A stretch of 64,000 bases of DNA, from assembly GCA_947166385.1 (NCBI GenBank), contig CAMVEB010000015.1:1-64000 (forward strand). The letters run 5' to 3'. This document shows, in pieces, positions 1-64,000 of this stretch (position 1 is the stretch's first letter; each line of letters starts with the position of its first letter). The position numbers and the translations under genes are program-made. Source of the stretch: an uncultured Clostridia bacterium. GTDB lineage: Bacteria > Bacillota > Clostridia > Christensenellales > Aristaeellaceae. Under the pieces are notes generated by a model. That model did not search any database. It had not been told where the DNA came from and saw nothing but the letters and a program-made list of their open reading frames with translations.

Positions 1-54
1 TCCGTCAGCCCGTTTTCTGATGGTTCCTTCGCCGTTAGCACGCTTTCTTGCCAT
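1..54 (-). CDS. Tyrosine integrase, N-terminal fragment (continues past left edge)
   Basis: Only the first 18 codons are in the window. They read MARKRANGEGTIRKRADG, the basic, glycine-rich opening typical of phage/ICE tyrosine integrases (arm-type DNA-binding region). An AAGGAGAT ribosome site sits 6 bases before the ATG at 54. The start overlaps the end of the excisionase-like gene by 20 bp, the usual xis-int arrangement. It would catalyse integration and excision of the mobilizable element whose other genes lie to the right. The catalytic domain is not visible, so the call rests on the N-terminal signature plus context. Confidence 0.75.
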   Translation of the reverse strand, partial: MARKRANGEGTIRKRADG

Positions 55-361
55 TCATATCTCCTTCCGACAGCCAGTCCATGAGCGCCTGGCGGGCGAT
101 CACAATCTTCTTTCCGACGTGGATGGACGGGATCTCATTGCTGTGAACGAGCTCGTACATCTTCGGCTTGCTAATCCCGATCAGCTCGGCGGCTTCCCGG
201 ACGGACAATGTCATTTTCGTGCCCGGCGATGATTGCTGAGATGTGCTGTTGTCAAGGTGCTCCGGCTCCCGAGCGGGAGCGCTTTGATTATTCAGAGCGT
301 TGAGCGCTGCCTCAACGACCTGAATAACCTCATCTTTAGTATAAAGCCTGTTTCTCATCAT
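35..361 (-). CDS. Excisionase-like helix-turn-helix protein (Xis)
   Basis: A 108-residue protein. The C-terminal half (about residues 50-105) carries a MerR-like winged-helix of the excisionase/HTH_17 family: LSVREAAELIGISKPKMYEL followed by the IPSIHVGKKIVI wing, then an ALMDWL helix. The first 50 residues are a poorly conserved, probably disordered leader. I chose the ATG at 361 because AAAGGA lies 8 bases upstream; a GTG at 379 in frame has no comparable site. Family members bind DNA next to the attachment site and steer the integrase toward excision. It overlaps the integrase start, so the two are co-translated. Confidence 0.8.
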   Translation of the reverse strand: MMRNRLYTKDEVIQVVEAALNALNNQSAPAREPEHLDNSTSQQSSPGTKMTLSVREAAELIGISKPKMYELVHSNEIPSIHVGKKIVIARQALMDWLSEGDMNGKKAC

Positions 362-429
362 TTCAATATCCTTTCGCACTTTAAAGTGATAAAAAGTTGT
401 AAACTTTCTTCTGTTTGATTGCTCCTGCC

Positions 430-572
430 GTTTTGTTACCGGTTTAGAACCCCATTTTTGATGGGGACGATATATTTATCGTTCACCTTCAAAATTGCCC
501 TTTTTCGTGCCCGGAACCCCTTGAAAAATAAGGACTTTTTCTTTCCTAAAGCGTTTCAACCGGTAACAAAAC
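430..572. repeat. 15-bp perfect inverted repeat in the xis-helicase intergenic region
   Basis: GTTTTGTTACCGGTT at 430-444 is the exact reverse complement of 558-572, with 113 bp between. The interior holds a short hairpin (CCCCAT-ttttg-ATGGGG, about 452-468) and an AT-rich stretch. The repeat lies in a 359-bp gene-free gap of a mobilizable element that encodes a replicative helicase and primase. An origin, oriT or regulator site are therefore all possible; nothing in the sequence decides between them. Confidence 0.6.
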
Positions 573-629
573 TTGTTTGATTTCTGTGAAAACTCATAAT
601 GCATAGAAGCGCTTTTTCCCCGTTTTGAT

Positions 630-698
630 GCGTCCATGCGTCCGGTGATCGTGGCTCAGGGGTGGTCTTTCTCCTTTGGCGTCCGGACGCATGGACGC
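630..698. repeat. 16-bp perfect inverted repeat just downstream of the helicase gene
   Basis: GCGTCCATGCGTCCGG at 630-645 pairs exactly with 683-698 across a 37-base spacer. The hairpin ends 22 bp from the helicase stop codon. It could be a transcript terminator or mRNA end, but the long spacer and the second inverted repeat close by also fit an oriT or replication origin. Confidence 0.6.
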
Positions 699-720
699 TT
701 TATTTGGGGCAACAGTTGCT

Positions 721-2097
721 TTATGCATCTTTGAACGGGTTGTCGTCAGGATCAACCTTCTGCCATCCGCCTTGCATGTAACCCGACGGGCTGATGATGG
801 ACCCGATCCCCCTGAAGCCTCTCACCTCGCGTCCAGCGCTGTTGGTGAGATGGGTGGTGTAGTGAATGCCGAGCTTCTCCTCATTGGCACTCAGGTATTC
901 CACAAACGTCTTTCGCTTCATGGGTGGGTAGGCATTCTCATCGCACCAGGTGCAGTACACGGCGTACAGATCCTTGGAGCTGATGGAGCGTTCCGGATCG
1001 CGGACAATGTACCCCTTCGACTCCAGGAACAGCTCAATGTTGTTGGCGTCCTTCTTCACCATCTCCCGGTTCAGCTTCGCCCGACCGCTCTCTGTGAATT
1101 GGAAATTGTTCTTCACCAGCCGCAGCAGTCCCGCCATCGCCCAAAGGAAGATGCCCTCCATTTCTTCACAGAGCTTTTCCGAAAGGTTGGGATCATCGAT
1201 TCTGTCCGGCGGCTTTCGCTTCGTTGTCAGGATCAGCTGCCGGCGGAAGAAGCCATCACTGCGGTCATAGAGGGAAACCAGATCGCCGTTGGAGAAGGCA
1301 AGGATGCGGGCGTACATAAATCCCTGATAGCTCTGCTTTCCTTTGCGTTCCAAATCCATTTTCCCCTTTGCCGTGACAATCGCTTTGATGTAATTCGTCT
1401 GCTTCAGCGCTTCCAGCCGCATGTCGTCGTCGATCATCAGGTGAATGTGCTCCAGGTCGGCACGGGCGAAAGGGTTTTCAGAAATCTTTCCGACGCTTCC
1501 GTCCTTCGCGTTGGGGCCGAACATCCGGGACAGCACATGGCCGATCTGGCTCTTGCCTTCGCCGCCGCTGCCCTTGATGACCATCATCTTCTGGCCGGCA
1601 TTGCTGGGGATCAGGCAGTATCCGATGAACTCCTGGAGCGTGGGAATGTCCTCCGGCCAGAAGAGCTCTGACAGAAATTTCAGCCAGCGTTCCGGCTTTT
1701 TTACTTTCGGATTGAACCGAACAGGGAACCGGCTGCGGACAATTTCATTTTTCGCTTCGATGAAGCTGCCGTCCAGAAACACCGTGCCATTCTGCACGTG
1801 AACCCGATCTGTCTGCGGCAGCAATCCTGTCACTTGGGCTTTGATGCGCAGATCCTTCATGATGTCATCCACCTTTTTGCTCATCCCGGTGACGATGAAA
1901 GGCTCCAGCTGCTGATAGATGGTTTGCCGCATGGCGTCCTCGTTGGTAACCCTGCCTTCTGTGGTGAAGAAAGAATTCTCGGTGTAGGCCAGCCGGTGCC
2001 GCTCCAGGAATTCGCGGCAGAAGATGGGCTCGTTGATCGTTTTCCCCGTGAACCATTCCGGCCAGGTATCAAGCCGCTCGATCTTTTTCTGGGCCAT
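721..2097 (-). CDS. Phage/plasmid-type SF3 (D5-like) DNA helicase
   Basis: A 458-residue P-loop protein of the D5/poxvirus-primase C-terminal family used by phages, plasmids and mobilizable elements to unwind DNA at an origin. The Walker A motif GSGGEGKS is at residues 176-183. A Walker B-like HLMIDDDMRLE lies about 45 residues later, followed by the sensor-like ILAFSNGD. The C-terminal 110 residues resemble the D5 winged-helix tail (KDLYAVYCTWCDENAYPPMKRKTF). The start overlaps the primase-like gene by 29 bp, so the pair probably works as a split primase-helicase. The likely role is autonomous or rolling replication of the excised element. Confident as to family; role inferred from context. 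Confidence 0.85.
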   Translation of the reverse strand: MAQKKIERLDTWPEWFTGKTINEPIFCREFLERHRLAYTENSFFTTEGRVTNEDAMRQTIYQQLEPFIVTGMSKKVDDIMKDLRIKAQVTGLLPQTDRVHVQNGTVFLDGSFIEAKNEIVRSRFPVRFNPKVKKPERWLKFLSELFWPEDIPTLQEFIGYCLIPSNAGQKMMVIKGSGGEGKSQIGHVLSRMFGPNAKDGSVGKISENPFARADLEHIHLMIDDDMRLEALKQTNYIKAIVTAKGKMDLERKGKQSYQGFMYARILAFSNGDLVSLYDRSDGFFRRQLILTTKRKPPDRIDDPNLSEKLCEEMEGIFLWAMAGLLRLVKNNFQFTESGRAKLNREMVKKDANNIELFLESKGYIVRDPERSISSKDLYAVYCTWCDENAYPPMKRKTFVEYLSANEEKLGIHYTTHLTNSAGREVRGFRGIGSIISPSGYMQGGWQKVDPDDNPFKDA

Positions 2098-2692
2098 CGT
2101 TCATCACCTCCTGACATCCATCGTTGAGGATCGCTTCGATTTTTGCAACAGCATCTATGTTCCTGATATGATCCATGATGGCTTTCCGCTCGTCCGGGTC
2201 GGATGAAAACAGACGATCAATGGCATCGCTCAGGGTTGGCAAGTGATGAACAGCGTGCACGAATCGGTCATCCAAATTTTCATCTTTGGGATCAGACGGA
2301 GCAAACTCTTCCTTCCATTTTTCCAGAAGCCGCTCGTAATCGATCAGGATTTTGAGCACGCGCTGTTCCTCTTTTCTTTCGATCACGGCAGCAGGCAGCT
2401 TCGGGATCGGCGCGCTTTGACCCGGCGGCAGCGGCTGAATGTTGAAATCATTCGCCAGCTTCTTCGCCGCGTCATACAGCGAAAGACCAAACAGCCTGGC
2501 CGTGAAATCAATCACATCGCCGGTGGTGTGGCAGCCAAAGCAGTAAAACCGCTCGTCGATTTTCATGGAAGGATGACGATCATCATGGAATGGACAGCAG
2601 GCCATGCCGCTGTGATTCACCTGTACGCCGTAACGTTCTGCTGCTTGACGTGTTGTGACTTGAGATTTGACTTGGGTAAAAAGAAAACTCAT
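2069..2692 (-). CDS. CHC2 zinc-finger DNA primase-like protein
   Basis: A 207-residue protein with a CHC2 primase zinc finger near the N-terminus: CCPFH at residues 32-36 and CFGC at 51-54, preceded by YGVQVNHSGMACCPFH. These residues bind zinc and recognise template during primer synthesis. There is no TOPRIM catalytic domain. The rest is a charged helical region that may contact the adjoining D5-like helicase, with which it overlaps. I placed the start at 2692 because AGGAGG lies 6 bases upstream; a longer frame to 2800 lacks a site. It is shorter than a true DnaG (about 600 residues), consistent with mobile-element versions that supply only the recognition module. Confidence 0.8.
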   Translation of the reverse strand: MSFLFTQVKSQVTTRQAAERYGVQVNHSGMACCPFHDDRHPSMKIDERFYCFGCHTTGDVIDFTARLFGLSLYDAAKKLANDFNIQPLPPGQSAPIPKLPAAVIERKEEQRVLKILIDYERLLEKWKEEFAPSDPKDENLDDRFVHAVHHLPTLSDAIDRLFSSDPDERKAIMDHIRNIDAVAKIEAILNDGCQEVMNDGPEKDRAA

Positions 2693-3203
2693 GTTTCCTC
2701 CTGTTGTTGATTTTGTTATTGTGCTTTCTGCTGTATGTCCGATCACACGGCAGGAGGACATCTCGCCGTCCTGCGTTCGGATCATGCTTCGCGACGGCAT
2801 GACGCAGAACGGCTATATGTGAACGTGCAGGATAGCTTTTCCTGCGCGGGAAATCGTGGGGGATAAAGCCTGATGTTTAGGCTTTCACTGACACCTTATC
2901 ACATGGCGTTCAAAAACGTTTTCACGTTTTGAAAACTTCGGGAAGCGTTGCGGCGTAAGGGTTTGTTGGCGTTTTTGTGTCTGTCTGTTTTTCTGAATTG
3001 ACGGTTTTACTGGGCTTTTCGGCCCAAAAGTTTTCACGAAATGAAATTTCTTTTTTTCGGGGGAACGATTCCATGGTCTCCCGAAACCAGCCCCGGAGCA
3101 TAGTAGCAAGCAGGGCAAAGGTAGCACCTTTTGCACTTTGCTTGTTGGATGGCATTGCCCCCAATCCCTTTTACCAGCGCAAGCGCTGTGGTTGTTTTGC
3201 GAA
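2693..3203. other. Gene-poor gap between primase-like gene and relaxase
   Basis: About 510 bp with no convincing gene. The right part (2885-3160) is rich in homopolymer runs. It contains a GGGC-ttttc-GGCCC-like hairpin near 3010-3025. A minus-strand frame of about 127 codons runs through it but has a low-complexity product and no ribosome site. An oriT would be plausible beside a relaxase gene, but I could not identify a nick-site consensus. Confidence 0.4.
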
Positions 3204-4643
3204 TCAGCGGGATTCGTCGTCGTGGTCGGCACCGTGTTCATCGTAGTGGTGATCTTTTGGTATGACATGTTGGTGACTGTTTGGTGCGCTGTCCCGTTCC
3301 AGAATCTCGTAGTTATACCGAACGTGCTTCAGGTCTGTGAGCTTTGGTTTCAGCTTGTCCAGCGCTGCCTGATCGTTTTCTTTCTGCTCCTTCAAGCTGT
3401 CGTATTCCGCCGTCAGCTCTTTCAGCGTCGGCATCTTTCCATCGAGCGACGAGTAAACCGCCTGGGCATTTTTATGATCTTCGATCTCCTGCCGATGCTC
3501 CTGATAGAATTTCACCGACCAGTTGGATTCCCTATACTGGGTGTAAACCTCTTTCGTCCGGCCATAATCCCGGATCGCTTGCCGCTGGCGATTGATCTCT
3601 TTCATCCGGTTTTGCTTTTCCCGGAGTGAGGCTTTCAACTCTTTTCGCTGATCGGTCAGCTCCTGAATCTGCTCGTTCAGTTCTTCCAGCGAACCGATGT
3701 GATGCTCTTTCAGGAAGATTACCATCTGTGCTTTCGCGTCGATGTTGTTTCGTTCGGCCCACACTTGATAGCCTTTTCCTTTCCCGGTGCGAAGCTTCGC
3801 TTCAATATCCACCAGCCGCTTGACCTGGCTTTCGGTGAAATCACCCCGTGGGATTTTCGGAATGTGCACATGATCATGTGCCAGCGTCCGGCGCAAAGAT
3901 GCTTCATCGTATTCCGGGCCGAGGGTATCGAGGTGAATATACCGTTTACTCTCCGGCGGTTTGATGCTGATTTGCGCGCCGCGCTTGATAAGACAGCCGG
4001 CATCTTCCAGCAGCTGCATCAGCGCATCGAAGCCATCCGGCTGCATCCGCAGCGCGGCATCGATGATCATTCGCAGCTCATCCCGATGGGTGAACCTTCG
4101 CTGATTGCCTTGCCATTTATCGTAGGTAACGGTCTTATCCTGCGGATTCTGAATCACCGACAGGCTGTGTTCCCGGCAGAGCGAATCACTGATCTGCGCC
4201 AGATCCTTTGCCGATTGTTTCACATCCCGGTATTTATGCTGCCCCTCCAGATCGGTGGAACAAATGATGATGTGGTTGTGGATGTGGTGCTTGTCGATGT
4301 GCGTCGCAACGACATAGGCGAACTGATCGTCGGTCATCCGGGATGCCAGCTCTTTTCCAATTTCGTTTGCTTTCTCCGGCGTGATCTCTTCCGGCTTGAA
4401 AGCCTGCCGGACATGATAGCCGATCACTTCGTTTTCCTGTGTGCGTCCTGTGTTCTGCTGGTACTCCTGGCGGAAAAGCATGAACTCATCCGCCGCCGTT
4501 TCGGGTGAGCAGGCGTTAGTCGAAACCAGAATTCCGCCGTCCGTCTTTTTCGGATTCATGATGTAATCCAACCGGTCCCCAATACATTGCCGGGCTGTTT
4601 TCCCTTTGTTGATGTGAATGGATATGATACAAGTGGCTGCCAT
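3204..4643 (-). CDS. MobA/VirD2-type relaxase (MOB-P family)
   Basis: A 479-residue relaxase. It would nick oriT, stay covalently bound to the 5' end and pilot the single strand into a recipient, using the type IV machinery of another element. The N-terminal relaxase domain (about 1-250) has an early tyrosine region (GDRLDYIMN), the AYVVATHIDKHH strand and the metal-binding HxHNH cluster at H120/H122/H124. The C-terminal 200 residues form a long charged coiled coil ending in a histidine/aspartate-rich tail. The start at 4643 follows AAAGGAGC; the upstream in-frame ATG at 4658 is less well placed. It lies 11 bp after mobC, a standard mobilization pair. Confidence 0.9.
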   Translation of the reverse strand: MAATCIISIHINKGKTARQCIGDRLDYIMNPKKTDGGILVSTNACSPETAADEFMLFRQEYQQNTGRTQENEVIGYHVRQAFKPEEITPEKANEIGKELASRMTDDQFAYVVATHIDKHHIHNHIIICSTDLEGQHKYRDVKQSAKDLAQISDSLCREHSLSVIQNPQDKTVTYDKWQGNQRRFTHRDELRMIIDAALRMQPDGFDALMQLLEDAGCLIKRGAQISIKPPESKRYIHLDTLGPEYDEASLRRTLAHDHVHIPKIPRGDFTESQVKRLVDIEAKLRTGKGKGYQVWAERNNIDAKAQMVIFLKEHHIGSLEELNEQIQELTDQRKELKASLREKQNRMKEINRQRQAIRDYGRTKEVYTQYRESNWSVKFYQEHRQEIEDHKNAQAVYSSLDGKMPTLKELTAEYDSLKEQKENDQAALDKLKPKLTDLKHVRYNYEILERDSAPNSHQHVIPKDHHYDEHGADHDDESR

Positions 4644-4654
4644 GGGTGCTCCTT

Positions 4655-4999
4655 TCAATGGTGAATTTGATCCAGCCTGTGAAGTATGCTGCTCAGTATC
4701 GTCCGCAGCTCTTCCTGCCGATCTTTTATGTCATCGATTTCCATTTCAAAGATGGACCCACGTTCATTTAACCGTCTGGCGATTTGATTGACATTGTTGC
4801 TCAGGCTGCCCATGAGGCGAACCGCATCATGCAGCTCCGGCAGATCCAGCTTCAGCACATATCCGTTCAAGACCAAGGCACGGATGAAGGCTGATTGGTT
4901 TTTGATCCCGAAGGTTTTCATCTTTTTCTGAATGATGGCATCCTCTTCCGGTGTCGCTTTGAAGCTGTAGTGAATTGTGCACTTTTTCTTTTCTGTCAC
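4655..4999 (-). CDS. mobC: MobC-like relaxosome accessory protein
   Basis: A 114-residue protein with an N-terminal ribbon-helix-helix-like segment (CTIHYSFKATPEEDAIIQKK). The MobC core SLSNNVNQIARRLNERG follows, then a helical tail. MobC proteins bind near oriT and help the relaxase melt and nick DNA. I chose the GTG at 4999 because GGAGG lies 7 bases upstream and the product then matches the usual MobC length. The open frame continues to 5104, but that part looks unrelated. It is the first gene of the leftward mobilization operon; its upstream flank is the tandem-repeat region. Confidence 0.85.
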   Translation of the reverse strand: MTEKKKCTIHYSFKATPEEDAIIQKKMKTFGIKNQSAFIRALVLNGYVLKLDLPELHDAVRLMGSLSNNVNQIARRLNERGSIFEMEIDDIKDRQEELRTILSSILHRLDQIHH

Positions 5000-5253
5000 T
5001 GTTCTTCCTCCAATCCTTGAAATTCGTTTGTCATGGTGGCTTTGGCCAAAATTCATTTCATTGCTGTTTGGTTCGGGCTTATTTTTCACTGCTGCCTCTG
5101 GCAAGAAACCTTGTTTGGCTCACTGCCGGTCCTTTCGGCGCTCCCTTCCGAAGAGGAAGATCTTCGCGGTTTGGACAGATCTGGAAACGTGGCCCTGGTT
5201 GTCAAGGTGCGCTTCGCTGGCGATGCCTGCGAATGGTGAGGGGAAACTCATCG

Positions 5254-6155
5254 CCTATAAATGGCGAAAATCAGCGATTTTGGAAACACCTGAGCAAATT
5301 TTTTTTGCCAAGGCGAAGGTCACGCTGCGCATTTAGCCAGACACCCCTCACCCCTACATGGGAAAAATCGAGCAAAATGACACCACCTCCAGAAAATTTT
5401 TTCAGCACGCGGATCGTCATCGTCGTTTTCTCCCTTCACTCTTAAATGTCCAAATTCGGGCTTTTTGGAAACCACTTTCGAAAGTTTTTTGCAGAGGCAC
5501 AGTGTCCAGCATAATCTTCAGAGGGTACTATCCTCATACAGGCAGATCTCCTTTCCTTTGCCCCTCCATATCTACATGGCGAAAATCAGCGATTTTGGAA
5601 ACACCTGAGGAAAATTTTTGGCCGGAGCGAAACTCACGCTGCACTTTTAGCCAGACCTCCCTCACCCCTACATGGGAAAAATCGGGCAAATTGACACCAC
5701 CTCCAGAAAATTTTTTTTGCACGTGAGTCATCATCTAATGTCCAAAATCGGGCCTTTTGGAAACCACTCTCGAAAATTATTTTGAAATTGCTTCGCATGA
5801 GTATCAACGGCCATCGATCACCCATGCAAATCCTGCCATCATCGCCTCCTGTCAGCGGCTGCATATTGCCCGCTGCCCTTCTATGTAAAAATCGAGGCAA
5901 AGTGGAAACACATTCCGGAAATTTTCTTGCTGATGCACAACGTTCAGCATAGTCTTCAGAGGGTATTGTTCTCATACAGGCATCTCTCTTTCATTTACCC
6001 CTCCATATCTACATGGCGAAAACCGTCGATTTTGGAAACACTTGAGCAAAAATGATTTTGCCGGAGATGAGAATCAGATTTCATATTTACCAGACGCCCG
6101 CTCCCTTTCATGTAAAAAGCAGGCTTGGCGACACCTGCAAAATGGAATTTGCTTG
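5254..6155. repeat. Degenerate tandem-repeat array upstream of mobC (about 9 units)
   Basis: Nine same-orientation copies of a roughly 45-bp motif: TACATGG-like start, AAAATC, a spacer, GGAAACACC (or GACACCACC, GGAAACCAC), then an AAAATTTTT tract. The core hits begin near 5282, 5379, 5467, 5597, 5693, 5759, 5903, 6033 and 6129. Units fall into three subtypes recurring in the order A-B-C, and the block 5480-5620 matches 5916-6056. Several cores are dyads, such as AAAATC-agc-GATTTT or CCAAAA-N7-TTTTGG. On the minus strand several units read as short peptides of the form KxFxxxVSKxxxFxHV, some with ribosome sites and one ATGA overlap near 5534-5538. Unequal spacing excludes a CRISPR. Function unknown. 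Confidence 0.75.
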
Positions 6156-6376
6156 ATATCAAGTTGGCTCGCAGGCACCAATCTTTGTTCTTCTTGAACA
6201 GCATCTACTTTATTGTTGCTGCCACAAACTTCCCACGTCTCTTATGAAGAATCAGAGAGTGGAAACACGTTTTTTGTGTGGATCTCTTCTGTTTATCTGC
6301 GAGAAAAAGCTCCTCCTTCATTCTGGAAGATGTCCGGAAACAGAAAAAAAGCTCTGTGGAATTCACACCAAAGAGC
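6156..6376. other. Gene-free gap between repeat array and terminator
   Basis: About 220 bp of AT-rich sequence. A plus-strand frame from 6244 gives a low-complexity product without a good ribosome site. I see no gene, promoter or repeat that I can support. Confidence 0.4.
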
Positions 6377-6413
6377 AAAAAAAAAAAAGTGAGCTTGCAT
6401 TCAACAAGCTCAC
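6377..6413 (-). terminator. Rho-independent terminator of the leftward glycoside operon
   Basis: GTGAGCTTG (6389-6397) pairs perfectly with CAAGCTCAC (6405-6413) around a 7-base loop. Twelve consecutive A residues at 6377-6388 become a U-run on the minus-strand transcript. It lies 151 bp after the last gene of the MATE-to-membrane-protein operon. Confidence 0.85.
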
Positions 6414-6563
6414 CGCTTTCATAGTCGAAGTGAAAGGATCATGAATCTGAATTATGATATGTATCCTTTCAGCAAAGGCTTCCAGTCGAACGGATCATGC
6501 AAAAACAGAAGAAGCAATAGCTGGCATACGCCTCCTCTGTTTTATGAATTAGAGCGAAAATGC

Positions 6564-7091
6564 TCATTGACCTGACAGGCTTTTGTTGGCTTTTGATTGG
6601 TCGTTTCTGTTTACCAACGCCATGATCAGTCTTTCCGCGCCGTTCAGTAGGATACTGATTCCGATGATCGCAGGCGCAGGGATGAGGATCGTCAGCGTGC
6701 CCATTGCAAGGGCAAGCATGCCAAGTGCGCGGGACAAGCCGGTTGGGATCGTGAGGAGCGATGAACCGTGCGTGACCTGGTAAAAGGCATAAGCGGCAAG
6801 CACCAGATCGGCAGACGGCTTGCCTGATGCGAAGAAGACCAGCAGTACCAGAAGAAACCAGCCTTCTGCCAAAGTGATGCTGAGCGTCGCTCCCATCGGT
6901 TTTCCGCGCTTGACAGACCGCTTCCAGACCGCGAAGTGCAAGCCAGTGTTCAACGCAAACATGAAGGTCAGCGCGAACATTTGCAAATGCGGTGCGAAAG
7001 AGGAAACCAAGCCCGCAATCATGATCAGGCCGCCGCACAGGACTGACGCTTTTGCTGTGCGGGTCATCTGTGAATCTGTGTTTTGCTTCAT
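6564..7091 (-). CDS. Small multi-pass membrane protein, unknown function
   Basis: A 175-residue, strongly hydrophobic protein with five or six predicted membrane segments (for example ASVLCGGLIMIAGLVSSF near residues 15-32 and WFLLVLLVFFASG near 79-91). It ends in a charged, lysine-rich cytoplasmic tail. The pattern recalls HdeD/DUF308-type proteins, but I see no diagnostic motif. It starts 19 bp after the SDR stop with a GAGGA site and is the last gene of the leftward operon before the terminator. Its role in glycoside use is unknown. Confidence 0.7.
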   Translation of the reverse strand: MKQNTDSQMTRTAKASVLCGGLIMIAGLVSSFAPHLQMFALTFMFALNTGLHFAVWKRSVKRGKPMGATLSITLAEGWFLLVLLVFFASGKPSADLVLAAYAFYQVTHGSSLLTIPTGLSRALGMLALAMGTLTILIPAPAIIGISILLNGAERLIMALVNRNDQSKANKSLSGQ

Positions 7092-7110
7092 CTTCGTCCT
7101 CGCTGATCCA

Positions 7111-8088
7111 TCAGTAATGCCGTGATTCCGCTGGGTTCTGATAATCTGGCATCAGTTGGCTCGGCACGCAGGCAGCCAGTTCCTCAACCGTCCAAAGCGA
7201 TTGGGCTTTGGTGATTTCCCGGAGCCGCACAGGCGCGGAATATACGTCCACCTTCCCTGATGCCGTAACGGAAAACACCTGAGCAGTGTACTGCTTGCCC
7301 TGATCGGTGCACAGGTAAGCCAGGAAGGGCGCGAGGCCTTCGCTGTCTGCATGATTGGCGTCGATCTCTGCCTTCTTTTCCGCTGACATGGTCACTTCCT
7401 TGCCCATGGCTTCAGAGAGCGTTTTCAGAGTCTTGGCAAAGCCCGCCACATGGCCGGGTGACGCGCCTTGGGGACAGAAAGCATTGCAGTTGATTCCATG
7501 CCGCCAAAGTTCCATGGCCATAGCCTTTGTCATGCCGACGATGCCGGCATTGGCTGCGCTGTACACTGTGGCGTTGCCCAGACCTACCCATGCATCGGAG
7601 GCGCAATTCAGAATGGTGCCGCCACCCTGCTTAATCATATAGGGTACCGCATGTCGGCAGCAGTTGAAGGCACCCTTCATTTTGACGGAGGTTTGGCGGT
7701 CATAATCCCGTTCTGTCAGGGAGAGCAAAGCACCGGATTCCGTAATGGCGGCGTTGTTGACTACAATATCAATGCGGCCGTATTTTGCAACGATTTTTTC
7801 CATCATTTGACCGACGGCGTCATAATTCGCCACGTCGCAGAACATGGCTTCTGCCTGTCCGCCAAAGGCTTGGATCTCCCTGGCTGCGGTTTCGGCATCG
7901 CCCACCATGGAAAGCCAGGCCGCCTGTTCTTCCCTGGAAAGCTCCTGGGGAGGCTCCACGTTTTTCATGGGACTGCGATTGTTGGTGATGACGATGGCTT
8001 CTTCCCGGGCAAAATACATGGCGATTCCTTTACCGATTCCCTGCCCCGATCCGGTGACCAGCGCAACCTTTCCTTTGAGCGCGTTCAA
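7111..8088 (-). CDS. Short-chain dehydrogenase/reductase with altered catalytic lysine
   Basis: A 325-residue SDR with the nucleotide-binding TGSGQGIG motif (residues 13-20), the NNAA motif near 111-114, catalytic-type Ser164 and Tyr176. The expected YxxxK lysine is replaced: the sequence reads YSAAN, giving Asn180. It has a 60-70 residue C-terminal extension beyond the classical 250-residue fold and an insert (about 40-62) after the second strand. Classical members oxidise or reduce sugars, steroids or polyols with NAD(P). The start is TTG at 8088 with GGAAGGA upstream. It follows the SGNH gene by 24 bp in the leftward operon, so a role in modifying a released sugar or aglycone is plausible but unproved. 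Confidence 0.85.
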   Translation of the reverse strand: MNALKGKVALVTGSGQGIGKGIAMYFAREEAIVITNNRSPMKNVEPPQELSREEQAAWLSMVGDAETAAREIQAFGGQAEAMFCDVANYDAVGQMMEKIVAKYGRIDIVVNNAAITESGALLSLTERDYDRQTSVKMKGAFNCCRHAVPYMIKQGGGTILNCASDAWVGLGNATVYSAANAGIVGMTKAMAMELWRHGINCNAFCPQGASPGHVAGFAKTLKTLSEAMGKEVTMSAEKKAEIDANHADSEGLAPFLAYLCTDQGKQYTAQVFSVTASGKVDVYSAPVRLREITKAQSLWTVEELAACVPSQLMPDYQNPAESRHY

Positions 8089-8112
8089 AGATGATCCTTC
8101 CTTTCCGCTTTA

Positions 8113-8808
8113 TTACAAATACTTCTTTATGTGTTCAAATACCGTCCGGTAGGCAGCCGCGTCAAAATGAATGCCGTCCCGGGTATGTTCGGCTTTCAGG
8201 TTCCCGTTTTCATCCTTGAGGCCATCGTTCGCATCGATATAATAGAAACCGAATTCATCCGCAAGGCCCTCCACCATTTTGTTGGCACGGGCGATGTTTT
8301 CATTGGTGCGCACCAGCATAGAGGAGTTGCCCTGCGCTAAGGGAACACTGCTGTTCACAGGATAATAGGCCATCATATAAACGATGGTACCCGGCAGCTT
8401 GTCCCGGATGATTTCACAGATCTTGCGATAATTGCCGGCAAGATGGGCAAACCAGTCTGCGCCATCCGGAAGGGGACGAAGATCGTTGGTACCGATGTTG
8501 ATGAACAGCTTTGCCGGCTGCAGGTCCAGCAGCATTGGTTCGACGGCGGCCAGAAACTCATCCGAGGTATAGCCGCCGATCCCGCGGTTGTAAGCAATGG
8601 GCAAGTCCTCGTTCAGGCAGTATTCCGTAATGGGAAAATTCTCCATCAGGGAAGAACCGGTGAACAGTGTCCGTCCTTTTTGAACATAGGCGTTCTGCTG
8701 ACGGTAATTGGTCAGCTTACGTTCCTTTTCATGGTTAAATCGCGCCGACAGGGATTGCATGAGTTCTTCCTTGACCTCCTGCTTGATCTGTTCGTAGTCC
8801 AAAGACAT
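8113..8808 (-). CDS. SGNH/GDSL-family esterase
   Basis: A 231-residue SGNH hydrolase lacking a signal peptide. Block I is LFTGSSLMENFP (nucleophile serine near residue 51), the glycine block is RGIGGYTSDE, block III is INIGTNDL, and block V is DGIHFDAAAY with the Asp-His pair. A helical extension of about 40 residues precedes the fold. Such enzymes commonly remove acetyl or other acyl groups from plant polysaccharides or glycosides. It has an AGGAGG site and follows the GH43 stop by 12 bp, so it probably de-esterifies the oligosaccharides that the neighbouring glycosidases cut in the cytoplasm. Confidence 0.85.
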   Translation of the reverse strand: MSLDYEQIKQEVKEELMQSLSARFNHEKERKLTNYRQQNAYVQKGRTLFTGSSLMENFPITEYCLNEDLPIAYNRGIGGYTSDEFLAAVEPMLLDLQPAKLFINIGTNDLRPLPDGADWFAHLAGNYRKICEIIRDKLPGTIVYMMAYYPVNSSVPLAQGNSSMLVRTNENIARANKMVEGLADEFGFYYIDANDGLKDENGNLKAEHTRDGIHFDAAAYRTVFEHIKKYL

Positions 8809-8820
8809 AGAGCCCTCCTG

Positions 8821-10302
8821 TTATTCAAAAATCAATTCTTTCAGTTCCAGCATTCCTATGCCCTGGAAGGAAAGATAAAGCGCCTTTTTGCCAGCTGCGT
8901 GCAAGGAGAGAGAAATCCTAGTCCATGCGTTTGCCGGCTGCAGCGAAACGATTCCCTGTGATTCTTCATCGGTACGCACCTTCAGCACTCCCTCTGCTGT
9001 CCCCCGGCAGATCAGGTTCAGCGTGCAGGAGCCATTAAAGGAAAAGGATTTATAGCCTACCAGCGTCCTGTCTGTTATGCCTGAGAGAAAATGCTCCTCA
9101 CCATCATGGGTGATGACAGGCATGGGATCCATAAGATCATGTTGGCCAATATGTGGCATACGGCCATTGGTCAGGCAGCAGCAAATGGAAGCGGGATAAG
9201 ATCCCTTGGCGGCAAGCGGGCAGCCATTCAAACCGCAGGAGGTGATTTCCACCTGGGGAATCCGTCCGTCCGGCAGTATGTCGATTCTTTCCGCACAGCC
9301 CTGACGGCTGAAGGTGTTGCGGTGTGTCTGCCGATGATAAAAGACATACCACTGTCCGCCAATTTGCTCTATGCTGCCGTGGTTGTTGCCGGTCATCATT
9401 ATGCGGTCTTTTTCAATGCGCCCCTGATAGCTAATATCCCCGTTATCCACGATGATGCCGCCATAGACAAAATCTCTGTCAGGATACTTGCTGACAGCGT
9501 AGCACAGCTCGTGCTGATGTTGGCTGGAATAGATGAAATAATACACACCACCGATTTTGCGGATACTGCTGGCTTCGTGGAAAGCGTGGTTTTCAAAGCT
9601 GGTGCCCGCGGCGTCCAGCTGTCCAGGCACGATGCGCCGGGGATGATGGCGGATGGTGAGCATATCGGCTTCCAGCTCCACCGTGTTGGCCCACATCATA
9701 TGGGAAGGAACCTCACTGATTTCTTCATCCTTTTTGTCGAACAGCCGGATCAGCACGTTCCTTAGCATATCCTTTGGTACCCCGTCCCTGGGAATGCGTT
9801 CAGGCGGCACAAAGATCGATGTGCCATAATACAGGCGGATGATGCCGTTATCGTTGATGACTGCTGGATCAAAGGTAATGTATTCGGTCATTGGGCTGCC
9901 GTCAGGATTGCGTACAGAGCCGTGATATTGAAACGGGCCATCGGGATGATCGCTGACTGCCACGTGAATCGGCCCGGTATATAAGCCGCCGCCCGCCAGC
10001 GCGTAATACAGGTAATAGCGGCCGTCGTTCCCTTGTACACAGTCTGGGGCATACATGGCATAGCCGCGTGTTGGTGTCCAGTCCGGATCCTGGTTGGCGC
10101 TGTATGCGGTGCCCGGGCAGTCCCAATCGGACAGATCATCCACTGGTGCCGACCAAACCTCATAATCAAGCACACAGAAAGCGTTCCCGCCCTCCGCGTC
10201 ATGGGAGCCGTAAACATACACCCGATCTCCGAACACATGAGGCTCGCCGTCCGGTATATATACATTCAGAGGTAGATAGGGATTCACGGCTTGCTTTTTC
10301 AT
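8821..10302 (-). CDS. Glycoside hydrolase family 43 (arabinofuranosidase/xylosidase type) with C-terminal beta-sandwich
   Basis: A 493-residue protein. The N-terminal five-bladed propeller (about 1-320) begins PYLPLNVYIPDGEPHVFGDR, where the Asp in IPDGEPH is the usual catalytic base. It includes YAMYAPDCV and EASSIRKIGGVYYFIY, the latter carrying the probable acid glutamate. Residues about 370-493 form a carbohydrate-binding beta-sandwich. No signal peptide, so intracellular. The family removes terminal arabinofuranose or xylose. The gene starts 5 bp after the GH1 stop with a GAGGT site, so tight co-translation is likely. Confidence 0.87.
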   Translation of the reverse strand: MKKQAVNPYLPLNVYIPDGEPHVFGDRVYVYGSHDAEGGNAFCVLDYEVWSAPVDDLSDWDCPGTAYSANQDPDWTPTRGYAMYAPDCVQGNDGRYYLYYALAGGGLYTGPIHVAVSDHPDGPFQYHGSVRNPDGSPMTEYITFDPAVINDNGIIRLYYGTSIFVPPERIPRDGVPKDMLRNVLIRLFDKKDEEISEVPSHMMWANTVELEADMLTIRHHPRRIVPGQLDAAGTSFENHAFHEASSIRKIGGVYYFIYSSQHQHELCYAVSKYPDRDFVYGGIIVDNGDISYQGRIEKDRIMMTGNNHGSIEQIGGQWYVFYHRQTHRNTFSRQGCAERIDILPDGRIPQVEITSCGLNGCPLAAKGSYPASICCCLTNGRMPHIGQHDLMDPMPVITHDGEEHFLSGITDRTLVGYKSFSFNGSCTLNLICRGTAEGVLKVRTDEESQGIVSLQPANAWTRISLSLHAAGKKALYLSFQGIGMLELKELIFE

Positions 10303-10307
10303 AGTGT

Positions 10308-11567
10308 TTACCTCAATGTGCCCAGGAAGGAAAGGCTTGCCTTGGGCTGGCGCTGCTGCGTTTCACGGTTCACGCCGATCAGACCGAAGGTCATGGCGTA
10401 GCCCTTCTGCCATTCAAAGTTGTCAAGCAAACTCCAATACAGATAGCCCTTCACCGACAGGCCTTCGGCTGTGCAGTCAGCCACACCCTGGGTCGCCGTG
10501 TCGATAAAGGCTATCCGACGGCTGTCGTCGGCGGTAGCGATGCCGTTTTCGGTGACGATCAGATCACCACGGAAATCCTTCGCCACCCGGCGCAGCACAT
10601 GGGCGACGCCCTCGGGGTAGTATTCGTAATCCATTTGGGTCTTTTCTTTGCCCTCGGGTACGGGCAGGGAACCGTCCGGGCCGATGATCGTGCGGGAATA
10701 GTTCTGCACGCCCAGGAAATCGTCCTCCGCCATGACGGGCAGATAGTGGGTGAATTCTTGATCCCATTCTTCCTTGGCTTTTTCTTCTCCACCGGGAACG
10801 GCTTGCACGTCATGCAGGCTCAGCGTCCAGCCTACTTTATTATGGGGTGCAGCTTCCCGAATGGCCTGTCGGGCGGCAGCGTGGGCCTGCATGACAATTT
10901 CATCACCGTGGGCTGTGCGAGGAGACACGAAGGTGGCAGGCTTTTCGGTGCCGAAGGCGGACAGGTTTTCCTTTGCTAACAGGGGATTGCCCTTCATCAG
11001 ATCCTCTAAGTTCACGCCTACCTGCACCTTGCCCGCAGCTACCATCTGCTGGAAAATCTGCCGGGCTACGGCGGCGATCTGGATGCCCATGTTGGCCTCG
11101 TTAATGGTGCAGATATAGTGTAGCTCACTGCCGTACTGCTCCGCGATATACCGGGCGTAGCGGGCAAAATCAGCGGGGGTGGTGTCCGCCTCCCAACCGC
11201 CCTTGCGGATCAACCACACCGGGCTGGTAAAGTGGTGCAGGGTGACGACGGGTTCAAGGCCGTTTTCCTTGCAGCAGCGGATTACGTCCCGATAATGCTG
11301 GGTTTCCTTTTCGCTGAATACGCCTTCCTCCGGCTCGATCCGCGCCCATTCGATAGAGAAGCGATAGGCGTTCAGCCCGGCCTTCGCCATCAGCGCAATA
11401 TCCTCCGCATAGCGGTTATAGTGATCGCAGGCGATGCCGCTGGGTTCAGCGAAGCTGGAATGCTTCATCTGCTCCTGGGCCCAGTTGTCGCTGTTCGTAT
11501 TATTGCCTTCCACCTGATGGGCCGCGGTGGCCGCGCCCAGCAGGAAATCTTCATCAAAGCGTGCCAT
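10308..11567 (-). CDS. Glycoside hydrolase family 1 beta-glycosidase
   Basis: A 419-residue GH1 TIM barrel of normal family length. The substrate-pocket motif GAATAAHQVEG is at residues 11-21, the acid/base region reads TINEAN in place of TFNEP, and the nucleophile strand is IVTENGIA. FEWQKGYAMTFGLIGVN follows near the C-terminus. The start is taken at 11567 (MARFDEDF), 9 bases after AGGAG; the frame opens earlier but overlaps the GH3 stop. GH1 enzymes hydrolyse beta-glucosides, including plant phenolic glucosides, and some beta-galactosides or phospho-glycosides. With no PTS sugar permease nearby, plain rather than phosphorylated substrates are more likely. Confidence 0.9.
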   Translation of the reverse strand: MARFDEDFLLGAATAAHQVEGNNTNSDNWAQEQMKHSSFAEPSGIACDHYNRYAEDIALMAKAGLNAYRFSIEWARIEPEEGVFSEKETQHYRDVIRCCKENGLEPVVTLHHFTSPVWLIRKGGWEADTTPADFARYARYIAEQYGSELHYICTINEANMGIQIAAVARQIFQQMVAAGKVQVGVNLEDLMKGNPLLAKENLSAFGTEKPATFVSPRTAHGDEIVMQAHAAARQAIREAAPHNKVGWTLSLHDVQAVPGGEEKAKEEWDQEFTHYLPVMAEDDFLGVQNYSRTIIGPDGSLPVPEGKEKTQMDYEYYPEGVAHVLRRVAKDFRGDLIVTENGIATADDSRRIAFIDTATQGVADCTAEGLSVKGYLYWSLLDNFEWQKGYAMTFGLIGVNRETQQRQPKASLSFLGTLR

Positions 11568-11584
11568 GCTTTCCGTCTCCTTTA

Positions 11585-13828
11585 TCATGCGTTCAGGGTG
11601 GCAATCAGGTCCTTGAGCTGTTTGCGGGTCAGGCGGCCATAGCTCACCAGCGCGCCTAATTGAATGCCCATCATCATGCCCTGCATCATGCGCTCGCTGC
11701 CCTCGCCCATGGAATCGGTCTGGTCCACATGGCTCAAAGCGGAGGAGCGCATCATATTGCCGATGATCTCCTTGCCCTTGGGATGCTTGAGCAGCTGGCC
11801 GATGGTGGTGTTTACCGTGACCGTGAAGGGTAATTCGATGGTGCCCTCCACCTGGACGGGCTGCGTTATTCGGATATCCCGGCAGCTCTCGCCAATCTCG
11901 ATCACATATTCCCCGCTTTCCACAAAGAAATCATGACACTTGGGCTCCCAGTAGGCGAAGGCCCGTTTGTCCAGCGTGAACATGACAGTCTTGATTTCGC
12001 CGGGCTGCAAAGCGATTTTTTCAAAAGCCCGCAGCTCCCGGACGGGACGGCGCACGGCGCTTTCCACGTCCCGTACATACAATTGCACGGCGGCCTTTCC
12101 TGCGACAGAGCCAATATTCTTCACGTCCACGGATACCGTCAGGGTGTCCTGATCGGTCAGGCTGTCTTTATCCAGCTTCAAATTGGCATATTCAAACTGC
12201 GTATAGCTCAGCCCGTGGCCGAAGCAGAAGTTCACGGGCATTTCCTTTTTGTCGTAATACCGGTAGCCCACGAAAATGCCCTCGGCGTAGGTCACGACGC
12301 CCTCCTCGCCGGGGAAATTGAGGTAAGAAGGATTGTCCTGCAAACGAATGGGCCAGGTTTCGGCCAGATGGCCGCTGGGATTTACCTTGCCATACAGCAG
12401 ATCCACTGTGGCCGCGCCCACCTGCTCGCCGCCCAGGTATGCGCACAGCACGGCAGGAACGTCATGCAGCCAGGGTAGCTCCACCGGAGAGCCGCCATGC
12501 AGCACCACCACGGTATGCGGGTTGGCTTGCGAAACGGCCTTGATCAGTTCGTTCTGATTGTCCGGCAGGCGCATATGATCCCGGTCCGCACCTTCGGTTT
12601 CAAAGGCATCCGGCAGGCCTGCGAAAATCACGGCCACATCAGCCTTTTTCGCCGTTTCGACGGCTTCCTTCAGCATCGCTTCATCGGTAACATCGCTGTG
12701 GGCGTCGTAGCCCCGGGCGTAGATGACGGCGTTGCCCGCGGTTTCCAGGGCGCTGACGGCATGGGGCACGTTGATGTGGCTGGAGCCGGCACCCTGATAG
12801 CGGGGCTTGTCGGCAAATTCTCCGATGAACGCCACCTTTTGATTTTCTTTCAGCGGCAGGAGACTGCCCTCGTTCTTCATCAGCACGGCGCATTCGCCTG
12901 CCAGCTTCCGGGCCAGTTTGCGGCAGGCGTCCCGGTCGATGGTCGCGCCGGGCCTGCGCTGCTCCACGCTGTCCTTCACGAATTGCAGCAGCCGCAGCAC
13001 AGTTTTATCCAAATCAGATTCATCCAGTGTTCCGGTCTTGACTGCTTCCACGATCTCCTCGCCGGTGGCGTTGGGACCGCCGGGCATTTCCAGGTCAAGG
13101 CCCGCGGCCACGCCCTTGGCCTGATCCTTGATGGCGCCCCAATCGGTGACTACAAAGGCGTCGGATTTCCATTCATTCCGCAGGATGTCGGTGAGCAGCA
13201 TTTTGTTTTCAGAGCAGAAGGTGCCATTGATGGCGTTGTAGGCGCACATCAGGCTGCGGGTCTTGCCTTTTTTGACCACCGCTTCAAAGGCGGGCAGATA
13301 GATTTCCCGAAGCGTCCGCTCGTCCAGGTTGGAGGAACCGCTCATGCGCAGCGTTTCCTGATCGTTGCAGGCAAAGTGCTTGGCGCAAGCGGCAATACCA
13401 TGGCCCTGCAGTGCCTGCACGTAGGCCGCGCCCATTTCGCCAGCCAGATACGGGTCTTCGGAAAAGTATTCAAAGTTCCGGCCGCACAGGGGGCTGCGCT
13501 TGATATTGAGGCCGGGCCCCAGCAGCATGGCCACGTTTTCCGCCTGGCATTCCTGCCCGAGCGCTTCGCCAAGCTTACGCATCACGTCCCGGTCAAAGGA
13601 GGAGGCCAGGGCGGCAGCGGTGGGATAGCACACCGTTTCGATGCTCTTGTTGATGCCCAGGTGGTCGCCCTCGCCCTCCTGTTTGCGCAGGCCGTGAGGC
13701 CCGTCGCACATCATCACAGAGGGAACGCCCAGGCGTTCCACGGCCTTGGTATGCCAGAAGTCATGGCCGGAGCAGAAGGCGGCCTTTTCTTCCAATGTCA
13801 TTTGCTGCATAATTTCCTGTACGTTCAT
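11585..13828 (-). CDS. Glycoside hydrolase family 3 beta-glucosidase
   Basis: A 747-residue, three-domain GH3 enzyme. The N-terminal barrel contains YFSEDPYLAGEMGA and the substrate-binding KHFACND. The nucleophile aspartate is in FVVTDWGAIKD, and the C-terminal alpha/beta domain has GLPDAFETEGADR and the conserved HGGSPVELPW. A fibronectin-III-like domain covers about 570-680, followed by a helical tail of about 60 residues. No signal peptide. The start follows GGAAGGAGC. The stop TGA is followed closely by the GH1 ribosome site, so expression is coupled. Likely removes terminal beta-glucose (or xylose) from imported oligosaccharides or glycosides. Confidence 0.92.
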   Translation of the reverse strand: MNVQEIMQQMTLEEKAAFCSGHDFWHTKAVERLGVPSVMMCDGPHGLRKQEGEGDHLGINKSIETVCYPTAAALASSFDRDVMRKLGEALGQECQAENVAMLLGPGLNIKRSPLCGRNFEYFSEDPYLAGEMGAAYVQALQGHGIAACAKHFACNDQETLRMSGSSNLDERTLREIYLPAFEAVVKKGKTRSLMCAYNAINGTFCSENKMLLTDILRNEWKSDAFVVTDWGAIKDQAKGVAAGLDLEMPGGPNATGEEIVEAVKTGTLDESDLDKTVLRLLQFVKDSVEQRRPGATIDRDACRKLARKLAGECAVLMKNEGSLLPLKENQKVAFIGEFADKPRYQGAGSSHINVPHAVSALETAGNAVIYARGYDAHSDVTDEAMLKEAVETAKKADVAVIFAGLPDAFETEGADRDHMRLPDNQNELIKAVSQANPHTVVVLHGGSPVELPWLHDVPAVLCAYLGGEQVGAATVDLLYGKVNPSGHLAETWPIRLQDNPSYLNFPGEEGVVTYAEGIFVGYRYYDKKEMPVNFCFGHGLSYTQFEYANLKLDKDSLTDQDTLTVSVDVKNIGSVAGKAAVQLYVRDVESAVRRPVRELRAFEKIALQPGEIKTVMFTLDKRAFAYWEPKCHDFFVESGEYVIEIGESCRDIRITQPVQVEGTIELPFTVTVNTTIGQLLKHPKGKEIIGNMMRSSALSHVDQTDSMGEGSERMMQGMMMGIQLGALVSYGRLTRKQLKDLIATLNA

Positions 13829-13844
13829 GATGTTTGCTCCTTCC

Positions 13845-15221
13845 TTACCATTCCTTTATATCTTTCAGTTCCTTCCGGTAATCTTTATAGCAGAAGATCA
13901 GCGCGGCCATTGCTGACAAAACAGTAGTGACTGTGGCAGAGAAAACAATGCCGTACATTTTGAACAGCCAGTTCATCAGGAATACCAAAGGAATATAGAT
14001 AATGCCCTTTTCCAGCAGGGATACGATAATGGCCTGCCTGGATTTTCCCGCTGCTTGGAGATAGGTCGTGCAGATCTGGTAAAATCCGAAAAAGGGTCCG
14101 ATCACAATGGAGGCGAACAGGCAAACACGGCCAATGCCCAATACGTTCGGATCATCCAGGAAGGCATTCAGCAGCTGATCCCGGAAGATTAGGCACAAAG
14201 CGGACAGCACCGTTCCGGCAACCACGGCAAGTCCCGTGGTTTTTGCCAGAATCTCCGTCAGCCGCTTATGGTTTTTCGCGCTGTAATTAAAGGAAATGGC
14301 GGGCTGCATGCCCATGCAAACGCCCATCACTGTCATAGAAATCATCTGGCCGATGCGCCCGGCTACGCTCTGCCCGGCCACGGCAATGGAGCCGTACTGC
14401 ATCATCAGGTTATTGACGACGGTGCTGGATATGCTGCCCAGCACCGTTGCGCAGCTCATGGGTAGGCCCAGGCTGATCACCGTCAAGACAATCGCCTTTT
14501 CAAATGAAATATCCCTGGGAGATACGGAGTAAATCTTGCCCTTGGTACGCAGGAAGTAAACGTAATAGCACAGACTGACCACGTTGGCCGCCACTGTGGC
14601 GATGGCTGCGCCGGACACGCCCATGTTCAAAACGGAAATCAGCAGCGGGTCCAGAGCAATGTTCAGCACCGTACCCAGCATGTTGCCGATCATGGAATCG
14701 GTGGTGGAGCCGTCAGCCCGGATCAGGGCGGGCACCACGTTGGTCAGCATGATCACCGGCGCGCCGATGGCGATGACGCGCAGGTATTCGGCAGTAAAGC
14801 CCCGGGTTCCATCGTTTGCCCCCAGCAGATTGCAGATGGGCCCCATGAGCGGCAGCACCATGGCGGCAAAAACGACGCCGATCACAATGGCGCCCCACAC
14901 AGCAAAGGCGCTTATTTTTTTGATTTTGTCATATTCTCCCTTGCCAAGCGAAAGGGAGATGGCGGTACAGCCGCCGTTGCCCAGCAGCACGCCCAGGCCG
15001 GATAAAATGGAAAACATGGGCGAGGCCAGCGTGACCGCCGCCACTTTGTTGGCGTCGCCGGTCTGGCCAATAAAGAACACATCCGCCATGTGATAGAGTA
15101 CCATCACCAGCATGATCAGAATGGCGGGGATGCACAGTTTTCTTGCCAGCGTCCAAAAACTGCCGGAACGGAGCATTTCTTCATTGGCAGTCGCGCTGGA
15201 GGATGTCTGGTTGTGCTGCAT
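13845..15221 (-). CDS. MATE-family multidrug/xenobiotic efflux transporter
   Basis: A 458-residue MATE protein with 12 hydrophobic segments arranged as two homologous halves (for example KLCIPAILIMLVMVLYHMAD and ASPMFSILSGLGVLLGNGG in the first). Such antiporters expel aromatic or cationic compounds using Na+ or H+. I placed the start at 15221, 8 bases after GGGAGG; a longer frame to 15269 has no site. It is the first gene of a leftward operon of glycosidases, an unusual place for an efflux pump. A reasonable inference is export of toxic plant aglycones released by the GH1, GH3 and GH43 enzymes. Confidence 0.88.
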   Translation of the reverse strand: MQHNQTSSSATANEEMLRSGSFWTLARKLCIPAILIMLVMVLYHMADVFFIGQTGDANKVAAVTLASPMFSILSGLGVLLGNGGCTAISLSLGKGEYDKIKKISAFAVWGAIVIGVVFAAMVLPLMGPICNLLGANDGTRGFTAEYLRVIAIGAPVIMLTNVVPALIRADGSTTDSMIGNMLGTVLNIALDPLLISVLNMGVSGAAIATVAANVVSLCYYVYFLRTKGKIYSVSPRDISFEKAIVLTVISLGLPMSCATVLGSISSTVVNNLMMQYGSIAVAGQSVAGRIGQMISMTVMGVCMGMQPAISFNYSAKNHKRLTEILAKTTGLAVVAGTVLSALCLIFRDQLLNAFLDDPNVLGIGRVCLFASIVIGPFFGFYQICTTYLQAAGKSRQAIIVSLLEKGIIYIPLVFLMNWLFKMYGIVFSATVTTVLSAMAALIFCYKDYRKELKDIKEW

Positions 15222-15274
15222 CAGCGTTCCTCCCTGTTTCTGAGTGAAATACGGATTCTCTGTGGACAACCTCT

Positions 15275-15339
15275 ATTTTAAATGATCAGTCTTTTCCTGT
15301 CTTTTTGTTTTCCGATGCTTTTTTTCACAAATCCGACAT
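15275..15339 (-). promoter_or_regulatory. YesN-type operator and -10 box driving the leftward MATE-glycosidase operon
   Basis: On the minus strand ATGTCGGAT (15339-15331) and ATCGGAAAAC (15316-15307) carry half-sites exactly 21 bp apart. A -10 hexamer TAAAAT (15280-15275) begins exactly 27 bp after the second half-site ends. There is no convincing -35. The same geometry is found at 15361-15425, 22390-22454 and 28506-28570. Confidence 0.8.
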
Positions 15340-15360
15340 GCGCCGGCATCCAGATGCACA

Positions 15361-15425
15361 ATGTCGGTTTTCTGTCATTTCGAGTCGGAAATCGGGAAGA
15401 AATCGCCGGAAGCGATTGATACAAT
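15361..15425 (+). promoter_or_regulatory. YesN-type operator and -10 box driving the YesL-GH43 operon
   Basis: Half-sites ATGTCGG (15361-15367) and GTCGGAAATC (15384-15393) have their GTCGG cores 21 bp apart. The -10 box TACAAT is at 15420-15425, 27 bp on. The position where a -35 would lie reads AAGAAA. It is divergent from the leftward copy, only 21 bp away, so one regulator could switch both directions. Confidence 0.8.
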
Positions 15426-15457
15426 ACAAACAGCAACCCGAAAAGGAGGAAAGAGAA

Positions 15458-16147
15458 ATGCAGCTTTTTAATCCGGACAGCAAGTTTTCACAGTTTATCT
15501 ATTCACTGCTTGATTATATCAAGCTCGGGTTGGTATTCCTGCTTTTCTCCATTCCAGGCTTTACCGCTGGTGCCGCCGCAGCCGCTGTGATGACGGTGGG
15601 TATGCGGATTGAGCGAAAAGAAGCGCCGACTATCTTCCGTCCCTTTTGGCAGGCCTTCAAGGACAATTTTCGCCAGGGTACTATGCTGACGCTGCTGTTT
15701 ATGCTGGTCGTCGGATTCCTGGCTGCAGACTGGTACATCCTGATGCAGATGGAAGGAACCCCGCTGATCCGCCTGTTGTGCGCAGTAATCTTTGTGCTGG
15801 CATTGCTGACAGCGGCGCTGATGCTCTGGACATTTCCCACGCTGGCCCGGTTTCAACTGACCAACCGGCAAATCATCCATAACGCCGTCATTCATATGCT
15901 GTCCCGCTTCCCCCAGACGCTGTTGGCCCTGGCAGTTGCCGTGGGCGGCTTCATCCTGGCGGCGCTGTTCCCGCAGGTGATGCCTCTCATCACATTCTTT
16001 GTGCCCGCCTTTGTGGTCTGGTATATGTCCAGAACCTGTGTGAAACGTTTCCGCAAATTTGACGGAAGCAAGGAAAACGAAACTGAATGCCAGGAGTTTG
16101 AGCCGAACCGACAGGCAGATTCAGCAGAGCCTCTCCAGCTTAACTGA
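15458..16147 (+). CDS. YesL-like DUF624 membrane protein
   Basis: A 229-residue integral membrane protein of the YesL/DUF624 family, with about five hydrophobic segments (for example LLDYIKLGLVFLLFSIPGFT near residues 16-35 and LLCAVIFVLALLTAALMLW near 108-126). The PTIFRPFWQAFKDNFRQG cytoplasmic segment is typical of the family. These genes accompany YesM/YesN and LplABC-type transporters in Bacillota pectin and plant-glycan loci; their molecular role is not established. The start follows AAGGAGG. The acidic, hydrophilic C-terminal tail (about 200-229) appears extra. First gene of a rightward operon with GH43, a large hydrolase and GH78. Confidence 0.85.
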   Translation: MQLFNPDSKFSQFIYSLLDYIKLGLVFLLFSIPGFTAGAAAAAVMTVGMRIERKEAPTIFRPFWQAFKDNFRQGTMLTLLFMLVVGFLAADWYILMQMEGTPLIRLLCAVIFVLALLTAALMLWTFPTLARFQLTNRQIIHNAVIHMLSRFPQTLLALAVAVGGFILAALFPQVMPLITFFVPAFVVWYMSRTCVKRFRKFDGSKENETECQEFEPNRQADSAEPLQLN

Positions 16148-16166
16148 CAGCGCAGGAGGAAAAATA

Positions 16167-17969
16167 ATGCGGTACTTTTGCAATCCTGTCAATGTGAACT
16201 ATCGGTATCAGTTCAATCTGGATCAACGCCAGGGCGGAAATATGAAAATCTGTCGTGAAGCGGCAGACCCCTCCATGATCTGCTTTCAGGGTCGCTATTA
16301 CATCTTTGCGTCCATGACCCTGGGCGTGTGGGTGTCAGATGACCTGGCGCATTGGCAAAACCATCGGCTTCCCCGGGAACTGCCGCTGTATGATTATGCC
16401 CCTGACGTGCGTGTGATGGGCGAGTGGGTATATTTCTGTGCTTCACGCCGGGATGAAAGCTGCGATCGCTGGCGCACACGGGATATTCTGAACGGGCCGT
16501 ATGAAAAAATACCGGGTAACTTTCCCTTTTGGGATCCCAATCTGTTTATCGATGACAACGGCAGGGTCTATTTCTACTGGGGCTGCTCCAACGCCACCCC
16601 GATCTGGGGCGTGGAATTGGACGCGGAAACGATGCTTCCAAAGGGAGAAAAAAAGGTTCTGATCGAGGGACGTCCTTTTGAAATCGGGTTTGAACGCTCG
16701 GGAGAAGATCACAGCCTTCAGCCTCTCGGACAGGAAGAGGCCGACGCGGAGTTGCGGGCATTCCTGGCTGCCAGAGGCATGCGAGAGGATCAGATTCCGG
16801 ATGACCGCAAGGCGATGATCCGAGGCATGTTCTCCAATGCGCCTTTCATCGAGGGCTCGTGGATGACAAAGCATGAAGACAGGTATTATCTGCAATACGC
16901 ATGCCCGGGCACGGAATATAACATCTATGCCGATGGGGTCTATGTCAGCGACGGTCCCCTGGGTCCGTTCACCCTGGCGAAAAACAATCCCTACTCCTAC
17001 CATCCCGGTGGTTTTCTGCCCGGCGCGGGCCACGGCTCCACCATGCAGGACCGGCAAGGGCAATGGTGGCATACGTCAACGATGCGCATCAGTGTAAACC
17101 ATAATTTTGAGCGCCGTGTCGGCCTGTGGCCTGCGGGTTTCGACACAGATGGGGAGCTCTTCTGCAACCAGCGTTACGGCGACTGGCCTATGGCCACGGA
17201 TGGCGATCCCTGGCGGGACCCGGCCTGGATGCTTCTCAGCGTGGGGAAACCTGTTTCCGCCTCGTCCTGCGTAAAAGGGCATGAGCCGGCAAGAGCGACC
17301 GAAGAAGACGCGCGTTCCTGGTGGCGGGCAGCAACAAACAGCCGTACAGAATGGCTGCAGGTTGATCTTGGAGCGGTATATGATGTTCATGCCATTCAGG
17401 TCAATTTCGCAGATGACGGAATCAGCGTTCCATGCCCTGTTCCGATAATGGAAGGCCAGGCTCGCCATATTGAAGAAAGGGATCTGCAAACCCAATGGCG
17501 GCTGGAGGGCAGCGCGGACGGGGCAAGCTGGTTTGTCATCGAGGACAAGTCTGACGCGCGGACCGACCTTTCCCACGATCTGGTTCTTCGGGAGGACGGC
17601 TTCAAAGCCCGGCTGATCCGCCTGACAAATATCGCCGTGCCCTATGCCCAAAGCCCCTGCTTATCCGGCCTGCGAATATTTGGCAGAGGTCATGGAGCAA
17701 AGCCGGATACTCCATCGTTTACCGCCGCGCGAACCGGCGCATTGGATATGGCTGTGGCCATCCGCAAACAGGAGAACACGCTTGGCTATAACATTCTCTT
17801 TGGTTCTGCCCCCGATAAGCTGTATCACAGCTATATGGTCTTCTCCGCCGGTGAAAAACGCATCGGCGCACTGGTAAAAGGCTGTCATTATTTTGTTCGG
17901 GTCGACGCTTTCAATGAAAGCGGGATAACGGAAGGAAGGTGCATTTCCCTTGAAAAAAACGATCTATGA
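16167..17969 (+). CDS. Glycoside hydrolase family 43 with C-terminal F5/8-type (discoidin) domain
   Basis: A 600-residue cytoplasmic enzyme. The GH43 propeller (about 15-350) shows REAADPSMICFQGRYYIFAS with the catalytic-base Asp, WDPNLFIDDNGRVYFYWG and FIEGSWMTKHEDRYYLQYA with the acid Glu. A discoidin/CBM32-like domain follows (about 370-520: ARSWWRAATNSRTEWLQVDL). The last 70 residues look like fibronectin III. The start is the ATG at 16167 after AGGAGG. Family members release arabinose, xylose or galactose from side chains. The gene overlaps the next one by 20 bp. Confidence 0.87.
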   Translation: MRYFCNPVNVNYRYQFNLDQRQGGNMKICREAADPSMICFQGRYYIFASMTLGVWVSDDLAHWQNHRLPRELPLYDYAPDVRVMGEWVYFCASRRDESCDRWRTRDILNGPYEKIPGNFPFWDPNLFIDDNGRVYFYWGCSNATPIWGVELDAETMLPKGEKKVLIEGRPFEIGFERSGEDHSLQPLGQEEADAELRAFLAARGMREDQIPDDRKAMIRGMFSNAPFIEGSWMTKHEDRYYLQYACPGTEYNIYADGVYVSDGPLGPFTLAKNNPYSYHPGGFLPGAGHGSTMQDRQGQWWHTSTMRISVNHNFERRVGLWPAGFDTDGELFCNQRYGDWPMATDGDPWRDPAWMLLSVGKPVSASSCVKGHEPARATEEDARSWWRAATNSRTEWLQVDLGAVYDVHAIQVNFADDGISVPCPVPIMEGQARHIEERDLQTQWRLEGSADGASWFVIEDKSDARTDLSHDLVLREDGFKARLIRLTNIAVPYAQSPCLSGLRIFGRGHGAKPDTPSFTAARTGALDMAVAIRKQENTLGYNILFGSAPDKLYHSYMVFSAGEKRIGALVKGCHYFVRVDAFNESGITEGRCISLEKNDL

Positions 17970-20070
17970 TCCCAAACAGGATCCGCGTTTCCAGCATCCG
18001 GTTATCGATCAGGATGAATGGAGAGAACGCTATCTGCCCGACGGCGAAACCATTCCCTTCCGGTTCATGCACGGCTATTTTGAGGGAACGGATGTGAAGT
18101 TCGCCTTCTGCTTCCCACCGGCGGAGCGTTATGAAAACCGTTTTCAGCAGTATCTGTCTCCCTTCCCCGGTCCCGATGAAGAGGTAGCCTCTCTGGGGCA
18201 TACCGGCACCGAAGACAGGATCGGCTTTGCCCTCAAATGCGGAGCATATTATGTGGAAACCAACATGGGCTCCCACTCCCAGTTCGGCGGCAACCGGGAT
18301 GACAAGCTGACCTGGCAATCCTCCGCGGCGGCGGCGGAATATTCCCGGGAAAAGGCCATGGAAATCTATGAAACGGCCCAGCGGCCCTATGGCTATGTGT
18401 ACGGCGGCAGCGGCGGCGGCTACAAATCCATGGCCTGCATCGAGAATACCTCTGCCTGGGACGGCGCCGCGCCTTTCGTGATCGGCTCTCCCGTGAGCCT
18501 GCCCAACACCATCACCATGCACGTGCAGGGACAGCGGGTGCTGCGAGATGCTTTTCCCAAAATTCTGGACGCCCTGGACGCGGGCGGCAGCGGCGACCCC
18601 TATAAAGAACTGAATCGGGACGAGGCGGATATGCTGCGGGAGCTGACAAGGATGGGCTTCCCTCCGCTGGCCTGGTATCTGGAGGCCAAGGGCGTCATCG
18701 ATCCCGGCTCCCTGCCGGTGCTGATGCCCGGTGTCAAAAGAATGGATCCCGGCTACTTTACCGATTTCTGGACCAAGCCCGGGTATGCGGGGGCTGACCC
18801 GGAAAGCTCTTCCTCCAAGGATCGCATTTACTTCAAAACCAAAGTTCATTCGGTGCATCTGGCTGATAAGGCGGAAGCCCGCAGTGCGGAAAACGGCCTG
18901 AATGGCGTGGATGACGCCTGGAAAAAGCAGCTGGCCGATGGCAATGGCGCCTATCTCGAACTGGAGGCTCTGCCCCAGGGGGATCATCTGTACCTGGAAG
19001 GTCTTTCGATGATTTTTGAAAGTGGCGAGGCTGCGGGTGCGAACCTGCTCATGGGCAAAATGATGCGTTATTCCGACCGCGACGGTGGCATCGTCACCAT
19101 CGGTTCCGCCTACGGCACCAGCGACGTGGGAGAAACACTGGGGAAAGTGCGGCCTGGGGATGAAATCCTGCTGGATAATTCCGATTATATCGCAGCCCAG
19201 AGCTATTATCGCTACCAGGTGCCGGAGGATCTGTCCTTCCATGCCTGGGATCAGTTCCGCAATGCAGACGGCACACCCAAAACGCCCCAGCGGAAGCCTT
19301 TCCCGGTGCCCTTTACCGGTGTGGGCGTGCGGCAGGATGGCGAAATTCAAGGTAAAGTCATCAACATCCAAGCGCTAATGGACGAAAGCACGTGCCCATG
19401 GTGCGCCGATTGGTGGCGAAAGAAGATCATTGAAGCCAAGGGCAGCGACGCAGATCACCGCACCTACTTTATGGAACGCTGCATGCACGGCGACGTGGCC
19501 GCCATCGGCAACTATATGGTGGTCAACTATGTGGGTGCTCTGCGGCAGGCGCTGATTGACCTGAGCAACTGGGTGGAGAAGGGTATTGAACCCCTGAATC
19601 GTACCGCCTATACCCTGGGCGAGGACGGGCAGATTCATACGGAGCCCGATGTGAGCAAACGGTACGGCATTCAGGCGATTCCCACACTGAAGGCCAACGG
19701 CGAAAAGTGTACCCATGTAAAAGCAAACGAGTGTGTGCGCTTCACGGTGGATGTTGAGGTGCCCGAAAACGCGGGCGACGTGACGGAGATCCTGTTTGCC
19801 CAGCAGGAAAAGCAGCTTGCCGCTAAGGAAACCGAAACCAACGGCGCGGCCAGACTGATGCTGGGAAAAGAAATGTGGGATGGTGCACTGACCTTTACAA
19901 AAGGAGTCCGGGGGCAGGTACACACCGCGCACGCGGAAACCGTCTGTTCTTTTGATAAGCCCGGCACATACTTTGCCACCGTACGCATCGCTACCCAGCG
20001 CAATGGCGATGCCGCAGATCCATTTACCCAGGTGCTGAACCTGGATCGGGCGCGAATCATCGTAGAATAA
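17950..20070 (+). CDS. Large alpha/beta-hydrolase-like protein, possible esterase (unassigned family)
   Basis: A 706-residue protein starting at TTG (17950) with a GGAAGGAAGG site, inside the end of the GH43 gene. Residues 148-160 read YVYGGSGGGYKSM, a GxSxG-type nucleophile elbow at Ser154, following KCGAYYVETNMGSHSQ. This suggests an alpha/beta-hydrolase core like tannase/feruloyl-esterase-type proteins. A second alpha-helical part contains HGDVAAIGNYMVVNYVGALR. The last 110 residues form a beta-sandwich. No signal peptide. I cannot place the catalytic Asp and His with certainty. Context (glycosidases of plant glycosides) suggests removal of an acyl or aromatic ester, but the function is not proven. 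Confidence 0.7.
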   Translation: MKKTIYDPKQDPRFQHPVIDQDEWRERYLPDGETIPFRFMHGYFEGTDVKFAFCFPPAERYENRFQQYLSPFPGPDEEVASLGHTGTEDRIGFALKCGAYYVETNMGSHSQFGGNRDDKLTWQSSAAAAEYSREKAMEIYETAQRPYGYVYGGSGGGYKSMACIENTSAWDGAAPFVIGSPVSLPNTITMHVQGQRVLRDAFPKILDALDAGGSGDPYKELNRDEADMLRELTRMGFPPLAWYLEAKGVIDPGSLPVLMPGVKRMDPGYFTDFWTKPGYAGADPESSSSKDRIYFKTKVHSVHLADKAEARSAENGLNGVDDAWKKQLADGNGAYLELEALPQGDHLYLEGLSMIFESGEAAGANLLMGKMMRYSDRDGGIVTIGSAYGTSDVGETLGKVRPGDEILLDNSDYIAAQSYYRYQVPEDLSFHAWDQFRNADGTPKTPQRKPFPVPFTGVGVRQDGEIQGKVINIQALMDESTCPWCADWWRKKIIEAKGSDADHRTYFMERCMHGDVAAIGNYMVVNYVGALRQALIDLSNWVEKGIEPLNRTAYTLGEDGQIHTEPDVSKRYGIQAIPTLKANGEKCTHVKANECVRFTVDVEVPENAGDVTEILFAQQEKQLAAKETETNGAARLMLGKEMWDGALTFTKGVRGQVHTAHAETVCSFDKPGTYFATVRIATQRNGDAADPFTQVLNLDRARIIVE

Positions 20071-20078
20071 GGATTTTG

Positions 20079-20109
20079 TGAAAGGCTGGTTTTTCCAGTC
20101 TTTCATTTT
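20079..20109 (+). terminator. Intra-operon hairpin after the large hydrolase gene
   Basis: TGAAAGGCTGG and CCAGTCTTTCA pair (one bulge) around a TTTTT loop and are followed by TTTTC. The next gene starts 16 bp later, so this is probably a partial terminator or mRNA-stabilising end that lowers GH78 expression. Confidence 0.6.
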
Positions 20110-20124
20110 CAAAGAGGTAACAGA

Positions 20125-22374
20125 ATGTGGGAATCTGCGCAATGGATCAGGATTCCGCCGGACGAGCTGAAACAGAAGCAAATCTATCACGGTGATCTGG
20201 GCGGACGCTTTGCTTACTTCCGCTGCGAGCAGGCGCTGCAGGAGAAAGCCCATCTGACGGTCTGCCTCACGGCGGTATCCCGTTATCGGCTGTGGGTCAA
20301 TGAACAGCCCGTGCTGTCAGGCCCCTGCAAAGGCGATCTGAATCGGCAGTATTATGAAACGGTGGAGCTGACACCCTATCTGCGGGCGGGGAAAAACGTG
20401 TTTGCCGTACAGGTGCTCTTTAACGATCCCGATGTCGCCCGGGATCAAACCGATGAAAGGGCGGCCATCTACGGCGTAGTTGGCGCTGGCAATTGCCATT
20501 CGCTGGCAATGGAGGGAAGCATATTCGATGGCGATGGGGAAATTATTGGTTCTGTTACCACAGGCCAGGCTGACTGGCGGGTGTGGCTGGACAGCAGCTT
20601 TTATCTGAAGTCCACGCAATGTTCCGTCTTTCTTGGCGCAGTGGAGGAAAACATCGATTTTCGGCTGACACCCAGCGACTGGAAAACCGTCGATTTTGAC
20701 GCATCGGCCTGGCGGCCCGCGATGCCCTATGGACCAGTGACATTCTCAGCTACCTTCCAGAGCCTGGGACTGATCCCCCGGGTGCACGTGATCCCCCGGG
20801 AAATCCCGCTGCTGGAGGAAAGGGAAACGGACTTTACGCGGATCATTTGCAGGGAAAACGATATTGTGCTGGATGCCGGAGCCCATGTGAATGGTTATCC
20901 GCGGTTCCTGTTTGACGGCGAAGCAGGAACAGAAATCACGATCACCTATTTGGAACGTTTCGGGGACGGCATGGATGGGCAGCCCATCGATGATCTGAAC
21001 GGCAGTGTTTCGGGCCGGGCCGATCATATCGTGCTGAACGGCAGCCCCCTACGCTATGAGCCCTTCTGGGTGCGTACCTTCCGTTATATCGTGATCCAGG
21101 GTGGACAGTTGTCGGAGCCGCCGACCTATCGAAAAACAGGGTATCCTTTGGCAGTTGAATCTTCGATCGCATCATCCGCTTCTTGGGTCAATTCACTTTG
21201 GAATATCAGCCTGCGCACGCTGCGAAACTGCATGCTGGAAACCTACATGGACTGCCCGTACTATGAACAATTGCAATTCATCATGGATACGCGGCTGCAA
21301 ATGCTTTTCACCTATGCTGTGAGCAGCGATACGCGTCTGGCAAAGAAAGCGCTGCTGGACTTCCACTGTGGAATGTTGCCGAACGGATTGCTGCCGGGGA
21401 AGACGCCGACAGCTTATCTGCAAGTAATTTCGACGTTCTCCCTTCATTATGCGTTTGCTCTTTGGGAGTATGTGGAGCATACGGGTGATCTGGTTCTAGC
21501 CCGTAAATACCGCTCCGATGTCGACCGAATTCTGGATTGCTTCGATAGCAAGCGGGACAAATCTGGGCTGGTGGGAGCCATTGAACCCTGGGCTTTCATA
21601 GACTGGCAGGAAGACAGGAAAGAAACTGGCGGCGTGCCTCCGGCTTACTTTGAAGGTCCCAGCACCATCATCAATCTGATGTATGCGTATGCCCTGGAAT
21701 GTGGTGCAAAACTATATGAAGCAACGAGGCGCCCCGGTACAGCAAATGAGTACCGGCAGCGGCGGGCAGATATTCTTCAAAGGGTCAAGGACACATGCTT
21801 TGATCCAGATCAAGGCATGGTACGGGAAGGCCCGGAATGTCCTCAGTTCACCCGCCATGCACAGGCCTGGGCTGTGATCAATGGGATGCTGAACGAAAGG
21901 GAAAGTATCCGTGCGCTGAAATCCGCAATAAGCTGTCCTCCCTGCTCCTTTGCCACTTCCTACGAATGGTTTCGCGCGCTTGAAAAAGCAGGTATGGAGG
22001 AACAGCTACGCTGGGATTTGGAGGCCTGGATCAGCCTGAGAGACCGCGGCAGCACCACCTGCCCGGAAGAGCCGCACCATCCCCGCAGCGAGTGCCACGC
22101 CTGGAGCGCGCTTCCGCTGTATACGTTCATACACACGCTGGCCGGGATCCGGCAGGAAAACGGTGTCATCGTAATCCAGCCGCATTTGCTGGGTTTTCCA
22201 GACCTTTCCGGTTCGGCTGCAACGCCTCTGGGAAATGTCCAATTTGTGTACAGGCGGACGGATGACGGCACATGGCAGTATCGGATCAGACTGCCTGAAA
22301 ATGTGCATGGCTTGCTGATCATGCCATCAGATAAGCGGATTCCCTTTTCAGGAGAGCTCCGGTATGCGGAATAA
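20125..22374 (+). CDS. GH78-like alpha-L-rhamnosidase
   Basis: A 749-residue multi-domain protein. N-terminal beta-sandwich domains (about 1-330) contain YRLWVNEQPVLSGPCKGDLN, the jelly-roll typical of bacterial rhamnosidases. The (alpha/alpha)6 barrel begins near residue 350: CMLETYMDCPYYEQLQFIMD, the counterpart of the family motif with general-acid residues, followed by EPWAFIDWQED. The C-terminal beta domain has NGVIVIQPHLLGFPD. No signal peptide, so it acts on imported oligosaccharides or glycosides. It is more divergent from the family consensus than the second GH78 protein in the window, so specificity is uncertain. Last gene of its operon; start after AGAGGT. Confidence 0.8.
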   Translation: MWESAQWIRIPPDELKQKQIYHGDLGGRFAYFRCEQALQEKAHLTVCLTAVSRYRLWVNEQPVLSGPCKGDLNRQYYETVELTPYLRAGKNVFAVQVLFNDPDVARDQTDERAAIYGVVGAGNCHSLAMEGSIFDGDGEIIGSVTTGQADWRVWLDSSFYLKSTQCSVFLGAVEENIDFRLTPSDWKTVDFDASAWRPAMPYGPVTFSATFQSLGLIPRVHVIPREIPLLEERETDFTRIICRENDIVLDAGAHVNGYPRFLFDGEAGTEITITYLERFGDGMDGQPIDDLNGSVSGRADHIVLNGSPLRYEPFWVRTFRYIVIQGGQLSEPPTYRKTGYPLAVESSIASSASWVNSLWNISLRTLRNCMLETYMDCPYYEQLQFIMDTRLQMLFTYAVSSDTRLAKKALLDFHCGMLPNGLLPGKTPTAYLQVISTFSLHYAFALWEYVEHTGDLVLARKYRSDVDRILDCFDSKRDKSGLVGAIEPWAFIDWQEDRKETGGVPPAYFEGPSTIINLMYAYALECGAKLYEATRRPGTANEYRQRRADILQRVKDTCFDPDQGMVREGPECPQFTRHAQAWAVINGMLNERESIRALKSAISCPPCSFATSYEWFRALEKAGMEEQLRWDLEAWISLRDRGSTTCPEEPHHPRSECHAWSALPLYTFIHTLAGIRQENGVIVIQPHLLGFPDLSGSAATPLGNVQFVYRRTDDGTWQYRIRLPENVHGLLIMPSDKRIPFSGELRYAE

Positions 22375-22389
22375 ATTCAGAAAGCCGAC

Positions 22390-22454
22390 GTGTCGGAAAT
22401 GCCGTATTTTTTGTCGGAAATCATAAAGCGCTTATTTCTGTGATTCGCTATCAT
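22390..22454 (+). promoter_or_regulatory. YesN-type operator and -10 box driving the ABC importer operon
   Basis: GTGTCGG (22390-22396) and GTCGGAAATC (22413-22422) have cores 21 bp apart. The -10 box TATCAT is at 22449-22454, 27 bp on; the -35 position reads AAGCGC. Identical geometry to the other three sites. Confidence 0.8.
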
Positions 22455-22513
22455 GGATAGCATCAAGGGAGATATCCCTCCGTTCAGTCCATTCGAGAAA
22501 GGAGATCAAACCC

Positions 22514-24298
22514 ATGTCCATTCGCACAAAGTGGATTGCCTTGATGGTCGCTGTAGTGGTCATGCTGGTCGGCATGCAGGTCTATTACAGCAACATCGGC
22601 GGCACCACCGGCCAGAGTGCATCTCCGGAAACCACTTTTGACTGGTGGATCTATTCCGGCACCTCCTCGGAGTATTATGGCAATTACGCCGAGAACCCTG
22701 CGGTTCAGTACACGCTTCGTCGTGGCTGGGGCCCGGAAGAAAAGGGGATCGCCCTCAATTTCCTGCAGCCCCCGCCTGGCTCCGAAAATGACAACTACAC
22801 CACCATGATCGCCTCCGGCGACCTGCCGGATTTGATCGACGCGGTTATCTGCGATCCGCCCCGCATCATGGTGGAAAAAGGATACGGCATAGAGATCACC
22901 GATTATGTGCTGGCCAACATGCCCAATTATGTGGCGCTGGTGCATTCCAATCCGGTCTATTTCAATAATGCCGTCAGCGTGGATGCCAATGGAAACGAAC
23001 ATTATTACGGCCTGACCAATCTGCAGGACGATTATGACGCGGTGTTCCAGGGCTACATGTACCGCCGGGATTGGATCGTGAAATATGGAACCAACCCGAC
23101 CACCGGCGCTGCTTTCACCGGCGGCTATACTGATCCCGCTGACGCGGACAGCTGGGTGGACGATGTGGTGTTCCCCTCGGGCGGAACCGATCCCAAATAC
23201 ATCTCCGACTGGGAATGGATGTTTGAGATCTTTACCCGCGCGCAGGCCGATCTTGGAATCAAGGATAAATACTGCATGAGCCTGTATTATCCCGGTTTCA
23301 CCTGGTCTGGCGGCCTCCTTTCCTGCTTCGGCGGAGGCGTCAACGTGTGGTATCAGGATGCCGATAACAAGGTGCACTTCGGCGGCAACGAGGAGCCCTT
23401 CAAAACCTACTTGCAATGCATGCACGCTTGGTATGAAAAGGGCTGGCTGGATCACGACTTCAATCAACGCACCTCCGATTCTTTCTTCCAGATCGACTCC
23501 ACCTCCGTGCGCCAGGGCATGATCGGTATGTGGAACGGCCAGCAGAGCGAACTGGGCGGCCGGCTGGATATGCATGATGGCGGATACACCGAGGGCATCT
23601 TTGTGGCCGGCGCAGCCTATCCCATCAACGATATGTATGGCCCGGAAAGCTGCCGGAACGTGCCGCCGAACTGTGTGATGGGCGGCGAGCTGACCGGCGG
23701 CGGCGTGATCATTACGCCTACTGCCAAGGATAAGGACCTGGCCGCCCTGTGCAGTTACCTGGATTACTTCTATTCCGAAGAAGGCGCGCTGATCCGCACC
23801 CTGGGCCTCAGCGCTGAACAGGTGGCGGACTTTTCCGAAAACACCTTCTATGCCAGCAATGGCCTGAGCGATGGCGCTTATTTCATCAACAGTGAAGGCA
23901 AGTACGAAAAGAGCAATGTGCTGGTGACAGACAGCGGTCAATTGAACACCGCAGTAGGATTCAACAAAGCGCCCGGTCTGCTGTTGGTAAAAAACGTGGA
24001 TCTTGGTTATGCCGATACCTATCAGGCTTCTCTGGATCGATGGCTGCTGTATCCCAACACCGGTTTCTTCCAGGGCACCCGCACCACCAACGAGATGACG
24101 CAGGCAGACAGCAAAACATGTGATGACATCCGCGCCAAGGTGCTGGAATACATGACCAAGAACTGTGCCAACTTCATCACCGGTCAGAGCAATTTCGACA
24201 AGGATTGGGACAAGTGGTGCACGGTACTGAAAAAGTATAAGATCGACAGCATCACAGAGATTTATCAGTACTATGTGGACAATTATCCCTTCCGATAA
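22514..24298 (+). CDS. Extracellular solute-binding protein of an LplA-type sugar ABC importer
   Basis: A 594-residue family-1 solute-binding protein of the long LplA type. An N-terminal hydrophobic segment (about 6-22: KWIALMVAVVVMLVGMQVYY) anchors or exports it. There is no lipobox cysteine, so it may stay as an uncleaved membrane anchor. The mature part has the two-lobe signature including WYEKGWLDHDFNQRTSDSF. It would capture oligosaccharides outside the cell and deliver them to the two permeases immediately downstream. No ATPase gene is nearby; such systems borrow a shared MsmX-type ATPase. The start follows AAAGGAG; it is first in the operon behind a YesN-type site. Confidence 0.9.
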   Translation: MSIRTKWIALMVAVVVMLVGMQVYYSNIGGTTGQSASPETTFDWWIYSGTSSEYYGNYAENPAVQYTLRRGWGPEEKGIALNFLQPPPGSENDNYTTMIASGDLPDLIDAVICDPPRIMVEKGYGIEITDYVLANMPNYVALVHSNPVYFNNAVSVDANGNEHYYGLTNLQDDYDAVFQGYMYRRDWIVKYGTNPTTGAAFTGGYTDPADADSWVDDVVFPSGGTDPKYISDWEWMFEIFTRAQADLGIKDKYCMSLYYPGFTWSGGLLSCFGGGVNVWYQDADNKVHFGGNEEPFKTYLQCMHAWYEKGWLDHDFNQRTSDSFFQIDSTSVRQGMIGMWNGQQSELGGRLDMHDGGYTEGIFVAGAAYPINDMYGPESCRNVPPNCVMGGELTGGGVIITPTAKDKDLAALCSYLDYFYSEEGALIRTLGLSAEQVADFSENTFYASNGLSDGAYFINSEGKYEKSNVLVTDSGQLNTAVGFNKAPGLLLVKNVDLGYADTYQASLDRWLLYPNTGFFQGTRTTNEMTQADSKTCDDIRAKVLEYMTKNCANFITGQSNFDKDWDKWCTVLKKYKIDSITEIYQYYVDNYPFR

Positions 24299-24317
24299 GC
24301 GACAGGAGGTGTGAAAC

Positions 24318-25274
24318 ATGGCAAAGCGTAAAAATTTCGATCTGGCTGCCTCCACACGCCGAAGCTGGAAGGCGGAGCTCAAGCGCGACTGGGTGGTCTA
24401 CCTGCTGTTTGTGCCGATCATCGTGTATGAGATCGTTCTGCACTATCTGCCGATGTTCGGCATCGTGATGGCCTTTGAAGATTACAACGTCGCGGACGGC
24501 TACTTCCACAGCCCGTGGGTGGGCCTGAAGCACTTCATTGATCTGTTCAGCGGCGAAGACTTCCTGCAGGCCATCCGCAACACCGTGGTCATCGGCGTGC
24601 TGCGCGCCACCATCGGCTTTGTGGCCCCCATCATCTTCGCGCTGATGCTGAGCCTGATCAATTCAAAGAAATTCAAGCGGACCGCGCAGACCATGTCCTA
24701 CATGCCCAACTTCGTGGCTGCGGTCATCGTCTGCTCCCTGTTCACCCAGTTCCTGGCCAAGGACGGTCCCCTGACGCTGTTCCTGACCAATGTGTTCGGG
24801 GCGGAAAACCAGAACTGGTTTGCCAACGACAAGGCCCCCGTGTTCTGGATCATTTACGTCCTGATGGGCATCTGGCAGGGCATTGGCTGGGGATCCATCA
24901 TGTATGTGGCGGCGATCTCCCAGGTCAGCGGTGATTTGCACGAAGCAGCAGCCCTGGACGGCGCCACCCGCATGCAGCGGCTGTTCAAGATCACCCTTCC
25001 TTCTATCCTGCCCATGATCCTGATGATGTTCGTGATCAACGTGGGAACCGCCCTGGCCGCAGGCTACGACAACATCCTGCTTCTGTACATGCCCAGCACC
25101 TACAAGGTGGCAGACACGGTGTACACCTACACCTATCGTCAGGCCTTCGGCGGCGGCAACAGCAATTACTCGCTTTCCGCGGCTTCCGGCTTGTTCCAGT
25201 CACTTGTTTCCACAATCCTTCTGGTGGGTTCCAACGCCCTGTCGCGTAAAGCCGCCGGAAGCAGCTTGTTCTGA
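24318..25274 (+). CDS. LplB-type ABC sugar permease
   Basis: A 318-residue inner-membrane permease with six hydrophobic segments. The binding-protein-dependent transport motif EAAALDGATRMQRLFKITLP (EAA loop) is near residues 210-230 and docks to the cytoplasmic ATPase. The first segment VYLLFVPIIVYEIVLHYLP is typical of LplB. It lies 19 bp after the binding-protein gene with an AGGAGGTG site. Works as a heterodimer with the next gene. Confidence 0.93.
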   Translation: MAKRKNFDLAASTRRSWKAELKRDWVVYLLFVPIIVYEIVLHYLPMFGIVMAFEDYNVADGYFHSPWVGLKHFIDLFSGEDFLQAIRNTVVIGVLRATIGFVAPIIFALMLSLINSKKFKRTAQTMSYMPNFVAAVIVCSLFTQFLAKDGPLTLFLTNVFGAENQNWFANDKAPVFWIIYVLMGIWQGIGWGSIMYVAAISQVSGDLHEAAALDGATRMQRLFKITLPSILPMILMMFVINVGTALAAGYDNILLLYMPSTYKVADTVYTYTYRQAFGGGNSNYSLSAASGLFQSLVSTILLVGSNALSRKAAGSSLF

Positions 25275-25288
25275 GAGGAGGGATCACC

Positions 25289-26200
25289 ATGGCAAAAAAG
25301 CAAAGGAAAAAGGAAGAATGGGAAAACAACATGGTGGAAACCAAATCCATCGTGGACAGAATTGTGGACGTGATCGTGTATCTTTGCGTAGCGCTGGTAG
25401 CGCTGTGCAGCGTGCTTCCCATGTGGCATGTACTCATGTCCTCCTTCTCGGATGGTAAATCCCTGCTGGCCCATGTGGGCCTGGTTCTATGGCCTGTGGG
25501 TGGCTTCACGCTGGACGGTTACTCCCTGATCTTCCAGAACGCCAGTATCGTGGGAGGCTATATCAACACCATCATCTATACGATCAGCTTCACAGTGATC
25601 GGTTTCCTGCTGTCCGCAGTCACGGGCTATGCCCTGAGCCGGGACACGAAGCTGAAAAAGCCCGTCACCATGGCGCTGATGGTGACCATGCTCTTTGGCG
25701 GCGGCATGGTGCCCACCTACATGATCATCCGGGCCCTGGGCTGGGTGGGTACGCCCTGGGCGCTGGTCATCCCCGGCTGCACCAACAGCATGTACTGCAT
25801 CATGATGATGAACGCTTTCAACTCCATCCCCAAGGAAATGTATGAGGCCAGCCACATCGACGGTGCGGGGCATCTTTCCACCTTGTTTGAAATCACACTG
25901 CCCCAGGCCATGAACATGGGCAGCGTGATCATCCTGAACCTGGCGGTCGGCCAGTGGAACTCCTGGCTGCAGGCTTCCATCTATGTGCCCAACAAAAAGG
26001 CTTTGTGGCCCCTGCAGCTGGTGATCCGCCAGATCACCTCCGAGAACGCCGACTTCCTGAATTCATCCAACCCCAACTACGCCCGTTATCTGATCCAGTT
26101 CGCGGTGATCATCGCGGCCATCGCGCCTATCATTATCGCTTTCCCCTTCTTCCAGGACAAAATGGAGAAGGGCGTTATTCAGGGCGGCGTCAAAGGTTAA
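25289..26200 (+). CDS. LplC/YtcP-type ABC sugar permease
   Basis: A 303-residue six-segment permease, partner of the upstream LplB-like protein. The EAA loop reads EMYEASHIDGAGHLSTLFEITLP near residues 188-210. The C-terminus (KMEKGVIQGGVKG) is characteristic of the LplC/YtcP branch. It starts 14 bp after the previous stop with a GAGAGGAGG site and ends 16 bp before a strong terminator. Confidence 0.93.
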   Translation: MAKKQRKKEEWENNMVETKSIVDRIVDVIVYLCVALVALCSVLPMWHVLMSSFSDGKSLLAHVGLVLWPVGGFTLDGYSLIFQNASIVGGYINTIIYTISFTVIGFLLSAVTGYALSRDTKLKKPVTMALMVTMLFGGGMVPTYMIIRALGWVGTPWALVIPGCTNSMYCIMMMNAFNSIPKEMYEASHIDGAGHLSTLFEITLPQAMNMGSVIILNLAVGQWNSWLQASIYVPNKKALWPLQLVIRQITSENADFLNSSNPNYARYLIQFAVIIAAIAPIIIAFPFFQDKMEKGVIQGGVKG

Positions 26201-26216
26201 TCAAAGGTTGCATTCC

Positions 26217-26247
26217 AACGGCTTGCGCATGGCGCAGGCCGTTTTTA
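26217..26247 (+). terminator. Rho-independent terminator of the ABC importer operon
   Basis: AACGGC-t-TGCGC pairs with GCGCA-g-GCCGTT around an ATG loop, followed by TTTTT (26217-26247). It separates the importer operon from the independent promoter of the sensor kinase gene. Confidence 0.9.
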
Positions 26248-26249
26248 AC

Positions 26250-26278
26250 TATACAAAAATCGTGCTTTCGTGTATAAT
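26250..26278 (+). promoter_or_regulatory. Housekeeping promoter of the YesM/YesN operon
   Basis: The -10 box TATAAT (26273-26278) is perfect; the -35 TATACA (26250-26255) is 17 bp away and matches four of six consensus bases. No YesN-type half-sites precede it, so the two-component system is probably expressed constitutively. Confidence 0.7.
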
Positions 26279-26317
26279 AAAAGCAGTATAACCGTCTTTC
26301 CCGGGAGGGATCGATCG

Positions 26318-27733
26318 ATGAAATCTCTTCAGATGTTCAAGGGTTGGTTCTGGAGCCATGAATTCTTCCGCCGCCTCCGGCCTAGGCTTATGACAATGAT
26401 GCTGGCTCTGGTGCTGCCCGTTTGCCTGATCTGTGTGGTCATCTCCGTCATTTCCATTGTGCAGAGCCGCGAGCTGACCTATCAGATCGGAAATAACGGG
26501 CTGTCGTCGTTTCTGAAAACAGCGGCACTTCAGTTTAAAGCGGACAGCTGGGATCCTCTTACGGATTTTCCTGCCGGAATATCCCCAAAATTCAGACAGT
26601 TCTATACTTATGTGGAAGCGTATAACGGGAAAGTATACGTGTCCCTGAATGGCAGCCAGGCCTTTTTGCTGTCAAATGACGGTTCTTACACCGAATCTCC
26701 GGAGGTGTTTGAAGCGTTAAGGAAAAAACCATATAAATATGAATGGCAGAGCGAGGAGTTGCCTTTTCGGGTGCTGGTTACCTTTCCGTATCATTTTGCC
26801 CTGGTCCACGTGCCATTTGTCCTTTGGATCGGTTTGATTATCTCCATGGCCACGCTGATGCTCAGCCCTTTTTTGTACAAACTGCTCCGCCTTGACATCC
26901 TCCAGCCCATGGACACGCTGCGGAATGCAATCGACACGCTGGGAACAGACAACTCTTACCGGATTCCGCCGCAATCCGGAAAAATCAGCGATGATTTCCT
27001 GATGATCTTTGATGACTTCAACCGGATGGCTGAGGAAATCCAGGTTTCCCATGAGAAAGACATCAAACTCCTGGAAACCGAGATGGACAATCTGCGCTTG
27101 CAGGTGAATCCTCACATGCTGTTGAACTCCTACAATACAATTTATGCCTTGGCGGAAAGCAAAAACTATCCTGTAATCCAGGACTATACGCTGTGTCTGG
27201 TGGATTATTTCCGCTATGTGCTGCGCCGCGGCCAGCAGCTGGTCACCGTTCGACAGGAACTGGAATTTGTGGATAATTTCATCCGCATCCAGCGCATCCG
27301 TTTTCCGGGCCGCTTTTCCTATGTATATCAGGCAGAGGAAGTGTGCCTCCATGCCCAGATTCCACCGCTGCTGATCGAAAACTTTGTGGAAAACGCCATC
27401 AAGTACGCGCTGGAGCCCAGGGAAGCCATCGAAATTGTGGTCTCCGTGCGGAAAGAGCAGAATAAGAACGGAAAGGATGCCCTGCACATTGCCATTACCG
27501 ATACGGGCAGCGGTATCCTGCCGGAAGTACTGGAAAGGCTGAAAGCCCATGAACCCTATATTGACGAAAGTGGAAAAAAGCATATCGGCATCTATAATTG
27601 TCTGCGGCGAATCGAGCTGTTTTATGGGGAAGAAGGAGAGGTGAATTTTTCCAGCGAAAAAGGAAAAGGGACGCAGGTCTACATGGTGGTGCCGTTCCTG
27701 GCATCAGACAGTGAGGAAGAGGAGCGTACATGA
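26318..27733 (+). CDS. YesM-type sensor histidine kinase
   Basis: A 471-residue membrane sensor kinase. The first membrane segment is about 24-46, an extracellular domain of roughly 110 residues follows, and the second segment is about 155-180 (PFVLWIGLIISMATLMLSPF). A HAMP-like linker and the His_kinase domain come next, with the phospho-acceptor motif LQVNPHMLLNSYNTI. The ATP-binding module has LIENFVENAIKYAL and DTGSGI. It would sense an oligosaccharide, directly or through the binding protein, and phosphorylate the next gene product, whose ATG overlaps this stop (ATGA). The start follows GGGAGGG. Its external domain is short compared with many YesM proteins. Confidence 0.92.
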   Translation: MKSLQMFKGWFWSHEFFRRLRPRLMTMMLALVLPVCLICVVISVISIVQSRELTYQIGNNGLSSFLKTAALQFKADSWDPLTDFPAGISPKFRQFYTYVEAYNGKVYVSLNGSQAFLLSNDGSYTESPEVFEALRKKPYKYEWQSEELPFRVLVTFPYHFALVHVPFVLWIGLIISMATLMLSPFLYKLLRLDILQPMDTLRNAIDTLGTDNSYRIPPQSGKISDDFLMIFDDFNRMAEEIQVSHEKDIKLLETEMDNLRLQVNPHMLLNSYNTIYALAESKNYPVIQDYTLCLVDYFRYVLRRGQQLVTVRQELEFVDNFIRIQRIRFPGRFSYVYQAEEVCLHAQIPPLLIENFVENAIKYALEPREAIEIVVSVRKEQNKNGKDALHIAITDTGSGILPEVLERLKAHEPYIDESGKKHIGIYNCLRRIELFYGEEGEVNFSSEKGKGTQVYMVVPFLASDSEEEERT

Positions 27734-28500
27734 ATATCCTGATCGTGGACGATGAACAATTCGCTATCCAGGGAATGCTGGATGGCATCAACTGGGATTT
27801 GCTGGGCTTTGACAAGGTTTTGACAGCTTGCAGCTATGAAGAGGCCGTGAGCATCGTCAAAAAAACCCATGTGGATATCCTTGTCAGCGATATTGAAATG
27901 CCGGGAGAAAGCGGGCTGAAGCTGATCGCCTACATGAATGAGCACAGTGCGAATACGGAATGTATTATTTTGACCTGTCATGACGAATTTGACTATGCTC
28001 AGACAGCTGTGCGTCTGAACTGTATGGAATATGTGCTAAAGCCTGTCCGGTATCAAAAGCTTACCGAGATCCTTCTTCGGGCCAGGGAGAAGGTGAATCA
28101 ACGGCGGCAGAATGAACAGATCCGCCAATACGGGCAGCAGTTTATTGATTCTCTGGCGAAGGAAACGAAAGGAGACGCGGTAAACGCGCTGGAAATGGCT
28201 GTAGAGTACATTGACAGCCACCTGGCGGAGGAGCTTTCCGTTCGGGATTTGGCCACGCTGTGCTATGTGAGCGCGGATCACCTGACCCGACTTTTTAAGA
28301 AAAAATACGGCATGACTGTTTCGGAATACATTCAGGAGAAGCGCATTCGCCTTGCCGGAGAGCTGCTGCAGCGGGAGGATTTGACCATTTCCATGGTCGC
28401 CAACACGGTGGGCTTCGGCAATTATTCCTACTTTACCGAACAATTCAAAAAACACTATGGTATGACGCCCCGGGAGTATCAGAAGCAGATCCGCAAGTAG
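27730..28500 (+). CDS. YesN-type response regulator (REC + AraC DNA-binding domain)
   Basis: A 256-residue regulator. The receiver domain (1-120) has the acidic pocket VDDE at 6-9 and the phospho-acceptor Asp54 in LVSDIEMPG. The linker is short, and an AraC-type double helix-turn-helix (about 155-256) includes LATLCYVSADHLTRLFKKKYG and the closing YFTEQFKKHYGMTPREYQ. Phosphorylation by the upstream kinase should allow binding to 21-bp-spaced direct repeats. Four such sites exist in this locus, and I infer that this protein recognises them. It is shorter than B. subtilis YesN because the linker is reduced. Confidence 0.93.
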   Translation: MNILIVDDEQFAIQGMLDGINWDLLGFDKVLTACSYEEAVSIVKKTHVDILVSDIEMPGESGLKLIAYMNEHSANTECIILTCHDEFDYAQTAVRLNCMEYVLKPVRYQKLTEILLRAREKVNQRRQNEQIRQYGQQFIDSLAKETKGDAVNALEMAVEYIDSHLAEELSVRDLATLCYVSADHLTRLFKKKYGMTVSEYIQEKRIRLAGELLQREDLTISMVANTVGFGNYSYFTEQFKKHYGMTPREYQKQIRK

Positions 28501-28505
28501 CATTC

Positions 28506-28570
28506 ATGTCGGATCAGCAGGATTTTTCATCGGATTTCATACAGCATTTTTCCTCCGTCAATGGCATAAT
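28506..28570 (+). promoter_or_regulatory. YesN-type operator and -10 box driving the secreted-protein/glycosidase operon
   Basis: ATGTCGG (28506-28512) and ATCGGATTTC (28529-28538) have cores 21 bp apart. The -10 box CATAAT is at 28565-28570, 27 bp on. No recognisable -35. It lies right after the response-regulator stop codon and precedes a long operon that reaches 42550. Confidence 0.78.
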
Positions 28571-28644
28571 GGTGCCATCAGCACGGATAATGGTTCCGTG
28601 TCAGAAAACAACCCATCCGCAAGATGGCAAGGAGGAAAAACACC

Positions 28645-29709
28645 ATGAAAAAAGCGATCGCCCTGCTGCTTTGCCTGGTCCTGTCCCTTTCACTGGCTGC
28701 TTTCGCTCAGGCGGAAGGCGAAGTACCTAACCTGGCGGGCACCTACTATTCCTATGGCTATGATGTGGGTACCATGTTCATGAATTACTATATCCACTTC
28801 TACGATGAGATTCCCGGCCTCGGCAAAGTATTCCACGCTGGCATGTGCATGGATCAGATCACCTTTGACGGCACCTATGAAGTGATCGCCGAAGAGCGAG
28901 CCTACAGCGTGGCCATGGACCGCGCCGCCAGCGAAGCAGGTACTCTGACCGAAGCCACCGCACCCTATACCGTGGTTTTCTATGATTTCGACGGCAAGGA
29001 AATCGACCGCTGCGCCATGGACGCCGAGCATATTTACAATGACATGGCTGCCATCACCGGCGTGGGCGGCGACCACTGTGCCCTGAACCTGGACACCGAC
29101 CCCGAAAACAGCAAGTTCGCCGCCCAGTATGCCAGCGAGCCCGCTGTAGAGCTTTTGAGCCTCATCAATCCCGATGATGACACCGCGACTCTGAAGCTCA
29201 AGGTCAACGGCAAGTATGAGGACCTGATTGTCTTCTTCGTGGAAGGCACCTACGCCATGAACGCTGATCAGACCGAAATCACCCTGACACCTGATTCTGA
29301 TAGCGATGAGGGCGCGAAGGTGACCAAGAATGAAGACGGAACCTACACCTATGTTTCCGACAGCGGCGAAAAAGTGGCGCTGGTGGAAGTGAAGCCTGTG
29401 GAAGTGGCCTATGCGCTGAAAGGTGAAATCCCTGTACCCGGCATGGAAGGCACCAACGCCGACTTCATCTGCAACCTGCTGAGCGACAACACTGTGCAGT
29501 TGTATGCCGATTTCATGGGCAACAAAATGGATGTGGACAAGGGCACCTATGAGATCGACATGACTACTTATTCCTTCATCATTCACTTCGAAACTGCCGG
29601 CGATCTGACCACCGAAGGCTATGCCGCCGATATGGTGCTCAACTACAAGGTGGATGATGTGCAGCCCTTCGGCGCCATCGAACAGACCCTGAAGTTCGTG
29701 ACGGAGTAA
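28645..29709 (+). CDS. Secreted protein of unknown function, first gene of the main glycosidase operon
   Basis: A 354-residue exported protein. The signal peptide KKAIALLLCLVLSLSLAAF ends in AQA near residue 23 and there is no lipobox cysteine. The mature part is acidic and predicted all-beta, with repeated aromatic strands such as AGTYYSYGYDVGTMF and DNTVQLYADFMGNKM. It may contain repeated lipocalin-like or sandwich units. I do not recognise the family. It has a strong AAGGAGG site, sits behind a YesN-type operator and is followed by an internal terminator, so it should be made in excess over the enzymes downstream. A surface glycan-binding or accessory role is possible but unproved. Confidence 0.8.
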   Translation: MKKAIALLLCLVLSLSLAAFAQAEGEVPNLAGTYYSYGYDVGTMFMNYYIHFYDEIPGLGKVFHAGMCMDQITFDGTYEVIAEERAYSVAMDRAASEAGTLTEATAPYTVVFYDFDGKEIDRCAMDAEHIYNDMAAITGVGGDHCALNLDTDPENSKFAAQYASEPAVELLSLINPDDDTATLKLKVNGKYEDLIVFFVEGTYAMNADQTEITLTPDSDSDEGAKVTKNEDGTYTYVSDSGEKVALVEVKPVEVAYALKGEIPVPGMEGTNADFICNLLSDNTVQLYADFMGNKMDVDKGTYEIDMTTYSFIIHFETAGDLTTEGYAADMVLNYKVDDVQPFGAIEQTLKFVTE

Positions 29710-29750
29710 TCATTTACAAATCATCAGAGGCTGCCTCTGATCAACTCAGT

Positions 29751-29780
29751 GCCGCCGCCCTTATTGGACGGCGGCCTTTT
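29751..29780 (+). terminator. Internal terminator after the secreted-protein gene
   Basis: GCCGCCG (29751-29757) pairs with CGGCGGC (29769-29775), followed by CTTTT. A second perfect hairpin (ATCAGAGGC-t-GCCTCTGAT, 29723-29741) lies just before. Together they probably stop part of the transcription, setting a high ratio of secreted protein to downstream enzymes. Confidence 0.75.
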
Positions 29781-29800
29781 CAAAAAAGGAGATTCCTTCC

Positions 29801-30865
29801 ATGCAGCGTGCGTTTTATCCCGGTCAGGAATGGCTGGATACCAACGGCAAGCCCATCCAGGCCCACGGCGGCAGCATTTTGACTGTGAACGGCATCCATT
29901 ACTGGTACGGCGAAAACAAGGAAAAGACCGACGGAAAGAACGGCATCTGGCATTGGGGTGTGCGCTGCTACCGTTCCCGAGACCTCTATAACTGGGAGGA
30001 CTGCGGGCTGATCATTCCACCGGATGAAACAGACACGCAATCCCCCCTGCACCCTGCCAGCATGATGGACCGGCCTCATATCCTCTATAACGCCCGGACA
30101 AAAAAGTATGTCTGCTGGCTGAAGATCATGGAGAAAAACGGCGAGCAGACCGAAACGGTGCTGACCGCGGACCATCTCCTGGGGCCGTATAGGATCGTCC
30201 GCAAGGGGCTGCGCCCGCTGGGTATGAGCGCCGGGGATTTCGACCTGGCTGCCGCGCCGGACGGCAAGGGCTATTATTTCTTTGAGCGGGTGCACAGCGA
30301 AACCATCATTGCCGATCTGACGGAGGATTATACCAATGTGACCGGCTATTATTCCACGCATTTTCCCCAGCCCCAGCCGCCCTTTGTGCGGGAAGCCACG
30401 GCGCATTTTATCCGGCACGGCAAGCACTATCTGGTTACCTCCGGTACCACAGGCTATCTGCCCAATCCTTCCCAGCTCGCTGTGGCTGATACCTGGCATG
30501 GGCCCTATCGGGTGCTGGGCGACCCCCATCCCGGGGATGAAAGCCAAACCTCCTTCCATTCGCAGATCACTTCGGTATTCAAGGTGCCGGGCAAGCGGGA
30601 TCTGTACATCGCCCTGGCGGATCGCTGGGCTCCGGCGTTGATGCACCTGCGCTATCAGGATTACGGCGAATGGTTCCGTCTGCGGTTTGCGGAAGAAAGA
30701 ACGCCTGAGGAAGAAGCCCGCATGGCGGAACTGCAAAAGCTATTGCCTCCCGACAGCGCGATGGATACCTCCAAAGCCCGCTATGTGTGGCTACCCTTCC
30801 GCTTTGAGGGGGAGATGGGCATCCTGGACTGGCGGGATCAGTGGAGCCTGGATGAATTTGAGTAA
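29801..30865 (+). CDS. Glycoside hydrolase family 43-like enzyme (GH43 clan propeller)
   Basis: A 354-residue single-domain propeller without signal peptide. The opening IQAHGGSILTVNGIHYWYGENK matches the subgroup that includes exo-galactosidase-like GH43 enzymes (subfamilies 24 and 34). DRPHILYNARTKKYVCWLK, AGDFDLAAAPDGKGYYFFE and TSFHSQITSVFKVPG are the later blades. The C-terminus FEGEMGILDWRDQWSLDEF is also typical. The usual acid residue is not obvious from the sequence alone, so the exact substrate (galactose, arabinose or other) is open. It follows the internal terminator with its own AAAGGAG site. Confidence 0.8.
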   Translation: MQRAFYPGQEWLDTNGKPIQAHGGSILTVNGIHYWYGENKEKTDGKNGIWHWGVRCYRSRDLYNWEDCGLIIPPDETDTQSPLHPASMMDRPHILYNARTKKYVCWLKIMEKNGEQTETVLTADHLLGPYRIVRKGLRPLGMSAGDFDLAAAPDGKGYYFFERVHSETIIADLTEDYTNVTGYYSTHFPQPQPPFVREATAHFIRHGKHYLVTSGTTGYLPNPSQLAVADTWHGPYRVLGDPHPGDESQTSFHSQITSVFKVPGKRDLYIALADRWAPALMHLRYQDYGEWFRLRFAEERTPEEEARMAELQKLLPPDSAMDTSKARYVWLPFRFEGEMGILDWRDQWSLDEFE

Positions 30866-30879
30866 GGGGTGTTGCCGCA

Positions 30880-32427
30880 ATGAAGCAGTATGAAATGTTC
30901 GAGCTTGTTTTTCCCGGCGAAGCGCTGAGGGACCGCTGGGCGCAGATCGACCTGACGGCGGTATTTGCCTGCGGCGATACCGTCAAAACCGTCAAAGGCT
31001 TTTATGATGACGACGGGCGATATATCGTCCGTTTCCTCCCGGAAATCGCCGGGGAATGGCATTGGCGCGTTACCGGCGCGGTGAACACCGAAGGAACGGA
31101 AATCTGCGAAGCGGCGAACGATGCGCATGGACTGGTTAAAGCCGTCGATACCCATTTTGAATATGAAGACGGCACACTGTTCATCCCCTTCGGCACCACG
31201 GTGTACGCCCTGGCCCATCAGGAAGATACGCTGGTGGAGCAAACCTCGGAAAGCCTGAAAAACGCCCCCTTCAACAAGGTGCGCATGTGCGTGTTCCCCA
31301 AGCATTATGATTACAACCATAACGAACCGCCCTGCTATGCCTTTGAGAAAAAGACGGACGGTGGCTGGGACGTGGAGAGACCCTGCATTGCCTTCTGGCA
31401 TCGGTTTGAAAGTATTTTGCAGCGCATAGCGGCCATGGACATTCAGATCGACCTGATCCTGTTCCATCCCTATGACCGCTGGGGTTTTTCCAGGCTGCCG
31501 CAGCGGGACAACCTGATTTATCTGGATTATCTGCTGCGCCGCCTGGGCGCTTTCCCGAACATCTGGTGGAGCCTGGCCAACGAATACGATCTGAACATGG
31601 ATGCTAAATCCCTTACCGATTGGGAAGAAATCGAAGAATTTGTTGCCGCCAACGACCCATTCCATCATCTTCTGTCCAATCACAACTGCATGTGCTTCTG
31701 GGATCATACCCGGAAAAACATCACCCACGCCAGCCTGCAAACCAAGGGATTATCCGAAATTCCCCGGTGGATCCGGGAATACAAAAAGCCTGTGGTGATT
31801 GACGAATGCTGCTATGAGGGCAATCTCCCCCACTTCTGGGGCAGCATTTCCGGGCAGGAAATGGTGCGCCGCTTCTGGCGCTGCTATGCTTCCGGCGCGT
31901 ACTGCACCCACGGAGAGACGTTCCTTTCCGATGACGAGATTCTCTGGTGGGCAAGGGGCGGAAAGCTTAAAGGCGAAAGCCCCGAGCGCATCGCTTTCCT
32001 TCGGCAGATCATGGAAAGCCTGCCGGGGCCGCTGACACCCAGGGAGGATAGCATCTGGTCGGTTGTGCTCAAGGAGGGGGAAGAGCTGGATCAGGCCTTG
32101 TCCTCCGTGCCTGCGGAAATGCAAGGCTTTTGCCGGCTGTTCTCAGCCAGTATCCACCGGATGAGCGCGCAGGACCGCACAGCCCACCTGGGCGGAGAAC
32201 ACGCCTGGGAGGCTCATTGCGGCGAGGAAGCGTACCTGACTTATTTCGATCTGCAATGCTACGGCGAACAGACCGTGAAGTTGCCAGAGGACAAGCTTTA
32301 CAAGGCCGAACTGATCGACGTGTGGAACATGACCCGGGAAGTGATCGCCCAAAACATCAGTGGCGAAACCAAGCTGACCTTGCCCGGGCGGGACAATTTG
32401 GCTTTGCTGATCACGCGAATCAAATAA
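30880..32427 (+). CDS. Apiosidase-like glycosidase (DUF5060 + DUF4038 barrel + DUF5605)
   Basis: A 515-residue cytoplasmic enzyme. Residues 1-85 are a DUF5060 sandwich (ALRDRWAQIDLTAVF, FYDDDGRYIVRFLP). Residues about 95-380 are a DUF4038/apiosidase-like TIM barrel containing LFIPFGTTVYALAHQ and IWWSLANEYDLNMD; the Asn-Glu of LANEY is the expected acid/base. KKPVVIDECCYEGN supplies the probable nucleophile glutamate. The C-terminal DUF5605 sandwich spans about 430-515. The DUF4038 family includes GH140 apiosidases, and the downstream operon looks like an apiose pathway, so cleavage of apiosides is a good hypothesis. Other furanosidase activities are possible. Confidence 0.82.
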   Translation: MKQYEMFELVFPGEALRDRWAQIDLTAVFACGDTVKTVKGFYDDDGRYIVRFLPEIAGEWHWRVTGAVNTEGTEICEAANDAHGLVKAVDTHFEYEDGTLFIPFGTTVYALAHQEDTLVEQTSESLKNAPFNKVRMCVFPKHYDYNHNEPPCYAFEKKTDGGWDVERPCIAFWHRFESILQRIAAMDIQIDLILFHPYDRWGFSRLPQRDNLIYLDYLLRRLGAFPNIWWSLANEYDLNMDAKSLTDWEEIEEFVAANDPFHHLLSNHNCMCFWDHTRKNITHASLQTKGLSEIPRWIREYKKPVVIDECCYEGNLPHFWGSISGQEMVRRFWRCYASGAYCTHGETFLSDDEILWWARGGKLKGESPERIAFLRQIMESLPGPLTPREDSIWSVVLKEGEELDQALSSVPAEMQGFCRLFSASIHRMSAQDRTAHLGGEHAWEAHCGEEAYLTYFDLQCYGEQTVKLPEDKLYKAELIDVWNMTREVIAQNISGETKLTLPGRDNLALLITRIK

Positions 32428-32440
32428 AGGAGAAACGGCT

Positions 32441-34840
32441 ATGAAGGAATATATGAACACCTCCCTGGCTCCCCGGAAACGGGCGGAACTGCTGCTCAAG
32501 GAAATGAACCTGGATGAAAAGATGGCCCAGCTGGTGGGCGTGTTCGCCATCAAAGGAGCCGAGGACCGGATGATGGCTTTCTTCAAGCACGGCATCGGCC
32601 AGATCAGCTCCCTGGAATTCCGCTCCTGCGACAGTCTGGAAGAAGCCGCCGCCTGGCAGCGGCAGCTGCAAAGCATCGTCATGGAAAGCAACCGGTACCA
32701 TATTCCCGCCGTGTTCCACATGGAGGGCCTGTGCGGGCCGCTCATGCAGGACACCACCACCTTCCCCTCCGGCGTGGCCCGGGGCTCTTCCTTTGACCTG
32801 GAGCTGGAGCGGAAGATCGGGGAGACCGTATCCCGCCAGGAAGCGGCGGTGGGCATCACCCAGGTTTTAGCGCCCGTACTGGATATTTCCCGGGATTCCC
32901 GCATGGGCCGCCAGTGCGAGCCCTACGGGGAGGACCCCACCCTGGCCGCCGCTATGGGCTCGGCCTACACCCACGGCATCCAGGAGACCGAAACCGCAGG
33001 CCGCACTCCGGACGCTTCCGCCAAGCATTTCTTCGGCTTCCACAATTCAGCCGGGGCCATTCACGGGGCGCATGTGGACGCCGGGGACCGGCTGCTGCTG
33101 GAAATCTACGGCAAGCCCTTCCAGGCCGCCATCACCGAGGCCGGGCTGAAAGGCGTCATGCCCTGCTACGGCTCTCTGAACGGCTTGCCTATCCATGCCT
33201 CCAAGCATTACCTGAACGGCATCCTGCGGGGCGAAATGGGCTTTGAAGGCGTCACCGTGTCCGACTACGGCGGGGCCAGCAACGCCTTTGAATACCAAGG
33301 CATCGGCGAAAGCATAGGCGATGCGGGTCTGCGCTGCCTGGCCGCCGGGCTGGACGTGGAATTGCCCATGCCCAAGGCTTACGCGGATGAACTGAAGCAG
33401 AAATTCGCTTCCGGTGAAGCGGACATGGCTTTGCTGGACGGCGTCGTGACCCGGGTGCTGGAGGCTAAATTCCGCATGGGGCTGTTCGAGCATCCCTTCG
33501 CGCTGGAGGGCGAAGAATTGGACAAGACCGTGCATCACGCGGAGGACGAACAGCTTGCCGCCCGGTCTGCCCGGGAAGCGTTGGTGCTGCTGAAAAACGA
33601 CGGCGCGCTGCCCCTGACCGGCAAGGAAAAGACCATTGCCGTCATCGGCCCGGCCGCCGCCAACGCCCGGTATTACTTTGGGGGCTATACCCACCTGTCC
33701 ATGGTGGAAGCCAAGCATGCCGCCCGCAATTCCATGGCGGGCGTCAACGGCAACGGGGTCAAGGACCAAGTGCGTTTTGTGCCCGGCACCGGCGTGGAGG
33801 ACGATGAAAACGAAGATTTTGCCGGCGTGCTGACCAAATTAAAGCCCAATTGCAAAAACCTGGTGCAGATTTTAACGGAGGCATTGCCGGACGCCCGCAT
33901 TCTGTATGCTCCCGGCTATCACAAGGCAGGGGCGGATGAAAGCCTGTTCCCTGAAGCCATCGAAATCGCCAAGCTGGCTGACGTGGTTCTGCTGACCCTG
34001 GGCGGCAAGAACGGCTCCGGCTCCGTCGCCACCATGGGCGAGGGTGTGGATGGCACTGACATCAACCTGCCCGCCTGCCAGGACGCCTTCATCCGGGAGG
34101 CGAAGAAGCTGGGCAAGCCCCTGATCGGCATTCATTTTGACGGGCGCCCCATCTCCAGCGACACGGCGGACGAGTGTCTGGACGCCATCCTGGAATGCTG
34201 GAATCCCGCTGTGTATACCGCCGAAGCCGTCACCGACGCGCTGCTGGGCAGGCTGAACCCCTCCGGCAAGATGCCCCTGTCCACCGCCAGATGCGCGGGC
34301 CAAATCCCGGTCTATTACAATCATCCCAACGGTTCCATGTGGACCCAGGCTCCCAGCATCGGCTTCACCGATTACGTGGATTGTCCGCACCGTCCCCGCT
34401 ACTGCTTCGGCCACGGACTGAGCTATACCGAATTTGAATTCAGCGATTTGACCCTGGACAAAAAAGAAACCAAGCCCTTTGAAGCGGTGAATATCTCTTT
34501 GAAGGTAAAGAACACCGGGAAATGCGACGGAACAGAAATCGTGCAGCTCTACGTAAAAGATATCCACGCCTCCATGACCCGGCCGAATAAAGAATTGCAG
34601 GGCTTTGCCCGGGTGGAATTGCAGCCCGGCGAAGGGAAAGAAGTAACCTTTGCCCTGCAGCCCAGCCAGATGGCTTTTCTGGACGAAGACATGCGTTGGA
34701 AGATCGAGAAGGGCGAATTTGAGGTGCAGATCGGTTCTTCCTCCGAGGATATCCGCCTTAAGGGTTCCTTCCGTGTAACGGAAAACGCCTGGCTGGCTGG
34801 CAGAACCCGCGCTTTCTATGCCCTGGGTGAAATCAAATAA
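32441..34840 (+). CDS. Glycoside hydrolase family 3 enzyme (beta-glucosidase/xylosidase type)
   Basis: A 799-residue GH3 protein of the longer, three-domain type. The barrel shows APVLDISRDSRMGRQCEPYG and KHFFGFHNSAGAIHGAHV. The nucleophile aspartate is in VTVSDYGGASNAFEYQGIG. The second domain has LLTLGGKNGSGSVATMGEG (acid/base region), and a fibronectin-III-like domain closes the protein. No signal peptide. Motifs resemble beta-xylosidase and beta-glucosidase subgroups alike. It lies 13 bp after the apiosidase-like gene with AAAGGAG, consistent with sequential trimming of the same oligosaccharide. Confidence 0.9.
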   Translation: MKEYMNTSLAPRKRAELLLKEMNLDEKMAQLVGVFAIKGAEDRMMAFFKHGIGQISSLEFRSCDSLEEAAAWQRQLQSIVMESNRYHIPAVFHMEGLCGPLMQDTTTFPSGVARGSSFDLELERKIGETVSRQEAAVGITQVLAPVLDISRDSRMGRQCEPYGEDPTLAAAMGSAYTHGIQETETAGRTPDASAKHFFGFHNSAGAIHGAHVDAGDRLLLEIYGKPFQAAITEAGLKGVMPCYGSLNGLPIHASKHYLNGILRGEMGFEGVTVSDYGGASNAFEYQGIGESIGDAGLRCLAAGLDVELPMPKAYADELKQKFASGEADMALLDGVVTRVLEAKFRMGLFEHPFALEGEELDKTVHHAEDEQLAARSAREALVLLKNDGALPLTGKEKTIAVIGPAAANARYYFGGYTHLSMVEAKHAARNSMAGVNGNGVKDQVRFVPGTGVEDDENEDFAGVLTKLKPNCKNLVQILTEALPDARILYAPGYHKAGADESLFPEAIEIAKLADVVLLTLGGKNGSGSVATMGEGVDGTDINLPACQDAFIREAKKLGKPLIGIHFDGRPISSDTADECLDAILECWNPAVYTAEAVTDALLGRLNPSGKMPLSTARCAGQIPVYYNHPNGSMWTQAPSIGFTDYVDCPHRPRYCFGHGLSYTEFEFSDLTLDKKETKPFEAVNISLKVKNTGKCDGTEIVQLYVKDIHASMTRPNKELQGFARVELQPGEGKEVTFALQPSQMAFLDEDMRWKIEKGEFEVQIGSSSEDIRLKGSFRVTENAWLAGRTRAFYALGEIK

Positions 34841-34853
34841 GGAGGCTGCCCCT

Positions 34854-37019
34854 ATGAACATCAAAACCAGCGCCTGGATCACGGTATCCCAGAATACAGG
34901 CGACATTTGTCCTGTGTTTAAGAAACTGTTCGCTCCTGAAAAAGAAATTGAAAAAGCCGAATTGCAAATCACCGCCTTGGGGATTTACCATGCGGAAATC
35001 AATGGCCAGCGAATCAGTGATTTCGTGCTGGCTCCCGGCTGGACCAGCTATGATCATCGACTGCAGGTGCAGACCTATGATGTGACGGCCCTGCTTCAAA
35101 AAGAAAACGACCTGCGGGTCACCGTGGGCCGGGGCTGGTTTCGCTCGCCCATGCCGGGCTGGCTGAACAGCGAGGACAAACAGCGGCGGATGGCCCAGCC
35201 CTGCGGGCTGATCGCTTCCCTGCATATTTATTATGCCGACGGCACGGAAGAAACCATCCTGACGGATGAAACCTGGCAATGGGCAAAGAGCCGCATCCTG
35301 TTCAGCGAAATCTATGACGGCGAAACCTGCGACGCCCGGATCGTGCCGGCGGATTGGCAGCCGGTGAAGCCGCTCAAATGGAGCAAGGACATCCTGATCC
35401 CCCAGGAGGGCGAAGAAATCCGGGAGACCGAGCGCGTCGCCGCGAAGCGCGTTTTCAAAACGCCCCAGGGCGACACCGTGGTGGACTTCGGCCAGGAGGT
35501 CACGGGCTATGTGGAAATCACGCTGAACGCCTACGCCGGGGACGAAGTGCTGTTCGACCACGCCGAGGTGCAGGACAAGGACGGCAACTGGTACAACGAA
35601 AACTACCGCAGCGCCAAGGCTCAGGCAAGGTATATCTGCCGGGATGGAAAACAGATCTGGCATCCGGAGCTTACCTTCTTCGGCTTCCGGTACATTCGGC
35701 TGCTGTCCTGGCCGGGTGAAGCCAAGCCTGAAAACTTCACTGCCATTGCCGTGCATTCCGATATGAAGCGCACCGGCTGGCTGAAGAGCGGAAACGCCGA
35801 GTTGAACCAGCTGTTTTCTAACATCGTGTGGGGTCAGCGGGGCAACTTCCTGGACGTGCCCACCGACTGCCCCCAGCGGGACGAGCGCCTGGGCTGGACA
35901 GGAGATGCCCAGGTGTTCATCAAGACCGCCAGCTATCTGTTCGACACGGAAAAATACTTCAAAAAATGGCTCCACGACCTGGCCGCCGACCAGCGGGAAA
36001 GCGGCGAGGTGGGCCAGGTGATCCCCGACCTGATGCCGGAAGCTCCCGGCAGCGCTGCCTGGGGCGACGCCGCCGCCATCTGCCCCTGGCAGGTGTACCA
36101 GACCTACGGGGACCGGACTGTGCTGGAAGATCAGTTCGAGAGCATGCGGAAATGGGTGGACTTCATTGGCTCCGTTACCCAAACCCCTAACCTGTGGATC
36201 GAGCATTTCCATTTTGGCGACTGGCTGGGCCTGGACGCGCCTGACGGCAGCTATAAGGGTTCTTCCCGGGAGGATTTCATCGCCAGCGCGTTCTATGCCC
36301 ATTCCACGGCATTGGTGGTTAAAGCCGGAAAACTGCTGGGCAAGGATGTCTCCGCCTATGAAAAGCTGCATCAGAATATCGTTGCCGCCTTCCGCAAGAC
36401 CTTCCCCGAATACAAGACCCAGACCGAGCACGTGCTGGCCGTGCACTTCGGGCTGGCGGAGGATGCGCAAAAGACCGCCGACGCCCTGGCCGAGATGGTC
36501 AAAGCCGACGGCGTGCAGCTGCGCACCGGCTTTGTGGGCACCCCCTACATCCTGCATGTGCTGAGCAATTACGGCCACGCCGATCTGGCCTGGTCGCTGA
36601 TGCTGCGGCGGGAATATCCCGGCTGGCTGTATCCCGTCGCCAAAGGCGCCACCACCATCTGGGAACACTGGGACGGCATCAAGCCCAACGGTTCCTTCTG
36701 GAGCAAGGATATGAACTCCTTCAATCATTACGCCTACGGCGCGGTGGCGGACTGGGTGTTCGAGCAGGCGGCGGGTATCCGGCACGCCGAGGACAAGCCC
36801 GGTTTTGAGGAATTGATTTACGCACCCCATCCCGACGCCCGCCTTGGCTGGCTGCAGGCGAAACTGGACACCCGTCACGGCACGGTCAGCGCCCTGTGGG
36901 TATGTCAGGAGGACGGGATCCGTTATGAACTGGAAACACCGGTGCGGACAAAGGTTTGCCTGAACGGGAAAGAAACCCGGATCGATCCCGGCAAATACAC
37001 CTTCTGGACAGAGAAGTAA
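34854..37019 (+). CDS. Alpha-L-rhamnosidase, GH78
   Basis: A 721-residue rhamnosidase. The N-terminal domain has YHAEINGQRISDFVLAPGWT, the classical bacterial rhamnosidase N-domain. The (alpha/alpha)6 barrel contains DVPTDCPQRDERLGWTGDAQ, the acidic catalytic cluster typical of GH78, and GATTIWEHWDGIKPNG, with the glutamate proposed as base. A short C-terminal beta domain follows. No signal peptide, so it acts on imported substrates. It would remove terminal alpha-L-rhamnose from pectin side chains or flavonoid glycosides. Start at 34854 after AAGGAGG. Confidence 0.92.
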   Translation: MNIKTSAWITVSQNTGDICPVFKKLFAPEKEIEKAELQITALGIYHAEINGQRISDFVLAPGWTSYDHRLQVQTYDVTALLQKENDLRVTVGRGWFRSPMPGWLNSEDKQRRMAQPCGLIASLHIYYADGTEETILTDETWQWAKSRILFSEIYDGETCDARIVPADWQPVKPLKWSKDILIPQEGEEIRETERVAAKRVFKTPQGDTVVDFGQEVTGYVEITLNAYAGDEVLFDHAEVQDKDGNWYNENYRSAKAQARYICRDGKQIWHPELTFFGFRYIRLLSWPGEAKPENFTAIAVHSDMKRTGWLKSGNAELNQLFSNIVWGQRGNFLDVPTDCPQRDERLGWTGDAQVFIKTASYLFDTEKYFKKWLHDLAADQRESGEVGQVIPDLMPEAPGSAAWGDAAAICPWQVYQTYGDRTVLEDQFESMRKWVDFIGSVTQTPNLWIEHFHFGDWLGLDAPDGSYKGSSREDFIASAFYAHSTALVVKAGKLLGKDVSAYEKLHQNIVAAFRKTFPEYKTQTEHVLAVHFGLAEDAQKTADALAEMVKADGVQLRTGFVGTPYILHVLSNYGHADLAWSLMLRREYPGWLYPVAKGATTIWEHWDGIKPNGSFWSKDMNSFNHYAYGAVADWVFEQAAGIRHAEDKPGFEELIYAPHPDARLGWLQAKLDTRHGTVSALWVCQEDGIRYELETPVRTKVCLNGKETRIDPGKYTFWTEK

Positions 37020-37032
37020 GGGGGACGCAGCC

Positions 37033-39537
37033 ATGCGCAGCATGAAAATCAATCAGGATTGGGACTTTGGCCTGGGCCAGGTAGACCTGGGGAATCGCCT
37101 TCGTGGGATCTTCGGGGACAGAAAGGTCAACCTGCCTCATGATTATATGATCGAGAGCGACGTTTTCCCGGAGGCGGTTTCCGGCACTGCCAGCGGCTAT
37201 TACAACGCGGGCGTGGCCCATTACGCCAAGGAAATCGACATTCCGGCAGACTGGGAAAACGATCAGATATTCCTGCGGCTGGACGGAGCCATGATGAACG
37301 CAACCGTCGAGGTCAACGGCAGCCTGGCCTGTTTGCAGCATTACGGCTACGCGCCTTTTGAAACGGACATCACCCATCTGGTGTATCCGGGACAGATGAA
37401 TCGCGTCGTCATCACCCTGAACCCCAGCATGCAGCCCAACTCCCGCTGGTTCTCCGGCGCGGGCCTGTTCCGGGGCGTGGAACTTACGCACACGCCCAAG
37501 CTGCATGTAGCCTTCGGCGGCCTGTCCGGGTATACGAAAAAGATCGAATACAAGGCCGACGGCGCGCCGGAGACCGCTTATTTGCAGGTGTGCGCTGAAA
37601 TCAAAAATGAAAACGCCGAAAGCCGGCTGGCGGAGGTTACCTTCGCCCTGATCGACGACAAAACCGGCGCAGCGGTCAAAACCAGCAAAACCCTGACCCA
37701 GGTGCAGCCCATGAGCGTCGGCACGGCTTCCATGACCCTGACCGTGGATGATCCCATGCTTTGGGATGCCGAGCATCCCAACCTGTACCGGCTGCAAGCC
37801 ACCGTCAAGGATGCAGGTACTTTCAAAACCCATATCGTTCCCAATGAACATCCCACCGAGGACACCGAAAGCGCGCTGTTCGGCATCCGCACCGTTGAAG
37901 CGGATGTGAAGCACGGTCTGCGGATCAACGGCAAGTCCGTCAAATTAAAGGGCGGTTGCCTGCACCACGACAACGGCCCCATCGGCGCGGTGACGGTGTA
38001 CGACGCCGAGGCCCGGAAGGTGAAGAAACTCAAGGAAGTTGGCTTCAACGCCATCCGCACCACCCACAATCCGCCGTCCTCCGCGCTCATCGAAGCCTGC
38101 GACCGGTTGGGCATGTATATCTTCGATGAAGCCTTTGACGCCTGGGGCATGGGCAAGCAGCCCGGCGACTATAACCAATATTTTGAAACCGATTGGGAAA
38201 AGGATCTGACCGTCTTTGTGAAGCGGGACCGCTGCCATCCCTGCGTCACGCTCTGGTCCACCGGCAACGAGATCACCGAGCGCGGCGGCCTGAACGACGG
38301 CTATGTGTGGGCGGCGAAGCTGGCGGATACGATCCGCAGGCTCGACCCCAGCCGCCCCATCTCCAACGGCATCTGCTCCTTCTGGAACGGGCTGGATGAC
38401 ATCATCATGGCCGAGCAGATGAAGAAGCGGATGGAAGGGCTCTCCGGCGGTTTGCAAAACGCCGATATCGGCGGCAAGAAGGATCTGCTGTGGGAGCAGT
38501 ACACCGAGGGCTTTGCCAACGGCCTGGACGTGGTGGGTTACAATTACCTGGAGGGCAAGTACGAGCAGGATCACCAAATGTTCCCCGAGCGGGTGATCCT
38601 GGGCAGCGAAAACTATCCCAAGGAAATCGGCATGCACTGGCCCATGATCGAAAAAACGCCCTGGGTGATCGGCGATTTTACTTGGACGGCCTGGGATTAC
38701 ATTGGCGAGGCCGGCATCGGCAAGGCCACCTTCTATGAGCCCAGCGACCCCAACATCGGCAATCCCTGGGGTGCGCCTTCGCCCTTCCCCTGGCGCACGG
38801 CCAACGACGCGGACTTTGACGTGACCGGCCAGATCCGCCCCCAGGGCGTCTATCGCCACATCGTGTGGGGCAGCCGGGAAACCGGCTTGTTCTCCTATGA
38901 CCCCGCCGTGATCGGCAAGGTGGAAACTTTATCGAACTGGGGCTTCCCCGGCGTGTGGAAGCGGTGGAACTGGCAGGGCTGGGAAGGCAAGCCCGTGGAC
39001 GTCGCCGTATTCAGCAGCGCGGAGGAAGTGGAACTGCTTGTGAACGGTGTCAGCGTCGGCCGCAAAAAGGCCGGCGAAGCGCTGATCCACGATATGCCGC
39101 TCACCTTCCTGTTCCGGGCGGAATATCAGCCTGGCACAGTGGAGGCGGTCAGCTATACCGCTGGAAAAGAAGTCTCTCGCACAGTGCTTGCTACCACCGG
39201 CAAGCCCGTTGCCATCCGCCTGGCCGCGGAGACAGAAGCGATGAAAGTCGACGGCGAATCCCTGTGCTATGTGAACGCGGAACTGATCGACGAAAACGGC
39301 CAGGTCGTGCCGGACGCCGACATCCTGTTGAAAGTGGAAGTCAACGGCGCGGCGGAGCTGCTGGGCTTTGGCAGCGGCAATCCCATCACTGACGAGAATT
39401 ACAGCAAAGGCCAATTCACCAGCTATCTGGGCCGCGCCCTGGCGGTGCTGCGGGCTGGTTATGAGGCGGGCAAAGCAAAGCTGACGGTATCCGCCGAGGA
39501 CTTGGGCCAGGCTGAAATCTGCCTGCAAATAAAATAA
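37033..39537 (+). CDS. Glycoside hydrolase family 2 beta-galactosidase-like enzyme with DUF4982 tail
   Basis: An 834-residue GH2 protein. The jelly-roll sugar-binding domain includes RWFSGAGLFRGVELTH, and the immunoglobulin-like domain follows. The barrel begins KLKGGCLHHDNGPIGAV. The acid/base Glu is in LWSTGNEI; the nucleophile is probably in VILGSENYPKEIG, followed by VIGDFTWTAWDYIGEAG. The C-terminal region (about 640-834) matches DUF4982 and a big-like beta domain (ELLVNGVSVGRKKAG). This branch contains beta-galactosidases and beta-glucuronidases. No signal peptide. It starts 13 bp after the GH78 stop, in the same operon. Confidence 0.9.
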   Translation: MRSMKINQDWDFGLGQVDLGNRLRGIFGDRKVNLPHDYMIESDVFPEAVSGTASGYYNAGVAHYAKEIDIPADWENDQIFLRLDGAMMNATVEVNGSLACLQHYGYAPFETDITHLVYPGQMNRVVITLNPSMQPNSRWFSGAGLFRGVELTHTPKLHVAFGGLSGYTKKIEYKADGAPETAYLQVCAEIKNENAESRLAEVTFALIDDKTGAAVKTSKTLTQVQPMSVGTASMTLTVDDPMLWDAEHPNLYRLQATVKDAGTFKTHIVPNEHPTEDTESALFGIRTVEADVKHGLRINGKSVKLKGGCLHHDNGPIGAVTVYDAEARKVKKLKEVGFNAIRTTHNPPSSALIEACDRLGMYIFDEAFDAWGMGKQPGDYNQYFETDWEKDLTVFVKRDRCHPCVTLWSTGNEITERGGLNDGYVWAAKLADTIRRLDPSRPISNGICSFWNGLDDIIMAEQMKKRMEGLSGGLQNADIGGKKDLLWEQYTEGFANGLDVVGYNYLEGKYEQDHQMFPERVILGSENYPKEIGMHWPMIEKTPWVIGDFTWTAWDYIGEAGIGKATFYEPSDPNIGNPWGAPSPFPWRTANDADFDVTGQIRPQGVYRHIVWGSRETGLFSYDPAVIGKVETLSNWGFPGVWKRWNWQGWEGKPVDVAVFSSAEEVELLVNGVSVGRKKAGEALIHDMPLTFLFRAEYQPGTVEAVSYTAGKEVSRTVLATTGKPVAIRLAAETEAMKVDGESLCYVNAELIDENGQVVPDADILLKVEVNGAAELLGFGSGNPITDENYSKGQFTSYLGRALAVLRAGYEAGKAKLTVSAEDLGQAEICLQIK

Positions 39538-39559
39538 GAGAAAGAGGAGCGTGACGGGT

Positions 39560-42550
39560 ATGCGTACCGTGATTCCATTCAATGATAATTGGCTGTTTCT
39601 GAAACCCGGAGAAAACCGCGTGCCCGTCACGCTGCCCCATACCTGGAATAACTTGGACGGCCAGGATGGCGGCGGGGATTACTGGCGGGGTGAATGCGTG
39701 TATGAAAAAACCTTCGCCGCGCCGGACAAGAAAGCGGACGAGGAAATCTATCTGGAATTTGACGGCGTATCCGCCTCCGCCAAAGTGACGCTGAATGATC
39801 ACTTCGTCGGGGAGCATCACGGGGGCTACAGTCGGTTCCGGTTCAATATATTGGAATACTTGAATGACGGTGAAAACTACCTGACCCTTGCCGTCAGCAA
39901 CGCTGCCTGCGATACCGTGTATCCCCAGAACGCCGATTTTACGTTCTATGGCGGGATCTACCGGGCTGCGCGTCTGGTGGTATTGCCTAAAATCCATTTT
40001 GATATGGACACCCTGGGCGGCTGCGGCATTCGGGTGACGCCGAAGGTACTGGATGACGACTCTGCCGACGTGCTTGTATCTGCATGCACCACCGGCGGTC
40101 AGGCCGTGTTTGAATTGAATGGGGAAACACTGACAGGGAACGAAGTTACCTTCCATATTGAGCATCCCGTGCTGTGGCAGGGCCGGAAGAATCCCCATCT
40201 GTACACGCTGAAAGCCCGCCTGTACGACGGTGAGACGCTGTGCGACTCCCTGGATATTCCCTTCGGCATCCGTTCCTTCCGAATCGACCCCAATGAAGGG
40301 TTTATCCTGAACGGAGAAAGCTACCCCCTGCGGGGCGTGGCCATGCACCAGGACTGGCTGGGCAAGGGCAACGCCATTTCCGAAGCAGACATGGAAGAAA
40401 GCCTGCGCCACGTATACGACATGGGGGCCACCACCGTGCGCTTGGCTCATTACCAGCATGATCAGCACACCTATGACCTGTGCGACCGGCTGGGCATCGT
40501 GGTGTGGACGGAAATCCCCTACATCAGCGAACATCTGGACAACGCAAGGGACAACGCGCTGAGCCAGATGCGGGAGCTGATCGAACAGAATTACAACCAT
40601 CCCTCCATCGTGGTGTGGGGCCTGAGCAACGAGATCACGATGGCTCACGGCGACCAGGAAACCCTGGTGCCCTTCCATCAAAAGCTGAACGATTTGTGCC
40701 ACGAGATGGACGATACCCGTCTCACCACCATGGCCTGCATATCGCCCTTGCCTACAGATCATCCCCTTTTGGATGTGCCGGACGTGCTTTCCTACAACCA
40801 TTATTTCGGTTGGTACGGCGGGCGGCTGGAGGATAATGGTCCCTGGTTTGACAGCTTTCACGCCCTTCATCCCGATTTGCCGGTGGGTGTATCGGAATAC
40901 GGCTGCGAAAACAGCCTGTGGCATTCCTCCCACCCCGAACCCGGTGATTACAGCAACGAGTACCAGATGATCTACCACGAAAGCCTGATCAAGCAGCTGT
41001 ATTCCCGGAAATACCTGTGGGCCACCCATGTGTGGAATATGTTTGATTTCGCCGCCGACGCCCGGGAAGAGGGTGGCACAAAGGGCCGCAACAACAAAGG
41101 TCTGGTGACTTTTGATCGAAAAATACGGAAGGACGCTTTCTATGCCTACCAGGCCTGGCTGACGAATGAACCCATGCTGCATCTGTGCGGCAAGGAGTTT
41201 GTCAACCGGGACGGGGATACCGCCGAATTTGTGGTATACAGCAATTTGCCGGAAGTCACCCTGACGGTAAACGGAACGGCTTATGCAAAGCAGGCCGAGG
41301 ATCACTTCTTCCATTTCACCGTACCTCAGCCGGAGGGGAATTATACCGTTATTGCAACCGCGGGTGACTTAACTGAGCAGGCAACGTTCAATCATGTTTC
41401 CCAGCCCGATCCCGCCTATCGCTTCCAGCAAGGCACGGTGCTCAACTGGTTTGACATCGACACGCCGGAGGGCTTTTATTCCGTCAAGGATTTGCTGAAG
41501 GATATCTCCCAGGCCCCGGACGCTGCGGCACTGGTGAAGCCGCTTCTGGCGGAAATGACCGCCGCCCGGGCCGCGAAAGCAAAGCAGAAGGAACAGGAAA
41601 CCGGGCGGGAGACAGTGAAAAGCGGTGAGGGCATGAGCGCCGAGGATCGCCGCCGCACGACGATGCAGTTTAGTCTCCTGCAGCTCATCCGCATGGGCGC
41701 GCCGGATATGCCCAAGGAGCGCATCATTGCCATCAATAAACAGCTGAACCGGATTCAAAAGTACAAGCCGCCGGTAGATATCGACCCGGAACAATATGAG
41801 AAGGACAACAGCCGGAAAGAGAACGCCTACGCCTTGGACGACCGCTTTGTGCTCCGGGACGGTCAGCGCCATCCTTTCGCGGTGATCTGCCCAGGCGGCG
41901 GATATACCATGGTGTGCAGTTTTATTGAAGGCGTGCCCTACGCCAGAAAGCTCAACGAAATGGGCATATCCGCCTTCATCGTATATTACCGTGTGAAGAA
42001 CCAGGCCCGATTCCCCGCGCCCCAGGACGATCTGGCTCAGGCTGTGCGGGACATCTTTGCGAAAGCAGATGAATATCTGCTGGACACCGCCCACTGGTCC
42101 GTGTGGGGTTCCTCCGCCGGCGGCCATCTGGCGGCCAGCTTCGGCACGGCCAACATGGGCTATTCCCATTATGATCTGCCAAAGCCCGAAGCGTTGATCC
42201 TGACCTATCCCGTCATCAGCATGCGTCCGGACCTGACTGAGCAGCAGACCCATAATATGCTGCTGGGCGATCCCGCCGAGGCATCCATGGAAGCCTTTGC
42301 CAGCGTGGATGAGCAGGTAGATGCGGACTATCCGCCCACCTACATCTGGTGCGGCGACGCAGATAAAACCGTAAATCCCGACAATACCCGCCGCATGGCG
42401 GAAGCCCTTGAAAAGGCTGGCGTTCCGTATCAGTGCGAAATCTTCCCCGGCGTGGATCACGGCGTCGGCCCCGGTACGGAAACCGCCGCTGAAGGCTGGA
42501 TTGATCATGCGGTGGCGTTCTGGAAAAGGCAGCAATCATATCTTGCATAA
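39560..42550 (+). CDS. Fusion of GH2 glycosidase and alpha/beta-hydrolase (carbohydrate esterase-like)
   Basis: A 996-residue two-enzyme fusion. Residues 1-650 are GH2: DGVSASAKVTLNDHFVGEHH in the sugar-binding domain, ARDNALSQMRELIEQNYNHP in the barrel, acid/base Glu358 in WGLSNEI and nucleophile Glu446 in GVSEYGCE. A charged linker (about 680-760, AARAAKAKQKEQETGRE) leads to an alpha/beta-hydrolase (about 770-996). That part has CPGGGYTMV for the oxyanion hole, nucleophile Ser852 in GSSAGGH, CGDADK for the acid and GVDHG for the base. The esterase resembles BD-FAE/acetyl-xylan-esterase-like enzymes. The pairing suggests sequential deacylation and beta-glycoside cleavage of one substrate. 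Start chosen at 39560, after GAGGAG. Confidence 0.9.
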   Translation: MRTVIPFNDNWLFLKPGENRVPVTLPHTWNNLDGQDGGGDYWRGECVYEKTFAAPDKKADEEIYLEFDGVSASAKVTLNDHFVGEHHGGYSRFRFNILEYLNDGENYLTLAVSNAACDTVYPQNADFTFYGGIYRAARLVVLPKIHFDMDTLGGCGIRVTPKVLDDDSADVLVSACTTGGQAVFELNGETLTGNEVTFHIEHPVLWQGRKNPHLYTLKARLYDGETLCDSLDIPFGIRSFRIDPNEGFILNGESYPLRGVAMHQDWLGKGNAISEADMEESLRHVYDMGATTVRLAHYQHDQHTYDLCDRLGIVVWTEIPYISEHLDNARDNALSQMRELIEQNYNHPSIVVWGLSNEITMAHGDQETLVPFHQKLNDLCHEMDDTRLTTMACISPLPTDHPLLDVPDVLSYNHYFGWYGGRLEDNGPWFDSFHALHPDLPVGVSEYGCENSLWHSSHPEPGDYSNEYQMIYHESLIKQLYSRKYLWATHVWNMFDFAADAREEGGTKGRNNKGLVTFDRKIRKDAFYAYQAWLTNEPMLHLCGKEFVNRDGDTAEFVVYSNLPEVTLTVNGTAYAKQAEDHFFHFTVPQPEGNYTVIATAGDLTEQATFNHVSQPDPAYRFQQGTVLNWFDIDTPEGFYSVKDLLKDISQAPDAAALVKPLLAEMTAARAAKAKQKEQETGRETVKSGEGMSAEDRRRTTMQFSLLQLIRMGAPDMPKERIIAINKQLNRIQKYKPPVDIDPEQYEKDNSRKENAYALDDRFVLRDGQRHPFAVICPGGGYTMVCSFIEGVPYARKLNEMGISAFIVYYRVKNQARFPAPQDDLAQAVRDIFAKADEYLLDTAHWSVWGSSAGGHLAASFGTANMGYSHYDLPKPEALILTYPVISMRPDLTEQQTHNMLLGDPAEASMEAFASVDEQVDADYPPTYIWCGDADKTVNPDNTRRMAEALEKAGVPYQCEIFPGVDHGVGPGTETAAEGWIDHAVAFWKRQQSYLA

Positions 42551-42573
42551 ATCAGGAAATCAGAAATAACATC

Positions 42574-42628
42574 AAAAAAGCCTGTGCTGAAAACCGTCTT
42601 GCGGGCGCACAGGCTGCTTTTTTATTTT
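42574..42628. terminator. Bidirectional terminator between the GH2-esterase operon and lacI-like gene
   Basis: AGCCTGTGC (42579-42587) pairs with GCACAGGCT (42607-42615). A T-run follows on the plus strand and an A-run (42574-42579) precedes it, serving the minus strand. The regulator's stop codon lies inside the T-run. Confidence 0.88.
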
Positions 42629-43632
42629 ACGCTTTTGCGGCGTACAAGCTGGGTAAACACTTCGATCTTCAAGGGCTGTTGGTTCTTTTCTTCGATCAGC
42701 TGAATGATCCGGGCGGCGGCTGTTTCGCCCATGAAAAACTTTGGCACCATGATGGTGGTCAGCGGCGGACTTATGTATTCGCAGGCTGGCAGATCGTCAA
42801 AGCCCACGATGGATACGTCCTCAGGGATGCGATACCCCGCCTCCGTCAGCGCTTTCATGGCACCGATGGCGATCAAGTCGTTATCGGCAAAATAGCAGGA
42901 AACAGGCTTTTCGCCGGAGGCAAGCAGCGCCTTCATATCGGCACAGGCCCCCTCCTGGGAAGGCGTCAGGCGCAGCACCTGGGAGGCCGCCGTGGGCATC
43001 CCCGCGGCGCGGATGGCTTTATAGAATCCGTCCGCCCGCTGCTCAAAATTGCTGATGGAGTAAGCCGAGCGCAGATAGCCCGGCTGGGCGCGGCGCTTGC
43101 GGATCAGGTACTGGGCCGCGGTAAACGCGCCCTGCACATTATTGATGAGAATGAAATTGTATTGCGGCTTTTCAAAGTAAGCGTCCAGAAACACCAGCGG
43201 GGTTTCCAGCCGGTCAAAGCGGGCAAGGGTGGCCTCCTCCATTTCGGTGGCCAATACGATGACGCCGGAAAACTGCGCCCTGCCCAGCGAATAGATCTGG
43301 TCGTCCAGATCGTCATCCTCATACAAATAGCGAATCACACATTCGTAGCCCTTCCGGCGGCAGGCTGTGCTGACGCCATCCGTCAGGGAAGAAAAGAACG
43401 GCGTATCGTCCACCACGGCGCCGCTTCTTTTGTATACGGCAAAGCAAACCGTTCCTTTCTTTTGGCTGTCGCTGTAATGCTTTCTCGAAAAATCGTATCC
43501 GTGTTCCTTGGCAGTGTCGATCACCCGCTTCCGCGTTTCGCGACTGACGCCGGGTTTGTTGTTGAGCGCCAGGGAAACGGCGGATTCCGAAATGCCAAGC
43601 AGCGCCGCCAATGCTTTTGCTGTGATTGCCAT
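42622..43632 (-). CDS. LacI-family transcriptional regulator
   Basis: A 336-residue LacI-type repressor. The N-terminal helix-turn-helix and hinge read AITAKALAALLGISESAVSL followed by NNKPGVSRETRKRV. The periplasmic-binding-protein-like effector domain (about 60-336) includes FADNDLIAIGAMKAL and IVGFDDLPACEYISPPLTT, typical of the family. I chose the ATG at 43632, 8 bases after GAGG; a GTG at 43641 is in frame. It is divergent from the isomerase operon and its probable operator lies between. A sugar or sugar phosphate of the downstream pathway is the likely inducer. Confidence 0.93.
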   Translation of the reverse strand: MAITAKALAALLGISESAVSLALNNKPGVSRETRKRVIDTAKEHGYDFSRKHYSDSQKKGTVCFAVYKRSGAVVDDTPFFSSLTDGVSTACRRKGYECVIRYLYEDDDLDDQIYSLGRAQFSGVIVLATEMEEATLARFDRLETPLVFLDAYFEKPQYNFILINNVQGAFTAAQYLIRKRRAQPGYLRSAYSISNFEQRADGFYKAIRAAGMPTAASQVLRLTPSQEGACADMKALLASGEKPVSCYFADNDLIAIGAMKALTEAGYRIPEDVSIVGFDDLPACEYISPPLTTIMVPKFFMGETAAARIIQLIEEKNQQPLKIEVFTQLVRRKSVK

Positions 43633-43650
43633 GTTGTTCACCTCGTTTCC

Positions 43651-43679
43651 ATCATACCGAATTGAGCGGATTTAGTCAA
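43651..43679 (-). promoter_or_regulatory. Promoter of the lacI-like gene
   Basis: On the minus strand TTGACT (-35, 43679-43674) and TATGAT (-10, 43656-43651) are separated by exactly 17 bp. The spacer holds one ATTGAG element (plus strand 43661-43666) resembling a half of the nearby palindrome, so autoregulation is possible. Confidence 0.8.
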
Positions 43680-43685
43680 TTATTA

Positions 43686-43726
43686 CTCAATTATTTATTG
43701 AGATTTAGTTTTGCGCTTGGTATGAT
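43686..43726 (+). promoter_or_regulatory. Promoter and LacI-type operator of the isomerase-transketolase-kinase operon
   Basis: The palindrome CTCAAT-N5-ATTGAG (43686-43702) overlaps the -35 TTGAGA (43698-43703). The -10 TATGAT (43721-43726) follows 17 bp later. The position across the -35 is right for repression by the divergently encoded LacI-family protein. Confidence 0.8.
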
Positions 43727-43757
43727 GCAGACAGAATACAATGCGGGAGGTAAGTGT

Positions 43758-45182
43758 ATGTCTGCTCAAATCAAACTGGGTTTCGCCCCCACCCGCCGGG
43801 CTATTTTCAGCGCGCCGGCTGCTGTGGAATACCGTAAGCTGACCGCGGATCGGCTGCGGGAACTGGGCATTGACTTTGTGGATATCGATGACATCAACGA
43901 GGAAGGCCTGCTCTACGATGACGCGGGCCTGGAAAAGATCATCGCCAAATTCCAGCGGGAAAAGGTGGATGGCCTGTTCCTGCCCCACGCCAATTTTGGC
44001 ACGGAATATGAGTGCGCCAGGCTGGCCAAGGCTCTGAATGTGCCTGTGCTGCTGTGGGGGCCCCGGGACGAGCGCCCCGACGAAAACGGCATGAGATTGC
44101 GGGACAGCCAGTGCGGGCTGTTCGCCACCGGCAAGGTGCTGCGGCGCTTCCGGGTGCCCTTCACCTATATGAACAACTGCAATTTGGAGGACCCGGAATT
44201 TGAACGGGGCATCCGGGATTTTCTGGCGGTGTGCAACGTGGTGAAGGTGTTCCGCCACACTCGTATTTTGCAGATCGGCCCCCGGCCCTTTGATTTCTGG
44301 TCCACCATGTGCAACGAGGGCGAGCTGCTGGAAAAGTTCAACATCCAGCTGGCTCCCATTCCGCTGCCCGAGCTCTACGCCGAAATGAAGAAGTGGCGGG
44401 CGGAAAAGACGGAGGTCGCCAAGGTCATCGCCTACTGCAAGGAAAATATGACCTGCAACATCGAGGATGAATATCTGGCCAACGTGGCGGAGCTGAAGGT
44501 TGCCATGAAATCCCTGGCCGAAAAATATGGCTGCAACGCCATCGCCATCCAGTGCTGGAACGCGCTCCAGGACGAGATCCACATCATGCCCTGCGCGGCC
44601 AACAGCCTGCTGAACGAGGAGGGCATTCCCGTGATCTGCGAAACGGACATCCACGGGGCCATTTCCCAGCTGATCGCCGAAGCCGCCAGCATGAACGAGC
44701 GTCGGGTGATGTTCTCCGACTGGACCGTGCGCCATCCCGACAACGACAACGGAGAATTGCTCCAGCACTGCGGCCCCTGGCCCATCAGTGTGGCCAAGGA
44801 AAAGCCCACCATCTGCGTGCCCGTGGCCTTCCCGGAAAACGGTGCGGTGAGCGCCGAAGCCAAGCACGGCCCCATGAGCCTGGTGCGCTTTGACGGCGAC
44901 GAAGGTGAATATTCTATCCTGCTGGGCCACGCCCGGGGCATCGACGGCCCCTGGACCCGCGGCACCTATGTGTGGGTGGAGGTCAACAACCTCAAGCGCC
45001 TGGAAGCCAAGGTGGTGGAAGGCCCCTACATCCATCACGTGGCCGCCATCCATGGAGACATCGTGCCCATCGTGTACGAGGCCTGCAAGTACATCGGTGT
45101 CAAGCCTGATCTGTACGATCCCATCGAGGACAAGGTAAAGGCCTATCTGCACGGCGAGGATGTCGTTTTTGACGAGGTGTGA
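43758..45182 (+). CDS. L-fucose/L-arabinose-isomerase-like sugar isomerase
   Basis: A 474-residue protein of the fucose/arabinose isomerase superfamily, metal-dependent aldose-ketose isomerases. Three layers are visible: an N-terminal domain (LGFAPTRRAIFSAPAAVEYR), a middle domain with IQCWNALQDEIHIMPCAANS and ICETDIHGAISQL, which carries the expected metal-binding Glu and Asp, and a C-terminal barrel with EGPYIHHVAAIHGD supplying histidine. It is shorter than FucI (about 590 residues) and near AraA (about 500). First gene of a four-gene pathway behind a LacI-type operator. By context I propose D-apiose to D-apulose isomerisation; fucose, arabinose or another aldose cannot be excluded. Start after GGGAGG. 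Confidence 0.85.
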   Translation: MSAQIKLGFAPTRRAIFSAPAAVEYRKLTADRLRELGIDFVDIDDINEEGLLYDDAGLEKIIAKFQREKVDGLFLPHANFGTEYECARLAKALNVPVLLWGPRDERPDENGMRLRDSQCGLFATGKVLRRFRVPFTYMNNCNLEDPEFERGIRDFLAVCNVVKVFRHTRILQIGPRPFDFWSTMCNEGELLEKFNIQLAPIPLPELYAEMKKWRAEKTEVAKVIAYCKENMTCNIEDEYLANVAELKVAMKSLAEKYGCNAIAIQCWNALQDEIHIMPCAANSLLNEEGIPVICETDIHGAISQLIAEAASMNERRVMFSDWTVRHPDNDNGELLQHCGPWPISVAKEKPTICVPVAFPENGAVSAEAKHGPMSLVRFDGDEGEYSILLGHARGIDGPWTRGTYVWVEVNNLKRLEAKVVEGPYIHHVAAIHGDIVPIVYEACKYIGVKPDLYDPIEDKVKAYLHGEDVVFDEV

Positions 45183-45223
45183 AGGCGAGCGCCCGCAGTG
45201 CGGGAAACAGCGAGCCGAAACAC

Positions 45224-45278
45224 CAATGAGCTACAGAGTTTTTCAAGCGCAGCGCAGAAAAACGACAATAGCGAATTG
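45224..45278 (+). repeat. Structured intergenic element between isomerase and transketolase genes
   Basis: GTTTTTC and GAAAAAC form a 7-bp stem around a GC-rich loop. The outer flanks CAATGAGCT and AGCGAATTG extend it imperfectly. Upstream, CCCGCAGTGCGGG (within 45192-45204) is a second palindrome. The whole 110-bp gap has no gene. I suspect a dispersed repeat of the ERIC/REP kind, or an mRNA processing element. Confidence 0.5.
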
Positions 45279-45292
45279 AGAGGTTTGTTAAT

Positions 45293-46123
45293 ATGAACGC
45301 TTTGAAAGTAAAAACCTATGATCTCCGCCAGGACGTGCTGGATATCATCGTGTCCGGCGGCGGCGGACACATCGGCGGCGACATGAGCAGCATGGAAATC
45401 ATGCTGACCCTGTACAGCCGCATGAACGTATCGCCCGACAGGCTGGATGACCTGAACCGTGACCGTTTTGTATTATCCAAAGGCCATTGCGTGGAAACGC
45501 TCTATGCCGTGCTGGCGGACAAGGGCTTCCTGGATATTGAGGAAGTCAAGGCCCAGTTTTCCAAGTTCGGCAGCGAGTATATCGGTCATCCGCATAACAC
45601 CCTGCCCGGCATCGAGATGAACAGCGGCTCTCTGGGCCATGGGCTTTCCGTGTGCGTGGGCATGGCGTTGGCCGGAAAGATGGACAAGCGGAATTATCGC
45701 GTCTATACCCTGATGGGCGACGGCGAGCTGGCCGAGGGCTCCGTGTGGGAAGGGGCCATGGCGGCGGGGCATTACAAGCTGGATAACCTCTGCGCCGTCA
45801 TTGACCGCAACCATTTACAGATTTCCGGCAATACCGAGGATGTGATGGCCCATCACGATCTGCACGCCCGGTTTGCGGCCTTCGACTGGCATGTGATTGA
45901 TGTGAAGGATGGCAACGATGTGGATCAGCTGAACGCTGCTTTCGATGAAGCGGAGCAAACAAAGGGCAAGCCCACCCTGATTATCGCCAACACAGTGAAG
46001 GGCAAGGGCGCGTCCATCATGGAAAACAAGGCTTCCTGGCATCATCATTTGCCCAATGCCGAAGAATACGACGCCATCAGCCGGGAACTGAAGGAACGGA
46101 AGGAGGCGCTTCTCCATGAATAA
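45293..46123 (+). CDS. Transketolase, N-terminal (ThDP-binding) subunit
   Basis: A 276-residue N-terminal half-transketolase. The thiamine diphosphate/Mg motif starts GDGELAEGSVWEG (142-154) and ends with Asn173 in AVIDRNH. Further catalytic histidines are in GGGGHIGG, LSKGHCVE and GHPHNTLPG. Split transketolases need the C-terminal subunit, encoded next with an 8-bp overlap. Housekeeping enzymes use xylulose 5-phosphate. The position in an isomerase-kinase operon suggests a specialised member such as apulose-4-phosphate transketolase subunit A. Start follows GAGAGG. Confidence 0.9.
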   Translation: MNALKVKTYDLRQDVLDIIVSGGGGHIGGDMSSMEIMLTLYSRMNVSPDRLDDLNRDRFVLSKGHCVETLYAVLADKGFLDIEEVKAQFSKFGSEYIGHPHNTLPGIEMNSGSLGHGLSVCVGMALAGKMDKRNYRVYTLMGDGELAEGSVWEGAMAAGHYKLDNLCAVIDRNHLQISGNTEDVMAHHDLHARFAAFDWHVIDVKDGNDVDQLNAAFDEAEQTKGKPTLIIANTVKGKGASIMENKASWHHHLPNAEEYDAISRELKERKEALLHE

Positions 46124-47051
46124 GATCGCCAACCGCGCCGTCATGTGCGAGGTGTTGAAAGAGGCTGCTGCAAAAGACAAAGACGTGGTCGTGCTGTGCA
46201 GCGACAGCCGGGGCAGCGCATCCCTGACCTCTTTCGCCGACACCTACCCGGACCAGTTCGTGGAAGTGGGCATTGCGGAACAAAACCTGGTCAGTATCGC
46301 CGCCGGCCTGGCTTCCTGCGGCAAAAAGGCCTTCGCAGCCTCTCCCGCCTCCTTCATCAGCACCCGCAGCTACGAGCAGTGCAAGGTGGACTGCGCTTAC
46401 TCCGGCACCAATGTGAAGCTGATCGGCATTTCCGGCGGCGTAAGCTACGGAGCTCTGGGTATGACTCATCACTCCGCCCAGGACATCGCCGCCATGAGCG
46501 CTATCCCCGGCATGCGGGTATATCTGCCCAGCGACCGGCACCAGACCCGGAAGCTCTTTGAAGCGCTGCTGCAGGATACGCAGACTGCCTATATCCGCCT
46601 GGGCCGCAATCCCGTGGAGGACGTGTACGAGGAAAACAATGTGCCCTTTGAAATGAACAAGGCCACCGTGCTGGTCGAGGGCACAGAGGTGCTGCTGGTA
46701 GCTTGCGGCGAAATGGTGAAACCCATTCAGGAGGCGGCCCGGCTGCTGAATGAACAGGGCGTTTCCACCGGTGCGCTGGACATGTACTGCGTCAAGCCCC
46801 TGGATCAAGACGGACTGCTAAAAGCCGCCCAGGGAAAGCGCTTGATCGTCAGCGTGGAGGAGCACGCGCCTTTTGGCGGCCTGGGCTCCATGGTGGCCCA
46901 GGTGATCAGCGCCAACGATCCGAAGAAAGTCATCAATCTGGCTTTGCCCGATGCCCCCGTCATCACTGGCACTTCCCAGGAGGTCTTTGATTATTACGGC
47001 CTCAATGCCGCGGGCATCGTGGAAACCGTCAAAAAAGCGCTGGAGGGCTGA
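46116..47051 (+). CDS. Transketolase, C-terminal (pyrimidine-binding) subunit
   Basis: A 311-residue C-terminal transketolase half. The PYR domain has the catalytic Glu in VEVGIAEQNLVSIAAGLAS, substrate-contact residues in GALGMTHHSAQDIAAM and the phosphate-binding arginine in QTAYIRLGRNPVED. The transketolase C domain follows (MYCVKPLDQDGLLKAA). It overlaps the N-terminal subunit gene by 8 bp, ensuring equal synthesis, and starts after an AAGGAGG site. With the upstream product it makes the complete enzyme. Confidence 0.9.
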   Translation: MNKIANRAVMCEVLKEAAAKDKDVVVLCSDSRGSASLTSFADTYPDQFVEVGIAEQNLVSIAAGLASCGKKAFAASPASFISTRSYEQCKVDCAYSGTNVKLIGISGGVSYGALGMTHHSAQDIAAMSAIPGMRVYLPSDRHQTRKLFEALLQDTQTAYIRLGRNPVEDVYEENNVPFEMNKATVLVEGTEVLLVACGEMVKPIQEAARLLNEQGVSTGALDMYCVKPLDQDGLLKAAQGKRLIVSVEEHAPFGGLGSMVAQVISANDPKKVINLALPDAPVITGTSQEVFDYYGLNAAGIVETVKKALEG

Positions 47052-47054
47052 GCC

Positions 47055-48515
47055 ATGGCGAAATATGTGCTGTCCGTGGATCAGAGCACCCAGGGTACCA
47101 AGGCGCTGATCTTTGACGAAACGGGAAAAATGCTGGCGCGGGCCGACCTGCCCCATCGGCAGATCGTCAATGACACTGGCTGGGTATCCCACGACCCGGA
47201 GGAAATCTATCAGAACACCCTGAAGGTCGTCCGCATGGCCACCGAAAAAGCCGGTATCGATCCGGCAAAAATCGCCTGCATGGGCATCAGCAACCAGCGG
47301 GAAACCACGGTGGCCTGGGACAAAAATACCGGCAAACCCATCTGCGACGCCATCGTGTGGCAGTGCGCACGAGCCCTGGATGTATGTGCGCAAGTCGAAA
47401 AGACCGGCATCGGGGATATGGTGAGAGAACATACTGGCATCCCTATCTCGCCCTATTTCCCCGCGGCCAAGATGGCATGGATACTGCAGAACGTGCCGGA
47501 AGCTAAAGCGCTGGCGGAGAAGCATCAACTGGGCCTGGGCACCGTTGACGCCTGGCTTCTGTGGAAGCTGACGGGCCAGTACAAAATCGATTTTTCCAAC
47601 GCCTCCCGCACCCAGCTTTTCAACATCCGCACCCTGCAATGGGACAGGGACATCTGTGCTGCCTTCGGCATCGACGCCGATGATCTGCCCGCTGTCACCG
47701 ATTCTGACGCCGTCTTTGGTGAAACTGACCTGGGCGGCTGGCTGCAAAGAAAAATACCCATCTGCGGGGTGCTGGGAGACAGCCACGCGGCGCTGTTCGG
47801 CCACGGCTGTGTCGATGTGGGGATGACCAAGGCCACCTATGGCACAGGTTCCTCTATCATGATGAACATCGGGCCGGATTATGCCGCCTCGAAAAACGGT
47901 CTGGTCACCTCCCTGGCCTGGAAATACAAGGGGCAGGTCAGCTATGTGATGGAGGGCAACCTCAATTACACCGGCGCAGTGATCACCTGGCTGAAGGATA
48001 GCCTGGGTCTCATCGCCTCCGCGGGCGAAACGGAAGCCCTGGCGAAGGCTGCCCATCCCGCCGACACCGCCTGCCTGGTGCCCGCCTTCACGGGGCTGGG
48101 CGCGCCCTACTGGAAAAGCGACGCCCGGGCCATGCTCTGGGGCATGAGCCGTACCACCGGCAGAAATGAGATTGTCCGGGCAGCCTTGGACAGCATCGCC
48201 TTCCAAATCCATGATGTGATCGCTGCCATGGAAAAGGACACCGGCATCCACGTGCTTGTCCTGCGCGTGGACGGCGGCCCTACAAGGAACAAATACCTGA
48301 TGCAGTTCCAGAGCGATATACTGAACACGCTCGTTTCATGCCCGGAAGCCGAGGAACTATCCGGCATCGGGGCTGCTATGATGGCTGGAATTGCGTATGG
48401 ACTTTATCAATCAGATCTCCATTCCACGCAGTACACCACTTTCGTGCCTGTCATGGGTGGCAGCCAAAGGGATGAAAAATTGAATAATTGGCAAATAGCC
48501 CTTTCTCGCTTATAA
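47055..48515 (+). CDS. FGGY-family carbohydrate kinase (glycerol-kinase-like)
   Basis: A 486-residue FGGY kinase with the ATP-binding opening LSVDQSTQGTKALIFDETGK and the sugar-binding SNQRETTVAWDKNTGKP. The ATP-site loop is TYGTGSSIMMNIG, and the second phosphate/adenosine motif is VDGGPTRNKYLMQFQSDIL. It looks closest to glycerol kinase, but TDQGTTSS is replaced by VDQSTQGT, so the substrate is probably different. It follows the transketolase C gene by 3 bp. In the proposed pathway it would phosphorylate D-apulose to apulose 4-phosphate; xylulose or another ketose is an alternative. Confidence 0.9.
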   Translation: MAKYVLSVDQSTQGTKALIFDETGKMLARADLPHRQIVNDTGWVSHDPEEIYQNTLKVVRMATEKAGIDPAKIACMGISNQRETTVAWDKNTGKPICDAIVWQCARALDVCAQVEKTGIGDMVREHTGIPISPYFPAAKMAWILQNVPEAKALAEKHQLGLGTVDAWLLWKLTGQYKIDFSNASRTQLFNIRTLQWDRDICAAFGIDADDLPAVTDSDAVFGETDLGGWLQRKIPICGVLGDSHAALFGHGCVDVGMTKATYGTGSSIMMNIGPDYAASKNGLVTSLAWKYKGQVSYVMEGNLNYTGAVITWLKDSLGLIASAGETEALAKAAHPADTACLVPAFTGLGAPYWKSDARAMLWGMSRTTGRNEIVRAALDSIAFQIHDVIAAMEKDTGIHVLVLRVDGGPTRNKYLMQFQSDILNTLVSCPEAEELSGIGAAMMAGIAYGLYQSDLHSTQYTTFVPVMGGSQRDEKLNNWQIALSRL

Positions 48516-48593
48516 AGATGGCGTTTTCTTCAATTCTCTTTTAACTATACTTTAGAGAACACTGCAGCAGAAGAGTTGCTTGGAGAATCAAGA

Positions 48594-48637
48594 AGACCTG
48601 TGCTGAAAAGCAAATGACTCTTCAGCACAGGTCTTTG
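48594..48637 (+). terminator. Terminator-like hairpin after the FGGY kinase operon
   Basis: AGACCTGTGCTGAA (48594-48607) pairs perfectly with TTCAGCACAGGTCT (48621-48634). The following T-run is short (TTG), so termination may be partial. The hairpin also faces the convergent TnpV gene. Confidence 0.75.
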
Positions 48638-48668
48638 ATGATCGGATGCTTGTGTGATGGTTTGTAAA

Positions 48669-49049
48669 TCAGTCGTAAATAATCTCCTGCAAAACTATTT
48701 CTTCAACCTGGTGCCGGATGCTGTTCATCCGAGAAATCCACCCCAACTGGTCAGAAGCTTTCAGCTTTTCATTGATCCCTTCCGTCTCTGCCATTTGGTG
48801 AATCATTCGATCCATTCTGTCAGAGCAGCAAGCGTCGATTTCTGCCAAATGCTCATACAGCTGGCCGGATAGTATTAGACGAGTGTATAGGCCGGGACGA
48901 TACTCTTCCAGGTAGGCTTTCCGCATCCGGCCATAGCGGCCAATGGCCTGGTTGGCAGCCTCAGGGAGTTCCAGATCAGGAAAATAATAGTCTCCATGAA
49001 GCGTATAATGTATGCCGTTTTCAATGATTTCCTTTTTCAGATTTGTCAT
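48669..49049 (-). CDS. tnpV: TnpV-like transposon-encoded protein
   Basis: A 126-residue protein of the TnpV family, known from Tn4451/Tn4453-type mobilizable transposons and widely scattered in Clostridia. Recognisable segments are GIHYTLHGDYYFPDLELP and GRYGRMRKAYLEEYRPGLYT, followed by IDACCSDRMDRMI. Function in transposition is not clear. It has a good AAGGAGGT site and seems intact. No TnpX recombinase or other transposon gene is near, so it is probably a stray remnant of an element. It lies convergent to the FGGY kinase gene, just before the first tRNA 3'-end fragment. Confidence 0.8.
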   Translation of the reverse strand: MTNLKKEIIENGIHYTLHGDYYFPDLELPEAANQAIGRYGRMRKAYLEEYRPGLYTRLILSGQLYEHLAEIDACCSDRMDRMIHQMAETEGINEKLKASDQLGWISRMNSIRHQVEEIVLQEIIYD

Positions 49050-49271
49050 GGTGATGACCTCCTTCGATTCGTTACTTGATCAGTGTACTTGCTTTCGTAC
49101 CCGTCAAACAGCGCATCTCAGCAGATCATCTCCGGGTGTTGGTTTCCACCCCAACCTCCACCCCAATCAGGGTTTCATCAGAGTGCATGATATTTACTGT
49201 TTTTGTGTTAATTGGCTTTAGAATTAAACCAGATTATACAGAAATGCACACTATTTACAGCCGTCTCCGAC

Positions 49272-49334
49272 TTCAAGTCCTGTTTCCCGCACAGACCGGA
49301 AGTTGTTGTAAATCAACAGCTTCCGGATTTTTTA
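49272..49334 (+). other. tRNA 3'-end fragment followed by a terminator (candidate attachment site, copy 1)
   Basis: The 22 bp at 49272-49293 read like a T-loop (TTCAAGT), the 3' half of a T-stem (CCTGT), an acceptor strand (TTCCCGC), a discriminator A and two more bases. The matching 5' part of a tRNA is absent upstream. A terminator follows: CCGGAAG (49296-49302) pairs with CTTCCGG (49320-49326), then T-run. The same 22 bp recur at 51667. tRNA 3' ends are usual targets of tyrosine recombinases. Confidence 0.6.
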
Positions 49335-49841
49335 TGCCCTCTGAAAACTCCAAAATCCCTCAAAAATCCCTCATCGATGGCAAGCCAATCATAATTGATC
49401 GTATTCTGTTCAGACACAGATTTTTTAAAGTGACATAGTTTGATTTGAAAGCATGCTGTAAGGAACTATTTCTGGTAACGGGCATGTTTTTCTTCAATTT
49501 TAGCCGTTTTTGTGCTAGAATTTATATAATTGTAAGCGTTTTTGAATATGAACGGGTTGTTACTTTGATCAAGAATGAGAGGACTGAAGCGAATGGATCA
49601 CGACAATCCCTTGATGATGGAAAAAGAGGAATAACAGGTGGTAGGGACAATATCGATATTGTCAAGGAATCGCTTGAAGCAGTGGTGAAATATATTGGTG
49701 ATAACAAACTGCTTATGTAGAAAAAGAGTTTAGTTAATTACATGTGGAAAGCCTTTTCCCTATATGGTAAAATACAAAAAAAGGAAATTCGGAGATGTCC
49801 GCGGGGCCTGCAGACTGCAGCCGAGATCAGGAGGAAGTGCT
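49335..49841. other. Gap before the HD-GYP gene
   Basis: About 500 bp with no supportable gene. A TCCCTCA-containing stretch (49351-49372) resembles 51536-51560 near the second tRNA fragment. A 91-codon frame at 49445-49720 has a hydrophobic, then charged product without a ribosome site and is probably not expressed. Confidence 0.4.
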
Positions 49842-51068
49842 GTGTTTCTTGAATACGTTATCCAGAACTGGACGTTGATCCTTATCGCGATTGCGTTTGC
49901 GATCACTCTGAAAACCATCGGCCTGCAGGACAGGGTCACTGTGAAACGCATGTACATTCTGACTGCCGGCGTCCTGTGCCTTTCGTTTGTTGTATTTACA
50001 GAGTTTTATCTGGCTGACATCGGCGGATACCTGACACTCCGGACCGTGCTGATGGCTGTGAGATACAGCGCAACGCCAATTATTTGTGCAATGATCCTTT
50101 TTGCATTGCAGAAGATGAAATGGTTTGTCTTTATTCCGGCGCTTATACTGACGGCTGTCAATATCATTTCAATCTTTACCGGCGTTGTTTTCAGCCTTGA
50201 TGATGGCGGAACTCTGCGGCGCGGCCTGCTCGGATCTCTTCCTTATATCGTTGCCGGGCTGTACGGTGTTGCCATGATTTGTATCCTTTACAGGGACAGC
50301 AACAAATTGTATACAGAAATTCTTCCGATTGTCTTCCTGGGATTTGCTTTTGCCTCCGGCCTGATCCTGCCGTTCATGTTCCGAAATAATTTCTCACAGA
50401 TGTTTTGCCCAACGATCATGATTGCGCTGCTCGTCTACACGATCACCTCGACCACAATCAGGAAATATAAGCAGCGGCATGAGCGGGACAACGAGATCAT
50501 CAATGAATCCATCGAAACCTTTACAAGCTTTATCGATGCGAAGGATCCATACACAAACGGCCACTCGAAACGGGTCGCGAAATATACCCGATCCATCGCG
50601 GAGAAGATGGGTTATGAGGGTGAGGAGCTGGACCGGATTTATTATATGGCGCTGCTGCACGACTGCGGGAAGATCGGGGTTCCCGACAATATCCTTTCCA
50701 AGCCCGACAAACTGACGGACGAGGAATACCAGATCATTAAGTCCCATACGGTGAACGGCGGGGAAATCCTGAATCACTTTAAAAGCCTGGAAGGCGTGAA
50801 TGAAGGCGCACTTTACCATCATGAAAGATACGACGGCAAAGGATATCCGGAAGGGCTGGCCGGCGAGGATATTCCCCTGATCGCGAGGATGATCTGCGTC
50901 GCGGACTCCTTCGACACGATGAATACAAACCGGGTATACAGGAAAAAGCTGACCAGGGAATCTATACTCAATGAAATTGAAACGAACAAGGGGCGCCAGT
51001 TTGATCCGGCGATCGCGGACGTGATGCTTAAGCTGCTGCGCGATCCTGACAACCCCCTCGATTTCTGA
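49842..51068 (+). CDS. Membrane-bound HD-GYP domain protein (putative c-di-GMP phosphodiesterase)
   Basis: A 408-residue protein. The N-terminal half (about 1-210) has six or seven hydrophobic segments, a sensor-like membrane module. The C-terminal HD-GYP domain (about 220-400) shows GHSKRVAKYTRSIAEKMG, LLHDCGKIGVPDNILSKP (HD pair) and HHERYDGKGYPEGLAGEDIP (the HHE...GYP signature). Such enzymes hydrolyse cyclic di-GMP. No receiver or GGDEF domain is attached. I chose the GTG at 49842, 7 bases after AGGAGG; the open frame begins at 49764. It lies alone between two copies of a tRNA 3' end, so it may have arrived on a small element. Confidence 0.9.
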   Translation: MFLEYVIQNWTLILIAIAFAITLKTIGLQDRVTVKRMYILTAGVLCLSFVVFTEFYLADIGGYLTLRTVLMAVRYSATPIICAMILFALQKMKWFVFIPALILTAVNIISIFTGVVFSLDDGGTLRRGLLGSLPYIVAGLYGVAMICILYRDSNKLYTEILPIVFLGFAFASGLILPFMFRNNFSQMFCPTIMIALLVYTITSTTIRKYKQRHERDNEIINESIETFTSFIDAKDPYTNGHSKRVAKYTRSIAEKMGYEGEELDRIYYMALLHDCGKIGVPDNILSKPDKLTDEEYQIIKSHTVNGGEILNHFKSLEGVNEGALYHHERYDGKGYPEGLAGEDIPLIARMICVADSFDTMNTNRVYRKKLTRESILNEIETNKGRQFDPAIADVMLKLLRDPDNPLDF

Positions 51069-51075
51069 CCGGCAC

Positions 51076-51107
51076 GGCAAAGAGAAGGGTTCTCTTTGCC
51101 GGCTTTT
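51076..51107 (+). terminator. Terminator of the HD-GYP gene
   Basis: GGCAAAGAG (51076-51084) pairs perfectly with CTCTTTGCC (51092-51100), followed by GGCTTTT. It begins 8 bp after the stop codon. Confidence 0.85.
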
Positions 51108-51262
51108 CATAAGGGAGCATTCGGATAATGGTGCGGCTGCCTGGATTCGGGCCGAAGGGATTCAATGGCAAGCGGAGAAGCGAAGCATTTTCTGGGGTTA
51201 AACCGGTTCACCCCCCGGAAGGCGATGCTGCCTGCTGAAAAGCAGGAAAAACGCCGGGTACG

Positions 51263-51442
51263 GTGAATGTATTTGTTAGACAGGAATCATTCAAAAAGTA
51301 CCCTAAGTATGCTGAATGGTTTCGTTCTATCGTGAAGACCATATGGGATCGACGGTATCCGTATGGTTGGGAAATGCTGATTAAACTTGAAAATTGGCTG
51401 AACCATTATAAAGATGACCACGAATGGATCTATTTGATCTGA
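51263..51442 (+). CDS. Possible small or remnant ORF, unknown
   Basis: A 59-codon frame beginning with GTG. The product is rich in aromatic and basic residues (KKYPKYAEWFRSIVKTIWDR, then ENWLNHYKDDHEWIYLI), unlike random translation, but it has only a weak ribosome site and no family I can name. It may be the tail of a larger gene lost when mobile DNA inserted in this region. Position: between the HD-GYP gene and the second tRNA fragment. Confidence 0.3.
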   Translation: MNVFVRQESFKKYPKYAEWFRSIVKTIWDRRYPYGWEMLIKLENWLNHYKDDHEWIYLI

Positions 51443-51644
51443 TGTGACGTATTCTCTGCAGGTGCTTAGCTTTGCACATTCATATCGTTATATCAATCTA
51501 ATGTGAAAAAGAATTAAGACTGTGCAATACGCATCCCAAAATCCCACAATAATCCCTCAATGACTGGAAGGGTGAGGGAGTGACAGGGAATGGAGAAGAA
51601 CATAGAAACGTTGAAAATAAACGCACCGGGAGAAATCTGAAACA

Positions 51645-51725
51645 GCGGGAATTGTACGACAACAATTTCAAGTCCTGTTTCCCGCACACAGCCTCTGAAA
51701 TCTCAATGGTTTCAGAGGTTTTTCT
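51645..51725 (+). other. Collapsed tRNA remnant with terminator (candidate attachment site, copy 2)
   Basis: GCGGGAA (51645-51651) is exactly complementary to TTCCCGC (51679-51685), as in a tRNA acceptor stem. The T-loop and T-stem 3' half lie between, but the D and anticodon arms are missing. The stretch 51667-51688 is identical to 49272-49293. A terminator follows: CCTCTGAAA (51692-51700) with TTTCAGAGG (51710-51718), then TTTTTC. Confidence 0.6.
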
Positions 51726-51958
51726 TATTCCCACAGAATATGATTTTTCCTTTCTGAGAGCATATGAATTTAGCGCTAGATTGGAAGGGGAGAATCATAT
51801 TCATTTAATTGTACACGTTCAGGGCAGCCGGAATTCCCAGTAATCTGCGAATTATGAAAAAACCGTTTGATTCGCATGTGCTTATAGTCTATTCAAAACA
51901 AAGAATATATGATAAAGTGGCATGAGAGAAAAAATGGCACCCGATGACAGGAGGATAA

Positions 51959-51988
51959 ATGAATATGCGCGAGTGCAATAAGAACTGA
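51959..51988 (+). CDS. Nine-codon leader ORF upstream of ptsH
   Basis: ATG at 51959 is preceded by CAGGAGG at standard distance and reads MNMRECNKN, then TGA. A small hairpin (CCGCA-gaa-TGCGG, near 51991-52003) follows, then the ptsH ribosome site. The strong site suggests real translation; a leader-peptide or mRNA-shielding role is a guess. Confidence 0.4.
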   Translation: MNMRECNKN

Positions 51989-52026
51989 TCCGCAGAATGC
52001 GGACAATATAAAAGGAGGAACAATCC

Positions 52027-52284
52027 ATGAAGTCTTTTGAGTACACTATTACTGATCCCGTTGGCATCCATGCGCGGCCTGCCGGTATCCTGGTGAAGGA
52101 AATCAAGAAGTATTCCTCCACCGTTACGGTCATCAAAGGCGAAAAATCCGTCAACGCTTTAAAGCTGATAGCCCTCATGGGGATGGGCATCAAGCAGGGC
52201 GACACCGTGAAGGTGACCATTGAAGGCGCGGATGAAGAAGCTGCTGCCGCTGAGATCGAAGCCTTCTTCAAGGCCAACCTGTAA
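52027..52284 (+). CDS. ptsH: HPr-family phosphocarrier protein lacking the regulatory Ser46
   Basis: An 85-residue HPr. The phosphorylation site His15 lies in GIHARPAG and takes phosphate from enzyme I for sugar uptake. The position equivalent to Ser46, target of HPr kinase in Bacillota, is Lys46 in SVNALKLIALMGMG. Seryl phosphorylation and the classical CcpA co-repressor role are therefore unlikely for this copy. AAAGGAGG precedes the start. The enzyme I gene follows after a terminator-like hairpin. Because no PTS permease is in the window, it may serve PTS elsewhere or a regulatory role. Confidence 0.93.
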   Translation: MKSFEYTITDPVGIHARPAGILVKEIKKYSSTVTVIKGEKSVNALKLIALMGMGIKQGDTVKVTIEGADEEAAAAEIEAFFKANL

Positions 52285-52298
52285 TTGCCTTTCCGACC

Positions 52299-52331
52299 AA
52301 ACGGCTGCCCTTATGACAGCCGTTTGTTTTC
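52299..52331 (+). terminator. Hairpin between ptsH and ptsI
   Basis: AAACGGCTG (52299-52307) pairs with CAGCCGTTT (52317-52325), followed by GTTTT. It lies only 27 bp before ptsI, so it probably allows read-through while keeping HPr in excess of enzyme I. Confidence 0.8.
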
Positions 52332-52357
52332 ACCCTGTCAACGAGGAGGAATGAAAC

Positions 52358-54037
52358 ATGATTTTAGTTCAGGGCAAAGGCGTATCCACCGGCGTGGCAA
52401 TCGGACCGCTGTATTTTTATCAGCGTGCCAAGTCCACCATTACCCGCTGTGAAGTAGCTGATACCGATGCCGAATGGAACCGCTTCAAGGAAGCTCAGGC
52501 AAAGGCGATCGAGCAGCTGGGCGAGCTGGCGGAAAAAGCCAGGAAAGAAGCCGGAGACGAAGCCGCTCTGCTGTTTGAGACTCATCAGATGATGGCGGAA
52601 GATATGGAATACGAAGAAGCCATCCAGACGGCTATCCAGGACACAAAGCTCAACGCGGAAGCAGCTGTCACAGATACCTCCGTCCAGTTTGCCGAGATGT
52701 TTGCCTCCATGGAGGATCCGTATTTCCAGGCCCGGGCGGCGGATGTAAAGGATGTATCCTCCCGGATCATTGCAGCACTGACCGGTGTTATCCAGGGTGG
52801 GATCAATTCTCCCGTTCCGGTGATTCTTGCGGCAGATGATCTTGCACCCAGCGAAACGGTTCAGCTGGATAAAGCCAAGATTCTGGGATTTATCACTGAG
52901 GGCGGTTCGGGCTCGAGCCATACAGCTATCCTGGCGCGGACAATGGGTATTCCCGCCATCATCGGCGTGGGCGATCAGCTGAAGCCGGAGTATGAAGGGA
53001 AAGAAGTCATCATTGACGGCAGCACCGGCAATGTGACGATCGATGCGGATGAAGATGCAAAGGCGCATCTGCTCAAAAAGATGGAAGAGCAGAAAAAGAT
53101 GCGCGAGATGCTTGAACAGCTGAAGGGCCAGCCCAACGAAACTCTGGACGGGCAGAAAATCAAAGTGTACTGCAATATCGGCGGTCCGGACGATGTGCCT
53201 GCAGTACTGAACAACGATGCCGGCGGTGTCGGTCTGTTCCGCAGTGAGTTCCTGTATCTGAACTGCGATGATTTCCCCTCCGAGGATGTGCAATTTGACG
53301 CATATAAAAAAGTACTTTCAGATATGGGCGGGAAGGAAGTTGTCATCCGGACACTGGACATCGGCGCGGATAAGCAGATCGGCTATTTCAATATGCCGAA
53401 GGAGGAAAATCCCGCACTGGGCAATCGCGCCCTGCGGATCTGCCTGAACCGGCCGGAGATCTTCCATACCCAGCTACGGGCATTATTCCGTGCTTCCGCT
53501 TTCGGAAAACTGGGCATCATGTTCCCCATGGTGACCAGCGTATGGGAAGTGAAGGAAGCAAAGAAGATGTGTGACCGAGTCAGGGAAGAACTGACAAAGG
53601 AAGGCATTCCCTTCAGTGAGGATGTTGAGATCGGGATCATGATTGAAACACCGGCGGCTGTGCTGATGAGCGATCGCCTGGCTAAGGAAGTGGACTTCTT
53701 CAGCTGCGGTACCAATGATCTGACCCAGTATACGCTGGCCTGTGACCGGCAGAACGCCGATCTCGGGCGTTTCTACAACCCGCATCATCCCGCTGTGCTG
53801 AGAGCGTTGAAGATGGTATGCGACAATGCCCATAAAAACGGAGTATGGGTCGGGATCTGCGGCGAACTGGGAGCGGATCTGGCTCTGACCGAAACCTTCC
53901 TTTCCATCGGGATTGATGAGCTTTCCGTCTCACCGCGTTCCGTACTGCCGCTGAGACAGAAGATCCGAGAGACAGATGTTTCACAGGTGAAGGAAAAAGT
54001 GCTGGCGGATCTTCTCAGCGATGAGAACGCAATCTGA
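52358..54037 (+). CDS. ptsI: PTS enzyme I (phosphoenolpyruvate-protein phosphotransferase)
   Basis: A 559-residue enzyme I of normal length. The N-terminal HPr-binding and phosphohistidine domain has the active His188 in GGSGSSHTAILAR. The PEP-binding barrel has GLFRSEFLYLN and VRTLDIGADKQIGYFN, then EIGIMIETPAAVLMSDRLA and FFSCGTNDLTQYTLACDR with the catalytic acid region. It transfers phosphate from PEP to HPr in the cytoplasm. The start follows GAGGAGG; it is co-transcribed with ptsH across a hairpin. Confidence 0.96.
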   Translation: MILVQGKGVSTGVAIGPLYFYQRAKSTITRCEVADTDAEWNRFKEAQAKAIEQLGELAEKARKEAGDEAALLFETHQMMAEDMEYEEAIQTAIQDTKLNAEAAVTDTSVQFAEMFASMEDPYFQARAADVKDVSSRIIAALTGVIQGGINSPVPVILAADDLAPSETVQLDKAKILGFITEGGSGSSHTAILARTMGIPAIIGVGDQLKPEYEGKEVIIDGSTGNVTIDADEDAKAHLLKKMEEQKKMREMLEQLKGQPNETLDGQKIKVYCNIGGPDDVPAVLNNDAGGVGLFRSEFLYLNCDDFPSEDVQFDAYKKVLSDMGGKEVVIRTLDIGADKQIGYFNMPKEENPALGNRALRICLNRPEIFHTQLRALFRASAFGKLGIMFPMVTSVWEVKEAKKMCDRVREELTKEGIPFSEDVEIGIMIETPAAVLMSDRLAKEVDFFSCGTNDLTQYTLACDRQNADLGRFYNPHHPAVLRALKMVCDNAHKNGVWVGICGELGADLALTETFLSIGIDELSVSPRSVLPLRQKIRETDVSQVKEKVLADLLSDENAI

Positions 54038-54168
54038 TATTGCCGGGCTCTGAGTTTGAGCTCAGCCATTTGATTTGTTGGCATGTTTTCTCCGTTAACC
54101 AAAACTGCCCGGATTAACAGGCCAATGTGATCTATGACAGAAGAGCTTATGCAGAAGTGTTTGAACAG

Positions 54169-54448
54169 GATCTGTTCTGCAGATAACGGGGGAATCAGAA
54201 CAATGATCAGACTGGAAGAAATCAACGGGAAAAACGTTTGGGATATTCTGAAGCTGCGTGTCAGCGATGCGCAGAGAAGCTTTGTCGCCCCGAATGACAT
54301 CAGTATTATTGAGGCATATATCGCAATCACCCATCACGGGCAGGCTTTTCCATTCGGAATCTATGACGATGAGACGCCGGTGGGGTTCTGCATGGTCGGA
54401 TTTGGGGCAGATGATGACTGGGAAGATGCCCCGGCTATCGCAAAGAAC
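54169..54448 (+). repeat. 280-bp segment duplicated at 61601-61880 (copy 1)
   Basis: Gap-free match to 61601-61880 with about 19 differences by my hand count (about 93% identity). It covers a fossil of the end of an upstream HIT-type gene (GATCTG-TTCTGCAGATAA) and the first 82 codons of a GNAT gene. A second short match (54703-54736 to 62085-62118) follows. Confidence 0.9.
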
Positions 54449-54685
54449 AATTACAACCTGTGGCGTTTCATGATTGACGAACGGCATCAGGGAAAAGGCT
54501 ACGGTAAAGCGGCCATGAAACAGATCATGGACTATATTGCAAGTGAGCCGTGCGGATCTGCGGAGTATTGCTGGCTGTCTTACGAACCGGAAAACGCAGC
54601 GGCAAAAACGCTGTATGCCTCATTCGGCTTCATGGAAACCGGAGAATGGGACGGCAATGAGACCATTGCGGTGCTGAAACTGTAG
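54203..54685 (+). CDS. GNAT-family N-acetyltransferase
   Basis: A 160-residue GNAT enzyme of the spermidine/antibiotic acetyltransferase type. The acetyl-CoA loop is near residues 92-108: RFMIDERHQGKGYGKAAMKQ, preceded by the beta-4 strand. C-terminal ENAAAKTLYASFGFMETGEW is a typical beta-5/alpha-4 segment. I chose the ATG at 54203 because the upstream in-frame codons are the leftover end of a HIT-domain gene. Its N-terminal half is nearly identical to the truncated copy at 61635. Substrate unknown. Confidence 0.85.
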   Translation: MIRLEEINGKNVWDILKLRVSDAQRSFVAPNDISIIEAYIAITHHGQAFPFGIYDDETPVGFCMVGFGADDDWEDAPAIAKNNYNLWRFMIDERHQGKGYGKAAMKQIMDYIASEPCGSAEYCWLSYEPENAAAKTLYASFGFMETGEWDGNETIAVLKL

Positions 54686-54797
54686 CATCAGGATCAGAAG
54701 CTATGCTTGAGCAGATAACATTTGAAAGAAACCAGGCGATCCCTGGCAGTATAGAAAGGGAAGCCGGAATTCCATTGTTTGCAGGAGGTGACAACAA

Positions 54798-55295
54798 GTG
54801 GTGAACGGTCAGTATATCTGCAAAGATCAGGATGGAAACCTCCTGATTTCCATAGATGCAGTCGACGAAGAAGCACTCTCGAAGGATCCACGGTTTACTC
54901 ACTGCCTTGCGGTGGTAAAAGTAGGCGATGACTATCTTTTGAATCGAAACAAATGGCGAAACAGATATGAAATATTTGGCGGTTGTATTGAAAAAGGCGA
55001 ATCTGCACACGAATGTATTGTTCGCGAATGTTTCGAAGAATTAGGATTCATTTCCTCTGATATGACATATCTCGGAGCAATGACATTTTTACTGAAACCG
55101 GATTATTTCTCAAAGAGTGAACGAATTGAATTAGGCGGATTATATGGAATAACTCTGCCCGGCAATACAAGCTTGGATGATCTGTATAAAAAAGTTGCGG
55201 ATAAAGAAGAGATCACAAGTCTTGCTTTGTACAGTCAGATTAAAGGCAAAGAACCCATTGCGCTGATTGACGAAAAGTTGCTTGGGTATTATTGA
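54798..55295 (+). CDS. NUDIX hydrolase
   Basis: A 165-residue NUDIX protein. The Nudix box GGCIEKGESAHECIVRECFE plus ELGF fits G-x5-E-x7-RE-x2-EE-x-G. These residues bind metal and cleave nucleoside-diphosphate-linked substrates. The start is GTG at 54798, 9 bases after AGGAGG. Its upstream part overlaps a fossil of an aminoglycoside-nucleotidyltransferase-like tail (MLEQITFERNQ). Substrate cannot be told from sequence. Confidence 0.88.
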   Translation: MVNGQYICKDQDGNLLISIDAVDEEALSKDPRFTHCLAVVKVGDDYLLNRNKWRNRYEIFGGCIEKGESAHECIVRECFEELGFISSDMTYLGAMTFLLKPDYFSKSERIELGGLYGITLPGNTSLDDLYKKVADKEEITSLALYSQIKGKEPIALIDEKLLGYY

Positions 55296-55490
55296 AAACG
55301 ACGAAATATGATGATTAAGGACAGTACGAAGGAAGAGCGGGAAAGGATTGTTCATCTGGCGGATTCTGATTAACCGGATGCTCCGGGTATGAGATAATAT
55401 CACTGTCTTCGTTGCCGGGGAGCAGAGCCGGCAGAAGACTGAAAGGAATGATTTTTTTCAGCTGCGGCACTGACCTGCGGCCGGCTTTTG
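55296..55490. other. Short gap with a remnant reading frame
   Basis: No gene that I can support. A 21-codon frame starting near 55310 (MMIKDSTKEERERIVHL) looks like the front of a lost gene; the rest has no coding look. The next promoter starts at 55491. Confidence 0.35.
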
Positions 55491-55519
55491 TTGCCAAACG
55501 GGCAGATAGCAGGTATAAT
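55491..55519 (+). promoter_or_regulatory. Promoter of the double-glycine leader peptide gene
   Basis: TTGCCA (-35, 55491-55496) and TATAAT (-10, 55514-55519) are separated by 17 bp, a near-perfect housekeeping promoter, so the peptide gene is likely well expressed. Confidence 0.82.
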
Positions 55520-55594
55520 AAGAGATAAGCAGAAAGGTTTTCCATGTATCAGCTGAAAAAAACAAAAGCCGGATCATCAGAGGAGGACTTGAAA

Positions 55595-55759
55595 ATGGAA
55601 ACGAAAGACAATAAGCAGGAATTGAATCTGGACGAAATGCAACAGGTCAGCGGGGGAACAGGTAACACCAAAAGCCAGCCTGATCCGGAGAAGCCACGGC
55701 TTGTCATATCCTCTCCCAAAGCGTCTGACATAGAAAGCAATTATCCGCTTTTCAGATAA
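55595..55759 (+). CDS. Small peptide with double-glycine (bacteriocin-type) leader
   Basis: A 54-residue peptide. Residues 1-21 (KQELNLDEMQQVSGG at the end) match the double-glycine leader used by bacteriocins and quorum peptides: hydrophobic residues at -12, -7 and -4 and GG at -2/-1. Cleavage would leave a 33-residue, proline- and serine-rich product. The ATG at 55595 has AGAGGAGG 7 bases upstream; an alternative ATG at 55544 gives a longer leader. It has its own strong promoter and terminator. No peptidase-transporter, immunity or modification gene lies nearby, so maturation would have to be done elsewhere. Confidence 0.65.
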   Translation: METKDNKQELNLDEMQQVSGGTGNTKSQPDPEKPRLVISSPKASDIESNYPLFR

Positions 55760-55828
55760 AGAAACGTGCAGCTCCCGGTTAAAACACAGGAGCCGCCAAG
55801 CGGACACAGGAAGCAAAGTCACTTTTTC

Positions 55829-55860
55829 AGACCGCACCATCAGGAACGGTCTTTTTTCTT
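55829..55860 (+). terminator. Terminator of the small peptide gene
   Basis: AGACCG (55829-55834) pairs with CGGTCT (55847-55852), followed by six T. It ends at the stop codon of the convergent hydrolase gene. Confidence 0.8.
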
Positions 55861-56573
55861 CAGCCCGGCTGACGGTTATCAGCGCATGCACGGATGAAAG
55901 CGTCAAACAGTCTCTGATGATCCGGATAACGGTCGCTGAGGGATTCCGGATGCCATTGGACACCGAGGACGAACGGATGATCCGGCAGTTCAATGCCTTC
56001 GATCAGCCCATCCGGAGCTGTGGCGTTGACCCGCAGGTTTTTCCCCAGCATCCTGACACCCTGGTGATGTCTGCTGTTGACGCACAGCGGACCCGCCCCC
56101 ACGATGGAGGACAGGAGTGTATCCGGTCTGACTTCCACTTCATGCACAGGGTCCCCGGCCACGTCATACCGGGGATGGCGCAGCTGCGTTCCGAACTGGG
56201 CTGCAAGATCCTGATAAAGGTTTCCGCCCAGTACACAGGAAAGGATCTGCATTCCGCGGCAAATGGCCAGGAGCGGCATGCGGCGTGCTAACGCTTCTCG
56301 GCACAACGGGAGTTCCATGGCATCCCGGCAGGCCGAGCAGTCACCGCAGCAGGGTTTTCTCTTTTCTCCGTATTCCGCCGGGTCAACATCCGGACCGCCG
56401 GTCAGCAGTAAGCCGTCTACCCGGTCCAGCAGTGCAGAAAGCTGCTCCCGGTCATCAGTGACGGGGAAAAGAACAGGCGTACCGCCCGCACGCAGAACAG
56501 CTTCCACATAATCCTGATTGATGGTGATCTTTTTCTCTTCTACCCAGGAAGGGACGATCCCGATCAGCGTCAT
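55860..56573 (-). CDS. Class I glutamine-amidotransferase-like gamma-glutamyl hydrolase (peptidase C26, PuuD-like)
   Basis: A 237-residue protein of the gamma-glutamyl-GABA hydrolase family. The nucleophile Cys is in LLAICRGMQ, the oxyanion region is LLLTGGPDVDP, and the catalytic His-Glu pair is in GVQWHPES. A cysteine cluster (CCGDCSAC) in the middle is unusual. Members split gamma-glutamyl bonds in polyamine or folate catabolism. The ATG at 56573 follows GGAGGT; an upstream TTG is in frame. It is divergent from the amino-acid ABC transporter, so a link to glutamate-type compounds is possible. Confidence 0.88.
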   Translation of the reverse strand: MTLIGIVPSWVEEKKITINQDYVEAVLRAGGTPVLFPVTDDREQLSALLDRVDGLLLTGGPDVDPAEYGEKRKPCCGDCSACRDAMELPLCREALARRMPLLAICRGMQILSCVLGGNLYQDLAAQFGTQLRHPRYDVAGDPVHEVEVRPDTLLSSIVGAGPLCVNSRHHQGVRMLGKNLRVNATAPDGLIEGIELPDHPFVLGVQWHPESLSDRYPDHQRLFDAFIRACADNRQPG

Positions 56574-56690
56574 GAGCAATACCTCCGGATCAATAAACTG
56601 AGATCATTATAATCTGTTTTTGACACATGGCAAGATGGAAATGCCAGATGCTATAGACTGAATCAATAGCCAGTTATGAAATATGAATTG

Positions 56691-56719
56691 TTGACAAATA
56701 CCTATCAATACAGTAGGAT
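56691..56719 (+). promoter_or_regulatory. Promoter of the amino-acid ABC transporter operon
   Basis: A perfect -35 TTGACA (56691-56696) and TAGGAT (-10, 56714-56719) are 17 bp apart. CCTA at 56701 and TAGG at 56714 form a short dyad across the spacer and -10, a possible operator. Confidence 0.75.
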
Positions 56720-56750
56720 AATGCCAAGTTCAAACAAGGAGGGTTTCAAG

Positions 56751-57671
56751 ATGAAACATCTGATTCGGATCATTTCAGTATTAACAGCATTGCTCTTTGC
56801 TTTCAGCGCATTGATGACCGCCTTTGCGGAAGAGCCGCAGGCTGTGGCGATCGACAAGGACGCGTTTGACGCGCTGATTGCCTCAGGCCCGGTTGCGGGC
56901 GATGACGTAATCGCAGGGAACGCCTGGGCAGCGAAGGTGAAGGCAGCCGGCGTACTCCGTGTCGGCGGGACCCGTACCTCCTTTCTGTTCAGCCAGCTGG
57001 ATGAGACAGATAACGGCCTTCGCGGCTTTGACGCCGGACTGTATCAGCTTCTGGCGAAGTATATCCTGGGGGATCAGAGCAAGTTCGAACTGACTCAGGT
57101 CACGTCCAGCACCCGTGAATCTGTTCTGACGGAAGACCAGGTGGACGTCGTGTTCGCGACTTACTCCATCACGCCTTCCAGGCAGGAAGTGATCTCGTTC
57201 GCCGGCCCGTACTACACCTCCCGCCAGGCTATCCTGATCAAGGCCGGAAACACCGAGATCACCGGACTGGAATCCCTGGCCGGAAAGATCGTCGCGACCC
57301 AGGCAGGATCCACAGGCCCGGCGATTCTGGCTGAATACGCGCCGCAAGCGGACGTGCAGGAGTTTGAAGACGACATTCAGGCCCGGACAGCGGTGGAGCA
57401 GGGCCGTGCGGATGCTTATGTGACAGACTATACGCTGATCCTGAATTCCCTGGTCAAGAACCCTGGCGTGTACTCGATCGCGGGCGACGTTTTCGGACCG
57501 GAAGACAACTATGGTATCGGCCTTCCCAAGGATTCCGACGGTGTGGCGTTTGTCAACGAATTCCTGAAGGCGATTGAAGCGGACGGTACTTGGGCGAAGC
57601 TGTGGCAGATCAGCCTGGGTGACAGAACCGGTCTGGATACAGCGCCTGAAGCACCGGCCATTGCCGACTGA
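56751..57671 (+). CDS. Polar amino-acid ABC transporter, substrate-binding protein
   Basis: A 306-residue exported binding protein of the glutamate/glutamine-type (SBP family 3). A signal peptide (HLIRIISVLTALLFAFSALM) ends in AFA near residue 26; there is no lipobox cysteine. The mature part has VLRVGGTRTSFLFSQLDETD, RGFDAGLYQLLAKYILG, VVFATYSITPSRQEVISFAG and GKIVATQAGSTGPAILAEYA, the usual ligand-pocket blocks. It delivers a polar amino acid to the two permeases downstream. Start after AAGGAGGG. Confidence 0.92.
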   Translation: MKHLIRIISVLTALLFAFSALMTAFAEEPQAVAIDKDAFDALIASGPVAGDDVIAGNAWAAKVKAAGVLRVGGTRTSFLFSQLDETDNGLRGFDAGLYQLLAKYILGDQSKFELTQVTSSTRESVLTEDQVDVVFATYSITPSRQEVISFAGPYYTSRQAILIKAGNTEITGLESLAGKIVATQAGSTGPAILAEYAPQADVQEFEDDIQARTAVEQGRADAYVTDYTLILNSLVKNPGVYSIAGDVFGPEDNYGIGLPKDSDGVAFVNEFLKAIEADGTWAKLWQISLGDRTGLDTAPEAPAIAD

Positions 57672-57689
57672 GCTTCTGAAACGAACATT

Positions 57690-57719
57690 GGGTCTCGGGC
57701 AGACGCCTGAGACCCTTTT
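57690..57719 (+). terminator. Intercistronic hairpin after the binding-protein gene
   Basis: GGGTCTC-g-GGC pairs with GCC-t-GAGACCC around AGAC, followed by TTTT (57690-57719). The permease gene starts 12 bp on, so partial termination would keep the binding protein in excess over the membrane subunits. Confidence 0.85.
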
Positions 57720-57730
57720 GGAGGATTTTC

Positions 57731-58390
57731 ATGGGTTTTACTGATCTGCTGAGCAAATATGGCGCTCAGTATTTCCAGGCATTGCTGACGACGTGGCGTC
57801 TGACCGCGATCTCCTTCGCGGGCGCGTTTATCATCGGGATCCTGATCACCGTAGCCCGGGTTTCTCCGATCCGGCCACTGAGGATCTTCGGGGATATCTA
57901 TGTCCAGATCTTCCGGAATATTCCCGGCGCAGCTTTGCTGATCCTGCTGGTTTATGCGCTTCCGTACCTGCAGATTGTTTTTCCGTATGATGTTTGTGTA
58001 ACGGTTGCTACCATCCTGATCCCGTCCGCGTTCTGTTCCGAGCATCTTATGAGCGGGATGAACACGATTTCTCCGGGACAGATCGAAGCGGCACGTTCCC
58101 TGGGACTGACATTCCTGCAGATGATCCGGCGGATCATTATTCCGCAGGCGCTGAGGTCTTCCGTTCTGCCAATGACGAACCTGCTGGTAGCGACGATGCT
58201 GACAACGTCCCTTGCCTCTCAGGTTCCCATGCGTCCCCGGGATCTGACGGGGATCGTTTCCTACATCAACACTCATGATACCGGCGGGGTGACGGCGTTT
58301 GTCATTTCCGCCGTTCTGTACTGCCTGACGGCGTTTGCGATCGGAAAGGCAGGCAGCCTGGTGGATCGGAAAGTGAGGATCCTGCGATGA
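57731..58390 (+). CDS. Polar amino-acid ABC permease (HisM/GlnP type), subunit 1
   Basis: A 219-residue permease with five hydrophobic segments. The EAA motif reads IEAARSLGLTFLQMIRRIII near residues 118-137, for contact with the ATPase. It opens with QYFQALLTTWRLTAISFAGA. Start after TTGGAGG; the stop overlaps the next ATG (ATGA), giving coupled translation. Confidence 0.92.
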   Translation: MGFTDLLSKYGAQYFQALLTTWRLTAISFAGAFIIGILITVARVSPIRPLRIFGDIYVQIFRNIPGAALLILLVYALPYLQIVFPYDVCVTVATILIPSAFCSEHLMSGMNTISPGQIEAARSLGLTFLQMIRRIIIPQALRSSVLPMTNLLVATMLTTSLASQVPMRPRDLTGIVSYINTHDTGGVTAFVISAVLYCLTAFAIGKAGSLVDRKVRILR

Positions 58391-59238
58391 AAACAGGGAG
58401 TATACGGGATTATCTGTATGAGCCCCCCGGGCCCCATACAAGGAAAAGGATCCGGATTATCACGGGAATCGCTCTGCTGGGGCTGCTGGTTCTGCTGGGG
58501 CTGATCGTGCGGCAGTTTTCGGTGACAGGACAGTTTGACGCGAAATACTGGTCTTTCTTTACCAAATGGACCACCTGGCGCTTTCTGGGACAGGGACTGC
58601 TGACCACGCTGGAAGCCGCGCTGACCGGATCAGCCATTTCATTTACGCTGGGGTTTCTCCTGATGCGGGGAAAATTCCAGGGAAAACTGATCCGGGGAAT
58701 CAGCACTTTCCTGATCGAGTTTACCCGGGGGGTTCCGACGCTTCTTTTCATTTATTTCTTTTTTCTGGTCGTGCCGAAGACCGGGTGGAAACCTTCCGCG
58801 TTCTGGAAGATCACGCTGCCCTGCGCCATTTCGGCCTGCGGCGTGGTGGCGGAGGCATTGCGATCCGGCGTCAACGCGGTGCCGGGCGGCCAGCGGGAGG
58901 CTGCGCTGTCGCTTGGACTGAGTGAAAGAAGGACTTTTTACAGGATCGTTTTTCCGCAGGCCTTCCGGTTTGTGATCCCTTCCCTGATCGCTGAGCTGGT
59001 CATTGTCCTGAAGGATACCACTTTTGCCTATGTGGTTTCCTGCGCGGACCTGATGCAGAACGCGAAGGTGCTGATCTCAAACTATGACGCCATGCTTTCG
59101 ATTTATCTGGTGGTTGCTGTGATCTATATCCTGATCAATTATCTGCTGAATACGCTGTCGGAGAGAATTGCCGGTTCACAGCGGCGAAGCGTTCAGATGA
59201 TCCCGGAAACGAATAAAGGAGTTGCAGCTCATGGATAA
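58387..59238 (+). CDS. Polar amino-acid ABC permease, subunit 2
   Basis: A 283-residue permease with a long charged N-terminal leader (about 30 residues) before the first membrane segment ([20 protein letters not shown]). [20 protein letters not shown] and the EAA motif [20 protein letters not shown] follow. It pairs with the previous permease to form the membrane channel and overlaps the ATPase start by 8 bp. Confidence 0.92.
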
Positions 59239-59983
59239 TCATTCCCCTGTTCCGATGATCGAACTGCGTCATGTGGAGAAGTACTACGGCGATCTGCATG
59301 TGCTTCAGGATATCAGTTTATCTGTCCGGAGGGGCGAAGTTGTCGTGATCATTGGCCCGTCCGGTTCCGGAAAGTCTACCCTGTGCCGTTCCATTAACCG
59401 GCTGGAAACGATTGATTCCGGGGAGATCCTTCTGGAAGGGAATCCGATTCCGCAGGAAGGAAAAAAGCTGGCGGAATTAAGGGCTCAGATCGGCATGGTT
59501 TTCCAGTCATTCAATCTGTTTGCCCACATGTCCGTGCTGGACAATATCACGCTGGCACCGGTGGAAGTGCTGAAAAAGGGCAGAAAGGAAGCGCGGGAAG
59601 AGGCGCTTCAGCTTCTGGAACGCGTCGGTGTTCGCGATCAGGCGGATAAGGTGCCGGCCCAGCTGTCAGGCGGCCAGCAGCAGCGGGCGGCGATTGCGCG
59701 TTCCCTGGCGATGCATCCCAAGGTCATGCTCTTTGACGAGCCGACAAGCGCTCTGGACCCTGAAATGATCCAGGAAGTGCTCAACGTGATTGCAGAACTG
59801 GCAAAGGAAGGCATGACTATGCTGATCGTTACGCATGAAATGAATTTTGCCCGGCGGGTCGCGGACAGGGTGATCTTTATGGATGGCGGACAGATTGTCG
59901 AGGAAAACACGCCGGACTGTTTCTTCAGCGATCCGGCAAGCCAGCGTGCCAGGGATTTCCTGCATTCTTTGCATGCTGAATAG
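59231..59983 (+). CDS. Polar amino-acid ABC transporter ATP-binding protein
   Basis: A 250-residue ABC ATPase of the GlnQ/HisP type. Walker A is GPSGSGKST, the signature is LSGGQQQR, Walker B is [14 protein letters not shown], and the switch His is in [10 protein letters not shown]. It energises the transporter formed by the three genes upstream. The start is the ATG at 59231, 9 bases after AAAGGAG. Confidence 0.95.
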
Positions 59984-60003
59984 GACAACGAGGAGGAACG
60001 GTC

Positions 60004-60447
60004 ATGAAAGTTTCAACAAAAGTTCAATATGGAATGCTGGCACTGATCGATATCGCGCTGTACTCGGAGAACGGATCTACCGTATCAGGACCGGAGATAG
60101 CGGAAAGGCAGGATATCTCCCAGAAATATCTGGAACAGATTCTGACACATCTGAAACAGGCAGGCCTGATCCGTGCGCAGAAAGGGCTGCGGGGCGGCTA
60201 CACCCTGTCCCAGCCCGCTGACCAGATCAGGCTGTTGGATATTTTTAATGCATTGGACAATAGTATTCTGGAAGAAACGGATCCGGCAGTGAGAACGGAA
60301 GAACAAAGCCTGCGAGGCGCTGTCAATTGCTGTGTATGGAAGGAGCTGAACCATTCCATTACTGTATTTGCTGAAAGCAGAACACTCTCGGATATCATGC
60401 AGAAATGCAGGGAACTGTCCGGATACTGGGACATGTACGTGATCTGA
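60004..60447 (+). CDS. Rrf2-family transcriptional regulator
   Basis: A 147-residue winged-helix regulator. MKVSTKVQYGMLALIDIALY, the recognition region ISQKYLEQILTHLKQAGLI and the wing GLRGGYTLSQPADQI are characteristic of Rrf2/CymR/IscR proteins. Cysteines occur as a CC pair near residues 109-110 and one at about 136, not the classical three-Cys iron-sulfur pattern, so a CymR-like or other mode is possible. It lies 20 bp after the ABC transporter ATPase with GAGGAGG, so it may control that operon. Confidence 0.9.
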   Translation: MKVSTKVQYGMLALIDIALYSENGSTVSGPEIAERQDISQKYLEQILTHLKQAGLIRAQKGLRGGYTLSQPADQIRLLDIFNALDNSILEETDPAVRTEEQSLRGAVNCCVWKELNHSITVFAESRTLSDIMQKCRELSGYWDMYVI

Positions 60448-60646
60448 TTAGCCAGATACTCTGTTTACCACACAAGACAGCTGTAATGATCATATGCATG
60501 TGCTGTGTTCATGCAGCAATGCCAGTTGAAAAACCTCGCGCCTTATCGTTGTTATAATTGTATATCCTGATGGCTCACGGGAGGAAGAAGAATGAGCACA
60601 GTAGAAAAATATATTGTGATTGTTTTTTCTACGGAGGAATAATTCT
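60448..60646. other. Intergenic region before the GNAT-HIT gene
   Basis: About 200 bp. A TATAAT at 60553-60558 could be a -10, but no -35 lies at a standard distance. A 15-codon frame (60591-60638) precedes the gene. GTAGAAAAA (60601-60609) pairs with TTTTTCTAC (60624-60632), directly beside the GGAGG site of the next gene. Confidence 0.45.
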
Positions 60647-61618
60647 GTGAAAGTAAATTTTGAAACTGAACGGCTGATGATCCGTCCTCTTGTTCCGGGT
60701 GATGCGGAGGCAGCGTTTCGCTGGTGCGGTGATCCGAAAGTAAATACCTATATGATCTATCCGCTGTACCATAAGGTGGAGGATGTACGGGCATGGCTGG
60801 AAAGCCGGGATGCGGATGATCCTGATAACTATGATGAGGGAATCTGTCTGAAAAGCACAGGCGAATTGATCGGTAGTGGCGGGATGCGGTATCATCCGGA
60901 ACGCAACGCCTGGGAGATAGGATATAATCTTCGTGCAGATCAGTGGGGGCATGGATATACCGGAGAATATCTGATCGCATTGTTGGATGTGATCCGGAAA
61001 GACCGCCCGGTGGAGGCTATTGACGGAATCTTTGCGGCTGAAAACAGCAAAAGCCGTCGGGTGATGGAAAAACTCGGAATGGTATATGTTCGAGATACCA
61101 GCTTTGAAAAACTGGATGGAAGTCAGATATTCCCTGCGAAGTACTATCGTCGGAACCTTTTGCAGTCTGCGGACCGGTGCGGGGTCTGTGAGCGGATGGA
61201 GATGACCCGGAAAGGATTAAATCCGTATTTCGTCAAAGAACTGGAGACGGGCTATGTGGTGATCGGAGACCATCAGCGGTTTGAAGGATATACGCTGCTG
61301 CTGTGCAGGGAACATGCGACTGAACTGAGCCAGTTGGCTCCGGGCTTTCGGACTGCATTTCTCCGGGATATGGCAGTCACAGCGGAGGCAGTTGAACGGG
61401 CATTCCATCCGGACAAGCTGAATTATGAACTGCTCGGCACGGGGAAGGGCCGTCATATGCACTGGCATATTTTCCCACGCTGGAATGGTGATACGCCGAA
61501 ACCCGGTCCTGTCTGGCAGGTTCAGGATATGAATGACGACCGGTATCTTCCGACAGCAGAGAGGCTGGAGGGGTTGAAATCGGCTCTGAGGAAAGAGTTG
61601 GATCTGCTCTGCAGATAA
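60647..61618 (+). CDS. Fusion of RimJ/RimL-type acetyltransferase and HIT-family hydrolase
   Basis: A 323-residue two-domain protein. Residues 1-170 are a GNAT acetyltransferase (FETERLMIRPLVPGDAEAAF, YNLRADQWGHGYTGEYLI for the CoA loop, NSKSRRVMEKLGMVYVRD). Residues 175-323 are a HIT domain with the zinc-type CGVC at 178-181 and the histidine triad HMHWH at 270-274. HIT proteins hydrolyse nucleotide conjugates. The start is GTG at 60647, 9 bases after GGAGG. The fusion suggests an acetylation-coupled nucleotide detoxification, but the substrate is unknown. The gene directly precedes the chimeric GNAT remnant. Confidence 0.88.
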   Translation: MKVNFETERLMIRPLVPGDAEAAFRWCGDPKVNTYMIYPLYHKVEDVRAWLESRDADDPDNYDEGICLKSTGELIGSGGMRYHPERNAWEIGYNLRADQWGHGYTGEYLIALLDVIRKDRPVEAIDGIFAAENSKSRRVMEKLGMVYVRDTSFEKLDGSQIFPAKYYRRNLLQSADRCGVCERMEMTRKGLNPYFVKELETGYVVIGDHQRFEGYTLLLCREHATELSQLAPGFRTAFLRDMAVTAEAVERAFHPDKLNYELLGTGKGRHMHWHIFPRWNGDTPKPGPVWQVQDMNDDRYLPTAERLEGLKSALRKELDLLCR

Positions 61619-61880
61619 CGGGGGAATCGGAACAATGGTCAGACTGGAAGAAATCAACGGGAAAAACGTTTGGAATATTCTGAAGCTGCGTGTCAGCGAG
61701 ACGCAGAGAAGCTTTGTCGCCCCGAATGACGTCAGTCTCATCGAGGCATATATCGCAATCACCCATCACGGGCAGGCATTTCCGTTCGGAATCTATGACG
61801 ATGAGACGCCGGTGGGGTTCTGCACGGTCGGATTCGGGGCGGATGATGACTGGGAGGATGCTCCGGCGATCGCAAAAAAC
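61601..61880 (+). repeat. 280-bp segment duplicated at 54169-54448 (copy 2)
   Basis: It contains the true end of the GNAT-HIT gene (last six codons and stop) and the first 82 codons of the GNAT remnant. Copy 1 carries only a fossil of the HIT end, so the arrangement here is closer to the original source. Confidence 0.9.
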
Positions 61881-62129
61881 CCAATGTACCTGAACCTGAA
61901 CTTGATAAGAGTGCTGGCTTACCTGAAGCAGAAGAATGTCATGTCCAAACGGGAAGCCGGAATGTGGGGACTGGAATTCCTGCCGGAGCAGTATCGTCCG
62001 CTGATTCGTTCCGCGCTTCAGGAATATGAGAACGGAAACAATGCTTCTTATGACATGGAACTGGCCAGGAACTATGCGGCCTATATGCTGAAACAGATAA
62101 CAACTGAAAGAAACCAGGAGTGTGTATAA
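61635..62129 (+). pseudogene. Chimeric ORF: GNAT N-terminal half fused to an aminoglycoside-adenylyltransferase-like tail
   Basis: An intact 164-codon frame but a hybrid product. Residues 1-82 are nearly identical to the N-terminal half of the GNAT protein at 54203, without the acetyl-CoA loop. Residues 83-164 (LNLIRVLAYLKQKNVMSKRE, LEFLPEQYRPLIRSALQEYE) match the C-terminal DUF4111-type helical domain of AadA/ANT(9)-like adenylyltransferases. Neither half has its catalytic part, so it is probably non-functional. The stop overlaps the methyltransferase start (TAATG), so its translation could still couple to that gene. Confidence 0.8.
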
Positions 62130-63067
62130 TGATGGATTACAGCCAAAAGATTTCTGAGCGGCAGTGGAATCTTCCGGAAAAGGGTGAACTGGAAAGCCGA
62201 CGCGAAGCAACATATATTGACGATATTATTCAGAAGGACCATATTCAGCGGAAACTGCTGGAGAATCTGGACGGAATTGACACAGTGTTCGACGGCGGTG
62301 CCGGGAGCGGACGGTTCTCAATCCTTCTGGCGAAAAAAGGCTGCCATGTGACGCATTTTGATATTTCTCAGCCAATGATTGATAAGGCACGCGAGGTAGC
62401 GAAACAGGAAGGCGTTCTTGACAGGATCACTTTTGTCAAAGGAGCATTAGAAGACTTGAGTGCTTATCGGGATCAGGAATTTGATCTGGTTATGTCTTTT
62501 GACGCGCCGATTTCCTATACTTATCCCAATCAGAACAAAGTGATCGGCGAACTGGTTCGAATAGCCAGGAAACGGATTATGATCAGTGTATCCAGCAGGC
62601 TGGGTTCGTTGCCGTATCTGGCAAATCCTATCCAGAAGAATCAGTTTATTCTGGATGAAAATGCAGACGATCCCTTTGTGCAATGGTGTGTCGAAAACCG
62701 AGAGCAGATGATCAATGGATTTACGTTTAACAAGCAAAATGCTGAAAAAATGCTGGCGGATGGCCTGATGGGCGGAGAAGAGGAGATCGCTCAGTATGAA
62801 CAGGGCGGCGCTCCATGGTGCATCACCTATACGTTCATGCCGGACGAACTGGAGAAAACGCTGTCCGGATATGGTATAAAAAACATTCGCCTCTCGGGTC
62901 CGGGTGCATACGGAAGAACGATTCCGAGGGAAATCCTGACAAAGATTGTGAAGGATCCGGAGCAGAAGAAAGATTTTCTGGATTTCTGTTATCAATATGA
63001 TTCCAATCCATACGTGTGTGGAATGGGAAAGGATAATCTGCTGGCAGTCGGAAAAGTAAGTGGGTGA
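62129..63067 (+). CDS. Class I SAM-dependent methyltransferase
   Basis: A 312-residue methyltransferase. Motif I is VFDGGAGSGRFSILLA, followed by THFDISQPMIDKAREVA (motif II acid), a post-I region VKGALEDL and motif IV LVMSFDAPISY. A C-terminal 120-residue region (about 180-312) without the fold motifs may be a substrate lid (QYEQGGAPWCITYTFMPDEL). Start at 62129, 8 bases after AGGAG, overlapping the previous stop. The substrate is unknown; small metabolites are likely. Confidence 0.88.
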   Translation: MMDYSQKISERQWNLPEKGELESRREATYIDDIIQKDHIQRKLLENLDGIDTVFDGGAGSGRFSILLAKKGCHVTHFDISQPMIDKAREVAKQEGVLDRITFVKGALEDLSAYRDQEFDLVMSFDAPISYTYPNQNKVIGELVRIARKRIMISVSSRLGSLPYLANPIQKNQFILDENADDPFVQWCVENREQMINGFTFNKQNAEKMLADGLMGGEEEIAQYEQGGAPWCITYTFMPDELEKTLSGYGIKNIRLSGPGAYGRTIPREILTKIVKDPEQKKDFLDFCYQYDSNPYVCGMGKDNLLAVGKVSG

Positions 63068-63181
63068 CGATATCGGAGCGTTATGCCGCATGGCTTTTTA
63101 CAGCGCTCGGCATTGCGGAAGGCTGTCGGGGTAAACAGGTCTGTTTTTGAAATAAAGAATGGATAGCACTGGAGGGTCAGG

Positions 63182-64000
63182 ATGAAATACAGAAGATTCG
63201 CTCTTTTACTCATGTTGCTTATTGCTGTTACTGCGATGATTCAGGCAACGAATGCTTTGGCTGACGAAGAGAATTATACTCAAACAATCTGTCCCCTTGA
63301 AAGAAACGGGACAGCGCTGTATTTGTCACAAACTTCGCTCAGCGGAACGCAGCCACAGAAGCAGATTCTGTTGGTTCACGGAGTGACGTATTCTTCCCAT
63401 GAGTTCGATATCGATTATCAGGACTACAGCCTCGTCAGGTATCTGGCCCGGAACGGATATGGGGTGTGGCAGCTGGACATAGCGGGATTCGGAAGATCTG
63501 AAGATGTGGAGGACGGTTTTATGGTGGATTCCGACTATGCCGCGGAGGATACCCATGCGGCGGTGGAAAAGATCATCCGTGAAACCGGACAGGAAAGGAT
63601 CGATGTATTGGGGTGGAGCTGGGGTACTGTGACAGTCAGCCGGTTCGCGGTCATGCATCCGGAGATGATCGGCAGGCTGATTCTGTATGCTCCTATTCTG
63701 TGCGGAATCGGCGATTATGAAGTGACGGAACCGTTTCACCATAATACCTGGGAACATGCCGCAGATGATTTTCAGCGATGCCCGAACGGTTCCTTTGATG
63801 AGTCCGTTACTGATCCGGCCGTTCTGGAATGGTTTTGCTCAGGCTGCTGGCATTACGACGGCGAATCGAGTCCGAATGGAGGCAGAAGAGATCTCTGCGT
63901 GGATTCTTCCAATATTTTGATTGATCTGACACAGATCAGCATCCCGACCCTGGTCATCTGTGGTGATCAGGATCCCTATCTGAACTACGAGCTGGTAAAC
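63182..64000 (+). CDS. Secreted alpha/beta-hydrolase (3' end beyond window)
   Basis: The first 273 codons are present and the frame is open at the right edge. An N-terminal signal peptide (KYRRFALLLMLLIAVTAMIQ) ends near ALA (residues 26-28). The oxyanion region is ILLVHGVTYSS, the nucleophile elbow is VLGWSWGTV, and CGDQDPY near the edge should carry the catalytic Asp. The histidine lies beyond the window. It belongs to the alpha/beta-hydrolase-1 class (lipase, esterase or proline iminopeptidase-like). Start after GGAGGG. It is transcribed in the same direction as the methyltransferase, 114 bp on. Confidence 0.85.
   Translation, partial: MKYRRFALLLMLLIAVTAMIQATNALADEENYTQTICPLERNGTALYLSQTSLSGTQPQKQILLVHGVTYSSHEFDIDYQDYSLVRYLARNGYGVWQLDIAGFGRSEDVEDGFMVDSDYAAEDTHAAVEKIIRETGQERIDVLGWSWGTVTVSRFAVMHPEMIGRLILYAPILCGIGDYEVTEPFHHNTWEHAADDFQRCPNGSFDESVTDPAVLEWFCSGCWHYDGESSPNGGRRDLCVDSSNILIDLTQISIPTLVICGDQDPYLNYELVN

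What the first reader, a model, noticed from the sequence alone, without database searches (positions are those of the whole stretch)
15275..28570. One regulator motif, four promoters: a 21-bp-spaced GTCGG repeat with fixed -10 distance
Seen directly: four sites (15339-15275 minus, 15361-15425, 22390-22454, 28506-28570) each have two RTCGG cores exactly 21 bp apart. Each has a -10-like hexamer (TAAAAT, TACAAT, TATCAT, CATAAT) starting exactly 27 bp after the second half-site, and no good -35. Every site spans 65 bp. They precede the four transcription units of the glycan locus and not the yesMN operon. Known: AraC-type response regulators bind direct repeats two helical turns apart and activate promoters lacking a -35. 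Inference: the YesN-type protein at 27730-28500 binds them and the locus is one regulon of about 20 genes.
Basis: partly seen in the sequence, partly recalled or inferred. Interest (0 to 1): 0.8.

Follow-up and report, generated by a model that had tools for sequence, protein, structure and literature searches.

The report
Conserved sugar-regulator DNA switch at four promoters
Four promoters of a plant-glycan gene cluster in a gut bacterium carry the same two-part DNA tag, kept in relatives that carry the same regulator gene, so one signalling protein very probably switches on about twenty sugar-uptake and sugar-cutting genes together; it is a clear new example of a known kind of control.

Summary
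Four sites (15337-15275 minus, 15363-15425, 22392-22454, 28508-28570) share GTCGG, RTCGGA 21 bp later, and a -10 hexamer 31 nt after the second RTCGG. A matrix built only from other species' loci ranks these four 1-4 in the window (59-42 bits; next 3.2; 53 control loci at most 10.1). Nothing else in the own genome comes within one mismatch. In related loci the motif precedes the transporter in 22 of 23 testable cases, the D unit in 24 of 26, yesM in 0 of 27, with regulators down to 53% identity. Two paralogous transporter loci with one-component AraC regulators lack it. A conserved A(G) lies where a -35 would be. Best explanation: the response regulator YesN (27730-28500) binds as a tandem dimer and activates four -35-less promoters, a local regulon of about 20 genes. 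The isomerase/transketolase/kinase unit (43.6-48.5 kb) has no site and its own LacI-type gene. Binding and activation were not tested. The architecture is known from Bacteroides HTCS and Caldicellulosiruptor systems: new member of a known kind.

The parts
15275..15337 (-). Site A: half-site 1 15337-15329, half-site 2 15316-15308, -10 TAAAAT 15280-15275; drives the MATE-led unit
   Evidence: matrix 42.2 bits; site upstream of MATE in 8 of 11 testable loci
15363..15425 (+). Site B: half-site 1 15363-15371, half-site 2 15384-15392, -10 TACAAT 15420-15425; drives the DUF624-led unit
22392..22454 (+). Site C: half-site 1 22392-22400, half-site 2 22413-22421, -10 TATCAT 22449-22454; drives the ABC transporter
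   Evidence: matrix 51.2 bits; 22 of 23 testable loci
28508..28570 (+). Site D: half-site 1 28508-28516, half-site 2 28529-28537, extended -10 TGGCATAAT ending 28570; drives the seven-gene D unit
   Evidence: matrix 59.1 bits; 24 of 26 testable loci
27730..28500 (+). YesN-type response regulator (256 aa: receiver plus two-HTH AraC domain), proposed binder
   Evidence: Response_reg, HTH_AraC, HTH_18; relatives
26318..27733 (+). YesM-type sensor histidine kinase
   Evidence: His_kinase, HATPase_c; ATG 26318 behind GGGAGG
26250..26278 (+). motif-free promoter of yesMN: TATACA-N17-TATAAT, behind a terminator-like hairpin at 26229-26242
   Evidence: terminator-like matches in 15000-29000 are not above the shuffles (13 against 13.7)
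7111..15221 (-). Unit A: MATE exporter, GH3, GH1, GH43, GDSL esterase, SDR (6 genes)
   Evidence: Pfam; MATE start ATG 15221; operon extent inferred
15458..22374 (+). Unit B: DUF624 (YesL/MusI-like) membrane protein, GH43, 706-aa protein without Pfam match, GH78-like (4 genes)
   Evidence: start ATG 15458
22514..26200 (+). Unit C: probable solute-binding protein (594 aa, no Pfam or NCBIfam match) and two LplB/LplC-type permeases (3 genes)
   Evidence: permeases; solute-binding role inferred from position, size and N-terminus
28645..42550 (+). Unit D: secreted protein of unknown family, GH43, apiosidase-like, GH3, GH78, GH2, GH2-esterase (7 genes)
   Evidence: start ATG 28645
42622..48515 (.). 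Neighbour outside the regulon: LacI-type gene (minus), then isomerase-like, split transketolase and FGGY kinase genes (plus); no motif
   Evidence: window scan

Best explanation
The four sites are operators of the YesN-type response regulator encoded at 27730-28500. Each is a tandem pair of roughly 17-bp AraC-type half-sites. Box A is RTCGGATTT; a second, weaker box lies 12-16 bp further on (A/T-rich in the first half-site, A(A/C)AG in the second). The pair repeats after 21 bp, two helical turns, so two monomers lie on one DNA face. The second box of the promoter-proximal half-site sits where a -35 hexamer would be, before a -10 held at a fixed distance. Inferred mechanism: the YesM kinase senses a plant glycan, phosphorylates YesN, and the YesN dimer occupies both half-sites and recruits RNA polymerase in place of a -35 element. 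This activates four units (about 20 genes): MATE exporter plus hydrolases, DUF624 plus hydrolases, ABC transporter, and the apiosidase/rhamnosidase unit. YesMN is expressed from a motif-free promoter, so it has no autoregulatory site of this kind. Shown: sites, geometry, conservation, co-occurrence with the regulator, absence elsewhere. Inferred: binding, phosphorylation dependence, activation, ligand.
For: Matrix from other species ranks the four sites 1-4, 42-59 bits, against 3.2 for the next window hit, 7.4 at most in 60 simulated windows and 10.1 at most in 53 control loci of 939 kb (7 own-genome kinase loci, 46 distant YesN loci). Site upstream of the transporter in 22 of 23, D unit 24 of 26, MATE 8 of 11, DUF624 4 of 7, yesM 0 of 27 testable loci. 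Regulators with matrix sites range from 99% to 53% identity, in records named Lachnospiraceae, Blautia, Acetatifactor, Ruminococcaceae. L079 (51%) has 22-bp spacing yet still 31 nt from second core to -10. -10 (5 of 6 or better) at offset 57/58 in 46 of 53 sites; shuffles mean 0.8, highest 5 in 500 runs. Matches to TTGACA at 16-18 bp average 2.0 of 6, random 2.4. Both TCGG cores and the bases A26, A35, G36 are invariant in 26 sites of seven genomes. Two paralogous SBP-LplBC loci, beside one-component AraC-type regulators (no receiver domain), score at most 4.0. No other site within one mismatch in the 94.6% complete genome. SBP and B3 orthologs occur in the same 7 of 120 genomes, own included, as the regulator. 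Tandem operators with 21-bp mean spacing are reported for AraC-type HTCS (PMC3878776, passages).
Against: No binding, transcript or phosphorylation data. Seven of 53 sites have no good -10 at 57/58, and two -10 positions were among the 15 used to pick most of these sites, so that test is not fully independent. G36 is lost in 8 of 48 training sites (A35 is kept in 48), so the -35-position box is weaker outside the genus. Five of 32 regulator-bearing loci gave no matrix site: L079 (22-bp variant) and L069, L073, L077, L082, which hold neither transporter nor D1; L069 and L082 hold a MATE homolog whose upstream region lacks the site. L072 has no site directly before its SBP, where D1 comes first. 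L075's D1 site was below the matrix threshold. 31 of the 32 loci are unequal witnesses: several are near-identical or trained the matrix. No genome was found that keeps the genes but lacks the regulator, so regulator loss was not tested.
Confidence: 0.9

Rival explanations
1. The sites are bound by another regulator (an unlinked AraC- or LacI-type protein), and YesN is only a neighbour.
For: Binding was not tested; the cluster also holds a LacI-type gene.
Against: Direct repeats 21 bp apart fit a two-HTH AraC domain rather than a palindromic LacI operator (general knowledge). The motif accompanies the YesN ortholog in 27 of 32 loci and is missing in two paralogous transporter loci with one-component AraC-type regulators. 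The unit beside the LacI gene has no site.
Confidence: 0.06
2. YesN binds the sites but represses, with the sugar signal releasing it.
For: The promoter-proximal half-site reaches the -35 position, where a bound protein could also block polymerase.
Against: Both half-sites lie upstream of the -10, the -35 is no better than chance and the phase to the -10 is fixed, as at activator-dependent promoters. In C. bescii, AraC-type two-component sites upstream of mapped promoters (three of five systems) were read as activator sites (PMC8579813, passages).
Confidence: 0.03
3. The similarity is chance, or a by-product of promoter duplication without function.
For: The sites were picked by eye after the fact, and the bare dyad occurs 117 times in the genome.
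Against: Independent matrix; retention at orthologous promoters over large divergence while intervening bases changed; the divergent A and B sites stay intact although the distance between their first cores varies from 15 to 28 bp.
Confidence: 0.01

Closest known systems
Bacteroides AraC-type hybrid two-component (HTCS) operators, Ravcheev et al. 2013, PMC3878776 (abstract passage and passages seen)
   Same: Receiver plus AraC-type DNA-binding domain; predicted operators (16 of 36 HTCS) are direct repeats, mean spacing 21 bp; local glycan-utilisation regulons.
   Different: HTCS fuse kinase and regulator and drive SusC/SusD; here kinase and regulator are separate proteins, the target is an LplABC-type importer, and the distance to the -10 is fixed.
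AraC-type two-component systems of Caldicellulosiruptor bescii, PMC8579813 (passages seen)
   Same: Sensor kinase plus AraC-type regulator beside an ABC sugar importer; tandem-repeat sites with large spacers upstream of promoters, read as activator sites.
   Different: Other organism, targets and presumably site sequence; their motif figures are supplementary and I did not see them.
XydS/XydR of Clostridium cellulolyticum, PMC3572039 (passages seen)
   Same: AraC-type response regulator that binds upstream of plant-cell-wall genes; the authors report no regulation of xydRS by XydR.
   Different: XydR is 532 aa and its exact operator was not resolved; here a 256-aa regulator with a well-defined candidate operator.
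AraC at araBAD, I1-I2 (recalled, from no call)
   Same: Two direct half-sites about 21 bp apart, the promoter-proximal one touching the -35.
   Different: AraC is a one-component arabinose sensor that also loops and represses; nothing here points to looping.
YesN of Streptococcus pneumoniae, PMC11034029 (passages seen)
   Same: Same family name.
   Different: The authors found no clear repeat motif, only a conserved AATTC and possible parts of a direct repeat.

Membership tests
YesN-type (AraC-family) response regulator | Receiver domain with acidic pocket, phospho-acceptor Asp and Lys | tested here: met
   Response_reg E 7.1e-23; D7, D8, D54, K104 invariant in 16 aligned proteins
YesN-type (AraC-family) response regulator | C-terminal AraC domain with two HTH units | tested here: met
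   HTH_AraC (2 stretches) and HTH_18
YesN-type (AraC-family) response regulator | Adjacent YesM-type kinase | tested here: met
   His_kinase and HATPase_c at 26270-27733; YesM homolog in 28 of 32 ortholog loci
YesN-type (AraC-family) response regulator | Phosphotransfer from kinase to regulator | not testable with these tools
   needs biochemistry
Tandem direct-repeat AraC-type operator | Two direct half-sites about 21 bp apart | tested here: met
   four window sites and orthologous sites; one 22-bp variant
Tandem direct-repeat AraC-type operator | Specific binding by the cognate regulator | not testable with these tools
   only co-occurrence shown
Activator-dependent promoter lacking a -35 | -10 at fixed distance from the operator | tested here: met
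   46 of 53 at offset 57/58; shuffles mean 0.8; site choice used two -10 positions
Activator-dependent promoter lacking a -35 | -35 hexamer not above chance | tested here: met
   mean 2.0 of 6 against random 2.4; exception site A, AAGACA, 9 of 12 in all
Activator-dependent promoter lacking a -35 | Transcription depends on the regulator | not testable with these tools
   no expression data
Autoregulated two-component operon | The same operator upstream of yesM | tested here: not met
   0 of 27 testable loci
LacI-type operator | Inverted repeat (palindrome) | tested here: not met
   the cores are direct repeats
General YesN rule (21-22 bp repeats beside distant YesN loci) | Excess of 21/22-bp repeats over other spacings | tested here: inconclusive
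   11 and 13 upstream regions against 0-10 at the other spacings and about 3 in shuffles, but many hits are orthologous Treponema regions

The most novel reading that the evidence does not exclude
YesN-type response regulators in general read a 21-22 bp tandem operator placed at one fixed distance from a -35-less promoter, so that the operator of each uncharacterised YesMN-LplABC sugar system can be read off by this geometry and paired with its recognition helices, giving a protein-DNA code for glycan sensing in Firmicutes.
Probability: 0.35. Interest if true: 0.6.

Novelty: new member of a known kind. Interest (0 to 1): 0.42.

Why it matters
YesMN-type sensor systems sit beside many ABC glycan importers of gut and soil Firmicutes, and in the passages I read one YesN (pneumococcus) had no clear motif and one relative (XydR) no resolved operator. 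This locus gives a sharply defined candidate operator, with half-site sequence, spacing, distance to the -10 and a list of conserved targets, that can be tested with one protein and four short DNA fragments. It ties a MATE exporter, an importer and apiosidase/rhamnosidase enzymes into one programme. It would also give an inducible promoter for rumen Clostridia. It does not change the understanding of how AraC-type regulators work.

Tried and rejected
Bare-dyad search: too common to be informative; only the whole architecture discriminates.

Spacing enrichment in distant YesN loci as a test of a general rule: a first version counted overlapping windows and looked strong (39 and 59 at spacings 21 and 22); a second timed out; counted per upstream region the excess is modest and partly orthologous Treponema repeats. 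Left as inconclusive.

Search for genomes that keep the transporter or the 706-aa protein but lack the regulator: none; the same 7 of 120 genomes hold all three. The paralogous loci L149 and L150 served as the nearest negative control.

Regulator-bearing loci without a matrix site were inspected: L069 and L082 hold a MATE homolog without site, L079 a 22-bp variant.

Literature: searches for YesN with direct repeats, an AraC-type response regulator motif with ABC transporter and regulon, and apiose with response regulators showed no paper on this regulon. They cover only the held open-access library; I read listings and passages, no whole paper.
Full report
What is there. The window (54% GC) lies in a 4.33-Mb genome of 96 contigs, 94.6% complete. 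Around 7-48 kb it carries a plant-glycan locus. Unit A (minus, 15221-7111): MATE exporter, GH3, GH1, GH43, GDSL esterase, SDR. Unit B (plus, 15458-22374): DUF624 membrane protein, GH43, a 706-aa protein without Pfam match, a GH78-like protein. Unit C (22514-26200): a probable solute-binding protein and two permeases. Then yesM-yesN (26318-28500). Unit D (28645-42550): a secreted protein of unknown family, GH43, apiosidase-like, GH3, GH78, GH2, GH2-esterase. Beyond it lie a LacI-type gene and isomerase-like, split transketolase and FGGY kinase genes.

The sites. Each of the four units A-D is preceded by the same element, and yesM is not. In register, with the G of the first GTCGG as offset 0: RTCGGATTT at 0-8, A/T-rich at 14-16, RTCGGA at 21-26, A(A/C)AG at 33-36, a -10 hexamer at 57-62. 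The extended half-site RTCGGATTT is supported by 48 sites from other genomes. Predicted transcript starts, about 7 nt after the -10 (inference), leave leaders of roughly 26-68 nt before the start codons at 15221, 15458, 22514 and 28645 (starts).

More than chance. The bare dyad is common (117 in the genome, reversed control 49; 9 in the window). The whole architecture is not: at up to three mismatches 49 places match (reversed control 39), and only the four sites have 0-1. That pattern was made from the sites, so I also built a 63-column matrix from 48 sites in other genomes, leaving out the window and its 98-99% kin. It ranks the four window sites first to fourth (59.1, 51.2, 47.7, 42.2 bits); the next hit has 3.2, sixty simulated windows reach 7.4, and 53 control loci (7 around other YesM-type kinases of the same genome, 46 around distant YesN-type regulators; 939 kb) reach 10.1.

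Footprint across relatives. The regulator has orthologs in 7 of 120 genomes examined, own included. Stretches around six of the relatives' copies, scanned, show the element before the orthologous units, 26 sites in all with the window. A scan of species genomes returned 79 loci, 32 with a regulator 51% or more identical. Of these 32, 27 hold at least one matrix site. By promoter, k of n testable: transporter 22 of 23, D unit 24 of 26, MATE 8 of 11, DUF624 4 of 7, yesM 0 of 27. These loci are not all independent: L057 and L058 come from one genome, several are near-identical, and many trained the matrix. The window is independent of it.

Promoter geometry. In 53 sites a -10 with 5 of 6 matches lies at offset 57 or 58 in 46; shuffling the downstream stretch gives 0.8 on average and 5 at most (500 runs). 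Two -10 positions were among the fifteen used to collect most sites, which inflates this somewhat. Matches to TTGACA at 16-18 bp average 2.0 of 6, below a uniform random 2.4; site A alone has a passable AAGACA. The -35 position is occupied by the second box of the promoter-proximal half-site: A35 and G36 are invariant in the 26 genus-level sites and A35 in 48 of 48, G36 in 40 of 48 training sites. Nearly all D promoters within the genus also show TGG before CATAAT, an extended -10. The divergent A and B sites lie back to back, with 15-28 bp between first cores in different genomes, so they probably act independently.

Who binds. The regulator at 27730 has a receiver and a two-HTH AraC domain; D7, D8, D54 and K104 are invariant in 16 aligned relatives. 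Its kinase homolog is present in 28 of 32 loci. Two paralogous loci with the same kind of transporter (SBP 36-38% and permeases about 50% identical) and shared enzymes, one in the own genome, one in a relative, stand beside AraC-type regulators without a receiver domain, and they lack the motif (best 4.0). So the motif goes with this regulator rather than with the transporter. L083, whose regulator is 35% identical, has no site either.

How it works, most likely. YesM phosphorylates YesN in response to a plant glycan; YesN-P occupies the two half-sites side by side and recruits polymerase to a promoter without -35. About 20 genes respond together, nearly all regulated sites being within 14 kb. 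YesMN is made from its own promoter (TATACA-N17-TATAAT). The enzymes of units A, B and D have no evident signal peptide by eye, so the picture is uptake followed by internal cleavage, with the MATE pump perhaps exporting aglycones (speculation). The later sugar steps are left to the LacI-type gene (inference from position).

Compared with what is known. Direct repeats with a mean spacing of 21 bp were predicted for Bacteroides AraC-type HTCS (PMC3878776, passages). Tandem sites upstream of promoters were reported for three of five AraC-type two-component systems of C. bescii (PMC8579813, passages). XydRS is reported not to be regulated by XydR (PMC3572039, passages). For pneumococcal YesN no clear repeat was found (PMC11034029, passages). 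The mechanism works like AraC at araBAD (recalled). The present case is a new regulon with a new half-site sequence in a known architecture.

Verdict. Observation confirmed; interpretation supported as far as sequence can take it; binding and activation remain to be shown.

Noticed in passing
window 43626-48515, with 42622-43641: Isomerase-like (sulfoquinovose-isomerase relative, below cut-off), split transketolase and FGGY kinase genes beside a LacI-type gene; with the apiosidase-like enzyme this resembles the apiose-apulose pathway (recalled, not tested). The isomerase had no PDB sequence match.
   Followed up: partly
window 28645-29709: D1, first gene of unit D: secreted protein of a family without Pfam, NCBIfam or PDB match, kept under the operator even where it is only 32-38% identical; the L079 homolog begins like a lipoprotein.
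   Followed up: partly
window 17950-20070: 706-aa protein with no Pfam match but 83-84% identity in relatives: a probable enzyme family of unknown activity.
   Followed up: no
window 721-4658: DUF5906 (primase-like) and MobA/VirD2 relaxase genes next to unit A: probably a mobilisable element flanking the glycan locus.
   Followed up: no
window about 5100-6400: AT-rich stretch without an obvious gene that repeats phrases such as 'ctacatggcgaaaatc...ttttggaaacac' several times.
   Followed up: no
L149 (G009:C47) and L150 (G000:C23): Paralogous SBP-LplBC loci sharing GH3, GH43 or the 706-aa family but beside one-component AraC-type regulators and without the motif.
   Followed up: yes
L079:4150-4225: Variant operator with 22-bp spacing while the second half-site keeps 31 nt to the -10, suggesting that the promoter-proximal half-site sets the geometry.
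   Followed up: partly
Treponema loci such as L099, L105, L113, L117, minus strand near 4000-4130: 22-bp-spaced repeats of the form AAATTCCTA upstream of a gene near a distant YesN-type regulator; could be that system's operator.
   Followed up: no
L133 (G035) and L066: The solute-binding protein of G035 has one in-frame TAA and the L066 MATE and SBP matches are split, possibly assembly errors or decay.
   Followed up: no
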